64,000 nucleotides of DNA. It comes from Acanthamoeba castellanii str. Neff. Its lineage: Eukaryota > Discosea > Longamoebia > Acanthamoebidae. The first letter of the stretch is position 1, and each line of letters begins with the position of its first letter. Under the pieces are notes generated by a model. That model was given only the letters and a program-made list of their open reading frames with translations, was not told the origin of the DNA and searched no databases. Shown here one piece after another: positions 1 through 64,000 of the stretch. Position numbers and translations under genes: made by a program. The stretch lies in contig NW_004457313.1 of NCBI RefSeq assembly GCF_000313135.1, positions 1,247,151-1,311,150 of the forward strand. The letters run 5' to 3'.

Positions 1-923
1 ACGCCCTTCTTCATCGCTTCGACGCACGAAGCGACCACCGACGGCGTCTTCATGAGGACCGCGCCAAAGCTACCTGGCGCATTCACTATGCGTGAGTCCA
101 AGGTCACTAGTACGTCACGCACACGCACCACCGCACACGCATGCACTGACCTTCTTTGACGTTTTTTGAGGGACAGCCAACGTTGAGATTGACCTCGTCG
201 TAGCCCAGCTCCTGAGCCACCTGCGCGCAGAACTGGAGTTCGGTGGGGTCGTTCCCGCCAAGCTGCAGGACCAGCGGATTCTCGTACGGGGAGTAGCCCA
301 GCAATCGCCCCAGCGACGGCGGCGCGTGGGCGTGTGCGTGCGTCGGCGCCGCTGTGGCAGGAATCTGAACGATCGGTTCAACGTGAGTGAGCGAATGCCA
401 GGTGGCAAAGAGAGGGAGCTGGGTGCCTTATACCGTGAGGGAGAGTGGCGAAGAAGAGGCAAGAGAGGGACTGTGGTGGCGTTGTCGCACGCGGGCGAGA
501 ATGGCGGCGAGCGGGGTGTGGCGCGACTGTTGGTGTTCGGCGTGGATGGACGACAGGATGGCGCCGGTCGACACCATCTCCGTGTAGAGAACGGTGTGCT
601 GCGTTATCTGGCGCATCAAGTACCTGCCATCCAGAATTAATATTAAAAACTGATAAATTAATCAATAATTAATCCACTATGGACGATTAATCGATATATT
701 GGCCGGCGACGTACCTATAGTGTTGGTCGGTGCAGTCCATCATGGGGGCGACGGAGATGCGAAAAGAATCTGAGGCCTTTGCGGTATTGGTGGAAGCGGA
801 ACGAATCGATATCGTTGCATCACGATTCTTCCTATCTGACACAGATCGTGCACCATACGAAACGAGACACGGCACCGCAGATTTTACGGCCGTTGGGCAT
901 AGCAATCGCGATCGAACGGACAT
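1..923 (-). CDS. dusA: tRNA-dihydrouridine synthase, DusA type (3' part outside window)
   Basis: FMN enzyme that reduces uridine in the tRNA D-loop. Seen: SVAPMMDCTDQHYR near the N-terminus (family signature APMMD-TD-H-R), then LYTEMVSTGAI, LVLQLGGNDP, and GYDEVNLNVGCPSKNV with the catalytic Cys of the GCPS motif. The next exon reads SFGAVLMKTPSVVASCVEA and runs off the left edge. Exons: 923-715, from 623 to about 500 (its 3' end is not fixed), from about 350 down to a donor near 147, and 73-1. Joins at 715/623 and into 73 keep phase. The first about 50 residues are not conserved in the family and could be an organelle presequence (inference). Order and spacing of motifs fit DusA rather than DusB/C. 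The C-terminal part cannot be judged. Confidence 0.85.
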
Positions 924-1015
924 GTGCGGGGTGGATGAGGTGTTTGGTGGTGCCCTCTTCTTTTGAGTGTTGTTGACAAGGGGCTGCTGACGTCAGCAAA
1001 CAAGACTCGCCTCCG

Positions 1016-2387
1016 TCAGTAGTCAGTGTCGATCCGTCGTTGACCGGCCCCCAGCTTGTAGAAGATGTCGCCCTTGCCGTCCCACACCTTGGGCTTGATG
1101 GTGGCGCCCACCATCACGGCACTGCTCAGCAGGAGGGGCGTGATTGGTGGGCCAAGCAGCGAGAAGAAGGCGGCCACGAGAATCCACAGGTGCAGCGACT
1201 CGAGCATCTTTCGTGGCAGCACCTCGTCGTCGCGCTCCGCGTCTGCTTCCTCTTCACCATCAGTGCCTTGGCCCGGCTTTGTAGCGGAGGTGACCGTCGT
1301 CTGACGGTTCGAGGTCGTTGCTGGTCGCTTGTCACTGCTGGCTGGACTGACGAACAGAGTGTAGTAGACCTTTGCAAGGCAGACGAGCACGGCGAACGAT
1401 GCAACAATAGAGAAGTCGTTGTCGTCCATCCCCTGCAGCGACACACACCACACACACACACACACACACACGCAATAAGAAGACGCAACAATCAGGGGCC
1501 GTGGGAAAAAGCAGGCGAACCTTGACGATCAAAGCGGGGCTGCCGGTTTCGAGCAGATCCCGTCGCACGTTCCATTTGGCGGTGGTGTCGACCACGAGGA
1601 CGCACAGGGATGTGGATAAGAGCATCAACGCGCCGCGTAGCATCTGGCGTCGTTCCTCCAGGATGTCGATCGACCAAAAGCGATACATCTACAACGTCGA
1701 TTGCCAGCCATGACAGTCATCAGTGGCAGAATGATGCGCATTGGGCAACACGGGGAATGTGGCCACGTACGAAGAAAATGGAGAGGAGGGAGGGTAGCAG
1801 GAGTGTGCCGAAGAAAGGCGCCTTGTTCCACATGAAGGCGTTGAAATAGCCGTTGATCGCCATCATTCCCAGCTGCAGCAAAGTCACGGCCGTAACCGAC
1901 CTGCACGGCACAGCGCACATTAGCCTTCATTCCATGCATGTCGAGCGCGTGCAGGAGGTGTGCGTGCTGCGAGCCTGGTTTGGGGCGCAGGCGAGGTCGC
2001 ACCGTTGTATGGAGGCGAGCAAGTCAGCTCGCTGGTCCATCAGTCGCAGCTTCCAGAACCTGGCATGCAAGGTCAGTTGTTGTTCACATTCGGGCACACA
2101 GGCAACACGCTATCACGAACACCGCACATGCACACACCGCACACCGCACGCACGGGGACATGAACGTACACAGAGCCCATGAGGACGTGGAAGGTATGCA
2201 CGATGAGGGCCAGCGCGATTTCGGCAGCGTGGAAGAGCGGGGAGGCCACCACCTGCCGGTCGGACAGTGTGAACACCGAGAAGCCGTAGCAAAACAGGCC
2301 AACGGCCGCTGACCCATTGAGCAGCATGAATGCGCCGCCCACCACCGCCGTAGCCGTCCTGTGCTGCACCATCTGCGCTGTCATCAC
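1016..2387 (-). CDS. multi-pass membrane protein, family unknown
   Basis: Five exons (2387-2170, 2059-2003, 1900-1771, 1688-1521, 1432-1016) join in frame to a protein of about 329 residues. It holds roughly six hydrophobic segments: AVVGGAFMLLNGSAAVGLF, IALALIVHTFHVLMG, a segment around MMAINGYFNAFMW, RGALMLLSTSLCVLVV, FSIVASFAVLVCLAKVYY and LWILVAAFFSLLGPP. Between the last two lies a polar, acidic loop rich in Ser, Thr, Asp and Glu. No catalytic motif is recognised. The sense strand of intron 4 carries a long GT run. The start at 2387 is the first Met of the open frame and has a second Met next to it; an earlier exon cannot be excluded. Its job is unknown to me. Confidence 0.72.
1441..1471. 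repeat. (CA)n microsatellite in an intron
   Basis: About 30 bases of CA dinucleotides inside the last intron of the membrane-protein gene on the minus strand, where it reads (GT)n next to the acceptor. Similar runs fill many introns in this window. Confidence 0.9.
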
Positions 2388-2583
2388 CAGATGGAAAAAT
2401 AACTCATTACAATGAGATTAATCTTGCCGCACCAGATTTGCGAACTCATTGGCGAGAAGGGCACGTACAAGTGTGCACCAGCGGTTAGGCGTGCACCTCT
2501 TCCTCAAGGATGTCCAGAAACTCTGCCTTTTCTTTCGGTTGCCTTTCTTTTATTTATTTTTCGATTAATCGGCCAAAACGAAG

Positions 2584-4278
2584 ATGAAGGTGGCAACAAC
2601 CAAGCTGGCGACGCGCAGTCGGCCGGTTACGCCGATGTTGAGCCCCGCGCTGCTCATGCGGTGCAGCGTCGGACCGACTTGCACATCTCAATCGCTGCTG
2701 GCACGCCGATTTTCATCAGACGTAAAGAAGACGATGAAGGCGGCCGTGGTGCCCCAGTACGATCTGGAGGACAGCGACGAGGTACACCCGGCGTCCCTCA
2801 TCGTCCGCAGCGACTGGCCAGTGCCCTCGCTGCACGACGTCGAGTCGCGGCACGACGAGGGCGACGTACTCGTGCAGGTGGCAGCCAGCAGCGTCAACCC
2901 CATCGACAGCATGCTTCGCCGGGGCTACGGCCGTGCTCTGCTCGAAGCCACCGCACAGGGGAGGTCGCGCCTGCCCTTCATTCCCGGCTTCGATGTCGCC
3001 GGTACGTTCGATACCGAACATCAGCGGGCTGATGGCGGTTGTGTGAGCTCACCATGATGATGGCGTGTGCAGGTACGGTGGTGGATGTGGGCACCGGGGT
3101 GTGGAATTGGAAGAAGGGCGACATGGTGTGGGGAGGCGCAGAGCTCTTTCGCAATGGCGCCCATGCCGAGTACATCGCCATCAACCAGGTGCGTCGCACG
3201 ACCACCAATCGGTTGGCTGTATTTGTTGGGAACCGGCGGCTGACGATTTGAGGCCTGGACCTCTAGCACGCGCTCGCGCCCAAACCAGCCAACCTCACGA
3301 TGGAAGAGGCCGGCTCGCTGCCTTTTGTGGCCCTCACCAGCTGGCGTGGGCTCGTCGACACGGCTGGCCTTTCTTCCTCCACCAGCAAACGAATCTTCAT
3401 CAACGGCGGCAGTGGTACGCTCCTTCTGGTCCCAACGTTCTTTGTTCTCTCTCTGCGTGCTAAAATCAACTGTGTGTGTGTGTGTGGTGTAGGCGGGATT
3501 GGAGTGTTCTCGATCCAGCTGTTGAAGAGCTGGGGCCACTACGTGGTGGCATCGTGCGGGGAGCGGAATGTGGAGAAGCTCACCAAGCTGGGCTGTGACC
3601 AGGTGCTAGACTACCGAAGCCCTCAGTTCCAGCAGTTTTTTGGACACCCCCGAGAGCGTCGACGTCGTGCTCGACACCGTGGGCGGCGCCAAGAGCGAAG
3701 CGAGAGGCCTTCGCGTAGTAAAGCCCGGCGGGCACTACCTGTCGCTGCGTGGTGCGCCCCTTCTTTCGAACCCCGCGCAGCTGTCGCTCCCTCCCCCCCC
3801 CGACCTAATAAGTTTCCTCCCTCAGGTCCGTTGGCCACCATGACCGACAGTGGCGGCCTCGTTGGCGGCCTTCTTGGCGCCGCCACAACCATCGCCCAGA
3901 AGAAGCTCGCTGCATTCACGCAAGGTACCTTCCTCGTGTGCGTGTGCGTGTGCGTGTGCGTGTGCGTGTGCGTGTGCGTGTGCGTGTGCGTGTGCGTGTG
4001 CGTGTGCGTGTGCGTGTGCGGTAGTTTGTGTGCGTGTGCGGGTGGCCTCGATGGTACCTGAAAGTGCATCCGCGCCTGCAGACCGAAGACACGTGCATGT
4101 GGACTACGTGATCTACAAGCCCAACGGCGACGCACTGCGCGAGGTGGGGAAGCTCGTGGAGATGGGTCGCATCAAGCCCGACATCGACCGAGTATTCGAT
4201 CTGGGCGATATTCGCGAGGCGCACCAGTACCTCGAGGGCGGTCACGCCCGCGGCAAGGTCGTCATCAAGGTGATGTAA
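2584..4278 (+). CDS. RTN4IP1: mitochondrial NAD(P)H oxidoreductase, RTN4IP1-like (one apparent frameshift)
   Basis: Medium-chain zinc-less quinone oxidoreductase. The vertebrate relative RTN4IP1/OPA10 acts in the mitochondrial matrix in ubiquinone synthesis. Exons 2584-3001, 3073-3188, 3267-3414, 3493-3751, 3826-3924 and 4082-4278 join in phase. Residues 1 to about 45 are basic, Ser/Thr-rich and end LLARRFSSD, a typical presequence. Then come VLVQVAASSVNPIDSMLRRG, FIPGFDVAGTV, the nucleotide-binding turn INGGSGGIGVFSIQLLKSWG, DVVLDTVGGAK and the conserved end DIREAHQYLEGGHARGKVVI. Exon 4 changes frame in a run of six T (3636-3641): dropping one T would give a continuous family-like reading across FQQF-LDTPESVDVV. 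I take this as an assembly indel or a recent mutation. The fifth intron is mostly a GTGTGC repeat. Length fits the family. Confidence 0.88.
3936..4020 (+). repeat. (GTGTGC)n hexamer array in an intron
   Basis: About 85 bases of near-perfect GTGTGC units (about 14 copies) starting shortly after the 5' splice site of the last intron of the RTN4IP1-like gene. It is open in several frames, so it gives Cys-Val and Thr-His pseudo-peptides that are not real proteins. Confidence 0.95.
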
Positions 4279-4582
4279 GCTTCTCCGATCTCTCCCCGTG
4301 CAGCTTCGGGAGATTGATTGATCAAGGCATCACATCGTGATCGTACTTGTTGATGTGTACGAGTTGTGAGTAGTCCTCGCTGGCTTGCTTGGTATGGCCA
4401 TTTGGGTGGGTGAACTCAACCGAACTCAGCCGAGCTGACACGTGGCCCTTTATCTCTTCGCGGCCAACTGAGCTCGCAGTTCATTCTTTCGCTCTCCCAA
4501 CCGCGGCCGCACCAGAACAAGAACAAGAACAAGAACCAGGAGAAAGCTCTCTTATGCTGCTATTGGCAGTTGGTCCATAGAT
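4279..4582. other. intergenic, no gene seen
   Basis: Spacer of about 300 bases between two plus-strand genes. It holds the 3' flank of the RTN4IP1-like gene and the likely promoter of the SPRING1 homologue, including a short (AACAAG)n-like stretch near 4515-4535. I see no reading frame or RNA gene with support. Confidence 0.5.
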
Positions 4583-6015
4583 ATGGAGCTTGCAGGCGAG
4601 ACACAAGGGGGCCAGGATTTCGTCATTAATCTGCAACCACGATTTTATGGCTTCTGTACGTGGCCCTTGCAGCTGCTGCAACTCCCATGCGCCCTCCTAA
4701 GAAAATCTCTTTTGTCTTTAATTACAGATGACAACGTGGCCCAGTTCGAATCCTCCTACACAGAAGAGCAGGTAATCAAACTCTTGATTTTTAATCAATT
4801 ATAAAATCAATTCATATTTGATTTTTTAATTAATAATTTATTCTGGCCAGCTGTTGCAGAGAGCGAGGCGGCTGAAGAACCAGCAACGGCGTCGGGTGCG
4901 ACGGCTTCTTCTGGCGCTCATCGGCACGCTCGGCACTTCCTTTGGTGGTGGTTTGGTTGTCGTTTCTGTGTCTCACTTCCATGTGCGTGCGCGTACAGCG
5001 GTGACGGTGAGCGTGGTGGTCATGATCATTGTATATTCCATTATCGCCACATCACGGTACATCGAGAACGAGAGCGGTCGTTGCTCGCAGTATGCACGCG
5101 CACGCCCCTGGATCTGACCTTCTTCATATATCCAACACACACAGAGATTACTATGGCGGAGTGCCGCACAGACGCAATTGGTGGTGGAGCTTCTTCAGGC
5201 GAAAGCTGAGCGAAAGCGACAAACGACCACACGAAGGTAGTTCAGCTCAGCTCCAACGGCCTGGCAGGCGTTGTTGAGGCTGACGTCCCTCGTATCTCCG
5301 ACCAGAGACGGGTGGCGGGTCGCAGCGCGCCATCGCACAGAAGCACGAGCCGGCGGGAGGAGGGGAGGACGACGCGGGGCTGGGCAAGACGTGGCTTCGG
5401 ACGTGCGACAACTCCAAGCAAGGGCGAACCTACGTCACCGACGAGCGTGGTACTTATACGCTACTGCTGCCTGTCTATCGTTTGTCACCGACATCAAGAC
5501 TCACGCCATGCGGCTGGTGTGATGCTATGCAGGCTATGTGTGCCGGTGGGATCAGATGTACTCTGGAGCGGGGTATGGCTGCTGTTGGGAGTCAGATCGC
5601 ACGAATATCTCGCGCTACTCCTGCCAACAGTGCGACATCAAGTGCGTGGCTTTCTCCATATGGTTCTGCTTTCCTTTGGCCTTGGTTGACTGGCCCTGTC
5701 CGATGGATGGCGACAGGACTACGTGTTGCTTGGAGTACGAGTTTTGTGTATCGTGTTGCCTCAACCCAAGCCAAGAGCAGCGCGTTGCCAGTTGGCTACA
5801 GCTCAACATTGAAGGTACAACACGTTCCAATTGTGATTGTCCTCTTCTCATGTCTGGATTCACCTTCACCAGACTCCCGCGAGCGAGAGGAGATGGCGCC
5901 TCTTTCTCTATTCGAGCAGTGCCTCGCCCTGTGCCGCACGTCATCAGCCTCGATTCTGCGACAGCACATCTTCATCTCGCCCTCTCACTTCTGCTATGCT
6001 GGTGTACCATCATAG
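4583..6015 (+). CDS. SPRING1: SPRING1 (C12orf49/DUF2054) homologue, SREBP-regulating membrane protein
   Basis: Nine exons (4583-4655, 4728-4771, 4851-4947, 4999-5076, 5147-5236, 5306-5449, 5533-5641, 5717-5814, 5873-6015) join with consistent phase to 291 residues. A basic stretch (about 42-57) precedes one membrane helix (about 58-88), so it is a type II or signal-anchor protein. The luminal part carries the Cys-rich DUF2054 core: CDNSKQGRTYVTDERGYVC (161-179), GCCWES, SCQQCD, TCCLEYEFCVSCC (214-226), EQCLALCRTSSAS (259-271) and a final FCY. These line up motif for motif with human SPRING1, a Golgi factor needed for Site-1 protease and SREBP activity. The insert between helix and core is longer than in animals. 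Function by homology only; short exons make automated gene calls here likely to fail. Confidence 0.88.
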
Positions 6016-6241
6016 CTTCATCCACCTTCATGTGATGATGTACAACAGAATCCAAGGCTGGTGTATGTACAAAAGGGTGTATCTAAAAGTGTTCCACATG
6101 CCAGAGAGTATGTACAAAAGTCTTCGCCACCTTCGAGCTTCCTCCTCCTCCTACCTTGCACTCTACAGCTGTACCGCTTGCTCCTCTTCATGTTACATTC
6201 GAGGCGGCCTCCTTGATGGTTGAGAGAGAGCTTGAGAGCTT

Positions 6242-7559
6242 TCACGCGTCCTTCTTGTCGCGGGAGACGTCGCCGTTGTTGGGGTGAGCTGCAATCATCT
6301 TGAGCGGGACGGCGATGGCCCGAGCTGATGAAGCCGGCGACGCAGGCGAGCGAGACGGCGACGCGACGGCACGCATGACGCCCCGTTTGGCGGCGATCCA
6401 CGAGTGGTAGACGGCAGCGGAGACGAAGACGCCGGTGGTGCCGACGACGAACACGGGCGTGGCGACCGCGGAGCCGCCGATGACGCCGCCGAGGATGATG
6501 TACTTGACGGCCGTCACCAGCATCGTCGGTTGGATCGACACGGCAAAGGCCGTCGTCACGCCCACGACGCCCGCCACCAGCGGCCGCTCGCACAGTCTGT
6601 AGAAGGAATCCATAGCTGCCCTGGCCCCCATCATGAACCCGAAGGCGAAGCTCGTTCCCGTGGCGGCTAGAACGACTGCGTCGGGGGAGAAGAGACTGGT
6701 AAGAGTTGGATGGAGCTACGTATGAACATGAGATGGATATGAATCCTTTGTGATTTGAAGGATTGGATGTACCTCCGAGCTTGGATCCAACGTTGAATGA
6801 GGGCCAGTTCTCAAAAAAACCCGTCCTGCGGGCTACTTGAGAATCGACGATCGCCAACTGCATATCGGCCGGCGTCGAGTTGACGGTCGGGGCGGCCTGG
6901 CTCTTGGGCGCGGGTGAGTCGCCGTCGATTAGAACCCACGAGTCGCCATCCTCATCCACGAACGCCTTCTCGCCGTCGACAACGATTTCGTGCGGCTGCT
7001 GCCCCTCGTCACCGAGCAAGCCCTTCATCCGCTGCTCCCATTCCAGCCGCTTGGCCTCTCGGATCTGTCGCACCTGATCCTCCCAGTTCGAAAGGAACAT
7101 CGAGAACACCAGCGAGTTTTCGGCTTCGTTGGGCTCTGCGTTCTCCTCCTCTTCGCTCTCTTCTTCTTCCTCTTCGCCTTCTTCCTCGTCGAGGTGGGGT
7201 GAAGTTGCTGCTCCAGCATTGACGTCGCCAGGAGTCTTCGTCGACAGAAGAACCTTTTGTTGGGATGATGCGTCGATGGGTGGCTCGGAGGAGCCAGGAA
7301 TGGACTCCTCATCTTCGCCCTTGGTCTCCCCGATGATGGCCCAGTCCTCAAATTGATATTGATCGCTCTCGTCGATAAACTTGAGGATCTCGGGCATCTG
7401 CTCGTCCGTGATGCGAACGAACTGCTTGTTATCGAAGTGCTGCACGTCCTCGGGCTTCACCTCGTGAATCATCGTCTCAATGTCGTCTTCATACATCGGC
7501 TCGATCATGGAGTCCATGTCGCCCGAAATCTCGACCGACCACGGCTCGTGCTCCGCCAT
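6242..7559 (-). CDS. acidic membrane protein with two LIR-like motifs
   Basis: Two exons (7559-6773, 6675-6242; phase 1 join) give 406 residues. Residues 1-260 are hydrophilic and strongly acidic, with an almost pure Glu tract at about 124-140. From about 262 the chain is hydrophobic: VVLAATGTSFAFGFMMGA, PLVAGVVGVTTAFAVSI, AVKYIILGGVIGG and PVFVVGTTGVFVSAAVY, i.e. four short segments, then a Ser/Pro/Ala-rich tail ending RDKKDA. Two tryptophan motifs sit in acid surroundings: QFEDWAIIGE (Trp73) and DGDSWVLIDGD (Trp208). Both fit the W-x-x-(L/I/V) core of Atg8-interacting regions. No known family is recognised. A selective-autophagy receptor is a hypothesis; an ordinary acidic-tailed membrane protein is the simpler alternative. 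Confidence 0.75.
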
Positions 7560-7833
7560 ATTTCCTCCTTCTCTCAGATCGTTCGCGCTTGTTGTTTGCC
7601 TTCGTACTCGTTAGATGTGGAGGGATTGAATCGTTTGTAATTGTTGTGCGGCGTGTTGTGGTCTTCGGCAGAAAGGCCAGGGCGGTTGTACTGTGGGTTC
7701 AGCAAATTTCCAAGCCGTATTTCGCACCTCTTCGTGTCCGAATGTTTGCCAGATTTTGAACTATGCAAAGAATGCGCCAAAATTGCCGTTTATTTCTATT
7801 TTAGATTGTCGCCGTCAAGATCACCCCAGCGAG

Positions 7834-10748
7834 ATGAACAAGGAGCAGAGCAACGATGAGGTGGGCACCTCTGTGGGTACGCGTCGACGCCCATGGGTTT
7901 TTTTTTGGTGCGTGGTGATGGCTCAGGTGCTTGCCGGGGGGGGGGAAACAAACAGCCTTTGAGCTGAGCACCGAGCCGGATGCGCCTAAGGACGCTTCGC
8001 CAGCCGTTGCTGCCGTGTGGGAGCTCTACGCGCGTGTGTGGGACGCCGTCATGCACAGTGACCCCATCTCAGCCACTATGTACGTTTGGCGCCCCGACAT
8101 ATTTCACCGCGTGGTGTGCCCCCTCACGCGCCTGCTCGCGGCACACACAGCGTCGGCGATCACCGGTTCAACGACAAGCTGCAGGACTTGTCCAAGGCCG
8201 GCTACGAGGCCCACGCCCAGGCCGTCGCCAACTTCCGGAAGCAGTTGGAGGCCATCAGCCTCGACGACATTCCGCTGGAGAAGGGTGAGTGATGCGTTCG
8301 TCGCGCAGAGCGTGCGCGCGCGTGTATGTGATATGGTAAGCTGACACCACCGCCTCCCACACACAAGACCAGCAAAACTACCTCTTCCTGCAGAAGTTCC
8401 TTCAGTTCGAGCAGATGAAGCTCGACAGCTTCCATCGCTTCGAATTGCCCACTTCGCATTTGTTCGGCCCGCATATCATGTTCCCGCAGCTCTCCACGTT
8501 TCACCCCACCGCGTACGTCATCCTCCATGCAGACGCGCTTGTAACAACAAAACCAATGCGCCGTTGAAGCTCACGCGACCAACGCTATGTGCGCGCGCAC
8601 GATCAGTTCGAAGGCCGACTTTGAGAGCCTCATCAAGCGTATCAAGGCATTCCCGCAGCAGGCCGATCAGATGATCGACGGCTTCCGCGAGGGCATCCGC
8701 GCCAAGATCACCCACCCCGCCACGTCCGTCGCCACCCTCATCAAGCAGTGCGAGAACCAGATCAAGGCCTCGCCGCAGGTACAGCCCCGGTTCGTCGTGT
8801 GCGTGCATGCGTGCTTGCTCACTCTCTGGTCGCTGTAGGAGAGTCCGCTGTACGGCCCGATCGCAAAGGCCAAGAAGGCTGAGCCGGCCGTGCTCTCGGC
8901 CGATGACCTGGCGCAGCTGGAAGCCGAGGTGGTCGCATCGATCGAATCGCTGGTCTTCCCCGCCTACGCCAAGCTTAAGTCCTTCCTCGAGTCCGAGTAC
9001 CTGCCCGAGGCACGCCAGGAGGCCGGCATCTGGGCCTGGCCCGAAGGCGAGAAGATCTATGATCTCACCATCCACTTCTTCACTTCGCTGCCCCTAACTG
9101 GTGCGTCTCTCTGCGCCGCTCGCCTATTACTTCGCCCGCCTGACATGTTGGAATGTTTGGAATGTGGTGTATGTCTTGTGCGCCGGTGTGTGCTCACACA
9201 ACAGCGGAGAAGGTGCACGGCCTGGGTCTGGAGGACGTGGCGCGCATCAAGCGCGAGATGGAGGCCATCAAGGAGAAGGTGGGCTCGCCCAAGGAGGAGG
9301 ACCTCAAGACCTTCATGGAGAAGATCAAAGCCGATCCCCGCTTCTACTACGCCACCGGTACCCTCTTCCTTCTGGTTCTCCTGCTTGTTCTCCCTCTTCA
9401 CCTCCTCCTTCTCATCAACTTGCCGCTATTTCTGCCCAGGCGAGGAAATCGTGCAGGAGTACAAGAGGATGCTGAAGGAAGCGGAAGCCAAGCTGCCCCA
9501 ATATTTCGGCATTCTGCCCAAGGCCGCGTACGATGTCAGGTACCTGTGCACCATAAGATAAGCAGACCCATGGCGTCGTCTGTGTTGTGGGCTGTTCCGA
9601 CTGTCGCTGATCTGCGGTGCTGTTGTTGTTGTGCAGAGCGATCGAGCCCTTCAGGGAGCAGAACTCGCCCCCCGCCCACTACTACCCTCCGCCGGCTCCC
9701 GTTCCGGTACGCAAAACGAAACCAACCCCCCTCCTCTCCACAATAGAGAAATTAGTAAGCTCGTGGTGGTGACGTTTGCTGACGTCAGCGACGCGCGCGT
9801 GTGGTGCATAGGGTTCCACCGCGCCGGTGCGGCCGGGTATCTTCTACGCGAACACGTATAAGCCCGAGACGCGTCCCAACTACGTCATGGAGTCCATCGC
9901 GCTTCACGAAGGCGTTCCCGGGTGCGCATGGGGTTTCCTCCCCCCATTGGGGGGGGGGCATTGCTCCAATCAGGAGAACTGGTCCTGATAGCTCGCTCCC
10001 TCCCCTCTCTGGCGTAGGCACCACCTGCAAATCGCGGTCGCTCAGGAGCTCGACGGGCTGCCGCGGGCCAGGAAACAGCCGGCCGACTTCACCACCGGCT
10101 ACATCGAAGGCTGGGGCCTCTACACCGAGAAGCTGGTATCAATGCCCGCCGCACTCTTTGTTGTTTTTCAAGCGGCCTTGCTGGATACCCAAGACGATGA
10201 CTCACACCGCTCGCGCGCCTGCCAACAGGGCCTCGAGATGGGCTTCTACCAGGACCCGTACAGCGACTTTGGTCGCCTCACCACCGAGATGATGCGTGCC
10301 GTGCGTCTGGTCGTCGACACTGGTAACAATACCTTATCACCATTGGCTACTGACATAACAATGATCGATCCAATTCGTTGGCATTGGCTGATCGACGTTG
10401 CTTGATTGGTTGGTGGACTGTTTTTATTGACCCACACACACAGGGCTGCACGCGTTCAAGTGGACAAGGAGCCAGGCCATCGAGTACTTTGCCGACCACT
10501 CGGCCATGGGCATGACCGACATCGAGGCGGAGGTGGACCGCTACATGGTGTTCCCGGGCCAGGCCCTGTCCTACAAGGTCGGCGAGAAGACCATCCTCCG
10601 CATGCGCGCTACGGCGCAGGAGAAGCTGGGCCAGGCCTTCGACATCCGGGCCTTCCACGACGAGACCCTCAAGCACGGCTCCCTCCCGCTCGAGACCTAC
10701 GAACGCAACATCCTCCGCTGGATCGACGCCCGCCTCGCCGTCAACTAA
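7834..10748 (+). CDS. DUF885-family putative metalloprotein/peptidase
   Basis: Thirteen exons (7834-7876, 7956-8079, 8151-8284, 8368-8512, 8607-8778, 8839-9100, 9205-9357, 9440-9539, 9637-9706, 9812-9921, 10018-10135, 10229-10322, 10444-10748) keep phase throughout, giving a protein of about 590-600 residues, usual for the family. Seen: [17 protein letters not shown] near the start, [19 protein letters not shown], and the family hallmark [19 protein letters not shown], where HE and HH are the likely metal ligands. It continues [37 protein letters not shown] and ends [17 protein letters not shown]885 proteins are common in bacteria and largely uncharacterised. No clear signal peptide is seen; the first exon codes only about 14 polar residues. 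Substrate unknown. Confidence 0.88.
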
Positions 10749-11079
10749 ACCTCGATGTGCGCCACACGCTTCTTACTCTTTGAAATAGGGTACGAGTGCT
10801 TGACAACCATCCGTTGTATTAGGAAATTGATATAAATGCCCAATCGTGAGATAACAAGACCACTCCGGGCCAATCCGGGCTTCCAATGTGATGCATACCT
10901 GGTAGCCCCGCGGAGCGATCGGGTTTGTGCACCACACAGCGGTCTGGCCCTGGTCGTCCACGCCCAACAGCCGGCCTACAACCTGACCGACGCCCCGCCC
11001 GCGCCAGTCTACGCCACCCAGTACGAAGCCCGCGTGGCCGCGGCCCGCAGTCGGCCTGGAGCGGCGTAGATCCCCGGGC
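10749..11079. other. intergenic, no intact gene seen
   Basis: Follows the DUF885 stop codon. The right half keeps weak coding-like periodicity in shifting frames, so it may be the decayed 5' end of the beta-helix pseudogene that follows. Confidence 0.4.
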
Positions 11080-11886
11080 CGACACGGGCGATCGGGTGCC
11101 GGACTACTCGCAAGCGGGCACGGCGGCGGCGGCGTGCCGCTCCCGCTCGACGGCTACGGCGCGCCGGTGGTGCAGCTAAGCCCCGGCGGTGACGACCTCC
11201 CGCATTACCGAGGCCGTGGCCAACATCAGCAAGCTGCCAGGCGCGGCTTCCGCGGGGTGCTCCAGCTGTCGGCGGCACCTTCAATCTCACCGGTGGCACC
11301 TACACCAGCGGCCTCATCACCCGCGGCGCCGGGTCGTCGCTGAGCCCGGTCCCGTTCTGCTAAGCGTGGATACTACCCTGTCGGGGGCAGCACCAGCTAC
11401 AAGGTGCTCTCGGACCCCGTGGCCCTCACCACGCGCATGGCGGTCGGGGCCTACAGCCTGACCGTGGCCAACTCCACCGGGTTCGCCGTGGGCGTGCTAG
11501 TGCGGCTCAACGCCACGGCCGAATGGCTGGCCAGCATCCAGGCAACATCGGCGAGCGACCCGCTCAACCAGGCGCTGGACATCCACCGCACCATCGTCGC
11601 GGTCAAGGCGCCTAAGATCACCCTCGATGCGCCCACCTACGCGCCGGTCCCGGTCGGCACGGGCCACTTGATCAAGATCGACGCCTCGACCATGACCCGC
11701 CACATCGGCTTCGTGGGCCTGCACGCCATCAAAGTGGCGGGCAACCCCAACGACGGCCACTTCCTGGAGGTGCACGGTGGGGTGGAGGACTTCTTCATGA
11801 AGGACGTGGGCGACAAGCAACCCTGCCTCCAGCCTCCGCTCGCACTACTCTATTTTAATAATATTTTACGTCTATTTACACCGTAA
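11080..11886 (+). pseudogene. degraded secreted beta-helix (pectate-lyase-like) protein
   Basis: No single frame spans this stretch, but pieces in different frames follow a beta-helix protein in order: VPDYSQAG, then GGGVPLPLDGYGAPVVQLSP, RITEAVANISKLPGAASAG, RGVLQLSA, and FNLTGGTYTSGLITRGAGSS. The last piece meets a stop, and a final open frame of 160 codons (11404-11886) holds VANSTGFAVGVLVRLNATAE and GFVGLHAIKVAGNPNDGHFL. The opening resembles the PDFS-AGY starts of right-handed beta-helix proteins. At least three frame changes and one stop are needed. No intron-like GT-AG pairs explain them. Either a true pseudogene or a poorly assembled segment; the last frame ends at an abrupt AT-rich junction near 11850. 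Only the final open frame could make a peptide. Confidence 0.6.
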
Positions 11887-11923
11887 ATTTGTTAACCGCG
11901 GGAATGCAGGCGTGCGCGTCTGC

Positions 11924-14900
11924 TCAGGCCATGGAGAGATCGCTTGTGTTGCCGATGAGGGCGTCGAGCAGGGCGATGACCTCCTCCACGGCCGGTCGCT
12001 TGTCCGGCGCCATGTGCCAGCAGCGCTTGATCATCTTCTTGAAGTCCTGCGGCGTGTCGGGCGGGATCTGCGGGCGGCGGCCCTCGAGCACGTCGAGCGA
12101 CACGCTCATGAAGTTGCGCCCGGCGAAGGGCTGCTTGCGCGTCAGCACCTCCCACATGATCACCCCGAACGAGAACACGTCGGCCCGCTCGTCGTACTTC
12201 TCCCCGCGAATGACCTCCGGCGCTGTCCAGCAGGGCGTGCCGCAGCGGGTCATGGTCACGTTCTCCTCCTTGATGCGCGCGAACCCGAAGTCGGCCACCT
12301 TCACGTTCCAGTTCTCGTCCACCAGCAGGTTCGACGGCTTCAGGTCGCGGTGCACGATCACCGGGTGGAGCGAGTGCAGGTAGTTGATCCCGAGCGCGGC
12401 CGACCGCAGCAGCCGCAGCTTCTGCTGCCACGGGAGCTTGATGGCGTTGGTGGCCAGGATCTCCTTGAGCGAGCCCTGCTTGACGAACTCGGTCACGATG
12501 CACAAGTTGGGCCGCTTGACGCAGGCGCCGATGAAGAGCACGATGTTGGGGTGGTGCAGCTCCGACAGGAAGGCCATCTCCGCGCGGAACTCGAGCATGC
12601 GCCGCTCGTCCAGCTTCTGCTTGATGAACCGCTTCACCGCCACCTCGATGCCCTTCCACTTGCCCTTGTACACCATGCCGTACGATCCCATGCCGATCTG
12701 CTTGCCCATCGCGATCTCGTTGTAGTCGAGCACCCAGCGGCACAGGTTGGCCGACGTGAGGAAGTTATCCTCCTGGAACATCATGCCCTCGCCCACGGCC
12801 GTCTGCGCGGCGCCGCTGCTGCCCGACCCGCCGTCGGCGGCCGACGACGACGACGAGGCCACCGACGCGCCGCTGAGCTCGCGGGCAAGTTTGTCGTGCC
12901 GCCTGGGTCCCTTCAGCGAGTTGAAGTCGTTCTCCTTCGACACGCCGCCGAAGAACCGTGCCTCGAGACCCCTCGTCTTCAACTCGTAGAGCTTCGCACC
13001 TGGACGTCAACATGGTGAGTGTGCGTGTGCGTGTGCGTGTGCGGTGGTGCATGTGCGTGTGCGGTGAGGTACCTTCTTGGTCGCTCTCGAGCATCTCGAA
13101 CTTGCCGAGGCAGATAAGGCGGTTCTTCTCTTGGGCCAGCTCGGAGCTCTGCATGCGCTGGGCGGCGTGGTGCGAGATGAGGACCTGACCGCCGTGCGTG
13201 ATGGCCGTGATGCGCGCGGCGGTGTTGACCACCGGCCCGATAAACTCCACACGGCGGGTCATCGGATCGCGCACCACCTTGGGTATGCCCACATGCACGC
13301 CCATGCGCACGCGCGGCCCGCGGAACAGCACGCGGTCGTCGGTGTCGCCCCACTCCTCGGCCGCGCCCGGGTGCTCGAGCAGGCCCGGGGGCCAGTCGAG
13401 CTCGACTAGCGCCCGCTGGCTCGCCATGCACCAGTTCAGCGCGTCCTCGGTGCGCTGGAACGCGAGGCAGAACGAGCCCTCGCCGCTGTTGCGGTCGCGA
13501 ATGAACACCACCTCGTATCCGCCGTGCTGCTTGAGCAGCGCGCGCAGGATCTCGTTGTGCATCATGGTGGCGTCCTTCATGGCCGCCGGGTTGAACTCCC
13601 AGAGCGAGGCGGCGCGCGTGATGTCCGAAAAGACGATCGTCACCTCGCCCTCGGGCGCCCGCACGCCGCCGCCGGCTGTGCCCTCGTGCGCCGCCAGCCA
13701 CTTGGCCGAGTGGTCGCGCGACCGCTCGCTGCCGCTCGACGAGTTCGACGCCGACGAGCCCGACGGCAGATTCCACGACCCGTCACCGGCGGCCTTTGCA
13801 ATGGACGGACCTGATGACGACGACGAGGACTTGGAGGTGAAGGAGGTGTTGCTGCTCGAGTCGCCCACCATGGAGCTGAGGCGGGTCATGATCTCGAGGA
13901 AGGTGGGGCGGATGGTCGGGTCGGGGTGCCAGCAGCTCACCAGCAGCTCGCGGTACTCGGGCGACAGGTCCTCGTCCTGGTGGTCGGGCAGGGCGGGCCG
14001 CAGGTTGTCGCGAATCACCGCCACCGCCACAGCTGCCGGGCTGTAGGCCCAGAAAGGGGCAGTGTGAGCTGCCGCATACGCACACACGACACGACACACA
14101 CGACATGCGCAGACACAACTGGGCGGACCTCATGCCGGCGAATGGCTGCTCGCGAGTGACGAGCTCCCACAGGATGATGCCGAAGGAGTAGACGTCGGCG
14201 AGCACGAGATCAACGTCGGGGTTCTCGTTGAGCACCTCGGGCGCGGTCCAGTGGATTGAACCCTGCAGCGCCGCGGACTGGCCCATCTCCTTCATCTCCT
14301 CGCGGAACTTGGTCAATCCAAAGTCGCTCACCTGGTCCCCGCACACGCACACACCCACCGCACGCGAAGGTGAGCGTTGATGAAGGAGTTTGAAGCATGT
14401 TTGGCGGGAAGCGGGACTACCTTGACGTTCCACTTGGAGTCGAGAAGGAGGTTGAGGGACTTGAGGTCGCGGTGCACAATGCCCGACGAGTGCAGAAAGT
14501 GCATGCCCTTGGCCGCCTGGTACGCCATCTTCGCCTTCAACGCGTTGGGCAGCTCTGGCACAAGTTCGTTGTGCAGCAACTGCACCACCACCGCCACCAA
14601 GTTGAGTGAGAATGAACGTTGAGAGAAATGTCTGTGTACGTAGTAAGTACCTCGTAGAGGCTGCCCAGGCCCATGAACTCCATGACGATGCACAGCTTGG
14701 GCGGCTTGGTCGAGGCCGCCATGAACAACACCACATTGGGATGCCTCAACGCCGTCATCACCCGCACCTGCACGTGACATGCCAAGCACGCGTGTGTGAG
14801 TGTCAAAGAATGCCAGCTGTGGCCAACTTGGGTGGGTGGACCAGGCGGGAGGGAACGGACCTCTTCGGCAAAGTTGCGCTGCATGTCTTTGGTGATGCGG

Positions 14901-17900
14901 CCGTCGCGGGCGACCATCATCTTGACGGCGACCTCGGTGCCGCGCCACTTGGCCCGGAATACCTCGCCGTAGCCGCCCGTGCCGAGGGTCTCGGCCATCT
15001 CGAGCTCGTCGGTGTTGATCTCCCACTCGTCGCGGGTCTGGCGCCGCTTGGCCATCACCACGAGCGCGATCGCCACGACGACGATCAGGAGCACCACGAG
15101 CGCAGCCGCGGGGATGATCGAGGCGAGCGTGGCCACCATGACCGTGTCGTCCGATGCCGTCGTCTTCAGGGTGCTGACGTTGGTCTGGCAGTGGTCGCCG
15201 GTCCAGCCCTCCCCGCACTCGCACCGCTTCTCGTAGCACACGCCGCGGTCCGAGCACAGCGTGCCCTCGGCCGAAACGCAGTCGGCGATCGCGCTCACCT
15301 TCTCGCCGTTGCACGTCACGTTCGCCAACGCGAGCAGTATGCGCTGGCTGAGACCCGGCACCGTCGCGGCTTGCGCGATTCCGTTCCTGTTGGCGGTACG
15401 CAGGGCTTGGGACGATGACTGCGTCCACCAGATCCAGTCGACCACAGCCGCGGCCTTGATGCAATCGGTGGCACGGGTGGGCACCATGAACAAATCATAG
15501 AGCGTCACCGGGTAGCTTTGTTCTCCGCTTCCTGCACCAGCACCAAACGCGAGCGTGAGTGTGAGTGTGACACTACACACGATGACAGATGGAGTGGGGG
15601 TGGTGATCGGGTGTCGAACCATAGAGCGCGCCCTGGAAGAGGTGCTGGTCGGAGGTATCGGTGAAGTCCAGCATGGCCGATTGCACGGTGTAGTTCGAGG
15701 CTGTGACGTAGTTGCCGGCCGAGTTGAGCAGCGCCGCCATGCGCACGCTCTTGGTGGTGGCGATCGTCCCACTGGAGAGGGCCGACAGCGCGTAGGTGAC
15801 CGTGTTCAGGCGCGAGGCGATGGTCGACTCCGCGCCAGCGATGCTGATCGTCCGGTTGGCGATCGACTGGACGGGGTAGTTGGGCTGGTCCACCACGCCG
15901 ACCTGTTGGCCGTGTTTCGTGTCAACATCAGATACCTACACGCACAGGTGCGAAAGCAAGGGCCAACGTACGGTCGAGTTGAAGCTGGCGCTGGCGCTGG
16001 AGAGCGCGGTGGTGACAGCGCGGGTGAGCAGCGAGGGATCGGTGCCCACGACGACGGTGATCGGGCGGTTTGTCAGGAGGCCTGCGAACTGGGGGTTGAT
16101 GGCGACGATGCGCGGGTCGTTCCACACGTTCACCTCGTTCATGTAGATGGCGGCCCACAGCTCGAGCGTCAGGTTGAGTGGCGTAATGACGAAGCGAAGC
16201 TCGGGTATCTGTTGTCGATAGACCCAAAGATGAGCAGAGCGCGATGCGTGTCTTGTGTGTGTGTGTGGTGTGTGTGGTGTGTGTTGTGTGTGTGTGTGTG
16301 TGTGTGTTGTGCGGGAAACGCACGTTGTAGCAGGGGAACGCCGCGTAGCCAAGTACAGGAATGATGGTGACGCCCTCCACGTGGACCTGCTCGAGCGTAG
16401 CGCCGGTCGTCACCGCTGCAAAGTCGATCGCTCCTGCACCGATTCGATCTGTCAGACCGAGCTGCGCTCCAGGCCATGACTGTTACCCGTGTACCTTGGG
16501 AAATGTCGCGGACAACTGTCGGCACGTCGCTGGCGAAGTACTTCTGCGTGAAGGTGTTGGAGTTGTAGTTGCTCGCCAAGTCGACCAGGGCCGGTCTCGA
16601 TATGCCCTCGCCGATGACGTAGGCCGTGGTGAGGGCCTGCTCGTCGTCGCACTTGATGGTGCCTAGGACGTCGATGACCTTCTTCTTGTAGGCCACCGAA
16701 AGCGGGACCCAGCCCTGGGCCGCTGCGCGATCCACCGCGCGCTGGTTGATCTGCAGCCAGCTGAGGAACTGCACCAGCTCCTGCGTGATCGAGCAGTCCG
16801 CCGAGTCGCCTACGGCGCTCACCACGACAGTGGCCACGTAGCTCAGCGGCCACGACCCTTGGCCCTCCCCGTCGAAGGTGGGAATCAACAGACCACCTGC
16901 GCGCGAGAGTTAACTGCGGTTCTGGGGTTCGCGGCATACACGTTGTGGGGTGGTGGGTGGAGAGACCTGTACCGTCCTGCAGCGCCTCCTGAAAGTCCTC
17001 CAGCGCCACTTGAATGCTGTTAACGTTGGGCAGCACCGTCGCGCCGGCCTTGTTGATCATCCGGGCCATTCCCACCCTCAGCGCGGTGGCCGTCGCCAGA
17101 TCTGAGTAGGTAAGGCTGTACGGAGTATTCTGCAATGCAGAACGATCGAACGCGTGTCAGTACTCAGGCAAAGACTACCGTAATAATGAAATCATTACTA
17201 AACCGCCGAGGGCTCACCTGAACGAAGCGAATTCGGGTGGTGCTGTTGGTGGCGGAGAAGCCTCGGCCCTGGTCGAACGGCGGCAGACCGGAGAAGTCGT
17301 CGGCCAGGTCGAGTTGCTCGGCGAAGAGGGGGCTCAGGGCGCGCATTCCACGCTTGAAGGTCTGCGTGATGGTCTCGTTGTCGGACGACCCGTAGCACAG
17401 CACGATCGGCTCGTGGGGTAAGACGGTGCCGTCGTCGAACGGGTTGAGGCGGAGGATGGCCGGGTCGTCCCAGTGCGTAATGTTGCCGGTCCAGATTCGA
17501 CCCAACGTCTCCCCATCGAATATCTGCATTTTTTGACGCTCAAGTCAATCCAAGACTGACAACACACACTAACACGAACACAGAAGACATGCACGACACA
17601 CGATGGGCGTGCGGAAGAGCGGAGGAAGCGTACCAAGGGGGAGGCGAGGGTGATGTTGGGCAGGTTGTAGGTGTGGATGAGGCCCGAGGCGTAGAGGGGC
17701 ACCTGGAGCAGGCTCGAGTCGATGTAGGAGGAGTCTGCCAGACTGTCCAGCGCCGCGAAGTTGCTGTAGGCCACCTGGAGGGCGAAGATTACGATCTGGA
17801 AGTTGTCCGTTCCTGTGTAGGCCGCCGTCACCGTGTCCCGATGGTACTATTCCCCTCCCCCCACCGTAGTGAGTGGCTTTCGAACTTGGCTTCAGAAGCA

Positions 17901-18176
17901 GACGACGAAGATGGTGTGAGAGAGGACTCCGTACGGTGTAGCTGCTGCCCAGGTGACCAGTGCGCTGTAGAGCGAGTACTCGCCGACGCCGTAGAGCGAG
18001 ACATTGGCCTCGACACGGTGTTCTGGTATCCAAAGTTGGAATATGTAAAAGGGCCTTCCCCCAAAATGATACTTGCCAAGCACGGGTGCCAAAGAAGAGA
18101 GAAGCGAACCATGCAAGGTGAAGGCCAGGAAGGCTGAGATGAAGAGTAGGGCGAGCGCGGGCCTGAGGAAGCGCAT
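11924..18176 (-). CDS. receptor 1: tandem PstS-like ectodomain, TM, kinase, class III cyclase-like, kinase
   Basis: About 15 exons; from 17523 downward they are 17523-17218, 17129-16973, 16896-16495, 16448-16324, 16208-15972, 15902-15620, 15531-14861, 14767-14651, 14579-14421, 14331-14129, 14040-13073 and 12999-11924, all in phase. The joins between 18022 and about 17830 are uncertain. Signal peptide MRFLRPALALLFISAFLAF. Two PstS-type lobes: IFDGETLGRIWTGNITHWDD and AAIYMNEVNVWNDPRIVAIN. Then an EGF-like CECGEGWTGDHC, a membrane helix, TKL-type kinase 1 ([24 protein letters not shown]), a cyclase-like domain (VFSDITRAASLWE, GPVVNTAARI) and kinase 2 (GMGSYGMVYKG, HRDLKPSN, DFGFARI). Both kinases look active. 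The PstS ligand motif R-S-D-G-S-G-T is replaced by CYGSSDNET. Cyclase substrate residue (Lys/Glu) is Val. Paralogue of the gene at 20845. Probably a surface receptor; ligand unknown. Confidence 0.88.
13018..13067. repeat. (GTGTGC)n array in an intron
   Basis: Short GTGTGC/GTGC array on the plus strand inside the last intron of receptor 1, where the sense strand reads CACACG. Same unit as at 3936-4020 but opposite orientation to its gene. Confidence 0.85.
16255..16312. repeat. (GT)n low-complexity run in an intron
   Basis: GT-rich run broken by GGTGT units, filling most of an ectodomain intron of receptor 1 (sense strand AC-rich). Confidence 0.85.
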
Positions 18177-19126
18177 GGTGACTGCGCGAGTGGCCGTCGC
18201 GAAGTGTCTGGCGTTCAGGCGGTGGGTGGATGCGGAGAGCGAGTTGCGCCTTTGAGCGTGTGGTGGGTGAAGGTGTGAAGAAGACCAGGGCAATCGCGGC
18301 AATTTAAACCTGTCGTGTGGCAGAGGAGGCAACCCGAGGCGACGCCCGCCCCGACTAAAGTCGGAGAACAGCGATCTCCCATCTCTGTTTCTTCACTCCG
18401 CTCCGCAACGGGTGGTCACCAGTGTGCTGACTCCTGGTGGCTGGCGTCCTTCCCGGCTTGATCTCAGCTCGGTGGTCAAGTACGTCGGCACGACACCAAG
18501 AGCTCCAGCCTCCCTATTGGTGTGTTTCCTGCTTGCGCTATAAGCGCTGGTGAAACGGTGCATGTCAACCTTCCAAGTGGTTGTTACGTTGCAACATCAC
18601 GAATCAACCCGCCACGCTCCCCGAACAATGGCCCGAGCGAATGGCTCAAAATACGTATAATTGGCAACAAAAAAAGGAAATGTGTCAATGTGCAATGGAA
18701 CAGTGGCATAGTAACACATAATAACACATAAAAGGTAAAATTGCACTTCGCCAATAAAAGAGAAAGGACCGAGAAAGACTGAAAGAAGCGACCAACCATG
18801 CGTTTCATTGCAAGAACAAGCGAGAGCGGTACCTGGCGCTAGGCCACCCCAGAACCATTCGGCCATTTTCTTCGCAGCACCGACAAAGGAGCGTACGGGT
18901 GAGCTGGTCGCAAGGGAGAAGCTGGTTGGTGGGGAGGAAATCGAGTTACCGGGGGAGGTACCGGGTACCAGCTCAGCGATCCATCACAAGGGCGAGGGAC
19001 GGGGTGAGGGCAAAGCAGAGCGACCCGGCCGCTCTTTTATTACATGCAACGATGATCAAACAAAAGAGGAACCACCAACAGGCGCGCTGCTGGGACTCGA
19101 AAGGGCGAGAAAGCGTAGCTGTGGCC
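18177..19126. other. intergenic between receptor 1 and a four-helix gene
   Basis: Left part is the upstream region of receptor 1. A TATA-like GGTTTAAATT (minus strand, 18301-18310) lies about 125 bases before its start codon. The middle and right parts hold short open frames on both strands with no family resemblance and A-rich stretches (18665-18735). I see no RNA gene. Confidence 0.45.
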
Positions 19127-20133
19127 TTAGGTGCGGTCGAAGCTCTGCCTGAAGTTGGAGTCACCCTCGACGGTCTCGCGCTGGTAGAGCACCATCGCGA
19201 AGATGAACTTGCCCGCCTGCAACAAAAACAAAAGAGAAGAGAGACGAGGCCATACGCAATGCAACTCGTTAATTGTTTGCTTTTCCTTTGCAATATGTTG
19301 TGAAAAAGAAATTTAGGAGCTCAGTGTTGACGAAGTATCATCAAGTAAGTCAGCCCGAAGTGATACTATTTGTTTTGACATCAACGCACACTACCACGCT
19401 CAGAGGGAAGGGGCAACGTACAAGAACGAACATGTAGAAGAAGGTGGAGACGAACACGGTCTTGAATCCGTTACACATGTCCTTGGCATCACCGCTGAGG
19501 TCGCCGCAGTCGGAATAGCTATTTTACACACGCGTGAAAGCCAGAGGTGAGCCAAGCGCGGCAGGGGCTCTGGCTCGGTGGCTACGGCACGTACGTGAAC
19601 TGCTGGGTGGTCTGGCCCATCACAAAGCTGAGGGGAATGATGAACAGGATGATGAAGAAGATGGTCTGCGCAAGAGAGAAGAGAGATTAGAAATAAAAAG
19701 TTCCTTGAAAAGAGGTATTACGAAAATGATCTGGGCTTGGGGGGGAGCAAGTACGGCGAGGTGGGCGACCCTCTTGGCGAGGGACCACGGGACGAGGGCG
19801 GACACGACGGTGGTGGCCATGATGGTCAGGGACATGAAGAGGCCCCAGACGAAGTAGTACACGAAGGGCTGCGACGGATCCGCCCCGCCGGCTTCCTTGC
19901 TCTCCAGCTGCTTGCTCGCGCCCCTACGCACATAAAGTTAGCCTCATGTGATAAATTTGTGGCTCCAATCTGCCCACAAATGCTCAAAAGTAATTCTGGC
20001 TGCATTCGTTTTTGTATAAAAATTAAAACGAAAATCGCTGTACGAACCAGCCGGAGATCCAGAGGATGAAGCAAAGGGCGTGGGCCGCCATTAGGACGCC
20101 GGCAGCGATAATCACCTTGAAGTCGAAAGCCAT
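19127..20133 (-). CDS. small four-helix membrane protein, family unknown
   Basis: Five exons (20133-20048, 19923-19722, 19665-19595, 19518-19422, 19216-19127) join in phase to 181 residues. Hydrophobic segments: KVIIAAGVLMAAHALCFILW at the N-terminus, FVYYFVWGLFMSLTIMATTV, IFFIILFIIPLSFVMG, and TVFVSTFFYMFVLAGKFIFA. The loop before the last helix carries two Cys (SDCGDLSGDAKDMC), which could form a disulphide outside the cell. The tail is polar (RQSFDRT). The layout is tetraspan-like, but I see no tetraspanin CCG or MARVEL signature. It lies between two divergent paralogous receptors, so it could have been carried along when they duplicated (inference). Confidence 0.75.
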
Positions 20134-20844
20134 TGCAATATTTCGATTTCGATTTGTCGGGGAGAATGGTGGAACAACCGGCGAGGCGAAGACCAAGAAA
20201 AAGAGTTTGTCGCCAAAAAAATTAAGGGAAATTAAGGGGGACTACCAGGCCATTGGGCGACTTATCTTCAGTGAACCCCAAAGAAGACGCCACGCAATTT
20301 TTGCCCTTATGTTGTGAGATTCCCAAGCGCTTGCCAAAGAGGAGGAAAGGGTGGACAACGTTTAACCCCGTATGTAAAACAATTGTACACTTGATAATTT
20401 ATCTTTACAAGGGGTGATTCATTGCATCCCAGCACGCAGCCCCTCCAATTCAGCACAGTGAGTGCCCAGAGTCTCTTCCTTCTTGTCCCAGCAGCCACTG
20501 TGCTTCCCTTTTTTGAGCTTAGTTGGCGGTAAGGATAAAAGCAGCAGATAAGGAATACCTATCATCACACAGTGAGTAGAACTCCGAACGACGTCCAAGC
20601 AAAAAGGAGGGAGTGATGCTATGGTAAACGAGGAAGGCCGACACCGGCACCGGTATCCTTCTCACCTCGAGCGAGTACACCTTTTTTCGCGTGTGCGAAA
20701 CTGGCGGGGCTTCCCTGGTTGGTGGAGCGTACCGCCATCGCCCCGTAACAAACACCCTCGCGGAAAGAGCTGGTGCCCACAACCGAACAGACAGACACAA
20801 CAAGAACCAACAACACCAGGAGACGCAACAGAACCAACAACACC
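20134..20844. other. intergenic, divergent promoter region
   Basis: About 710 bases between the four-helix gene (minus) and receptor 2 (plus). The last 80 bases before the receptor start are CA/AAC-rich (runs of CAACAA and ACACAACAAG), typical of a 5' untranslated leader here. No supported gene. Confidence 0.45.
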
Positions 20845-23800
20845 ATGGCGAAAGCTGTATGCTGGCTAGCGCTCACTTGTGTTCTCCTGTTTATCACTGG
20901 CCATGAAGGTTTTTACCTCCGCCATCACGTACCTAACTTTTCAGGCAGCGAAGAAATGCTCACTCTTCCCTTGCCCCACGCGCAGGATTGCGGCTCGCCG
21001 GCCACGGGTCGGACGGGCCATCGGACCTGTTGAAGGAGTGGGCCAAGACGTACCTCTATGTGCGCGACGACGTCAGGTTTCTCCTTCTTCCCTTTAATTT
21101 AGTTGCTGCCTACGTATTGCAGCTCACGGTTGGCTCTCGTGTCGTCACATGGCAGCATCCAGTACCAGTCCACCATCGTGACAAGGGCTTTGGCCGACTA
21201 TCAGCGCGGCACCGCCGTACGCCACTATCCCTACCCCGACATTCTCGATCGTTATCGTTTTTTTTTGTTTCTTTTTTCCCCTTTATCTGTCTCTTTTAAC
21301 GGTAAACCCCAAAGAACTTCCTGGCCAACGACCGCGCCGATGAAGTGGACTTCGGGCACTTGGTCCAGTTTCCACTGTTCGCCCAGCCGATGGTGGTCAG
21401 CTACTACGTGCCGGGGTTCAGCTACATCGGCCCCACCCTGGTCTCCGATTCCCTTCCCTTTTTTATGTCTGATTTTCACAACATTTTCTGATGGCCGCAT
21501 TATGACGTAGGTCCTCGACGGCGAGACGCTGGGGCTCATCTGGGCCGGGGAGATCACCCAATGGAACGACTCGCGCATCCAGGCCCTCAATACGCCCGTC
21601 ACACTGCCCAACTCGACCATCCTGCTGGGCTACAACGAAAACAATCGCCTGTCCTTCGCGCAGGTGTTCAAGGAGGCCTTGTCGCGCTTCAGTCCCACGT
21701 TTCGCGAGGCCCTGGCGGCGGCTAACGGCTCCTTCGACGGACTGCCGCCTGCCCTGGCCGGCAACGCTTTCGAGGTGGGCGAGGAGCCCAATCAGCGTAT
21801 GGACTGGCTCTCGAACACGCCCAACGCCATGACTTTTGCGCGCAAGGACGAAGCCGACAGATACGGCCTGCGCTACTTCTACATGATCAACAAGGCCGGG
21901 AACCTCGTGGAGCCGAGCGTGGATACATTGAAGGCCGCGATCTCCAGCTTTGCGAGCAACATAAGCGCTGGCCAGCTGTCCATCGACATCTCCGATGCGC
22001 CCGACGCCAACGCGTGGCCGCTGGCCTACTTGAACTACATCGCCTTTAACCGGTCCACCACTGATCTGGACTGTAGCACCGTCCAGGAGCTGCTGCGCTT
22101 CATCGCCTGGACCCTCGTGAACGAAGAGTACGTCGTCTCGTTTTAGTTCCTAATATGTAGTATACATCTATAGAAAAGATTGATAACATGACGTTCCATC
22201 GACGCAGAGCGTCTAACGTCATCGAAGAGACTTACTGGTGGACGTCAATCGACCCGAGCCTCCGCAAGAGAGTGCTGGATCTCTTCGGCCAGGTGCAGTG
22301 TAACAACGAATTGGCCGCCGAGACGTTGTACCTCATCGGCACGGGGCCGAACACGCCCATCTGGGCGACCTGGTCGGTTGAGTACTCGACGACGGAGGCC
22401 AGCTTCAAGTACTTCGCGTCGAGCTCGCAGCAGTCCAAGCAGCAGCTGGCCACCTTCGACGCCGACTTCGGCACGACGAACAACGGGTTGAAGCAAGAGG
22501 ACGACCGGAGCAAGCGCAGCTCCGACGACGTCACCCTCCTGCCTGCCAATGCCTATGCGCTCGTGCCCGGTACGCCGCCCTTGTGACGCTCACACCTGGC
22601 GCTGAGGTGCAGCATCGCTCATCTCCGCGTTGTTGTCTGGCTAGTCTATTTTATACCTGGCCTGACCGGACTGGTCCTTGACTTTGCCACCATCGCCGGG
22701 ATCTACATGGGGTTCGCTTGCTGCTCTGTGTGTCGTGTCACGTCGTGAGTGTCGTGTGTGCGGCGTACATGAAAAGATCGCCCGAGGATGCTGACATGTG
22801 TGTGGAGCAGGGAAGTGGTAATGTGGAACGACCCGAGGATCGTGGCACAAAACACGCCCGAGGTGGTAGCCATGCTGCCGGCAGAGGCCATTCGCGTTAT
22901 AATTCCGACCGCTTCGTCGGATGTCACGCTCCAGTTCACGACATTGCTCAACGCCACCGTGCCCGCGTTCGCCGATGCCGTGGGCGCCGGTTCCGTGGTC
23001 GACTTTCCAGTGGCGTCCAGCCGCGACACGGTGGTCGTCGACAACCAGGAAAGCATCCCCAACGCACTGGTCCTCTCAATCTACGGTTTCACCTTCCTCG
23101 AGCAGCCGGAGGCCCAGCTGGTACGTGCAGCGCCTCTTGACCATCATGACATGACGTGGTGCCAGGCCTGACCCACGTGGTGGCGGATGGGGAGCGCAGT
23201 TGCTGGATATGGGCCAGGCCAGTTTGCGCAAGCTGGACGGCTCTGTGGTGAAGCCCAGCCTTGCCACGGTCCAGTCCGCCGTGGCGGGCTACCTCGCAGC
23301 CGAACCCAACCCGACCTTCTCGAGCATCTTACTCAGCACGTCTCCCAGTCTTCCGCGCCTGCCACCATCATCACCGCCAGAGAGCAGAGTTCTGTGGCGA
23401 CCACCAGCTTGCCTGCGATGTATCCTGATTGTTTTGTGGTGTGGTACTCGACAGGCACAGGGAATGAGAGCTGGCCGCTGGTGACCTTCGGGTCGATCAT
23501 CTACCATAGCAGCGCAATGGAGCACTGCGACAAGGCGCAGGCCCTGGCCTCGTGGCTCTACTGGACCCAGACCAACATTCGAGCCAGCAGAGCCGCCCAG
23601 AAGTTCGTTCAATTCACCGCCCCGCGCCGGAGAGATATCGATGCTAATCATGACGATGATCATTTCACCAAACCCAGGCAAGGCTTCCTGGTCGCGTCGG
23701 AAGCTGATCCGTCGCTCCGGCGCCGCATGTTCAACCAGATGAAGGCCTTCACGTGCGGCGGCGCGCATATGAGCGCGCTCGCCGGCTGCATCAACGACGG

Positions 23801-26800
23801 GGACGTGTGCTCCGGCGGGCAGGGCACCTGCATCGAAGGCGGGTGCGTGTGCAACAGCGGGTGGACAGGCGAGTTCTGCGAGCGGGCGATCGACACGAGA
23901 TCGTCCGACACCACGGTCACCATCGTCCTTGGTTCGATTCCCTCCCCACGCTCCAGAGGCGTTGGGGACGCTGGCTTGGTAATGAGTGCCGTACTGACTG
24001 CCGTACCACGCCTACTGCAGCGGTGGTAATTCCCTTGGCCGTGCTCCTCCTGATCGTGGGCGCCTGTGTGGTGGTGGCGATCCTCTTGACCCGGAGAATG
24101 AACCGCCGACACGACGACTGGGAAATCGACTTCGACGAGCTCGAGGTCGGCGAGCTGCTGGGCTCGGGTACACCTCCTCCTGCATCTCTTCTACTTTAGC
24201 CGCTGGATTGGCATTCTCACGTCCCAATTGTGTCAACTGCGCGCGGTTTGTGGTTGCAGGCGGGTACGGAGAGGTGCGCAAGGCCATGTGGAAGGGCACC
24301 GAAGTGGCAGTCAAGGTCATCGCCGCCGAAAAGATCACGAAGGAGATGGCGTCGGGCTTCCAAGACGAAGTGCGCCTCCCCTATCCGAATATGAAGAATG
24401 ATTCACAATAGTGGCGCAATGATTGATAACTGATCGAACTGCGATTTGATCTCACAGGTGCGGGTGATGACGGCGTTGCGGCACCCGAACGTGGTGCTGT
24501 TCATGGCGGCCTGTACCAAGGCACCCAAGATGTGCATCGTCATGGAGCTCATGGCCCTCGGCTCGCTCTATGACGTGCGTCTGCCTGCCCATCGACTCAC
24601 ACATGGCGCATGCCCATGCTGACCTCTCTTTTGGCCACTTCAGTTGCTCCACAACGAGCTGGTCCCAGACATTCCGTTTGTGCTGAAGGGCAAGATGGCG
24701 TACCAGGCGGCCAAGGGCATGCACTTCCTGCACTCGTCGGGCATCGTGCACCGCGACCTCAAGTCCCTCAATCTCCTCCTTGACGCCAAGTGGAACGTCA
24801 AGGTGCAACCCTCTTGCTTCGCTCTTCGCTCTTCGCTCTTCTCTGCTTCGCTTTCGCTCTTTGCTCTGCTGTCCAATGCCACGACGTCAGCAACAACATT
24901 CCGCCCATGGCCTGAACAGGTGTCGGACTTTGGGTTGACCAAGCTGAAGGAGGACGTGGGTCGGGGAGCCAACAAGGACGCCCGCGGCACGCTCCACTGG
25001 ACCGCGCCCGAGGTGCTCAACGAATCCGAGGCCGTCGATTGGATCCTGGCCGACGTCTACTCCTTTGGTATCATCCTGTGGGAGCTCATCACCCGCGAGC
25101 AGCCCTACCTGGGCCTCAGGCACGCAATCCCATTCATTTTATTATTGTTCATTATTATTGAAAAAAGCTTGCTTATTTATTAACAATATTTCATGAGCGC
25201 AGCCCGGCGGCGGTGGCGGTGGCGGTCATCCGCGATGGCATCCGACCGCCGCTGCCGGACGAGGACGAGAACACGTGCCCGGCCGACTACCGAATGCTGA
25301 TCAGCAGCTGCTGGCACTCGGACCCGGTGATCCGCCCGACATTCCTCGAGATCATGACTCGCCTGTCCGCCATGCCCGGTGACTCGTCGTCGCGCCTGGG
25401 CTCCTCGAGTATGCACTCGAGCAGCTCGAGCGAGTCCTACAAGAGCGCGGCGCTGTCGTTGGCCGACAACGACGGCGGCTCGTCGTCATCGTCGGGCTCT
25501 CGGGGCTCGGCGCACCTGGCGGCCGTGACCGCCCCAACCGCCGTGCGCCCGCCCGAGGGCGAGGTGGCCATCGTCTTCACCGACATCACCCGCGCAGCCT
25601 CGCTCTGGGTCCACGACGCGGCGGCCATGCGCGACGCCACGATCGTGCACAACGCCACCCTGCGCGCGGCGCTGGCCCGACACCGCGGCTACGAGGCCCT
25701 GTTCCTGCGCGACCGCAACAGCGGCGCGGGCTCGTTCTGTATGGCCTTCTCACGCGCCGCCGACGCGCTGGCCTGGTGCCGCGATGTCCAGGTGGCCCTG
25801 CTCAAGGCCGACTGGCCCGAGGCGCTGCTCGAGCACCCCGGCGCCGCGGAGGAGTTGGGCGACGCCGACGACAGCCGGGTGCTGTACCGCGGGCTGCGGG
25901 TGCGCATGGGCATTCACTTTGGCGAGGTCACGCTCGTGCGCGATCCGACGACGCGGCGGGTCGAGTACATCGGACCGGTCATCAACACCGCCGCGCGCAT
26001 CACCGCAATGACCCACGGAGGCCAGATCGTGCTGAGCCACGCAGCCTTCCAGGAGCTTTCCAGCAGCGCCGATGGTGCTGCGTCGGAGCAGGCTCGGTCC
26101 TTGGTGTGCCTGGGCCGGTTCGAGATGGCCGACGCGTCGCACGATGGTACCCCCTATGGCGCCCACACTCTTGCCTTTGCCAATCAAGCTGCTCACGGGC
26201 GCTATCACACATCACACTTTCGTCGTCTGTGCGCAGAGTCAAAGCTGTACGAGGCCAGGGTCGAGGGCCTGGAGGGGCGCTTCTTCGGCGGTGTGACGTC
26301 GGACGGCGGCGCAAGCAGCAGCACTGGCGACGGCAGCAGCAACGGAGGGAACGGCAGCAGCAGCAGCAGCGGCGGTGGGCATGGTCATGGTCATCATCGA
26401 CTGATGCAGACAGGCGTGGGCGAGGGCCTGCACTTCGCCGAAGACGCCTTCCTCACCTCGGCCAACTTGTGCCGGTGGATCATCGACTACAACGAGATCC
26501 GCATAGGCGTGCAGGTGGGCCTCGGCTCCTACGGCGTGGTCTACCGCGGCACGTGGAAGGGCGTCGACGTGGCGGTGAAGCAGTTCATCAAGCAGAAGCT
26601 GGACGAGCGGCGCATGCTCGAGTTCCGCGCCGAGATGGCCATGCTCTCGGAGCTGCACCACCCCAACATCGTGCTCTTCATCGGCGCCTGCGTCAAGTCG
26701 CCCAACCTGTGCATCGTGACCGAGTTCATGACGCAGGGCAGCCTGCGGGACCTGCTCGCCAACCCGACGGTCAAGCTGACGTGGCGTCAGAAGATGCGGA

Positions 26801-27285
26801 TGCTGCGGGGCGCGGCGCTGGGTATCAACTACCTCCACTCGCTGCACCCGGTGATCGTGCACCGCGACCTCAAGCCGGCCAACCTGCTGGTCGACGAGGG
26901 CGGCAACGTGAAGGTGGCCGACTTCGGGTTCGCGCGCATCAAGGAGGAGAATGCGACCATGACCCGCTGCGGCACGCCCTGCTGGACGGCGCCGGAGGTC
27001 ATTCGCGGGGAGAAGTACGACGAGCGGGCCGACGTGTTCTCGTTCGGGGTGATCATGTGGGAGGTGCTCACGCGCAAGCAGCCCTTCGCCGGGCGCAACT
27101 TCATGGGCGTCTCGCTCGGCGTGCTCGAGGGCCAGCGCCCGGCCATCCCCGGCGACTGCCCGGCCGAGTTCCGCAAGCTGATGAAGAAGTGCTGGCACGC
27201 CAAGGCCGACAAGCGGCCGACCATGGACGTCGTACTCGCCTACCTCGACCGGGAGGCCACCGGCAACTCCGACCCTGCCGTGTAA
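20845..27285 (+). CDS. receptor 2: tandem PstS-like ectodomain, TM, kinase, class III cyclase-like, kinase
   Basis: Eighteen exons summing to 1,681 codons: 20845-20908, 20986-21076, 21156-21216, 21315-21440, 21511-22127, 22208-22569, 22645-22711, 22811-23120, 23200-23419, 23455-23602, 23678-23931, 24021-24167, 24260-24369, 24458-24574, 24644-24802, 24920-25119, 25203-26146, 26237-27285. Signal peptide KAVCWLALTCVLLFITG; lobe 1 LDGETLGLIWAGEITQWND; lobe 2 GIYMGEVVMWNDPRIVAQN; EGF-like CVCNSGWTGEFC; membrane helix VVIPLAVLLLIVGACVVVAI. Kinase 1 about 815-1090, cyclase-like about 1138-1330 (VFTDITRAASLW, GPVINTAARI), kinase 2 about 1415-1675 (GLGSYGVVYRG, HRDLKPAN, DFGFARI). The intron at 25120 starts GC, not GT. 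The exons near 23200-23419 are less certain. Head-to-head paralogue of receptor 1, and tail-to-tail with receptor 3 across 106 bases. Confidence 0.9.
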
Positions 27286-27391
27286 CTTTGATTACCAAAA
27301 CGCCAACAAAGAGAATCTATGCGCATTCGGCGCTTTACTGCGGTGGTGGTGGTAGTAGTAGAATACAAAGGGCTGGAGAGTGAATAGCGAC

Positions 27392-30300
27392 TTAGACCAT
27401 CTCTTCAGCCTTGGGGTTGTCGAGCCATTCCTCGATCGTCTTGCACAGCTCATCGGCCGCGGGGCGCTTGTGGGGCTTGCGGTGCCAGCAGCGGCTCATG
27501 AGCGCCGCGTAGGACTTGGGAATGTTCGAGGGCACAGCCGGGCGCTTGCCCTCGAGCACCTCGAGGCTGATCTTGGCAAAGTTCTCCCCGGCGAACGGCA
27601 TCTTCCGCGTCGCCACCTCCCACATGAGAATCGAAAGACTGCACATCCGTCAGAACTAAGACATGACGCGTGTCGTGCGGGTGTGTGTGAGGTGTGTGTG
27701 GTGTGTGTGCGTGCGTGCGTGTGTGTATAGTATGTATGTGTGTGGAGTTGGAAAGCACCTGTAGATGTCGGCCTTTTCGGTGTAGTGCTCACGTCGCACG
27801 ACCTCGGGGGCGATCCAGGCGGGCGTCCCGCACTTGGTCATGGTGACGTTCTCCTCCTTGATCCGCGCAAAGCCAAAGTCGGCGATCTTGGCGTTCCAGG
27901 ACTCGTCGACGAGCACGTTGGACGACTTGAGGTCGCGGTGCATGATCGGCGGCGACTGGGAGTGGAGGTACGACAGGCCCAGCACGATGCCGTGCAGCAC
28001 CCGGAGCCGCGTGGGCCACGGGAACTTGACCGAGTGGTTGGTCAGCACGTCGCGCAGCGAGCCCTTGGGGATCCACTCGGTGATGATGCACATGTTGGGC
28101 GACCGCACGCAGGCGCCGATGAACAGCACCACGTTGGGGTGGCGCAGCTCGGCCATCATCGCGGCCTCCTCGCGGAAGCGCAGCATGGTGTCCTCGTCGA
28201 GCCGCTGCTTGATGAACCGCTTGACCGCCACCTCGATGCCCTTCCACCGGGCCTTCGACACAACGCCGTACGAGCCCTGGCCCACATCGACCTTGGTCAT
28301 CGCCAGCTCCTCGTACGGTATAATCCACCGACACGCGTTCGAGCTGCCGATGTACATGTCCGACATGGGCAACAGGGTGCGCAGCGGTCGGCCGGTGATG
28401 TCGGTCGACGAGCCTGATGTGGTGCCGTGGCCCGACGAAGTCGTGGCGTGCCCGCCCACCAACCCGCCGACGCGCTCCTCGAGGCCGCTCACGCGCATCT
28501 CGAAGATCTCCACGTCGGTGGACGACCCGCCATTCTTGCCGTTGACCTCCAGCACGCCCAGGCTAACGTAGCGGCCGCTGGGCGGTTTCCCGCTGTCGGC
28601 GCTGCTCGCGCCGTCGGTCGCGGCGGTCACTTCGCGCGAGACCAGAACGTGGCCGCCCTCGGCGTGCATGGCGAGCTCGGTGGCGACCTGCACCGCCGGG
28701 CCGGAGAACTCGAAGCGGCCCGACTTGGGGTCGCGTACGCGACTGGTGTAGCCCAGGTGGATGCCCATGCGCACCCGCAGGCCGCGGTGGATCACGTGGT
28801 CCCGGGGTCCACCGATCTCCTCCTGGGCCAGGTCGTGCTTGATCAGGTCCAGCGGCCAGTCCACCTTGAGCAACTCCCGCTGCACTTCATCGCTCCTGCG
28901 CGCCACCAACATTGGTCAGTGATGCTGTGGTGTGCGGTGTGCGGTGTGCGTGTGTGCGGTGTGCGTGTGTGAGTAAGCGCGTTTGTGGGTACCAGCGCAC
29001 TGCGTCGATGGCTCGGGAGAAGACGACGCAGAAGTAGCCCTCGCCGCCGGCGTGATTCTTGAGGAAGACCGACTCGTAGCCGCGGTGATGAGTCATGAGC
29101 TGTCGCACGAGCTGATTGTGCTGCGACATGGCCTGGCGCATGGCCGATGGGTTGGCTTCCCAGAGCGGCGCCGCGTTGGCGATGTCGCTCATCACCACCG
29201 TCAGGTGCTCGCCAGCCGGCGGCGATAGAACCGTCTGGTGGGCACCACCGGCAGCGGCGGCCTCCTTTGACGCGCTCGACGAATTGGAGGAGGAATTGAA
29301 GCCGGACCGGTGCACGCCGTAGGTGGCCGACGAGCTGCTGGTGCCGGTGCCCGTCACGTCGTAGCCGCCATGCGACAGCATTGTGGCCAGGCTGGACATG
29401 ACGTCGAGAAAAGGCGGGCGCATGGTAGGGTCCTGGTGCCAGCACTGGGCCATGAGCTGCTCGTAGTCGACGTGGCGCTCCTGGGCGAGATCGACGTCGG
29501 GCCGCATGCCGTCGCGGATGACGCCCACGGCCACGGCCGCCGGGGTGAGTCCGCAGTAGGGCTGCTCGCGAGTGAGCAGCTCCCACATGATGATGCCAAA
29601 GCTGAACACGTCGGCCTGCATGTAGTCCACGTCCACGCTGTCGCCCAGAACCTCCGGAGCGCTCCAATGAACAGTGCCTGTGAAAATTCGTGTGAGCTGG
29701 CATGTGTGCGTGTGCGTGTGGTGTGTGTGTTGTTGTTGGCTTCAAGCAAACTTGTGCTCACCTTCAACTTCATCACCGCCGGCTCGCTTGAGGTCGGCGC
29801 GGAACTTGGTCAAGCCGAAGTCGCTGACCTTGAGGTTCCACTTGGCGTCGAGGAGGAGGTTGAGGGACTTGAGGTCGCGGTGCACAATGCCCGACGAGTG
29901 TAGGAAGTGCATGCCCTTGGCCGCCTGGTACGCCATCTTGAGGCAGAGCGAGAGAGGAATGGAAGGCACCAGCTCGTTGTGCAACAGCTGCGAATCAAAC
30001 AAAGGAAGAAAGGTGAGTTCGGCTGGCTGTGAGAGAGAGCTGCAGCGAACGACGGAGAGATTGGTGAAACGTACGTCGTAGAGGGAGCCGAGAGACATGA
30101 GCTCCATGACGATGCACATCTGGGGAGGCTTGGTGCAGGCTGCCATGAACAGCACCACGTTGGGATGGCGCAACGCCGTCATCACATGCACCTCCTGCCG
30201 TGTCGACGGAAGACTGATGAGATTGGCGGTACCACCCAGGAGTTGCGAGCGTCAGGTGTTGCTGACCTGTTTGAAATTCTCGCAGGCCACCTTGCCCGCC

Positions 30301-32558
30301 GACTGTGCGCTCATGATCTTCACCGCCACATCCGTGCCCTTCCACACGGCCCGATAGACCTCACCGAACCCACCTGCATGTTGGGTTAAAGGTGAAGAGG
30401 AGTGGTCAGACAGCGCTACATGCGCCACACAAACAAGTTTCGGAGTTATACCCGCGCCCAAGAGCGGCCCCATCTCGAGTTCGGTGATGTCGATCTCCCA
30501 GGCGTCGTGGCCGGACCGGCCCGCGCGGATGCGGTAAGCCACCACCGCGGCCACTATGCAAAGAGCGATAAGCGCCAGCAGCGGCAGCGTGACGCCCAGC
30601 GCGATGCCCAGCGACTCGCTCGTCGATGAACCCGAGTCCGTGGCGTTGACAGTGGCGCACAGTGAACCCTCTGTACCCTCGACCGTGCAGTGACACACGC
30701 CCGCCAGACAGTACCCGTTGCCGCTGCATAGGGTCCCATCGCTGGCCGTGCAGGTGAGCCGGCTGGCCGAGGTGGTGGTGATGCGCCCACCCTCGACCGC
30801 GGTGATGTTCTGCGCAAAGCCCGCGAAGAGCATCGAATTGAACGAGTAGCCGGTCTGCTCGACGTCGATCGCATTGTCGCGCACCATGCCGTAGTCGTCG
30901 CCGCCGATGATGACGAACCACTCGAACGACGACACGGTGTAGAGGGCCTCGGTGTCGAGCAGCTGCCACACGCCGGCCGACACCTCGACCCAGGCGTCCA
31001 CCACCCGCGAGCCCACCGTCATGTTGGGATTGAAAGTGAACCGAAGGCCACCCACCTGCAGGAACTTGCCCGCGCCGCTGTTGACGTCGAGGTTGGTCGC
31101 CGTCGCCAGCGACACGCCGTTCTCGAGCGCCTGCCACACGTACTCGCCCTTGAGCTTGTAGGTGTAGTGCATGGACGTGCCGAAGGGGAACGCGGTCTGC
31201 TCCTGGCCCAGGGTGATCGCGCCTTTGCTGATGCCCGCACGCACCGAGCCGCCGTTGTTGAAGGCGATCTGGGTCTTGCCCAGCTGCTTGAAGAGGTCGC
31301 CGGTCCAGTCCCCGATCGTGCACTCGGCGAACAGGCAGTTCTGCTGGAAGGCCAGGTCGACCGCCGAGTAGCCGATTACGGACGTGTACTTGGCCTCGAT
31401 CTGCGCGTACTCATCGATGAGCGCGGTCTGCAGCGTCGGGTCAGGCGCCACGCTGTCGTCCATCAGTACAGTGTCGCCCGAGTAAGCCGTGATCACGCCG
31501 TTGTCGTCGAACGTGACATCGAGCACGCCGATCAGCTGGCCGAAGGTACCGCTCGACACGACCAGCACGTTCTGCAGCCACCGGGTCTGGTAGACCATCG
31601 GGTAGGGGCCAACCGGACCCATCGACGCCGCGGCGTTGGCCTGAAGCTGCCCGGGGACGATCAGTATGTCGATGCCCGGAACAGCGGCCAGCACCTGCTC
31701 GGCAGTGGCGTTGCTGCTCACCGACGCCACGATCTTGTTGACGCCCCGGTTCTGCAGCGAGGCGACGGCCACCAGCAGCGCGTCGGCCTCTTCGGTCGAG
31801 TTGAGGCTCTGAGAGTAGGCCACGAGCGAGTTCAGATTCTCGGCGAGCGTGGCGGCGAAGCCCACCTTCTCGTCACCGCCACCGGTGCCGTGGCCCGCGA
31901 AGGTCTTGATCGCAAAGGCGGAGATGACGGTGCCGTTGGCCCGGGAGTCATCGGCGAAGCCCTCCAGGTTGCTCACCACGAACTCGACGTCCGACCCGGC
32001 GTGCTGCATGAACTCGACCACGTTGGGCACCAGCGCGACAAAGTCGAGGATCTGCCAGTGGACGAAGTCGTAGCCCAGCTGGTCAAAGTACGAAGCGATG
32101 AGCGACGGGCCGAATAGGAAGTAAAAGAGCGAAGTCTTGAGCACGTTGCCGGCGTCGATCAGTAGTGAGTTGTTGGGCGCCCGGGCGCGGACGCCGTCGA
32201 TGACGGTCTTCATCCGCGCCGCGCCTCCGTAGCAGGCGAGGCCCTGGGCGCTCACGTAGGAGGAGGCGTTGACCGGCTTACACGGGTTGGAGTACTGGTC
32301 CATCGCCGTGAGAGCCGAGCTCGTGTCCGACGTGTGGACCAGCGTCAGGTTGAATAGCCCCGATACACCTACATCCGCCGCCCCCCCCCCCAATACCAAG
32401 GTCAGTCAAATAAAAAGCAGACAGGAATTACAAGCTGGAACGAAGATCAGGTTCCGAGCGAGGTTAGTGGGCGTGGTACCATTGACGAAGAAGCCGCAGA
32501 TCAGAGTAGAGAACAACACCAGAGGAAGCACGACGGCCAGGGGAGCAGACGGCTTCAT
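27392..32558 (-). CDS. receptor 3: catalytically dead 5'-nucleotidase ectodomain, TM, kinase, pseudo-cyclase, kinase
   Basis: Eight exons (32558-32480, 32368-30452, 30373-30267, 30194-30075, 29987-29762, 29677-28993, 28895-27759, 27638-27392) sum to 1,505 codons. Signal peptide [19 protein letters not shown]. Residues about 30-540 have the two-domain 5'-nucleotidase (CD73/UshA) fold: [39 protein letters not shown], then [25 protein letters not shown] and [13 protein letters not shown]. Metal ligands are mostly lost (His38 to Ser43, Asp85 to Asn101, Asn-His 117/118 to Ile-Leu, both late His gone), while pocket residues remain. Then an EGF-like motif, helix [19 protein letters not shown], kinase 1 ([15 protein letters not shown]), a cyclase remnant (about 979 on; [10 protein letters not shown] lacks the Asn and Arg) and kinase 2 ([26 protein letters not shown]). 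Likely a nucleotide or nucleoside sensor. Confidence 0.9.
27681..27747. repeat. GT-rich run in an intron
   Basis: GTGTGTG/GTGC low-complexity stretch in the last intron of receptor 3. A similar GTGTGCGGT run lies at 28918-28975 in the preceding intron, which interrupts the cyclase-like domain. Confidence 0.85.
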
Positions 32559-33262
32559 GGCGTGGGTGTGTGAGGTGTTGTGGGTGTGTGAGGTGTGAGA
32601 ATGAACGTTGCGGGGTTGTCGGAGAGCAACAGACGCGATTCCGAGGCCCGCGGGAACATACGTATGTTGACAGATAGATCTCACCAACCAGAAGTATGAC
32701 CGTTCGATTTACAGTTAACTCGGAAAAACTCGAACTGGGTCACTTGCCCGAAACAGCAGACCAATGGGCGACTGCGCGGTGTGGTCTTGCAACCAACGTA
32801 GCAGGGTGATGCGATCCTCAAACCTCTGCAACCAATCACGTCACAGTGGGAATTTACATTTGGTTGTGCCATCGGCCAATATATCTTTTCAAATATTCCG
32901 TATTTTCGTAGCTCCCTCTAACTCCGAACACGTTAAGGAAAAAGAGAAGCAACCCCCCTCTCTCGGGCGGGAACAGAGGCGGCGGGGTGTGGGAGCGTAC
33001 AAGACAGAATAGTGGACCCTCCCTGCTGCTCCACCCGGCTGGTGGACCGGCAAACCGGCAGTCACACGCAGGCCATGAAGCCGTCTGCTCCACCGCGTAA
33101 AGCGGCGCAAGAAACTAAAAAGGAGAGCACGCTACGCGAGTGTTTCTCGCTAACTCTCACTGCGTCGTCGCCACACCATGTGAAGAAAGGGAGCCTTTAT
33201 TGGGGTCGCAACAAACTGGGTTCTGGCTAGATCGCCGAACAACTACAGTTCGCGATCTCACC
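32559..33262. other. intergenic between nucleoside hydrolase and receptor 3
   Basis: Upstream region of receptor 3 and 3' flank of the nucleoside hydrolase, both on the minus strand. A TATATC-type AT-rich block (32876-32905) lies over 300 bases from the receptor start. Just upstream of that start the plus strand shows GTGTGTGAGGTGTTG-type tandem units (32562-32596). No supported gene. Confidence 0.45.
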
Positions 33263-34405
33263 TCAGTTCCAGGCATACCAGCCGCCGTTGGCAGACTCGG
33301 TGCAGCGGGGCGAGGGCGACGAGTTGTCCTCCAGGGCGAGATAGTAGATCAGGTCGTCGAAGACCACGTCGTCGGGACGCAGCACCACCGACACACTGCT
33401 GCCGTTGCGGCTGTCGGGCTTGGTGCGGCCCACCTCGCTGGCGTTGAGGTCCTGCGTGACGACGGTGATCTTGATCTTGTTCACGGTGTCGGCGTACCGG
33501 CTCTGGTCGACCAGAACAGCGGCCGCGTAGGGGTCCCACAGGCTGTAGGTGTTGAAGACGGAGCCCATCTGGGTCTGCAGGGTGCGCAGCAGCGAGTAGA
33601 CCCAGGCGGCCTCGCTCGTGTACTGGTTGACGCCGAGGCGGTCAAGATAGGTCTGGTTGACGATCAGCTGGCCCGTGGCGTCGAGCGGCACGAGGACCAG
33701 GCTGACGCCGGACGTGGCCACGGCGGCCAGGGCATCGGGGTCGCCGAGCGCGTTGTACTCGGCGTAGGTGTTGGGCACGTTGGTGAAGATGTTGCCGCCG
33801 ACGTAGACGGCGCCGCCCGAGAAGACCACACGGCCGATGCGGACCTTGGCCCACGGGTGTGCGCTCAGCAGGTCGGCCACGTTGGTGGCCGGACCCAGCG
33901 CGAGGATGTCCACCTTGTCGCGGGTCGAGTTGAGCACCTGCACCATGAGGTCCACGGCGCCCGGTGCGTTCGGGTTGTAGTAGCGGCCCGGGCCGGCCTT
34001 GGGGAAACAGTGGGCGAGGCCCACGAGGGTGTCTGCCCACTGCCTGCCGCCGGGAGCGTTGGGAATGGTCTTGGCGTAGGTGCAGCCGTAGATGTTGTGC
34101 TTGATGTCGTAGAGCGCGTAGCCGCCGCCCCAGGTCACGGGGATGTCGTTGCGGCCCATGAAGGCAAGCATGTTGAAGATGTTGGTGAGGCCGGAGGAGA
34201 GCGAGGCCCAGCCGGTGCCGACGACGGTGATGGCCTTGATGTCGATATCGGTCCGCTTGAGCAGCCACAGGATGGCGATCGCATCGTCGGTGTTGGCGTC
34301 GGTATCGATGATGACCTGCTTCTTCTTCTGGCTCGAGGTGGCGTCCACGGCGAGGGCGCACACCACCAAGGCCAGCGCGGCCACGATGCAGATGTTGACC
34401 TTCAT
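33263..34405 (-). CDS. secreted inosine/uridine-preferring-type nucleoside hydrolase
   Basis: Single exon, 380 residues. Signal peptide MKVNICIVAALALVVCALAV, then the family calcium/ribose motif VIIDTDANTDDAIAIL (Asp-x-Asp-x-x-x-Asp-Asp intact; the usual Gly is Asn). Further family motifs: DILALGPATNVADLL, VVFSGGAVYVGGN, EYNALGDPDALAAV and LWDPYAAAVL. In the last one the usual catalytic His of the His-Asp pair is Trp, while the Asp is kept. The enzyme would split extracellular or vacuolar nucleosides into base and ribose for purine or pyrimidine salvage; base preference cannot be read. Lack of introns is unusual among its neighbours and may point to later acquisition or retroposition. It lies upstream of and parallel to receptor 3, whose ectodomain is nucleotidase-derived. 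Confidence 0.9.
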   Translation of the reverse strand: MKVNICIVAALALVVCALAVDATSSQKKKQVIIDTDANTDDAIAILWLLKRTDIDIKAITVVGTGWASLSSGLTNIFNMLAFMGRNDIPVTWGGGYALYDIKHNIYGCTYAKTIPNAPGGRQWADTLVGLAHCFPKAGPGRYYNPNAPGAVDLMVQVLNSTRDKVDILALGPATNVADLLSAHPWAKVRIGRVVFSGGAVYVGGNIFTNVPNTYAEYNALGDPDALAAVATSGVSLVLVPLDATGQLIVNQTYLDRLGVNQYTSEAAWVYSLLRTLQTQMGSVFNTYSLWDPYAAAVLVDQSRYADTVNKIKITVVTQDLNASEVGRTKPDSRNGSSVSVVLRPDDVVFDDLIYYLALEDNSSPSPRCTESANGGWYAWN

Positions 34406-34721
34406 GGTGAGGTCGGCGTAGCAGTACAGAGATGGTGTATGTGAAGTAGTGAGGTGGTGTTGTATGCGTACAGAGTGGTCGGTGATGGAGAGTAAGTTTG
34501 GCGTGAGCGCCCATTTATGTGCCGCCCCGTCCCATTCCCAAGGACAACGGGCACGAACGAGCGCACCGTGCGCCCTGCCGTCCGCCCGCAAAGCGCTGGT
34601 CTCAAAATGGCTGCCTATCGGAAAGAAGTACAACGACTCATGAGAGATTGGTTGCACGTTGCAGAGTTTGCTAAAAATCGGCCGAAACGAATCGGCGGGG
34701 TGCGGGTAGGGGGGCTGGCGC
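34406..34721. other. intergenic, promoter side of the nucleoside hydrolase
   Basis: About 315 bases between two minus-strand genes. Contains the TATA-like box listed separately and the 3' flank of the hydroxyproline dehydratase gene. Nothing else is seen. Confidence 0.5.
34511..34520 (-). promoter_or_regulatory. TATA-like element of the nucleoside hydrolase gene
   Basis: The minus strand reads ACATAAATGG about 108 bases before the start codon at 34405, a plausible distance for a TATA box plus a short leader. Single weak motif; no transcript data. Confidence 0.35.
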
Positions 34722-36514
34722 TCACAGTATGAAGCCGTGGCGCAGGGGGTCGGCCGGGTCGAGTAGGAATTCGCTGCGGCCGGTGACGAACGCTGTAGGA
34801 AGCGCCGTGAACCCTAGCGTCAGAGAGAAGGCTTGAGAAGGGCTCTATGGGTGGGGTTCGTACCGGTGCCGGAGACGATGGGTATGATGGCTTCATGCGG
34901 GCCGAAGCGGGTGGTGCTCGCCACGATTCCGGTGAAGCTGGTGCCGATGATGCTTTCGATCACCGCCGGTGCCCCAGGCTGAATCTGATTCCTAGCATGA
35001 AGCAGTGCCAGCCGGCCGCTCACGCCAGTCCCTGCGGCCGGGCTTTCAGTGTTGTGCGGCTCGGCGATTTTTTTCTACGTACCGGTGGGGGATCGGTCGA
35101 TCTCGCCGTCCGCGAAGACACACACGTTGCGGCTGTGGTGTTGCGCGGTGTGGGGCGGGCTCGTGATGATCGTCCCTGCCAGAAGAGGTCAGTTATCGGT
35201 CAGCTTGAACCAACGCTTGTTCAAACTTGTTCGTTTACCATAAAGAAAGCCCAGATCCGCTTCGAAAGGGTGGACGAGCTCAACCTGCTTGATGGCCGCG
35301 TGCTTGATGACCACCCCAATTTGCTTCAATTTGTCGCACTCCTGCCGTACTCACACGCCGCATTGAGTATCGCAGATGCCCACCAACCGGAACAAACTCC
35401 ACTCCAACCCCGCACCTGAGGTACGATAGAGGTTGGAGGCAGGCCCAGCTCGTCTGTGCCGACGTACGCGTAGAAGGCACCACCAAAGCCGATGTCCACC
35501 TTCACCGTGTCCTTGCCTGAGACGGTGCGGTCAGCCCACACGGCCGTTGCCGGGGGAAGGGGCATGCTTCCTACCTAGCAGTGGTACGAAGGACGAGGAC
35601 TTGAGCGGGACGTCCAGCTTATAGGCGAACGAGGGCACGTTGGCGAAGCTTACGCGCTCCACCGTGCGACCGTCCTGTAGGGCCGAGACTCAGCTGATGA
35701 GTTTTTGCCGCTGTGCTGCGCTGGCGTGTGAGCGAGAAGAAGCTCACCTGGGCAAAGTGCGCTTGCGCGGTCACGAGGCCCGCGGGAGTGTCGATCCTGA
35801 GCTCGGCGCGGTTGTTGGCCGCATCGCTGTCAGCGGGGAAGCCAGACTCCACCAGCAGCTTGGTCATGGCAATGATGCCGTGCCCACACATCTGTCACGT
35901 GCGCGGCGCCAACTTGGTCAGTCATCGGCGCCTCAAAAACGCAACAACGATGCGAGTCATGCACACGTGCTCAACTTACCGAACTGTAGCCCTCGTTGTG
36001 GAGGAACAGAACGCCCACGTGAGCGGTGGGCGAGTGCGGCGCGAAGAGCAAGCACCCGTACATATCCCTGCACTGGACTGGTTAGCCAAGCGAATTGAAG
36101 CACAACGAAGTGAGCGAGAAGAGCAGTTGTATACCGGTGGCCGCGGGGCTCCCACATGAGGGCGGTGCGAAGGTGGTCGCAGTGCCGCTGCATGTAGCGG
36201 CGACGGGCCAGCATGTCGCCTTCGAGGTCGGGAGGCACCTCCCGCTCCATGCCGCCCACCACCACCCTCAGAGGCTCGCCCTCCGTATGCATATCCACCA
36301 CACGCACCACACCAGGCTCGGTCGTAGAGGCTGCTGCAGCTTCGCCAGTATTGCGCCCCCACCACCTTCTGCCTGCCCCCGCCTCCAGCCCCTTCAGCCC
36401 CGCCAGCGCCACCGAAGCTCGCGAGGCGTCTGGCGCGGCTGCGCCACTGAACAAGCGACGCCCCACCACCTTTGAACAGCCCACCCGCCCTGTCGTGGTC
36501 TGGCGCACCAGCAT
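34722..36514 (-). CDS. L3HYPDH: trans-3-hydroxy-L-proline dehydratase (proline racemase family)
   Basis: About nine exons whose joins keep phase: the first is 36514-36135, and the last ends at the stop at 34722. Seen in order: [48 protein letters not shown] with the first active-site Cys (MCGH), [70 protein letters not shown] and a final [12 protein letters not shown]. The second active-site position is Thr (DRSPT), not Cys. In this family Cys/Thr marks dehydration of trans-3-hydroxy-L-proline, whereas Cys/Cys marks racemases. The first about 25 residues ([10 protein letters not shown]) resemble a mitochondrial presequence. Likely catabolic role in the use of prey or collagen-like protein (inference). 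Confidence 0.88.
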
Positions 36515-36612
36515 AGTGAGTCAAACTATACAAAATAAACGAAAAAGAAATATAAAAGAAAATATAATATATAAAATAAAAAGTTCTTTCTATTTTTTTC
36601 TTCCCGAGCGGC

Positions 36613-39600
36613 TCAACAGAACATGTGGACGAGCTTGGGCGAGGAGAGCATGAAGCTGGCGCGCTCATCCCCCACGATGGCCTGCAGCTGGTAGACGTCG
36701 AACTTGGAGTACAGCACAGTGCACGAGGTGTCCACCACGTCCGACAGGCCGTTCAGGATCTCCGGGTAGAAGTGGCCGTACTGTACCAGCACAGCGACAG
36801 GATCACCGGTCAGCAAAACGGGTCTATCAATAATGAGTCATGGACAACGATGTACCTGGGGAAGGCCATAGAAGACGACGTTCTTGGCGCCCTTGATCTT
36901 GTATCGCCGGAAGAAGTGGAATCGCTCGGTGAAGAGCATGAAGTCTCGCCGTCCCGTGGCGAAGAAACTTCGGCCTCGCGCCACCTCATTGCCGGGAGTG
37001 TACCTATTGAGAGGAAGAGCGAAGCGGTCAGGCGATTGGTGGACTGGTACCAATCGAATAAATGAAATAAGAGTGGAGAAGAAGAAGGCAGAGTTACTCG
37101 CAGCAGAGGCAGAACGAGGGATCGTCGGCGTCCTCCTTCATGAAGTTCCTCACGCGCACGTAGTCAAAATAGGAAGGAAAGAAGATGAAGACATGCTTCG
37201 ACACGGAGGCCTTGAGCTGCGGGTAGATCTGTTGTGTGCAACATGGATCGTGAGATTGTTTGTTTTGACAGTGGCGACTACGGGGAGACCTGAGTTACCT
37301 TCTGAGTGAAGTACTTGAATCGGGCATCGTCGACAGCCTCGATGTCGTTGCAGTCGAGCTTGTGGAACACCTGCTGCACCTTGAGCACGACCCGAGAGAT
37401 GCTACCAGGCTCTTTTCGCGCCACCTTCACCGTCCCGCGCATGTCTAGACAGCGTAATACACAGGTCAGCAATCTGCCTGCCATAGGATGACGGTGCTGG
37501 ACGGAACAGTACTGTGACAGTTGCGGTTCATCAGCGCGTGGAGCTCCACCGTCTGCACCGACGAAAACACGAGCGTCTGCCTGAAATACTTGCCACTAGA
37601 AACGATGTCACGACAGAGGAAGAGAATAAGGGCCTTCGTCAGGATGTCTCGGCACAGCAAGCAGAACGAATAGAAGTGGTGTACCAGGTGTTGAGCGCCC
37701 AGCTTCGGATGCGGGAGAAGTCGCAGTCGTGTGCTTGCTTGGGTTTGAGGTTGAAGTGCTCGAACAACAGGCCCACGTGGTCCCAGTTCTGCATCTGGAA
37801 CACGTCGGCCTGATCGGCGATCACCAGCTCCAGCGAAGACAGGAAGTCGTAGTCGCGCTTCTTATCACTGTGGAGGAGAGAAGTGAGGCGCTCGTTCGTT
37901 ATACCTTGCATAGTGTTCAAGAGCTAAGATGTACCCTGGCGCTCCCACGAGCATCCTAAGGCCAAGCGGCGAGGCGATGATGATGTCCGAGTTGTAGAAC
38001 TCGGCAAAGAGCTTGATTGTCTTCTTGGTGAGGCTGACACCGAATCGGAAGCAGTCGTCAATGTTGCCCGAAAACGTGTCCAGATAGTCCTCTGTCGTGT
38101 TCGTGTTCGCGTTAGACAGCGAACGGAAAAGAGAGAGTGTCAAAAGTGGAAAGAGTACGTGGGCGGTTCGGGTTGATCGTCTCCTCCTCCACGCCGTAGT
38201 CGCTGAAGAACCGATTCTTGTTTGCCACGCGCTCCTGGAGTTCACATCAACAACAGTCAGCGGTCGGTTTTAAAAAATATAAAGTAGCTCAAGTGGTCGC
38301 AGGATCGAAACGCCTCAACCAAGGCACGCACCTGCTGCAGCTTCGGGGCCAGCTGAAGAATGAGCTTGACCACTTCCAAGGCCGTGTTGCGGAAGGGGAC
38401 CAGAATTAGGATCTTGGGTCTCACGAAGCCCTGATCCCTCAAATCCCTGCAAAACCCAGAATAAAAGCAAAGATGAGTGAGTGAGATAGAAGAAAACTGA
38501 GTACGTTCGAGGAACGCGCGTACAGTAGTGCTTTCTTCTCTTCGGCAGTGGCGTTGAGCTTGGCACTGTTCTTCAGGATGGTGTCGCGCGTTCTGTCCGA
38601 GCAACACGACGTTCAGTATCAAGACAAAATTTCGTGCGAACGCCAACTAACACCCCTTTGAGTGCGTACTTGAGGAGGTGGTTGATGGCATGGAGCACAT
38701 AGAGCGAACGGATCTCAGCCGCGTTTTGTCCGGTGCGCCCCGTAAAGAGTAGGTCCTTGTACTCGTTCATGGCCGGGAAGAGCCCCTCCTGCAGGTCTGT
38801 GAACACTCTGGTCTTCTTCTTGGCTGCACGGCACACGAATAGGAATGGATGAACGGTGAGCAAGCTGCAGCTGGCACGCACATTACACCACCTTCAAAAG
38901 AAACATCCAGAGTGCGTGCACGCGCTGGTACGCACCAAAGACCTGTTCCCACTGATCGGACAGACGCTTCTTCATCTTGAAGCGAGTGACAAGGGAGGTG
39001 GCAGGACGAGAGGAAACGGAAGTCGGCAGACGCGAGCCCGCTACCGGAGGGAAGACGGCCGACGAGGGTTCCACAGCGTCGGCGCTCTGTGCCTAGTACA
39101 CGTGCAGTACAAAGATCGATCAGTCATCAAGAGGTATGCGGCAGTAGTGCCGAAGAGAGAGTGACGGTGATCAGATGATGGTACGTACCTCTTCACTCTC
39201 CTTGGTGGGAGGCAGACGCGTACGCACGACACCCAGCACTTCGTCATCGTGTGTGTTCCATTTGGTGGCGGCGAGCAGCGCTGCCACCTCCTCGCCGGTT
39301 TCGATCTGCGTTGTGTGTTTGTTGTCAGGGTCACGTAGAGCCTATCAGTACCAGTGCCTGGTCCAGTCCAGGCTCCACAAGGAACAAGCCGCGACGTACC
39401 TCGGTGGCAAATGAGTGGAAGGGATCACCGCGCTGCTCCTCTTCAACGCCGAGCGCGGTGAGGTCCTCCTCCTGCACTGTGGCGTTGTCGGTTTCCTCGG
39501 GCTCCTCGGCTTCCTCGGCTTCGTTTTCCTCTGCTTCCTCATCACCTTCGGCCGCAGCTTGCTCGTCGCGGCCCTCTTCTTCACCGTTGCTGCCCTCCTC

Positions 39601-40146
39601 GGCACCGTCTTCCTCTTCCTCCGCCTTCTCTTCTACCTTCTTGGGCGCCTTCTTGCTCTTCTGCTGCTGCTGTTGCTGTTGCTGTTGCTTCAGCTTCTGC
39701 TTCTGCAGGGCCTTGGCCTGGGCGGCCGCTTGCTCCTGCTGCTTGAGTGCCTCCTGCTGCTGGCGGCGCTTGGCGGCCAGGGTGGCCTCCCTGCGCCGCT
39801 TGACCTGGTCGCTGAGGGTGTTGCCGAAGGACCAGAGCAGCCGCTCGTAGGAGGTCATCTCCTCTTCCTCTTCGCCTCCATCTTCATCTTCATTTTGTGC
39901 AGAATCGCGATTTTGTTGCGGCTCGGCTCGCCGGGCTCGGGCGGCAGCGGCCTCCTCACGTCGCACGGCATCGGTGACGTCACGAATACGATCGGACACC
40001 AGCTCCTCCACCTCGCCGCCCTCGGCACTCAGCTTGGTCGCGTAGCGGTGAGCCGCCATTCCGCTCTCCTTCTTCCGCCTCTTGTTCGATCCACCTCCGC
40101 CACCGCCTCCTCGCTTACCACCTCCGCCTCCGCCACGCCTCTTCAT
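36613..40146 (-). CDS. UTP25: UTP25/DEF (DIEXF) small-subunit processome protein
   Basis: Multi-exon gene starting 40146-39400, 39305-39189, 39092-38936 and from 38823; later exons run to the stop at 36613. The N-terminal 250 residues are low complexity: a Gly/Arg/Lys start, Gln-rich and Glu-rich tracts ([20 protein letters not shown]). The conserved part follows the UTP25 order: [128 protein letters not shown] and [12 protein letters not shown]25 is a helicase-like protein without ATPase motifs that joins U3 snoRNP and 18S pre-rRNA processing in the nucleolus. The join near 38645 (KYALKG to TRDTILKN) is one base off in a run of four G and may mark an indel. Confidence 0.88.
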
Positions 40147-40349
40147 CTTGCAAGACAGATCTTGTCCGTTCGATTGCAGAACGAAATGGATGAAAACAAG
40201 ATAAACAACAAAAAAAGAAGAATAAAATAAAGAAAAGGCGAATTCTCCGTTTCTTCTGTATTTCTTTGATCACCTCAATCTCGAGATTGCCCGGAGGAGG
40301 ACAGATTGACCCATCTACGAGATACGAAGGAGAGAAGAAAGAGGGCGCC
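40147..40349. promoter_or_regulatory. shared divergent promoter of UTP25 and RRP15
   Basis: Only 203 bases separate the start codons of two ribosome-biogenesis genes that point away from each other. The middle is A-rich (ACAAAAAAAGAAGAATAAAA-type, 40207-40238). I infer a shared promoter; no specific factor site is recognised. Confidence 0.55.
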
Positions 40350-41743
40350 ATGTCTAAGAACAGCAAGGTGGTGCGGGCACCCAAGCGACAGCGCGCAGAC
40401 AATGGCAAAGCGAAGCCCAAGGCCGGCGGAAAGAGAAGGAGCAGCGGTGGTACTCGAGGCGAGAAGGCCTACTGGGACAAGCTTGGGGCTGAATTCGAGG
40501 TCAGCTCTGAGGAGGACAAGAATGAGTGGTCCGACTCGGATGAGGAAACGGAGGAGGTGCGCGGGGATGGAGTGAATTACATGAAAATCGCTGGCGATGA
40601 CGAGAAGCAAGATGAACAGGACACAGCCTCAGCGATTGTGCGACGATGGAAGCAAGCCCAGCAGAAGCAGCAATTCCCGAATCTTGAAGAAGAAGTCAAG
40701 GCTGGCGAGAAGAGAAAGATCGAGGCGGTCACTGCTGCAGATGAAGATGAAGATGACGACGATGAACTTCCAGAGACAGATGAATTCGAGAATGTGAACG
40801 GAGAGCAGGACGGCGAAGAAGAGGCGAAAGCTGAGGGTGAAGGCCAGGAAGACGATGACGAGGAGGAAATGGAGGCCGAGGAGGTGCCGCGAGTGCGCAA
40901 GGGTCCGGGCAGTGTGTCGTTCGCCATGGTGCTGGGCAAGCTCCTCTCACCCGAAGGCGAGGTCGCCCCTCAGGCCGAGGTACTCTCTTTTGCCCAAGTC
41001 TCTTTCTCTTTCGTTCTTTGCGCGTGTGCGTGCGGCGATGCGTGTGTTGCGTGTTGCGTTGGTACTCACCACGACTGCTTACTTTGTGTAGGCGGAGGAG
41101 AAGGTGCAACCGGTGGCGGACCCCATCTTGAAGAACTTCAAGAAGCGGACAAACAGAAAGCTCCTGGCTGAGAAGCGAAGGAAGCGCGAGGCCCGAGAGC
41201 TGGCGCTCAAGAAGAAGCTCCTCAAGGCGCGCGACCATCGCATCCCCACCGTGCTCAGCGAGCCCGGCGAGGTGCGCCTGCGCAAGCTGGCCACCAAGGG
41301 CGGTACGGCCACCCACCCGTCCACCCAGCAGGCGACAGCTGTCAGTTCTCTAATCTTCTCTTCCTCCGCGTGCAGTGGTGCAACTCTTCAACGTGGTGCG
41401 GAAGCAGCAAAAGGAGATGGCCATGAACGACACGGAAGAACTCGAGAAGAGGAACCCGCTCAAGGGTACACCCACACCCACAACACAAGCAGCACTACAA
41501 CGTTCGCTGACGATGTATTTCTTCTTCTCACATCGGCGGCGTGCAGCGGAGAAGCTGACGAAGACAAAGTTCCTGGAGCTACTGCAGAAGACGGGTGGAG
41601 CCAGGAAGGCCGGGGTCAAGAAGGAGGTCAAGAGCGAGGAGGCCGTCAAGCAGGAGGCCAAGCCGGCGTGGGACGTCCTCTCCGACGACTACATGCTGGG
41701 CGCCTCCCTCAAGGACCTGCCCGACGAGGACGCCGACGAGTGA
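40350..41743 (+). CDS. RRP15: RRP15-like ribosome biogenesis protein
   Basis: Four exons (40350-40979, 41092-41302, 41376-41465, 41547-41743) join in phase to 375 residues. The N-terminal 200 residues are basic then very acidic (VPRVRKGPGSVSFAMVLGK follows the acid region). The RRP15 core is DPILKNFKKRTNRKLLAEKR, HRIPTVLSEPGEVRLRKLAT, then KGVVQLFNVVRKQQKEM and KTKFLELLQKT. The C-terminus is WDVLSDDYMLGASLKDL followed by Asp/Glu. In yeast Rrp15 is a nucleolar factor for 27S pre-rRNA processing in 60S maturation. The splice at 41302/41376 falls in the most conserved motif and supports the model. Diverges from UTP25, a 40S factor. Confidence 0.9.
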
Positions 41744-41893
41744 AAGGTTTGATTGCTCGTCTCGTGAGGAGCGTGCGTCGTTTCGTTTTGCAGCCAACAC
41801 AGTGTGGTGAGTCAAAAGATGGACGCCATTTTAGTGGGGGGGACGATGAGGTGGTACAGAGCGAGGGTGCGCGGCGATGATGGTGGTGCGCGC

Positions 41894-42261
41894 TCACTGC
41901 GACGAGCCCTTGGCGAAGCGGAAGGCCGCCATGGTGACGAACACGCCGACGGTGAGGCCGAGAAGGAAGGCCGGAACCTCGCCGCGCAGAGTAGGCACGG
42001 CCTGGAGCTGTTGGACGGTGGGCTGGAAACGTGTGGGGGAGGGCACAATCAGAAGAACGAAACACGAAGTCGTGGTCGGGGGGGGGGGGCAAGAAAGCGA
42101 AAGGGGTACCTTCTCGTTGGAGGACGACGAGAACGGGGTGGTGCCCTCCGGGAGGTGAGCCGGGCGCGGGGTGACACCGGCGAGCAGAGGAGACGAGGAA
42201 GTCGCAGGGTGGGGGACCGAAGAAGACGACGACGACGACGACGACGCCACCTCGGCTTCAT

Positions 42262-42292
<31 letters not shown>

Positions 42293-44846
42293 GGCACGCT
42301 TCTTCTTGAGCAGCTTGGCCTTCTCCAGTTCCCTGAGGGCATCGAGGCACATCTGTGGCGAGATCCACACGTCGTTTTCCTGCAGGAGGCGCGGCTTCTC
42401 GACCTGGCTCACGCGGGTGTAGAGCTCGTGGATGTCGAGCTTGTCGCCGTCGTCGGGCTGCAGGCTCTCGGCCAGGCCCAGAGGGCTCGTGGGGGTAGGG
42501 AGCAGCTTGATCGGCTCCAGATCCGGCTCGGCCTCCAGGTCATCCTCCTCAGCGCTGGTCTCCACCGCGAACGCGCCCATCGCCGCAACCGGCATTGCGC
42601 GCTTGGCGACCCTGAGCGTGGCGGCGGTCTTGCGCACGTTGTAGTCCGGCCCGACCCAGCCGGCCATCTTCATGAGCTCCTCCGACACGTCGTTGCCGCG
42701 CTCGACAGCGCCCTCCATCCAGTTGGCGCCCCACACCGATCGCTCCGAGCCGCCCCAGTGGATGCGGCCGTAGGGCTGGGTGAAGTACTTGCCGAACTTG
42801 GAGAGCACGCCGTTGTTGGTGGGAGCGTAGGTGAAGGTCACGCCGGGGATGGTGGGCTTGGCGGTGTTCCAGTCGTGGAAGATGATCTCCTCGTAGCCCT
42901 CGACCAGGTCGTGCTGCTTGGGGAAGAGGTGCTTGAGGAAGTCGATGGTCGATTGCTCGACCTGCTTCGGGCTCATGCCGTCCAGGCGGCGCGAGTCGAC
43001 AAAGATGCGGACGATGCCGGCCTTGCGCTCGTCCTTCATGCTGCCGTCCACGACGTTGCCCCACACGCCCATCTCATTGACGTGGGTCGCGTAGGGGGGC
43101 ATGATGAACATGCCTGCATCCATCAACACGACACAGTGTGAGCAACGTTGCTCGATCAAGGAGAGCAAAGAATGGCAAGTACGCACCGCCGCCCTGCTTC
43201 TTCCACCAGCGGTTCTTGTAGACGACGAGGATCTGGCGGGAGACGGTAGGGGTGGCCTCCATGGACGAGAAGAGCTGGGCGGCTCCGGGCTCGAGGGCCG
43301 GTGTGTAGTTGATGGTGCCGCCGAGGTTGGCCGGCGCCGCGGCCAGGGGCGACGTGGCGACGACCACGTACTGGGCGTTGACGGTGACGCTGCCGGTGTG
43401 GTTGTCGTTGACGACCACCTGCACGGGGTAGGGGCCGGCGTTGGCGCCGGCGTTGATGGCCGGCTGGATGATTTGCTCGACGGGCGAGTTGAGCTTGAGG
43501 CGGAAGTTCTCGTGGTGGCTCAGGCTCTCAACCAGGGCCTGCGTGAACACGCCCGTGCCGCCCTCCCACCTCAGCACCTTGGGCGGGATCTCAATTCCGT
43601 TGCGCGGAATGCCTCGGAATCTGCAAACACACAGGGCACGCGCGTGAGTGTCGTCGTTCCATGTGCGGTGTGTGTGTGCGGTGTGTGAGAAGGAAAGACT
43701 TACCGGACGTAAAGAGCGATGGCGCAGACCAGCGCAGAGACTCCGTGAAGGTTGGGGACTGCACATTGCATATTACACCGAACGATGTGAGCCACATGGT
43801 GCTCAAGCATCGACAAGAGTGAGCGCGTACAGGTCTCGAGGAGGTAGAAGAACTCGCGGGTGAAGTTGGGGTTGAACTTGTTGAGGATCCAGTGCTTGGA
43901 GATCCAATCCTCGAGGCTGATCTTCTCCAGCTCCTTGGCGGTCTTGCACGACCAGTCGATCTTGCCCTCCTTCACGATCTTGGCGCCCTTGTACATGAGC
44001 TTGAAGAAGAGCGGGAGGCCCGACGGGTCGAACAGGGCCTTGCTGAACTGGTTGAAGTTGACATCCGAAATCTTCAGGGTCTCCGTCGGCGAGCAGTTGA
44101 TCTGTCGCGCGCGCGAGAAACAGCCACGCGTTCGAATAGCGCGTGAGTGACCGGAACGAAGCCGGAAGTCAAAGCACAGGAGACACGGTGTTATAACTCC
44201 GAGAACAAGCGAAGCGTGGGCTGAGTGGTTGTACCTCCTTCGCCAACTGGAGGGTGTCGTTGTGTTCGAACAGCGCGAAGGTTCCACCTGCGGGGAGTTG
44301 AGTTGGTGGTGGTGAGGTGTGGAGTGTGAAGTGGCGCGTGGTGGTAGAGAGAACGTGCGTACCGATGGAGACCTTGGAGTCGTACTTGGCCAGCTCGATG
44401 GAGCGGGTGCGGCCGCCGAACCAGTCGACAGCGTCAACGATGAGTACCTTGCGCTCTTTGTTTTCCTGTGGTGGTGGTTGGCGGTGCCAGGGAGCCAAAG
44501 TCAGGCCTCGAGGCGCTTGAAGGCAAAAGTTGAGGCGGACCAAAACCAAATAAACACGTGCACAAACGAACGCATGCGCGCGTGCGGGACACAGAAAGGG
44601 GCGAAGGAGTGGAAAGATGAAGACAGATGGGGCACAAGGTGAGAGGTAAAATATGCAGATGAACGAACCTGAAGAATGCGGGTGGCGGCGGTGAGGCCCG
44701 AGAGACCCGAGCCGACGATGACCACGTCCCAGTTCGAACCCTGCTCCAGCCTGTTCGTGTTTGGTCCAAAGAGTTACGAGGGAAGCAAAATGACAACCAG
44801 TCTGGAGTGGGCCTGTTGGGTGAGAGGCGTACGGTGCGGTGTCCAT
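41894..44846 (-). CDS. flavin-containing amine oxidase with C-terminal membrane anchor
   Basis: FAD-dependent oxidase of the monoamine/L-amino-acid oxidase family. Exon 1 is only 14 bases (44846-44833), joined to 44750-44669; this gives MDTAPLEQG then the dinucleotide fold WDVVIVGSGLSGLTAATRIL. Further: VLIVDAVDWFGGRTRSIELA, GGTFALFEHNDTLQLAKE, a substrate region with WISKHWILNKFNPNFTREFF, PPKVLRWEGGTGVFTQALVE, YVVVATSP, and the FAD-binding end RIHWGGSERSVWGANWMEGA. After this a 150-residue acidic and Ser/Ala-rich linker leads to a last hydrophobic helix (VPAFLLGLTVGVFVTMAAFR) and a basic tail, like the outer-membrane tail anchor of MAO. No covalent-FAD Cys is obvious. Middle exon borders (44100-43600) are approximate. 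Substrate unknown. Confidence 0.86.
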
Positions 44847-45407
44847 CTTATAGGTCTGCTGTGTTGTGTTTGATGTTGTTGTTTGGTTGGACGACGAAGA
44901 CGAAGCGAATGTTTTCCTTGGCCCTGTGTCGTTCCTGGCCGTTGCATCCCATCGCTAGGTTGCGGTTTGGATGTCGACGCATAAATCTGAGTGGTCGTAT
45001 GGTGTCGCCACCTCGCTCCCCGTTGGTTCGCAGGGTGATCCTGTTTATATCATCACCTCCCATACCCGTGGTTCCTATCGAGGCGTCGACGTGTAACTTT
45101 GAGGATTATTGCTCTGTGATGGTAATTTTTGGCATATCTTAACATTTTTAGTTCCTAACAAGGGTTCCCGTGGCCCGTGCACAGGAATAAGGTGGCGCGA
45201 TTGGTCTACGATTCAACCAATCACCGTTTTTGCGTGGAAGTGTGTTCCGCCCAACCTTCTTCTGTGCTTTCATTCTTCTCTTCTTCTCCGCCTGGCCCAA
45301 CTCCTACAAAAGCTAGGCACCAAGTACCAGTCCACACACCAGCACCCGACCTCAACACACAAGACCTTTCCAAGGGTCCCACAAGACACCAACCTCGCCC
45401 TTCAGCC
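44847..45407. other. intergenic, divergent promoter region
   Basis: 561 bases between the amine oxidase (minus) and the dioxygenase-P450 fusion (plus). The last 100 bases are CA-rich (CCACACACCAGC, CTCAACACACAAG), typical of leaders here. No supported gene. Confidence 0.45.
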
Positions 45408-48400
45408 ATGGCCGCACGACAAGGCCTCGTCTGGCTGACGGTGCTGCTGCTGCTGGCGCTGGCCATCGCCGCGTCCCTCGCCGCAGACACACCCAACAAC
45501 GGGGGCAACAAGAAGAATGGCCCTGCCAAGGTACTGTTCTTGTCGCGCCTCCTTCGCCTTCGCCTTCCACTCTCATCTTTCGAGACGAAAGATGAAAAAC
45601 TAACAGAGACGATAACTCTTCGCTTCTCTCTTGCAGAAGGTGATCGACTTCCTGAAGGGCATGGTCGTGGGCAGCGATGACCTGGCGACCAAGGTCGAAG
45701 ACCTGCTCGACACCAACAAGTGGGAGACGCTAAGCAAGCAGGCCGGCTCCAAGAAGGACAGCGGCAAGGTCAAGGCCCAGGCCGCCACCGGCGTGCCCAA
45801 CCCCTTCCCCGACTTTGGTACGCGCACCCTCTACGACTCGAAGAAGACCACGTTGAAGAAGAAGAAGACAAGAGCTGACGTTGGGGGGCTGGCGTGGTGA
45901 CGCCGATCACCGGTGGCCCGTCTAGGCTGGGAAATCGACCCCAAGTGCTTGGAGTCGAAGGAGTCGTACTACTACCGCTCGTGGGACGGTTCGTGCAACT
46001 GGCTGCGCAAGGGTCAGGCCGCGACCGGCGCCCAGGACCAGGCCTATGCCCGCGACTACACCCCGCCCCACTACAAGCCCGGTACCTCTCGTCGCCTTTC
46101 TCGCCTTGTCCGTTTGGTGTCTCGTGCTCTCTCGTGTTCGCGGCACATGTGGTTATATTTTTGGTGATGCCACGGTATATTAGCTATATTTTTGGAGCTT
46201 GTGTTGCTTCGGTGAAAGTGCACTTTCCTGTTTTGGTCCTGTTGGAAGGCAATATCGGCTCATTTTCGCCATTGGCCCATCGGTGGTTAATTTTTTTCCT
46301 TTCATTTTCTTTAGGACTTTTCATTTTTCTGACTGATTCCTTGTGGCACACAGGCACGCTCGGTGAGCCGAGGGACGGACCCAATGTGCGCGAGCTCAGC
46401 AACATCTTCTTCAAGAACAGGAAGACCGGCTACTGGGACCACACGCCGTGGCTTCTCGGCTATGTCGAGTTCTTGGTACGGCCCCTTTCTTCTTGTTTTC
46501 TAGCGGCACTAGCATTAATCCTGAGAAAACAATTCTAACCCTAATCTTTTTCTAAATAAATAAATAAATAAATAAAACTAATTTAGGTGCACGACCTCAT
46601 GCTCTCGGACGCTGGCCGTGAGAAGGGCGACCTGATGAACATCGACATCCCGGCGGGCGACCCCGATTTCCCGCCCAAGACCAAGCTTGAGTTCTGGCGC
46701 AGCGAGAGGGCGCCGGGCACGGGCGAGAACGGCATCCCGCGCGAGCAGTACAACAGGCGGAGCAACTGGATGGACCTGGAGACCATCTACGGCTCGACCA
46801 AGGAGATGAACGCGCTGCTGCGCCAGAAGGACGCGGCGGGCGCGCTCAAGTGCGAGCTGATCCTGGACGACGACTACCTGCCGGTCAACGACGAGCGGTT
46901 CAACTTCTCGCTGCCGGGCCGGCCGGGCCAGCAGCGCAACCTGTTCGCCGCGGGCGACCTGCGGGCCAACCAGGACTACCTGCTCATGGTCTACCAGACC
47001 CTGTTCGTGCGCGAGCACAACCGCATGTGCGGCGTGCTGCACGGCAAGTACCCCGACTGGAACGTCGAGCAGCGGTTCCAGACGACGCGCATCGTCATGG
47101 GCGCCAAGATGAACATGATCGGCGCGGCCTACTTCAAGGCCTACTTCATCGACGTGCCGTGGCCCGACGATCCGACGGCGATCATGCGCAGCTGGACGGG
47201 CAAGACCGTGCTCGAGATCAACCCGCTCACCATGTCCTACCCGTGGCAGATGCTGCTCAACCCGAAGACGGGCGACCCCTACTCGCTGCCCAACGAGTTC
47301 AGCGTGGGCTACCGCTGGCACGACCTCATCCCGGCGTCGCTGCAGATCTTCGACAAGGAGAACAACCCGACGACGCTGGTCAACCTGGCCGAGACGGCCT
47401 TCAACGCCACCAGCTTCAAGCAGACCGGCATCAACAGCGTCGTCGAGGCCATGAGCGTCACCCAGATCCCCGACTTCCACAGCGGCATCCAGGACACCTA
47501 CCGCAGCATGAAGTTCAACTTCCGCAACCCGGACGAGGGCAACGGCTTCGATCTCGCCGCGTGGGCCATCATGCACGAGCGCGAGCGCGGCCTGCCCACC
47601 TTCAACGAGTACATCCGCAAGGTCTACGACGGCGTCGTGCCCTTCAAGCCGCGCGCCACCTTCGAGGAGTTCACCAGCAACGTCTACTTCCAGCAGGAGC
47701 TCAAGCGCCTCTACAAGACGCCCGACGACGTCGACCTCTGGGTCGGCCAGGAGCTCGACGAGGAGTGGTGGCCCAACACCCACATCCCGCGCTCCATGCT
47801 CATCATCAACTTCTACACCCTCTTCAAGGCCGCCGCCGCCGACCGCTTCGGCATCAACTGGGGCATGTTCTGGTGCATCTCCAACTACAAGCCCTGGAAC
47901 TGCCCCACCACCAACGTGCTCCAGGACCTCCTCTGGAAGCCCAACCCGCTCCCGCTCTTCCCCAACGCCAAGCTCCCCGACTCCTTCTGGTGGGAGGAAC
48001 TCGATCTCCAGAACCAAGGCGTACGCCACTCTTCTCACCACCTTGTGTGTTGTGTTGGCGTGTGGTGTGATTTTTCTACGATCGTTTCTCACGCACGCAC
48101 ACACGACACCATAGACCAACTTGTTGCACAGGATGGTGACGCAGAACACGGGCGTCAAGTGCCTGCAGAAGAACCTGTTCTTCGTGGCCAACGCCAAGAG
48201 CAACCCGATCGAGTGCTTCTCGACGGGCGACATGCCGAGCCCCGACGACGACAAGTCCTTCCTGCTCGACCCGTTCTTCAAGAACGACGACCTCCACTTC
48301 CTGCCCTTCGCCCTGTGGGGCTCCGTGCAGCCCTTCGTCGACTACACCAAGCAGTACGGCGACGTGGTCAAGTTCAAGCTCTCCAACGACGGCAACAACA

Positions 48401-48648
48401 TCCTCCTGTCCAACGCCAACGACCTGGGCAAGATCTTCGAGTCGGACAAGTACTGGCTGCGCAGCCGCATGGACTACTCGGACTTCACCTACGGCCGCAT
48501 GGTGGGCTACAAGGACGGCACGCCCTTCACCGCCCTCTCCAACAGCCACCCGTCCGAGCTCTACAAGTGGAAGCGTCTCAGGACCATCTTCGACACCCAA
48601 ATCACCCCGGCCAACATCAACCAACTTCCCACCATCAACGTGTATGTC

Positions 48649-48680
<32 letters not shown>

Positions 48681-49738
48681 TCGGACGACAGTATCTAATC
48701 GCAGATACTGCTCCAACACATAGGTCGGCCAAGAAGCTTCTGGCTACATTCGACCAGCATGTGGGCAAGAAGTACGACGCGGCCGACGATGAGACTGGCG
48801 TGGCCCTCGAGCTGGCCTGCTCGCTCGCCTACGGTGACGACTTCTGCCAGCGCGACCCGGCCCGGCTGCAGCAGTTCGTCAAGTACGGCAAGCGGTGGCT
48901 CAAGTATTTCCCGGACTTCCTCAAGTACGCGCCGCCGTACAACAACCCGATCCTCGTGCTCGAGGGCAAGACCTCCAAGATCAAGGACGCCATGGACTTC
49001 TTCGGCCAATTCAGCCGCGACGCGCTGGCCGAGGTGCGCAAGAGCCCGGCGGGCAAGACCTCGTGGCTGGCCAAGTGGGCGCTCACGCCCACCGAGGACG
49101 GCTCGCTGCTCGACGACAAGGAGGTCATCGCCGCCACCTTCGACTCGTTCATGGGCATCCCGCCCACCTTCAGCTTCATCCTGGGCCACGGCATGTACCT
49201 GCTCGCCAAGAACCCGACCGTGCTCGAGCGCGCCTACCGCGAGGTGAGCGCCGTGCTCACCACCGCCGCGCGCGACCTCACCATCGCCGACTTCCACCGC
49301 ATGCCCTACCTGCTCAAGGTGGTCCGCGAGATCTACCGCTACTACCCGCCCGGCGGCCAGATCTACGCCCGCGTCTCGATGGAGGACGACACCCTGCGCG
49401 ACTGGCAGGTGCCCGCCGGCACCACCTACATGATCCACACCGCCAGCATCCACCAGGACCCGCGCTTCTGGGCCAACCCGACCGAGTTCAACCCCGACCG
49501 CTTCGACACGCCCGTGGCCAACAACACGTGGATCCCGTTCGGCGGCGGCAAGAAGGACTGCCCCGGCAAGGACCTCGCCCTCCAGGTCTCCAACGCCTTC
49601 TTCGCCCACCTCATCCGCAACTTCAAGTGGACCTACGCCGGCGAGGACCCGCCCGTCATCCGCATGCTCCTCTCCGCCGCGCCCAAGGACCCCTTCCTCT
49701 TCAAGCTCCAGCGCCGCTCCGCCAAGGACGAGCTGTAG
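45408..49738 (+). CDS. secreted cyclooxygenase-like haem dioxygenase fused to cytochrome P450
   Basis: Seven exons (45408-45530, 45637-45817, 45926-46081, 46354-46475, 46587-48020, 48115-48641, 48724-49738) join to 1,185 residues. Signal peptide GLVWLTVLLLLALAIAASLA. Haem peroxidase domain: SYYYRSWDGSCNW, distal VHDLMLSD (His196), MNIDIPAGDPDF, TLFVREHNRMCGVL, RFQTTRIVMGAKMNMI (close to COX FQTTR), and FSVGYRWHDLIPAS with catalytic Tyr436 and proximal His439 (Y-x-W-H, as in COX and fungal linoleate diol synthases). P450 domain from about 700: EIYRYYPPGGQIYA (ExxR) and FGGGKKDCPGKDLALQ (haem Cys1127). The I-helix reads FMGIPPT, lacking the usual acid-Thr pair, as in hydroperoxide-isomerising P450s. 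The layout matches fungal Ppo enzymes, so oxylipin synthesis is likely. The signal peptide is unlike fungal Ppo. Confidence 0.92.
46553..46577. repeat. (AAAT)n tract at an intron 3' end
   Basis: About six AAAT/TAAA units shortly before the acceptor AG of the fourth intron of the dioxygenase-P450 gene, an AT-rich island in very GC-rich coding sequence. Confidence 0.85.
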
Positions 49739-50134
49739 TTTTGTTATTATCTCCCTCTCCTCCCTATCGGGTCTTTTCTGGCCTCAACCCTAAGAAATAG
49801 ATAATCATTTTCAACACGAGACGAAGACGAAAGAAGATGAAGGTGAGGAGGTCGTGTGACACGATGGCGGTGGTGTTTGCCAAGAACTCGGATCGTGAGC
49901 TTCCGAGACGTGCTGCCTGATGCGGGTGCCTGCGGCCGACCACCCGCCCGACGCCGTCCTGCTCTGCAAAGTCTGCCCCTCCCCCCCTTCGCTTTCGTTC
50001 TGTCCCTCGCAAACCCAACCCGATAATTTATCGGTTATTGCGCCATAGTGCGAAGCGTCAGCCGTGTCAGCGCCTCTAAGTGCACTCGCATTGCTTAGGC
50101 TGACGCGTTCAACAACCTATGTGTTGTTGATCGA
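49739..50134. other. intergenic, no gene seen
   Basis: 3' flank of the dioxygenase-P450 gene. Short C-rich and AT-rich stretches; no reading frame with support. Confidence 0.45.
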
Positions 50135-50812
50135 ATGTTACGGTGCAGCCCTGTCACATGTGGGGAGATGGGCGTGGACGAGTGCGGGCTGGTCATCGGC
50201 AATGAGGTACCTGCCTCGATGCTTTTCTGTCGGGACGAAGCGCTCAGAGTCATTCTCGTCCTCCTAAAGGACCACGGGCAGGTACCTGCTTCTGCGCCCG
50301 GCCACAGTGTGCTCCCATCCACATCCACCGACTGAGCGCCGGGGCCTGTACCAATGGAATAACAGTTGGATATTGACACGACTCCGCCACCCTCCTATAG
50401 ATCCACTCCCGGCCCACGGTCTCCACCACGTGGTGCCTCTGCCCGGTCACATACAAGAAACCTGCCTTTTGCAGGCAAGGAATGGGAACACGCCTGCAGT
50501 GACGGTCTCCGGGACATGGCGGCCTCGATGGAGTCCAATCTCGTGGTTGATACAGAGGACAAGGTGCAGAACGAGTCGGAGAAGAGCCGCGCAAAGTTGA
50601 ACTTCTTCGTCAAGTTCGCGCGAGGTGCGTTCCCTCCCTCACAATTCCAATGATTGTTTGACGATCGTGGTGAACTCTGTCGAGCGGCTTCGGTGCTGCT
50701 GCGGCCGAGTTCCACGCAGGGCGCGACGAGCTTGAGTCAACGCTCCTGCGCGAGGTCGAGCACGGCGGTGTTAGCGGGTCGTGTTGTTGGTTGTGTTTTA
50801 TTTTTTCCCCAC
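50135..50812 (+). CDS. doubtful small hypothetical gene or gene remnant
   Basis: An opening frame gives MGVDECGLVIGNE and DEALRVILVLLKDHGQ, each ending at a GTACCTGC-type donor. Further on an exon-like piece (about 50503-50622), bounded by CAG and G|GTGCGT, encodes GLRDMAASMESNLVVDTEDK and KSRAKLNFFVKFARG. A last piece in another frame reads FGAAAAEFHAGRDELESTLL. Composition is coding-like, but I cannot join the pieces in one phase, and the 3' end runs straight into the opposite-strand glycosyltransferase. It may be a small coiled-coil protein, a degraded gene, or a model I failed to solve. No family recognised. Confidence 0.3.
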
Positions 50813-50814
50813 GC

Positions 50815-53144
50815 TCACAGGAAAAGAAGGAAGAGAAGCTTGAGCAGGAGCCAGATCAAGAGGGCGAGCCCAGTGGCGACCCCCAGAGCTACGCCCATCT
50901 CCGTGGTGGTGAGCTCTTGCCCTGTCCAGAAGGGATTCGGCATCAGCAACCAAGTAAACTGTAAAGAGAAGAGCGAACAGCAGGAGCGGAAGACGTACAG
51001 AGCGCCGAGGCCGTCGACACGTCGGCGTAGTCGGAGGTGGGCACGAGCCCTATGCTGGTGATGCACACGCGCTCGAACGCGTCCACCACCTTGCGCACGC
51101 CGTCACCATCGGCGTTGACCTTTGCGCTCAGCTCCCGCAGCCTGTGGCTGTGGTCAGCAACCGCCGAGCCTCGGAGAGTGGTGCGAGACGGGGCGTACCT
51201 CTGTGTGGTTTGGGCCGAGGTGGCGCGGTCGATGGCCTGGAGGAGGGCGTCGGCGGTGAGCTGCGTGCGGGCAATGGGCTGCGGCGCGATGCCGATTTCG
51301 TGGGCGCGGTTGGCCCAGAACCAGGACACGCGATCGTCAATCGGCACACAGACCAGCGGCACACCGGCTCGAATGGTCGCCGCTGTTCCAAAGACAACCA
51401 TCAGCACACGCATGTGTCGTGTGTGTCGTGTGTCGTGTGTCGTGTCGCACGTGTGTCGCGCGTGTCTTGTGTGCGGGAGATACCGGTGATGGCGTGACCG
51501 CCGTCGATAACGGCGCAGCTGCACTTGGGCAGGATGGAGGCGTAGCTGAGGCGAGACACCACGCACAGCGAGTCTGGGATGGCCCCGGGCGCGTAGATCA
51601 GCTCGGCCCACCCGGGGTGCACGTCCACCACGCCGTCGCCGTCTTCCGTCATCGCTGCTGCTGCGTCCGTCGACGTTGGCCCCTCGCCGTCGGCCCCACC
51701 GGCCGGCTGTACCTTGGCCGGCCCGTCCTCGTCTCGAATGAAGAGGACCACCTGCCGTCGCGTCTTGTCGGCCAGTCGGGCCGCCACGTCGAGCACCGCC
51801 CGAGCGGAGGACTGGCTGTCGACCAGCCCGCCGCAGGCGAAGAAGAGGGGCCGCACTGCGCCCTCCGCCTCAGTGGTGGAGGAGGACTTTAGGAACCGCT
51901 CCAGCCGCTGCTCCTCCTCCTTCGCGCTCTCGTCTTCCTTCTTCTCCCACGTCGCCGACTCCACAGCTGTACACCCGTTCCTCCTGTTAACAGTGACCCC
52001 CAACACGCCGCACACGCACACACCGCACGCACTTCACACCGCACACGCGCACCTGACGATGACGGGGTGGTGTTGTCCTTGTCGGCGGCGAGCTCGAGGC
52101 GCAGGTCGGAGGAGAGGAACGGGGCCGGAGCGGGCTTGTCCGGCAGGAAGAGGAACGCCGGGACCTTGAGCTCGGCCGCCCAGTCGTGCGGCTTGGCGAA
52201 GAAGGCCGGGTGGAGCGGGTGCACGACGGGCAGCGTCTGGCGCTTGATCAGCGGCAGCACGCCCAGCGCGTTGGGGATGGGCGGCAGCTTGAGCCGGGCC
52301 TCGCGCCACGCGTTGACTGCGTCGCGGGCCGACCGCCACTCGAGGGCGAGGGCCAGCAGGTGGGACCACTTGTTCATCCACCGGCGGTGGGGCAGCGCGA
52401 GGCCGCCGGGCAGCAGGGGCAGACGGAGGGCGGCGGGGGCGGAAGTGGGCGAGGACGACGACGACGAGGCGTTGGGGCAGGCGGTGAAGGCCGTGCTAGG
52501 GTGGGCGTCGGTGGGCGACACGGGCGCGAAGAAGACCCCCACCCAGCAGATGGCAAATTTCTCCGCCAACCTGCGGCACACACGACACACCACACGCACG
52601 GCACACACACACGCACACGTCAGGGTGCGATCGACTTCTTTGTGGGAACGTGGAAGGAGCTGCGGCGGCACACGTACGAGTAGGCGGCGTGGAGGCTCGA
52701 GTGTTCGCCGACGATGCAGGTGCGCTGCTGCGTCGCCGTCGAGTCCCTCGTTTGGTCGATCCCCTCGCGCCTGCACACCTCCTCCAGCGCCTCCGCAAAC
52801 GTCTACACCACCGCACGCACACGCACGCACCGCACGCACCGCACGACACGCGCCAGTAATATATATATATATTATTGCGGACAGTAATAAGATGGAGTGT
52901 GCTCGAGCAGCAAAGGTGAAAGGTTGGGGCGTGGGCTGAAGAGTACGAGGAAGGAGCGGGAGGGGGCGAGGGGTGCGGGGTTGAAGGCGGTCCAGCGGAG
53001 GCCGTAGTCCTCGACCAGCGCACGAAAGCGGGCGGGGCACGCCACCAGCACCGGCTTGTGGCCTCGCTTCACCAGGCCGCAGCCGAGTGCCACCATTGCG
53101 CGCACGCTGCCCAGCGTCCCGTCGGTCACCATCAACGTCCTCAT
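50815..53144 (-). CDS. family 1 glycosyltransferase (UDP-sugar/sterol glycosyltransferase-like) with C-terminal membrane helix
   Basis: GT-B fold glycosyltransferase in about seven exons. N-terminal lobe: MRTLMVTDGTLGSVRAMVAL then CGLVKRGHKPVLVACPARFR and ALVEDYGLRWTAFNP, the sugar-acceptor lobe seen in sterol glucosyltransferases. Middle: GVLPLIKRQTLPVVHPLHPA. C-terminal lobe: GAVRPLFFACGGLVD, then the donor-binding region LPKCSCAVIDGGHAITG, AGVPLVCVPIDDRVSWFWAN and HEIGIAPQPIARTQLTADAL. The canonical HHGG-GT of this region is IDGGHAIT here, so the first His is replaced. The chain ends with a hydrophobic helix (MGVALGVATGLALLIWLLLK), unusual for sterol glucosyltransferases and more like ER UGTs. 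Exon borders between 52900 and 52600 are approximate. Donor and acceptor unknown. Confidence 0.8.
51410..51475. repeat. (GTGTC)n low-complexity intron
   Basis: GTGTGTCGTGT units filling an intron of the glycosyltransferase gene. The same GTGTC unit recurs at 56245-56275 and in the F-box gene introns. Confidence 0.85.
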
Positions 53145-53249
53145 CTTCAACGACCTCGCTTCGTGTTTCTGTTGGTCGACACAAAACAGAAAATAGAAAC
53201 AGAAAATGAAAGTGAAAAAAGAGAAATAAGAAAAGAAAAGGCGGAAGCG

Positions 53250-55289
53250 ATGAAGATGGCCCCGGGGTGGAGGCGGGCGGCAGCTGGTCCAGCCAAGCTG
53301 GGCCATGCTCGAGCGATGGTGTTGCCTCGGGAGCTCCCTGGCACAGATGCGGCGGGAATCTGCACACTCCGGAGAAATGTGCATGCATCCCCTCTTGCCG
53401 CCCTACTTCCGCCTGCTCGGGTGCCCCTCCGCCCGCCACGGCATTTGATCTCCACAACTTCTTCTCCATCTCCATCTTTTCGTACTCTTCTTTCCGCGCG
53501 CTGCGCCTGCGCGAACACCACAGCAGCACCGCAACCCCGCCGGCGCCCACCCCATCGAGCGTTGTTCACCACAGAAGCGGGCGCCAACGACGTTGGCCAG
53601 CAGCAGCAGCAGCAGCACGGCTACTTGACGCTCTCGTTCTATCGGTTCGTGCGGCTGCCTCCGCCCGAAGCAACGGCCAAGGCCGAGCAGGCGGCGCTCG
53701 AGGCCGAGGCTGAGCAGATCGCGGCGGGCCGACGGGCCGCGAGGCTGGAGTCGCTGCGGCAGGAGCTGCTGGCCGACTGGCGCGAGGTGGGCGTGGTCGG
53801 GCGGGTCTACGTGGCCGAGGAGGGCGTCAACGCGCAGCTCAGCGTGCCGGCCCACCGGCTGGCCGAGTTCCGGGCGACGCTCGCGCGACGGCCCGCCGTG
53901 TTCGGTGACACGCAGGAGCTCTACCTCAACTTCACGGGCGACGGGCGGCCCACGGCCCAGGCCGCCTTCCGCAAGCTGCGGGTCAAGGTCCGCTCCCAGA
54001 TCGTGTCGGCCCAGGACGAGCTCAGCTTTCCGGCCCTGCTCCGCCCCAACGACCGCGACGATGAGTTGGCAGAAGGCTGCGGCCACGACAAAGAAGAAGA
54101 GGACGATGAGGGTGATGTGAACGCGACCAGTGGCGCTTCGGCAGCAGGCGGGAAGCCGGGCCGGCACCTCACCGTGGACGAGTGGCACGCGCAGATGCAA
54201 TCGCCCGACGCCGTGATCGTCGATGTGCGCAACCACTATGAAAGGTTTGGAGCGGGCCGGCTGGATGCCATTGCGTGTGCGTGTGCGTGTGCGGTTGTGT
54301 GTCGCGAGTCGCCCCCGGTGCTCACACGTGCGCGCACAGCGAGGTGGGGCGGTTTGAAGGGGCATTGACGCCCAACGTGAGCACCTACAAGGAGAGCTTT
54401 TCCCTCATCCGCGAGATGCTGCGAGGCAAGGAGGTTCGTCTTTCCCTCCTCCTTCTCTTGTGCGCACACGCACCACCGCACACGCACGTCACGCATTAAT
54501 TTGCTGAACCGCGCTGTATGCACACCACCACGCATGCAGGACAAACCGGTTCTGATGTACTGCACGGGTGGCATTCGATGTGAGAAAATGAGCCTCTTCT
54601 TGCACGAGCACGGTACTTCATCACCATGCGTGGTGGTGTGCATACAATGTGAACAAATTGATCTGCTGTGATTTGACTCAATTCACTGCGCTGCTGTCGT
54701 GACGACAGGGTTCAGCAACGTCAACCAGCTCAAGGGAGGGATCGTGACCTACGCGCGCGAGGTCAAGGAGAGAGGCCTGCAGTCTCGCTTCAAGGGCAAG
54801 AACTTTTGCTTCGATGATCGACTCGTACGGCACACAACACAAGACGCGCCTGCCCACGCGCACGCACCCCGGCCGGGGCGGAACAACACTCACCACCAAG
54901 CGAGTGGCGCCACTCGCTTCACCAGGGCGAGCCAGTGACCGAGGACATGCTGAGCGTGTGCCACCAGTGCGGGTCTCCCTGCAACGACCACACCAACTGC
55001 CGCAACGATGCCTGCTCGCACCTGTTCATCCAGTGTCCGTCCTGCCGAGAAACACACAAGGGTGCGCCGGAGCTTTCAAGCCCATGATTGTGTGAGTGAG
55101 CGGCTGATGCATGAATGATGTGGGCCACATGTGGCAGGCACGTGCGGAAGTGAGGAGTGCGCGCACACGACGGTCATGACAGAGGACGAGCTGCGCCACT
55201 ACCTCAAGCACAAGGGAGCGTCGTCCTTCAAGGAGCGCGTCCAGCGGCGCTTGCCCTTTGCTTTCTCCTTCCCAAAACAAAAAGCCTGA
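53250..55289 (+). CDS. trhO: TrhO/TSTD2-type rhodanese-domain tRNA uridine hydroxylase
   Basis: Six exons (53250-54244, 54340-54433, 54540-54612, 54709-54824, 54926-55061, 55138-55289) keep phase to the stop. N-terminal 110 residues are rich in Arg, Pro, Ser and Ala with a Gln run, probably an organelle presequence. Then the acylphosphatase-like domain ([36 protein letters not shown]), and the rhodanese domain [20 protein letters not shown] with active-site loop [18 protein letters not shown] Cys-rich tail follows ([36 protein letters not shown], probably zinc-binding). Bacterial TrhO makes 5-hydroxyuridine at tRNA position 34; human TSTD2 is the relative. Start chosen at 53250; a second Met follows at 53256. 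A poly-acid stretch (KEEEDDEGD) interrupts the linker between the domains. Confidence 0.9.
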
Positions 55290-55574
55290 CAGCAAAAACC
55301 GGAAAAACTGCTCAAGAAGAAAGAGCAAGTTGAGCTCCTTCTCCTGTGGAGAGCATTCCTTGCGTGCAAGTGAACCTTCCCACCGACCCGCCACACAGAG
55401 GTGCCACACTGCACAGTGACCCTGCCGGAGGCATGAAGACCAAGTTTTGGAGATCTCCCAGCATTTCCAGCACAAATTCCTTGTCCTGGAAATTCCTGCA
55501 AGTCTTGAATATTTCAGGTAAAAAGGAAAAACATGACACAAGAATAAAGGGAGCAATTAATATTGTATTTGTTG

Positions 55575-58124
55575 ATGGAAGAGCGACCAGTTCACGATGG
55601 TGGCGGTCCAGTAGTCGATGACGCATCACCACCGGCGGAGGTGGAGGGACTTGACGCGGCCCGTCCTACCGCAGAGGAGGCGGAACGCGACGAAAGCCAC
55701 CACGGCACGACCACCGCCCCCAGGTCGCGGCAGTGGTGGCCCCCCGCCTCGCTGGGCGATGACCACCCCCAGCCGCCCCCGGCCACCGACCCATCTGACG
55801 CCAGCGGCAGCGGCAGCCCCGAAGCGGAAGATGGCGAAGCCGAGGCGGAGGAAGAAGTCGAAGCTGGCCGCGACGCAGAACATGCCCGAGTAGGAGACGA
55901 CGGCAACTGGGGGTGGCTGCCAGCGATCGTGGCAGACGAGCCTTCAGGCGGGGCAGGCCGCGGGGGTCGGGGCCGAGGCCGCGGCACGGGTGGTGGCCGA
56001 GGCGGTGGCCGTGGCGGTGGCGGTGGTCGAGGTGGTCGAGGTGGTCGTGGCCGAGGCGGTGGTCGAGGTGGTGGTCGAGGCCGTGGGTGGCGGGGCGTGG
56101 TGGATTCGAGTCCGTACTGGCAGGGCGAGGGCTTCCCCGCGCCGCAGCCCAAGCGCCGGCCCATCACCGGCTGGCCCGCCTGGGACTCCCTCGTTCAGGT
56201 TCGAACGAACAGGAAACCCACCACGCGTCCCATAATAGCACTGACCGTGTGTCGTGTCGTGTCGTGTCGTGTGCCACACGCGCGCCAGTGCAGAAGTTGT
56301 ACGTGCTGGACTGGGAGGACAGCGACGAGTGGTTCGTGCCGCCGAAGGGACCCGGCGACACCGAGCTGGAGCGCGAGGCCAAGCTGGAGCGGGTCAAGGA
56401 GCGCCGGAAGCACCTCAAGTCCCTCGTGCGCTACAACCTCGTCCAGGGCCACGTCGCCCGCGCCATCCCCGGTACCCTCTTCAGCCCTCCTTCTTTCCTC
56501 ATCATCAGCCCTTTTCTGACTAACGTGTGCCGTGTGCCGTGTGCCGTGTGCCGTGGGTGTCGTGTCGTGCGCGGTGTGTGTCGTGTCATGTGCGGCGTGT
56601 GCGCACGCAGCCAAGAGCAGAGGGTACCAGTTCCCGTGTCGGGTGAGGAAGCCGAAGGACGACGCGGGCCTGGACTACATGGGGCAGCTGCCGTCGGAGG
56701 TGGTCTACTTCATCTTCTCCTTCCTCGACCCCGTGATCGACCTGCCCCGGGCCTCTGCCGTGTGCCACCTCTGGAACGCCATCGCCAGCGATCCCGTCTT
56801 CTGGATCCAACCCTTGCGCAGACGCGACATCAGTACGTGTCGTGTCGTGTCGTGTCGTGCGTGTCGTGTGCCGTATGTTGTGTATCGTGTCGTGTCGTGT
56901 TATGTTGACGTGTGTGTGTGTGTGTGTGCGGCGGACGCGACGCAGTGGGCAACACGGTGCTGCACTTGGCGGCGTCGAGTATCGACGAGGAGGTGGCGCT
57001 GCGGACGTGTGCCTACTTCATCCAGCGCGGCGCGGTGGTTGATGTCAGCAACCGGCGCGGCGACACGCCCCTCATCATCGCCACCACGCTGGGCCACCAG
57101 GCCCTCCAGCTCTTCCTCTCGCGGCACTCCGAGCGGTACCGGATGGAGGTCAGGGTGGGGTGGGGCCACTACAACTTCGAGATGGACGAGCTCATGTCGA
57201 TCGACGCCTACCAGCGGGTCGTAGAGTTCCTCGGTGCCCACATGCAGCGACTCTACCCCTGCCCCGCGGTACCTCACGACACTCGCACACACCACCGCAC
57301 ACGCACCACCGCACACGCGCACGTACACAGTTGAAATGTTGATGTTGGTGGCGTGGCGTGGCGTGGCGCAGCCGAGGGTGGTGGATGGCAGAAGCGAACC
57401 GGGCAGCGGCTTCTGGATGCACAAGCACCTGCCGCGGCACGCCTTCAAGTTCCTGCGCCACACACGCGAGGAGTTCCGCGACCGGCCGCTCGACCGCTGG
57501 GAGGTGGGCCTCGTCCGCCGGCGTCACCTCAAGACCGCGGCCACCACCACCGCCGTCGCCGCGCCAGTGTCGGCCGGTCAGGCCGACGAGTCGGACGCGG
57601 GCCGACCTCCGGCGGCCGTGGTGCGGTACTCGGCGCTCGACACTCAGCACTGGCTCGAGGTGAAGCAGAAGAGGCAACGAGAGCGGGACCAGCGGCTCGC
57701 GGCAGCGCTCCAACGCCTCGGCGGCGGTCGAGCCAAGAAGGCGCCGCCGCCTCGGATTGACCACCGGGGCACCTTCCCGCCCCTCCCCCTGCAGCGAGGG
57801 CGTGGACGCGGAGGGCGCGGAGGCCCGCCTCGTGGGGGACGCGGAGGGCGCGGAGGCGCCACCAACCCCCCATCATCGGCCACCACTTCCTCCTCCTCCT
57901 CCAGCAGCAGCAGCCGCACGTCGCCGTGGGCGAGCACCGGCGGGGCGGCTGACCCGCGAGGCGGCGGAAGAGGTGGCGGCCGAGGCGAGCGAGGAAGAGG
58001 AGGTGGACGAGGCGGACGAGGAGGAAGAGGAGGAGAGGACGGTAGAGGAAGAGGTAGAGGAGGAGGAGGGAGAGGTGAGGGACCAGCCAGAAAGGACAAG
58101 GGAAAGGAGAAGCTCGACGAGTAA
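55575..58124 (+). CDS. RGG-rich F-box/ankyrin protein
   Basis: Five exons (55575-56198, 56294-56471, 56611-56832, 56946-57268, 57372-58124) join to 699 residues. Layout: acidic N-terminus, a first RG/RGG tract (about 118-175), a short conserved block (KLYVLDWEDSDEWFVPPKG), an F-box (LDYMGQLPSEVVYFIFSFLD then ASAVCHLWNAIASDPVFW), ankyrin-like repeats (NTVLHLAASSIDEEVALRTC, VDVSNRRGDTPLIIATTLGH), then a long C-terminal RGG tract ending KDKGKEKLDE. F-boxes bind Skp1 in SCF ubiquitin ligases; RGG tracts bind RNA and are arginine-methylated. The combination suggests an RNA-linked substrate adaptor (inference). Introns 2-4 are packed with GTGTC or CA/CGCAC low-complexity sequence. The ankyrin part has only about two units, one of them split by an intron. 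Confidence 0.85.
56525..56604. repeat. (GTGCC/GTGTC)n array, F-box gene intron 2
   Basis: Tandem GTGCCGTGTGCC then GTCGTGTC units across most of the intron, ending near GCGCACGCAG. Confidence 0.85.
56834..56934. repeat. (GTGTC)n then (GT)n array, F-box gene intron 3
   Basis: Starts at the 5' splice site with GTACGTGTCGTGTCGTGTCG and continues as GTGTC then GT units almost to the acceptor. A similar CA/CGCAC array fills intron 4 (57280-57325). Confidence 0.85.
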
Positions 58125-58270
58125 ATGAAGTGGTGGATGAAGAAGTGGTGGATGATGATGGGTGAACGTGTTGTGTGAAAGGCTCCGCGAAAAGATAATT
58201 ACAGCGATCGTGTGCGGCGCACACCCACCCACTCCTTCTCTCCTTCTCTCACCTACCCTCGCTCTTCTCT

Positions 58271-58935
58271 TCAGAGCTTGGAGTCGAGGAAGGCGGCGAC
58301 GGAGACGAAGGAGTCGGCAAAGGCGACGAAGAGGAGGAGGGCGACGGCCACGGCGACGAGGTAGCGCGAGGGCGCGAGAGCCGACCCGCTGGCGCAGTAC
58401 CAGCCGGTCTGGTTGTTGGGCAGCGGGTTGAGGTGTCGGCTGTTCTCGATGCAGGCCTGGCCCTTGGGGCAGCTGTAGCACTCGAAGATGTCCTGCGTGG
58501 CGTTCACGGCCACGCAGCCGCAGCACTGGTAGTCGGCCACCATGCAGTAGGGGTCGCAGTAGGTGCGGTCGAGGAAGTCAAAGTACTGCGAGCAGCAGCC
58601 GCCGGCGTCGCTGCCCGTGCACGGGTCGCAGGGCGCGGGGCACGTCGTGTTGGCCGCACCTTCCACTCCCGCCTGGCCGCAAAGCACACACATCACATCA
58701 CATCGCCACAATTTGATTTGTTAAATAAAAGAAATAACAATTAATAGAATACAAAGCTTGGTATTCACACAACATGAAGTGATTGATGGATGTGATCTCT
58801 CATAAACCGAAATTCGCATTTGTGGGGGGGACAGATGAAAGTCGGGCAGGGATGATCGAAGAGGGGAGGTACCGTGAAAAGGGAGAAGAGGCACAAGGCG
58901 ACGAGCACCTGAATGAAAGTTGATGTAGCCGACAT
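58271..58935 (-). CDS. small Cys-rich surface protein (signal peptide plus C-terminal hydrophobic tail)
   Basis: Two exons (58935-58873, 58672-58271; phase 0) give 155 residues. Signal peptide SATSTFIQVLVALCLFSLFT. The mature part has about 16 Cys in 90 residues with doublets and spacing such as CPAPCDPCTGSDAGGCC, YCDPYCMVADYQCCGC and CYSCPKGQACIEN, i.e. a disulphide-knotted extracellular module, with Asn glycosylation sites (NTT, NAT, NQT). The C-terminus is hydrophobic (YLVAVAVALLLFVAFADSFV) with a short tail, fitting a membrane or GPI anchor. No family recognised. The short first exon would be easy to miss. Confidence 0.75.
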
Positions 58936-59286
58936 CTGTCTGATGATTGTTGGAAATTTTGGATAGTGGCGTGAAGATTATCGACGAGGTAGGGGGAAAT
59001 GCGGCCGCTGGGATGTGTCGCGCGTGTCTGCCTGATGCTTCAAAATCGGCGTGAGGGGGAGACTTGTGTGGTTCTTCACGATCAAGAAAGACCCCGAACA
59101 CGAGAAGACACCACAGAAAATGTGAAGGAATTCACCCCACGCGCTTCTACAGCGCAACGCTGCGCAATTTGTGCACACCGCCAGCTCAGAAGAAGACGCA
59201 ACTGGTTGGTGGTTGCACCTCTTCTTGTTCTTCTTCTTCTGCTTCTTGAAGAGGTGACACAGTACAAGCCGACTAGGTCTATGATC
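58936..59286. other. intergenic, no gene seen
   Basis: About 350 bases between two minus-strand genes: promoter of the Cys-rich protein gene and 3' flank of the Roco gene. A TTCTTCTTCTTC-type run lies at 59225-59250. Nothing else supported. Confidence 0.45.
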
Positions 59287-62200
59287 TTACTTGCCCTTTC
59301 TTCGTGATTCTGTCTCGGTGCCCAGCTTGGCGAGCTCGGCCTCGATGGTGGGCACGATCTCGTCGAACGACGGCCGCTCCTGCGGGTTGTGCCGCCAGCA
59401 GGCCTGCATGAGCGCGGCGAAGCTCGGCGGGCAGCCGCTGCTGGCGGGCGGCGGCGTCGGACGACAAGTGCCGTCCACGATCGCGTTACGGCAGTCCATC
59501 GCCTGGAAGTACCCATTCCGCTGGAACCTACAGCCGAGCCGACGAGTCAACACACATGGTGGCCACCATGATGATGAGCGAGAATGATGACGACGACACA
59601 CGAATGAAGTTGAGTTACGTACTTGTCCCAGTATTCGGTCGTGTAGGGCAGCTGTCGCGTAGCGATCTCCCACAAGACGATGGCAAAACTGTGCGCGCGC
59701 GACGAGGATGAAAGAAGTGAGCTCGAGTGTGCCGCTACAGAGGCGAGGAGTAGAGAGAGTGAGCAAGAAACTGAGGAGGAAGAGAAACCTGTAGATGTCG
59801 GAGCGCTCGTCGTATTCGACGCGCTTGTGGCTCAACACCTCGGGAGCCAGCCACTGCCAAGTCCGCAGGGCCTCGTCGAGCGTCGAATTGACGTGCTGGG
59901 CCAAACCTGCATCCCCCACATACCAATCGTCGGTCAGCCTGCCGAACACCGAACGGCGGCGCCTCGGTGCGGTGAAGGGGCATTGGTACCAAAGTCGCCG
60001 ATCTTTGCCACGACGGGTGCGCTGGTCGACGTGCTGGCCAACTGAATTGGGAAGCACGCGCGAGAGCGTTAGACACACGTGTGCGTGCGTGCGTGCGTGC
60101 GTGTGTGTGTGTGTGTGTGTGCGTGTGTGTGTGTGTGTGTGTGCGTGTGTGTGTGTGTGTGCGTGCGCGCGCGCGTTGATTGAACGGCTACGTACGAAGA
60201 TGTTGGGGCTGCGCAAGTCGCGGTGGACGATGGGCGGTTGGTAGGAGTGGAGGTATCGCATGCCCTTGGCCACGTCGAGCGCGATGCGCCATCGGAGCCG
60301 CCACGGAATGCGGTCATCTGATACCGGCGGGGGTCGTCGCTTGAGGCAGCCCGACGGGAGAATGCCCCGCACGTTGTGGGTGGTCACCACCTCGCACATG
60401 TCATGATTCTCCAAGTCCTTGTGAATCGCCACCACATCGCCTGCAACCGACATACATGGATTATCAGCATTCCAAGCATTCCAAGAGCTGAGCCAGCTTG
60501 CATGCGAAAAAACACTGTGCGGCGTACCCAGCTTGACGGGCGCCGGAGAGAGGCCGCCGATGGGCTTGATGTGGTCGTGCGACGGATGGGAGCAGGCCAC
60601 GTGCGCCATCTGGGTGGAGACCAGCAGGCGGTGGAGGTCGCCCCGCGGCACGTACTCCATTACCATCGAGACGGGCTCGTAGCAGATTCCGAAGAGCTTC
60701 ACGATGTTGTCGTGCTCCAAGTAGCTGCATGGATCATTGATCATTGTGATGAATGAGCCACGCAAAAGAAGGTAATGATAATGCAAACGAGCGAGCGAGC
60801 GAGTTCAAGTGAAGAAGAAAACGCGTTACCTCATCAAGAAGGTCTCGTGGCGGAACTCGTCAAAGATCTTGAAGTCCTGTGTGTCGTTCTTTTCCACTTC
60901 CAGACCCTGCTCCACGAGGTTACGCTGCCGGGATCCGTGTCAGCCCAAGCCGTGTGGTGGGTGGGTGGTGGGTGATGGGTGGTGGGAGCGCACCTCGCCG
61001 GCTCGGGACAACTCCTTAATGGCCACCACCGTGCGGTTCCACGAGCCGCGGTAGACCACGCCGAACCCGCCGTCGCCGATCTTCTTCTCCTTGCGCAGCT
61101 CGCTCTCCTTGATGCTGCGCACGCCCGCCAGGAGCAGGTCGGGCGCGGCCCGCTTCACGCTCACCTCGTGTCCGCCCCGCTGGCACACCATCTTCTTCTT
61201 GGACTGGATCGAGTCGATGACCTCGCGATAGCAGAACGTCGGCACCTCGGCCGGAGAAGGAGGAGCGGCGGGAGCCTCGCCCTCGTCCGTCGCAGTGACC
61301 TCTCCTCCGCTCGCGTCGGCGCCAACGGTTGCGGGGCCGGACCCAGAGTCGGCCATGCACAGCGGGCACAGCACCTTCTTGATGACCCGAAGCCCTGGCG
61401 GTGACACGAGAGTTAAGCGGAGACAAAAAGGAAAAAAGTTGAAGGCGACTTAGTACGCACCGACGCAGCCCATGAGCAGACTGTCGATGCTGTAGACGGC
61501 CTGCTCCAGCAGCTTGCTCAACTTGGCCGAAGAGTCTTTCCCCCGCTTTCCTGGCACTGCGTGCACACAGTGATGGGTTGGTGAGGCAGCCACGCAGTGT
61601 TTGCTTTTGGAAGAGGGGGAGGGATAGGCGGCCACACAACAAACAAGGAAGCGTACCATTCTCGACGCGCGCGGAGACGATGATGCGGTAGCTCGGGTCG
61701 AGCTGTTGCATCATGAAGAGCGTCTCCTTCCTCCCTTCCACCTCCAGCTCCACCACCAAGCCGCTGCGCCACGCCACCACAAAATGGACATTCGGGATGT
61801 GCAACACCTGTGGTGTCCATCACCGTTCGCCACCGCGCGTTGTTGGGTCAGTGTGCCACGCGCTTTTGAGTAGTAGCTTGGATGGGGGGAAGGGGGAGCG
61901 TACCCGAACGATGAGCCGGCAGAACAGGCCGATGGGGAGGAAGGAGAGATCGTAGAAGCGACCGAACGGGATGACCCCCGCCGGACAGGCCGACGGCCAC
62001 GCGGTGTCCAGCTCTGCTGGGCAGTCCTCGGGCAGAAGCGACGGAGCCACCAGTGTTTTTTCCTCCTTACCCCGTCGTAGCGGGAAGAGGATCTGTGGTG
62101 GTGGGGGAAAGTGAGCGTGTGCGTGCGTGGATGGATGGGTGTGGTGGTACTTGCCTGGAATCGTTCGAATATTCTCTGGAGAGAGGAATGGAGTTCGGGC

Positions 62201-64000
62201 GGGTAGTCGCGCCAGACCCACTGACGGAGGTCGCTTTCGCCGACGAGGCCATTCTTGATCCACTTGTTGTTGAACGAGACGACACTCTTCATCACGTCGG
62301 CCAACCATTGCGGATCGATGATGACCAAATCCTTTAGCGATCCGAACGGGTCGTCAAAGTGCACCAAGCAGCCCACGTCCTGTACACACCACACGCACGC
62401 AGTCAGTTCGAACACTGACCAGAAGCGTGGAGGGTGGAAAGAGGGCTATCGTACGTGGAAGAAGGAGACCACTTCGTTGATGGAGTCCGCTTCGATCTTG
62501 CAACTCAGGCCCAGCCGTACCATGTGGTCCCAGTTGATGAATCGCACGTACTCCTTCTTGTCCCGCTTGCGCACCGAGAGCGGGCCGGTCGTCAGCAGCA
62601 CGTTCTCCGATGACCCCAAATCCGAGATCGTGCTCGAATGCGCTTGGGCGCCTGCCAGGAGCGAGAGTGCGTCAGCGACCAAGCGAAGTGGAATGTGCGG
62701 AATGCGGTACGAGAGAGCTTGCTTGCGAGTAGTAGTCGACGTACCCTCCTTGCGCATGTTCTGGAGGATCTGGAACAGGTCGAAGTAGGAGCCGGGGATG
62801 ACCTGCTTGAGGAACGAGTGCTTCTTGGCCCCGAGCACGAGTTCGTTGATGAGCTCCGGGATGCCCTCCTTCGTCTTGGAGCTCACGAACACCACCTTGC
62901 GGATGTTGGTGTCCTCCCTGTGGGTGGGTGTGATGTCGTGTGAGTCGTTTAGCATAGACAACGCCAGCAAGCAGGTCGATTGAGGACTAGGGAAGGCACT
63001 GGGAAGGAGTAACACCTGCTGAGCGCACGACCCAAATCATGAAGCTTAGAGCGGTCGCACTGATCGGAATCGATGTGCGTGCCAACGATGAACACGGGCG
63101 TCTCCACACCTGCGACCCCGCCAAAGCACCGGTGAGATTATGGGTACGCGCACGGGACGAGACGTATTCGCATATACCCTGGGTGCTGGCCCGGATCTGC
63201 TTGATCCAGTATCGGACGTTGTGGAGATCCTCGTTGGTGACATTGAACACGACCAGGTACATGGAGCGTGCAGTGAGGAAGAACTGGTGCGTGGGATAGA
63301 ACACCAGCTGTCCTCCAAAGTCGTACCTGCACACCGCTCGCTCCTGTTAGGAGTGGAGAACGCGTAGTTACGTGGATGGGGGGGCGGGCGGGCCGTGCGT
63401 ACGTCTGAAAAATGATTTCGTTGTCGGGGCCATCCTTGTCAGGCTTGAATTTTTTGTTCAGGGCCGACTCGCTTATGCTGAGCTCGCCCATTTCGATTCC
63501 GTCCGTGCTGAGCTGCGTGGGTCCGTCCTTTGACTGCCAGGAGAAAACACCAACACACCGGTTCGTGAGTTGCGGCTCCCACGGCGGTGGTTTGAAAGTG
63601 GCCCTGTGATCGCATATACCTTAATGCGGCCAAAGCTCTTGAGGCTCAGCGTGCCGCTGTGCTTGCGTGGCGAGTGGGGAGCCTTGGTGTCGCCGAGATG
63701 CTTGCGGAAGGCGCGGAGGAGAGTGGTTTTGCCGACGGCCTCCTTGCCCACGAACATGAGCTTCACCCGGTTCCACTTCACGCGCGAGACCTCGAGCTGC
63801 CGGAGGTAGACCAGCAGACGCTTGAGCCCGCCCTCCTTGACCTCGGTCGGAATACTCTCGAGCGGATTCCCCTCGAGCCTGACTTCCTTGAGGTTGGTCA
63901 TTTGGGTCAGGAAGAACGGCAGCACGTTGATCTGGTTGAACGACAGATCGATCTTCTTGGCGCTGGTCAGCTGCTCGACCCACTCCGGCACATTCTTCAG
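59287..64000 (-). CDS. Roco protein: LRR, Roc GTPase, COR, TKL kinase (5' part outside window)
   Basis: Multi-domain GTPase-kinase of the LRRK2/Dictyostelium Roco type; the N-terminal leucine-rich repeats continue past the right edge. Seen from the edge: the last LRR units (KKIDLSFNQINVLPFFLTQM, LKEVRLEGNPLESIPTEV), Roc P-loop LMFVGKEAVGKTTLLRAF, switch motif YDFGGQLVFYPTHQFF, VFIVGTHIDSDQCD, then a COR region (VRFINWDHMVRLGLSC, LVIIDPQWLADVMKSVVSFN, LPIGLFCRLIVR). After a linker with CPLC and Pro/Ala-rich sequence comes a kinase: KIGDGGFGVVYRGSWNRTVV, NIVKLFGICYEPVSMVMEYV, HRDLRSPNIF, DFGTN, WLAPEVLSHKRVEYDERSDI and a final QERPSFDEIVPTIEAEL. About 17 exons; several borders approximate. An unusually long insert (about 60-80 residues) separates the hinge from the catalytic loop. 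Confidence 0.87.
60079..60177. repeat. (GT)n/(GTGC)n array in an intron
   Basis: About 100 bases of GT and GTGC units inside the kinase-domain part of the Roco gene, between the exons carrying HRDLRSPNIF and DFG; the sense strand reads (CA)n. Confidence 0.9.

What the first reader, a model, noticed from the sequence alone, without database searches (positions are those of the whole stretch)
30452..32558. Receptor with a catalytically dead ecto-5'-nucleotidase as its sensor domain
The ectodomain of receptor 3 follows the two-domain CD73/UshA fold closely, including [12 protein letters not shown] and the GGD-aromatic-x-M loop. Comparing with the known CD73 ligands, only the first Asp (Asp36, here Asp41) of the two-metal site is kept. 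His38 is Ser, Asp85 is Asn, Asn117/His118 are Ile/Leu, His220 is Ser and His243 is Gly. The nucleoside-clamp residues stay: the Phe of FLQVGG, an aromatic (Tyr for Phe500), and the Asn and Arg of NGGSVR. So catalysis is lost and the pocket kept. Linked to kinase-cyclase-kinase, this predicts an extracellular purine (AMP, adenosine or like) receptor. I know of no description of one.
Basis: partly seen in the sequence, partly recalled or inferred. Interest (0 to 1): 0.93.

Follow-up and report, generated by a model that had tools for sequence, protein, structure and literature searches.

The report
Dead nucleotidase turned cell-surface receptor
An amoeba has turned an enzyme that trims extracellular nucleotides into the sensor of a cell-surface receptor: the cutting site is gone, the nucleoside-holding pocket is largely kept, and a gene for a nucleoside-breaking enzyme sits next door, which together suggest a form of purine sensing unlike that of animals.

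Summary

New here: (1) It is one of 12 family genes in this genome, all without the metal ligands wherever sequence covers them; 9 carry kinases, 3 a RasGAP domain. (2) Three of the 12 lie 0.7-0.9 kb from a nucleoside hydrolase gene (10 loci genome-wide; 0.016 adjacent pairs expected), each with the WD motif of purine-specific (IAG) enzymes. (3) Cedratvirus carries a copy that groups inside the amoeba family. (4) A neighbouring receptor has a PstS-like ectodomain, so this class does use bacterial binding folds as sensors. (5) Receptor 3's cyclase lacks key residues and is probably dead.

Ligand binding is inferred, not shown. The receptor architecture was published in 2013 and 2015; my searches of open-access papers listed no description of the nucleotidase-derived sensor.

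The parts
27392..32558 (-). Receptor 3 gene: exons 32558-32432, 32368-30452, 30373-30267, 30194-30075, 29987-29762, 29677-28993, 28895-27759, 27638-27392; 1521 aa
   Evidence: Spliced model with 7 GT..AG introns and intact frame
32432..32558 (-). Exon 1: start codon and hydrophobic leader ([24 protein letters not shown]...), probable signal peptide
   Evidence: Sequence; signal peptide judged by eye, no predictor run
30753..32366 (-). Pseudo-5'-nucleotidase ectodomain, protein residues 44-581 (all in exon 2)
30882..31379 (-). PF02872 5_nucleotid_C domain (substrate-binding half), residues 373-538
   Evidence: E 6.1e-24; coordinates
32319..32327 (-). Former metal site: D57 (=D36) kept, S59 (=H38) lost
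32145..32147 (-). N117 of this protein (= catalytic D85 of CD73), lost metal bridge
31716..31718 (-). S260 (= H220 of CD73), lost metal ligand
31332..31334 (-). L388 (= R354 of CD73, which contacts phosphate), lost
31254..31256 (-). N414 (= N390, ribose contact), kept
31239..31241 (-). R419 (= R395, ribose and phosphate contact), kept in this protein
31182..31184 (-). F438 (= F417, base stacking), kept
30918..30920 (-). W526 (= F500, base stacking), aromatic kept
30897..30899 (-). D533 (= D506, ribose contact), kept
30651..30752 (-). EGF-like stalk ([22 protein letters not shown]...)
   Evidence: EGF_2 weak, E 0.19, below cut-off; Cys pattern invariant or nearly so in the alignment of 10 family members
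30528..30611 (-). Single transmembrane helix, residues 629-656
   Evidence: Hydrophobic segment by eye, no predictor run
29388..30476 (-). Kinase domain 1 (residues 674-929), VAVK, HRD and DFG present
   Evidence: PF07714; motifs
28613..29210 (-). Class III cyclase-like domain (989-1155), probably inactive: [10 protein letters not shown] where receptor 1 has GPVVNTAARI and receptor 2 GPVINTAARI
   Evidence: PF00211 E 3e-9; alignment
27440..28294 (-). Kinase domain 2 (residues 1262-1506), VAVK, HRD and DFG present
   Evidence: PF00069; motifs
33266..34405 (-). Adjacent gene: IAG-type nucleoside hydrolase, probably secreted (380 aa; DTDANTDD and SLWDP motifs), 707 bp upstream of the receptor ATG on the same strand
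   Evidence: PF01156 E 6e-45; coordinates; WD aligned with IAG-NH 4i70; leader by eye

Best explanation
Receptor 3 is a transmembrane receptor whose sensor is an ecto-5'-nucleotidase that has lost catalysis. Proposed mechanism: an extracellular purine nucleoside (adenosine, inosine or guanosine) binds the C-terminal domain, with the base stacked between F438 and W526 and the ribose held by N414, R419 and D533. Binding changes the angle between the two domains, as substrate does in CD73 and UshA (recalled); the EGF-like stalk and single TM helix pass this on to kinase 1 and then kinase 2. The cyclase-like domain most likely acts only as a spacer or dimer element. The neighbouring gene's product, probably a secreted IAG-type nucleoside hydrolase, would destroy the ligand and reset the signal, or salvage it. 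Shown by computation: gene structure, fold, loss of the metal site, conserved pocket residues, family membership, hydrolase adjacency, RasGAP-linked members, viral copy. Inferred: ligand identity, domain rotation as the switch, signal direction, role of the hydrolase.
For: Among the 12 family members of this genome: D85 kept in 0 of 10 with a residue at that column (the other two read N), H220 in 0 of 11, no His aligned at 243 in any, R354 in 0 of 12; but N390 in 11 of 12, aromatic at 417 in 10 of 12, aromatic at 500 in 12 of 12, D506 in 11 of 12. Enzyme-conserved columns are kept at 0.91 in the C-domain and 0.47 in the N-domain. In CD73 the kept residues contact ribose and base, and the lost ones metal (recalled) and phosphate (passages). 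Nucleoside hydrolase genes lie 684-905 bp from 3 of 12 receptors, in three arrangements; 0.016 expected, and 0 of 400,000 simulations gave 3. All three have SLWDP; its WD aligns with IAG-NH 4i70, where 6zk1 and 4kpn have HD. The same ectodomain is attached to RasGAP in 3 members, as expected of a portable sensor. A sibling receptor in the window has a PstS-like ectodomain (E 4e-13). Relatives outside this assembly (P0002 95%, P0003 56%, P0004 53%, P0006 48%) keep open frames.
Against: No binding or activity data. Pocket residues are no more conserved than other enzyme-conserved C-domain positions, so fold conservation alone could explain them. R395 is Arg in only 4 of the 10 members with a residue there (some at piece junctions); F417 is Leu in L005 and L006; L008 lost both N390 and D506. 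R354 is not universal even among the enzymes used (7 of 12 have Arg), so its loss is weak evidence. For nine of 12 receptors no adjacent hydrolase was found, and L031, a hydrolase not next to a receptor, also has SLWDP. The three pairs may be duplicates of one ancestral pair, which inflates the significance. The hydrolases beside L005 and L006 have Phe at the first Asp of the DTD motif; their activity is untested.
Confidence: 0.6

Rival explanations
1. The ectodomain is a fold-only scaffold: the nucleotidase fold was co-opted as a stable extracellular domain that binds a protein, glycan or another small molecule at a different surface, and the pocket residues persist because they support the C-domain fold.
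For: C-domain conserved as a whole (0.91 of enzyme-conserved columns), not only at the pocket; N-domain eroded; L008 lost N390 and D506.
Against: The two clamp positions stay aromatic in 10 and 12 of 12 members; nucleoside hydrolase adjacency has no explanation under this reading.
Confidence: 0.25
2. It binds a nucleotide (AMP, NAD or a related molecule) without metal and senses that instead of a nucleoside.
For: R419 (= R395, contacts phosphate and ribose) is kept in receptor 3; among the full-length two-domain hits, the NAD nucleotidase NadN has one of the lowest rmsd values (3.6 A over 496 residues).
Against: N117, H118, N245 and R354 equivalents are lost; R395 is Arg in only 4 of 10 members; the hydrolase family next door acts on nucleosides, not nucleotides (family knowledge).
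Confidence: 0.1
3. It is still an enzyme, using a rebuilt metal site or a different chemistry.
For: D57 (= D36) is kept, and the loops that replaced the active site (VSSNATA, VP.QLQAN) are conserved within one subclade.
Against: H38, D85, N117, H220 and H243 are all absent; the ectodomain has only five His, none at a metal position; substitutions differ between members.
Confidence: 0.03
4. The hydrolase adjacency is a neutral relic of duplicated gene pairs and says nothing about the ligand.
For: L005 and L006 are in one receptor subclade and their hydrolases are 55-82% identical by piece.
Against: Receptor 3 and its hydrolase are far from the other two pairs (38-42% for the receptors; 31-39% by piece for the hydrolases), yet the genes are still adjacent, in three different arrangements.
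Confidence: 0.25

Closest known systems
Amoebozoan kinase-cyclase-kinase receptors (67 nucleotidyl cyclases in A. castellanii, PMC4053784; 66 of 67 there and 43 in Physarum, PMC4758236; passages seen)
   Same: Extracellular domain, single TM helix, cyclase flanked by two kinases
   Different: The passages seen do not say what the ectodomains are; here it is a dead 5'-nucleotidase, the cyclase is probably inactive, and three relatives carry RasGAP instead
CD73 / UshA / Thermus 5'-nucleotidase (PF00149 + PF02872)
   Same: Two-domain fold over the full length, C-domain sequence, nucleoside pocket
   Different: Two-metal site lost, phosphate contacts mostly lost, membrane-anchored signalling protein instead of enzyme
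Cedratvirus '5'-nucleotidase/apyrase' / serine-threonine kinase (P0021, P0022)
   Same: Same ectodomain, EGF, TM and two kinases; metal site also lost; sister to amoeba gene L004 (100/100)
   Different: First kinase has HGD in place of HRD and the cyclase region is strongly degenerate; the public name 'nucleotidase/apyrase' is misleading
Inosine-adenosine-guanosine nucleoside hydrolase (IAG-NH, e.g. 4i70)
   Same: The adjacent gene product matches it and shares the WD motif
   Different: Leader-like N-terminus; best overall PDB match is another nucleoside hydrolase (4kpn); only 3 of 10 PF01156 loci in the genome adjoin a family receptor
Animal adenosine receptors (P1 GPCRs; recalled)
   Same: Proposed ligand class
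   Different: No 7-TM domain; single-pass kinase receptor, unrelated sensor
Plexins (recalled)
   Same: Single-pass receptor ending in a Ras-family GAP domain, like the three RasGAP-linked relatives
   Different: Ligand and ectodomain are unrelated

Membership tests
Ecto-5'-nucleotidase (CD73/UshA) as an enzyme | Two-domain fold | tested here: met
Ecto-5'-nucleotidase (CD73/UshA) as an enzyme | PF02872 C-terminal domain | tested here: met
   E 6e-24, above cut-off
Ecto-5'-nucleotidase (CD73/UshA) as an enzyme | PF00149 metallophosphatase domain detectable | tested here: not met
   Not listed at E up to 1 (filters drop most matches above 0.1)
Ecto-5'-nucleotidase (CD73/UshA) as an enzyme | Two-metal ligands D36, H38, D85, N117, H220, H243 | tested here: not met
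   Only D36 kept
Ecto-5'-nucleotidase (CD73/UshA) as an enzyme | Nucleotide hydrolysis | not testable with these tools
   Needs purified protein
Amoebozoan kinase-cyclase-kinase receptor | Ectodomain, one TM, kinase-cyclase-kinase order | tested here: met
   Pfam order and TM in one 1521-aa model
Amoebozoan kinase-cyclase-kinase receptor | Catalytically competent class III cyclase | tested here: not met
   Transition-state Asn and Arg positions are Gln and Glu, while receptors 1 and 2 keep N and R (canonical residues recalled). The second metal Asp is Glu, but it is also Glu in receptor 1 and Ala in receptor 2, so that position does not set receptor 3 apart
Purine nucleoside receptor (functional class) | Nucleoside-contact residues of the CD73 pocket present | tested here: met
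   N414, R419, F438, W526, D533
Purine nucleoside receptor (functional class) | Binds nucleoside and signals | not testable with these tools
   Needs binding and kinase assays
Purine-specific nucleoside hydrolase (neighbour) | PF01156, Asp cluster, WD motif of IAG-NH | tested here: met
   E 6e-45; alignment. Activity not tested

The most novel reading that the evidence does not exclude
Acanthamoeba has a purinergic signalling system without GPCRs: at least 12 receptors made from ecto-5'-nucleotidases read extracellular purine nucleosides and feed two outputs (dual kinases and RasGAP). Secreted IAG-type nucleoside hydrolases, encoded next to several of them, terminate the signal, as phosphodiesterase does for cAMP in Dictyostelium. 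Cedratvirus has taken one such receptor from its host, presumably to rewire host purine or nutrient signalling during infection.
Probability: 0.35. Interest if true: 0.93.

Novelty: new variant of a known kind. Interest (0 to 1): 0.78.

Why it matters
Dozens of amoeba kinase-cyclase-kinase receptors are known, but the passages I read assign none of them a ligand. This one, with its hydrolase neighbour, gives a concrete, cheap-to-test ligand hypothesis. If right, it shows an ectoenzyme becoming the receptor for its own former product, and a separate origin of extracellular purine sensing outside GPCRs. It also gives a new meaning to viral genes annotated as '5'-nucleotidase/apyrase'. The RasGAP-linked relatives would tie nucleoside sensing directly to Ras, which a RasGAP links to macropinocytosis in Dictyostelium (PMC4374526, title and start of abstract in a listing only).

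Tried and rejected
Rejected: (a) That receptor 3 is a lone case: and follow-ups give 12 family members. (b) That C124, C79 and C189 encode active nucleotidases, my first reading: they lack the metal ligands wherever the exon pieces cover them. (c) That the genome has no active PF02872 enzyme at all: C44:261k keeps catalytic motifs (GNHEFDFG, GGHDH) and C221:68k keeps GHDH, in a different subfamily; C124:853k was not resolved. (d) Linkage to adenosine deaminase or ENT transporters: their few matches lie on contigs without a family receptor; the CD39 search found nothing but rang in no control genome either, so it says nothing. (e) Viral relatives in IMG/VR: none confirmed. In the phage collection 47 records matched; of the 10 listed, 9 matched only the kinases and one the ectodomain region (24% identity, E 2e-13, Microcystis phage). 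(f) Pfam on five exon pieces of receptors 1 and 2: 4 gave no hit and the fifth an EGF-like match, although a sequence comparison with solved structures found PstS for one of the four. (g) Literature: the listings of searches showed no description of a nucleotidase-derived receptor; only open-access papers are held, listings are capped, and the supplement of PMC4053784 was not readable.

Not run: docking or co-folding with ligand, residue-level superposition (model coordinates are not exported), a SoxB control for pocket conservation, dN/dS, signal-peptide or TM predictors.

Full report
What is there. On the minus strand a single gene runs from the ATG at 32558 to the stop at 27392. It has eight exons, seven GT..AG introns of 63-120 bp and an intact frame of 1521 codons. 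Pfam finds, in order, 5_nucleotid_C (373-538), a kinase (674-929), a weak adenylate/guanylate cyclase domain (989-1155, E 3e-9) and a second kinase (1262-1506). Exon 1 supplies a hydrophobic leader; exon 2 holds the whole ectodomain, an EGF-like cysteine cluster and one TM helix (leader and TM judged by eye). The whole genome is held as G000 (38.4 Mb, 250 contigs; window = C207:1247151-1311150).

The catalytic site is gone. On CD73 numbering the protein keeps D36 and replaces H38 by S, D85 by N, N117 by I, H118 by L and H220 by S; the loop with H243 and N245 is shortened. In the 14 receptor-type rows of that alignment, D85, N117 and H220 are replaced in every row that has a residue there, no row has His at 38 or 243, and H118 is His only in L005, L006 and L007. 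PF00149 is not listed. The whole ectodomain has five His, none at a metal position.

The pocket. A review (PMC12586806) and a research paper (PMC7508162) on CD73 (passages read) put ribose contacts at D506, N390, R354 and R395, base stacking at F417 and F500, and phosphate contacts at N117, H118, N245, R354 and R395. The true equivalents here are F438 and W526, with N414, R419 and D533 for N390, R395 and D506. Over the 12 family members of this genome: N390 in 11 of 12, aromatic at 417 in 10 of 12 (Leu in L005 and L006), aromatic at 500 in 12 of 12, D506 in 11 of 12, R395 in 4 of the 10 with a residue there (some at piece junctions), R354 in 0 of 12. L008 is the outlier, with D at 390 and L at 506.

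A background test used 12 enzymes and 12 receptors. Enzymes: human CD73 and 11 of the PF02872 proteins; left out were, among others, P0009, which itself lacks H220 and H243, the fragment P0007, and P0013. Receptors: 8 of this genome's 12 plus P0003, P0004, P0006 and P0021; left out were near-duplicates P0002 and P0022, P0005 (identical to the C80 exon) and the four intron-rich members. Of 57 enzyme-conserved columns, receptors keep on average 0.91 in the C-domain (19 columns) and 0.47 in the N-domain (37 columns). So the substrate-binding half is kept and the catalytic half eroded; but pocket columns are not better kept than the rest of the C-domain, and R354 is Arg in only 7 of the 12 enzymes, so its loss alone says little.

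A family, not an oddity. Searches give 12 genes with this dead ectodomain in G000; all lack the metal ligands wherever the exon pieces cover them. Nine carry the receptor kinases (receptor 3, L002-L008 and C189). A cyclase-like domain was found by tblastn in five of these nine (receptor 3, C80, C64, C234, C189); in the other four it was not detected. Three (C124 twice, C79) have the ectodomain, EGF and TM followed by a RasGAP domain: PF00616 E 7.5e-8 in the first copy (one of four pieces submitted; the other three gave no Pfam hit) with weak neurofibromin and SynGAP matches (1e-5 to 2e-3), homologous exons in the other two, and PF00616 hits at these places in the genome (C124:946221-947057, C124:952353-952734, C79:523465-523828). 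A CD73 query (P0010) finds only these receptors in the genome (12 match rows); PF02872 finds in addition C44:261k, which looks catalytically intact but of another subfamily, C221:68k, which keeps GHDH, and C124:853k, unresolved. In a tree of 18 rows the 13 receptors form one clade apart from 5 enzymes (100/100; midpoint root; C189, C79, both C124 genes, P0002 and P0005 not included), so catalysis was probably lost once. Relatives outside this assembly keep open frames (P0002 95%, P0003 56%, P0004 53%, P0006 48% to receptor 3; P0003 is 73% to C80 and P0006 81% to C64).

A viral copy. Cedratvirus P0021 and P0022 (1406 and 1408 aa) share the ectodomain, EGF, TM and two kinases, and group with amoeba gene L004 (100/100), inside the receptor family; transfer from host to virus is the simplest reading. 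Their metal site is also gone. Kinase 1 has HGD in place of HRD and the cyclase region is degenerate. PMC4053784 already notes that giant viruses have this architecture (passage).

The neighbour. PF01156 gives 18 rows, which I group into 10 loci; C152 and C200 are below the curated cut-off, C200 is confirmed by 51-56% identity to the window's hydrolase, C152 is not. Three loci are next to family receptors: window 33266-34405 (same strand, upstream of receptor 3, 707 bp), C226:30234-31180 (same strand, downstream of L006, 684 bp) and C94 near 494k (divergent from L005, 905 bp between matched regions). The other seven showed no family receptor or receptor kinase in the 3-5 kb fetched on each side. 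Expected adjacent pairs by gene order: 0.016; P(3 or more) about 6e-7; 0 of 400,000 simulations reached 3 and 26 reached 2. The pairs are not fully independent: L005 and L006 share a subclade and their hydrolases are 55-82% identical by piece. For two independent pairs P is about 1e-4. The hydrolases of the window and of C94 have leader-like N-termini (by eye). All three carry SLWDP, and so does L031, which is not next to a receptor. The WD aligns with IAG-NH 4i70, where 6zk1 and 4kpn have HD. The hydrolases beside L005 and L006 have Phe for the first Asp of DTD; their activity is open.

The receptor class uses bacterial binding folds. Receptor 2 in the same window (plus strand, about 21-27 kb) has an exon (21511-22143) related to PstS phosphate-binding proteins (1pc3 E 4.4e-13). 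This makes a small-molecule role for receptor 3's ectodomain more plausible.

Output. Both kinases keep VAVK, HRD and DFG. The cyclase-like domain has [10 protein letters not shown] where receptor 1 has GPVVNTAARI and receptor 2 GPVINTAARI, so the transition-state Asn and Arg are absent (canonical positions recalled). The second metal Asp is Glu here, but also Glu in receptor 1 and Ala in receptor 2, so that position does not set receptor 3 apart and the whole class may be weak cyclases. Receptor 3 probably signals through its kinases.

Mechanism. I favour a purine-nucleoside receptor: the ligand sits in the C-domain pocket, changes the domain angle, and the change is passed through stalk and TM helix to the kinases; the secreted hydrolase removes the ligand. 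Steps shown: anatomy, fold, loss of metal site, pocket residues, adjacency. Steps inferred: binding, switch, direction, role of the hydrolase. Confidence 0.6 for nucleoside sensing; about 0.97 that this is a catalytically dead 5'-nucleotidase used as a receptor ectodomain.

Novelty. The receptor architecture is published (PMC4053784 and PMC4758236, passages). The listings of searches showed no paper on the nucleotidase-derived sensor, the hydrolase pairing or the RasGAP-linked relatives; they cover open-access papers only, are capped, and supplements were not readable.

Noticed in passing
window 20900-27300 (+), exon 21511-22143: Receptor 2, another EGF-TM-kinase-cyclase-kinase gene, has a PstS-like phosphate-binding ectodomain (1pc3 E 4.4e-13) that Pfam misses on single exons.
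   Followed up: partly
window about 11948-18300 (-): Receptor 1, a third kinase-cyclase-kinase gene of the same class; its ectodomain was not identified.
   Followed up: partly
L023 / L035 (C124:942-953k) and L024 / L036 (C79:519-524k): Three single-pass receptors with a dead-nucleotidase ectodomain and a cytosolic RasGAP domain.
   Followed up: yes
P0021, P0022 (Cedratvirus): Giant-virus copy of the receptor, publicly named 5'-nucleotidase/apyrase or serine/threonine kinase, with the metal site lost; sister to amoeba L004.
   Followed up: yes
L006 and L007 ectodomains; hydrolase gene in L021: Frame breaks inside otherwise well-conserved frames; assembly error or decayed genes cannot be told apart here.
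   Followed up: no
window 29210-28613 (-): The cyclase-like domains of receptor 3, C80 and C64 depart from the N..R motif kept by receptors 1 and 2 and C234 (C64 keeps the N, not the R): probable pseudo-cyclases.
   Followed up: partly
window about 34700-36500 (-): Gene upstream of the hydrolase reads like a proline racemase or hydroxyproline epimerase (MCGHG motif, by eye, untested).
   Followed up: no
G000:C226:34851-35270: A metallophosphatase-domain hit lies a few kb beyond the receptor-hydrolase pair of L006.
   Followed up: no
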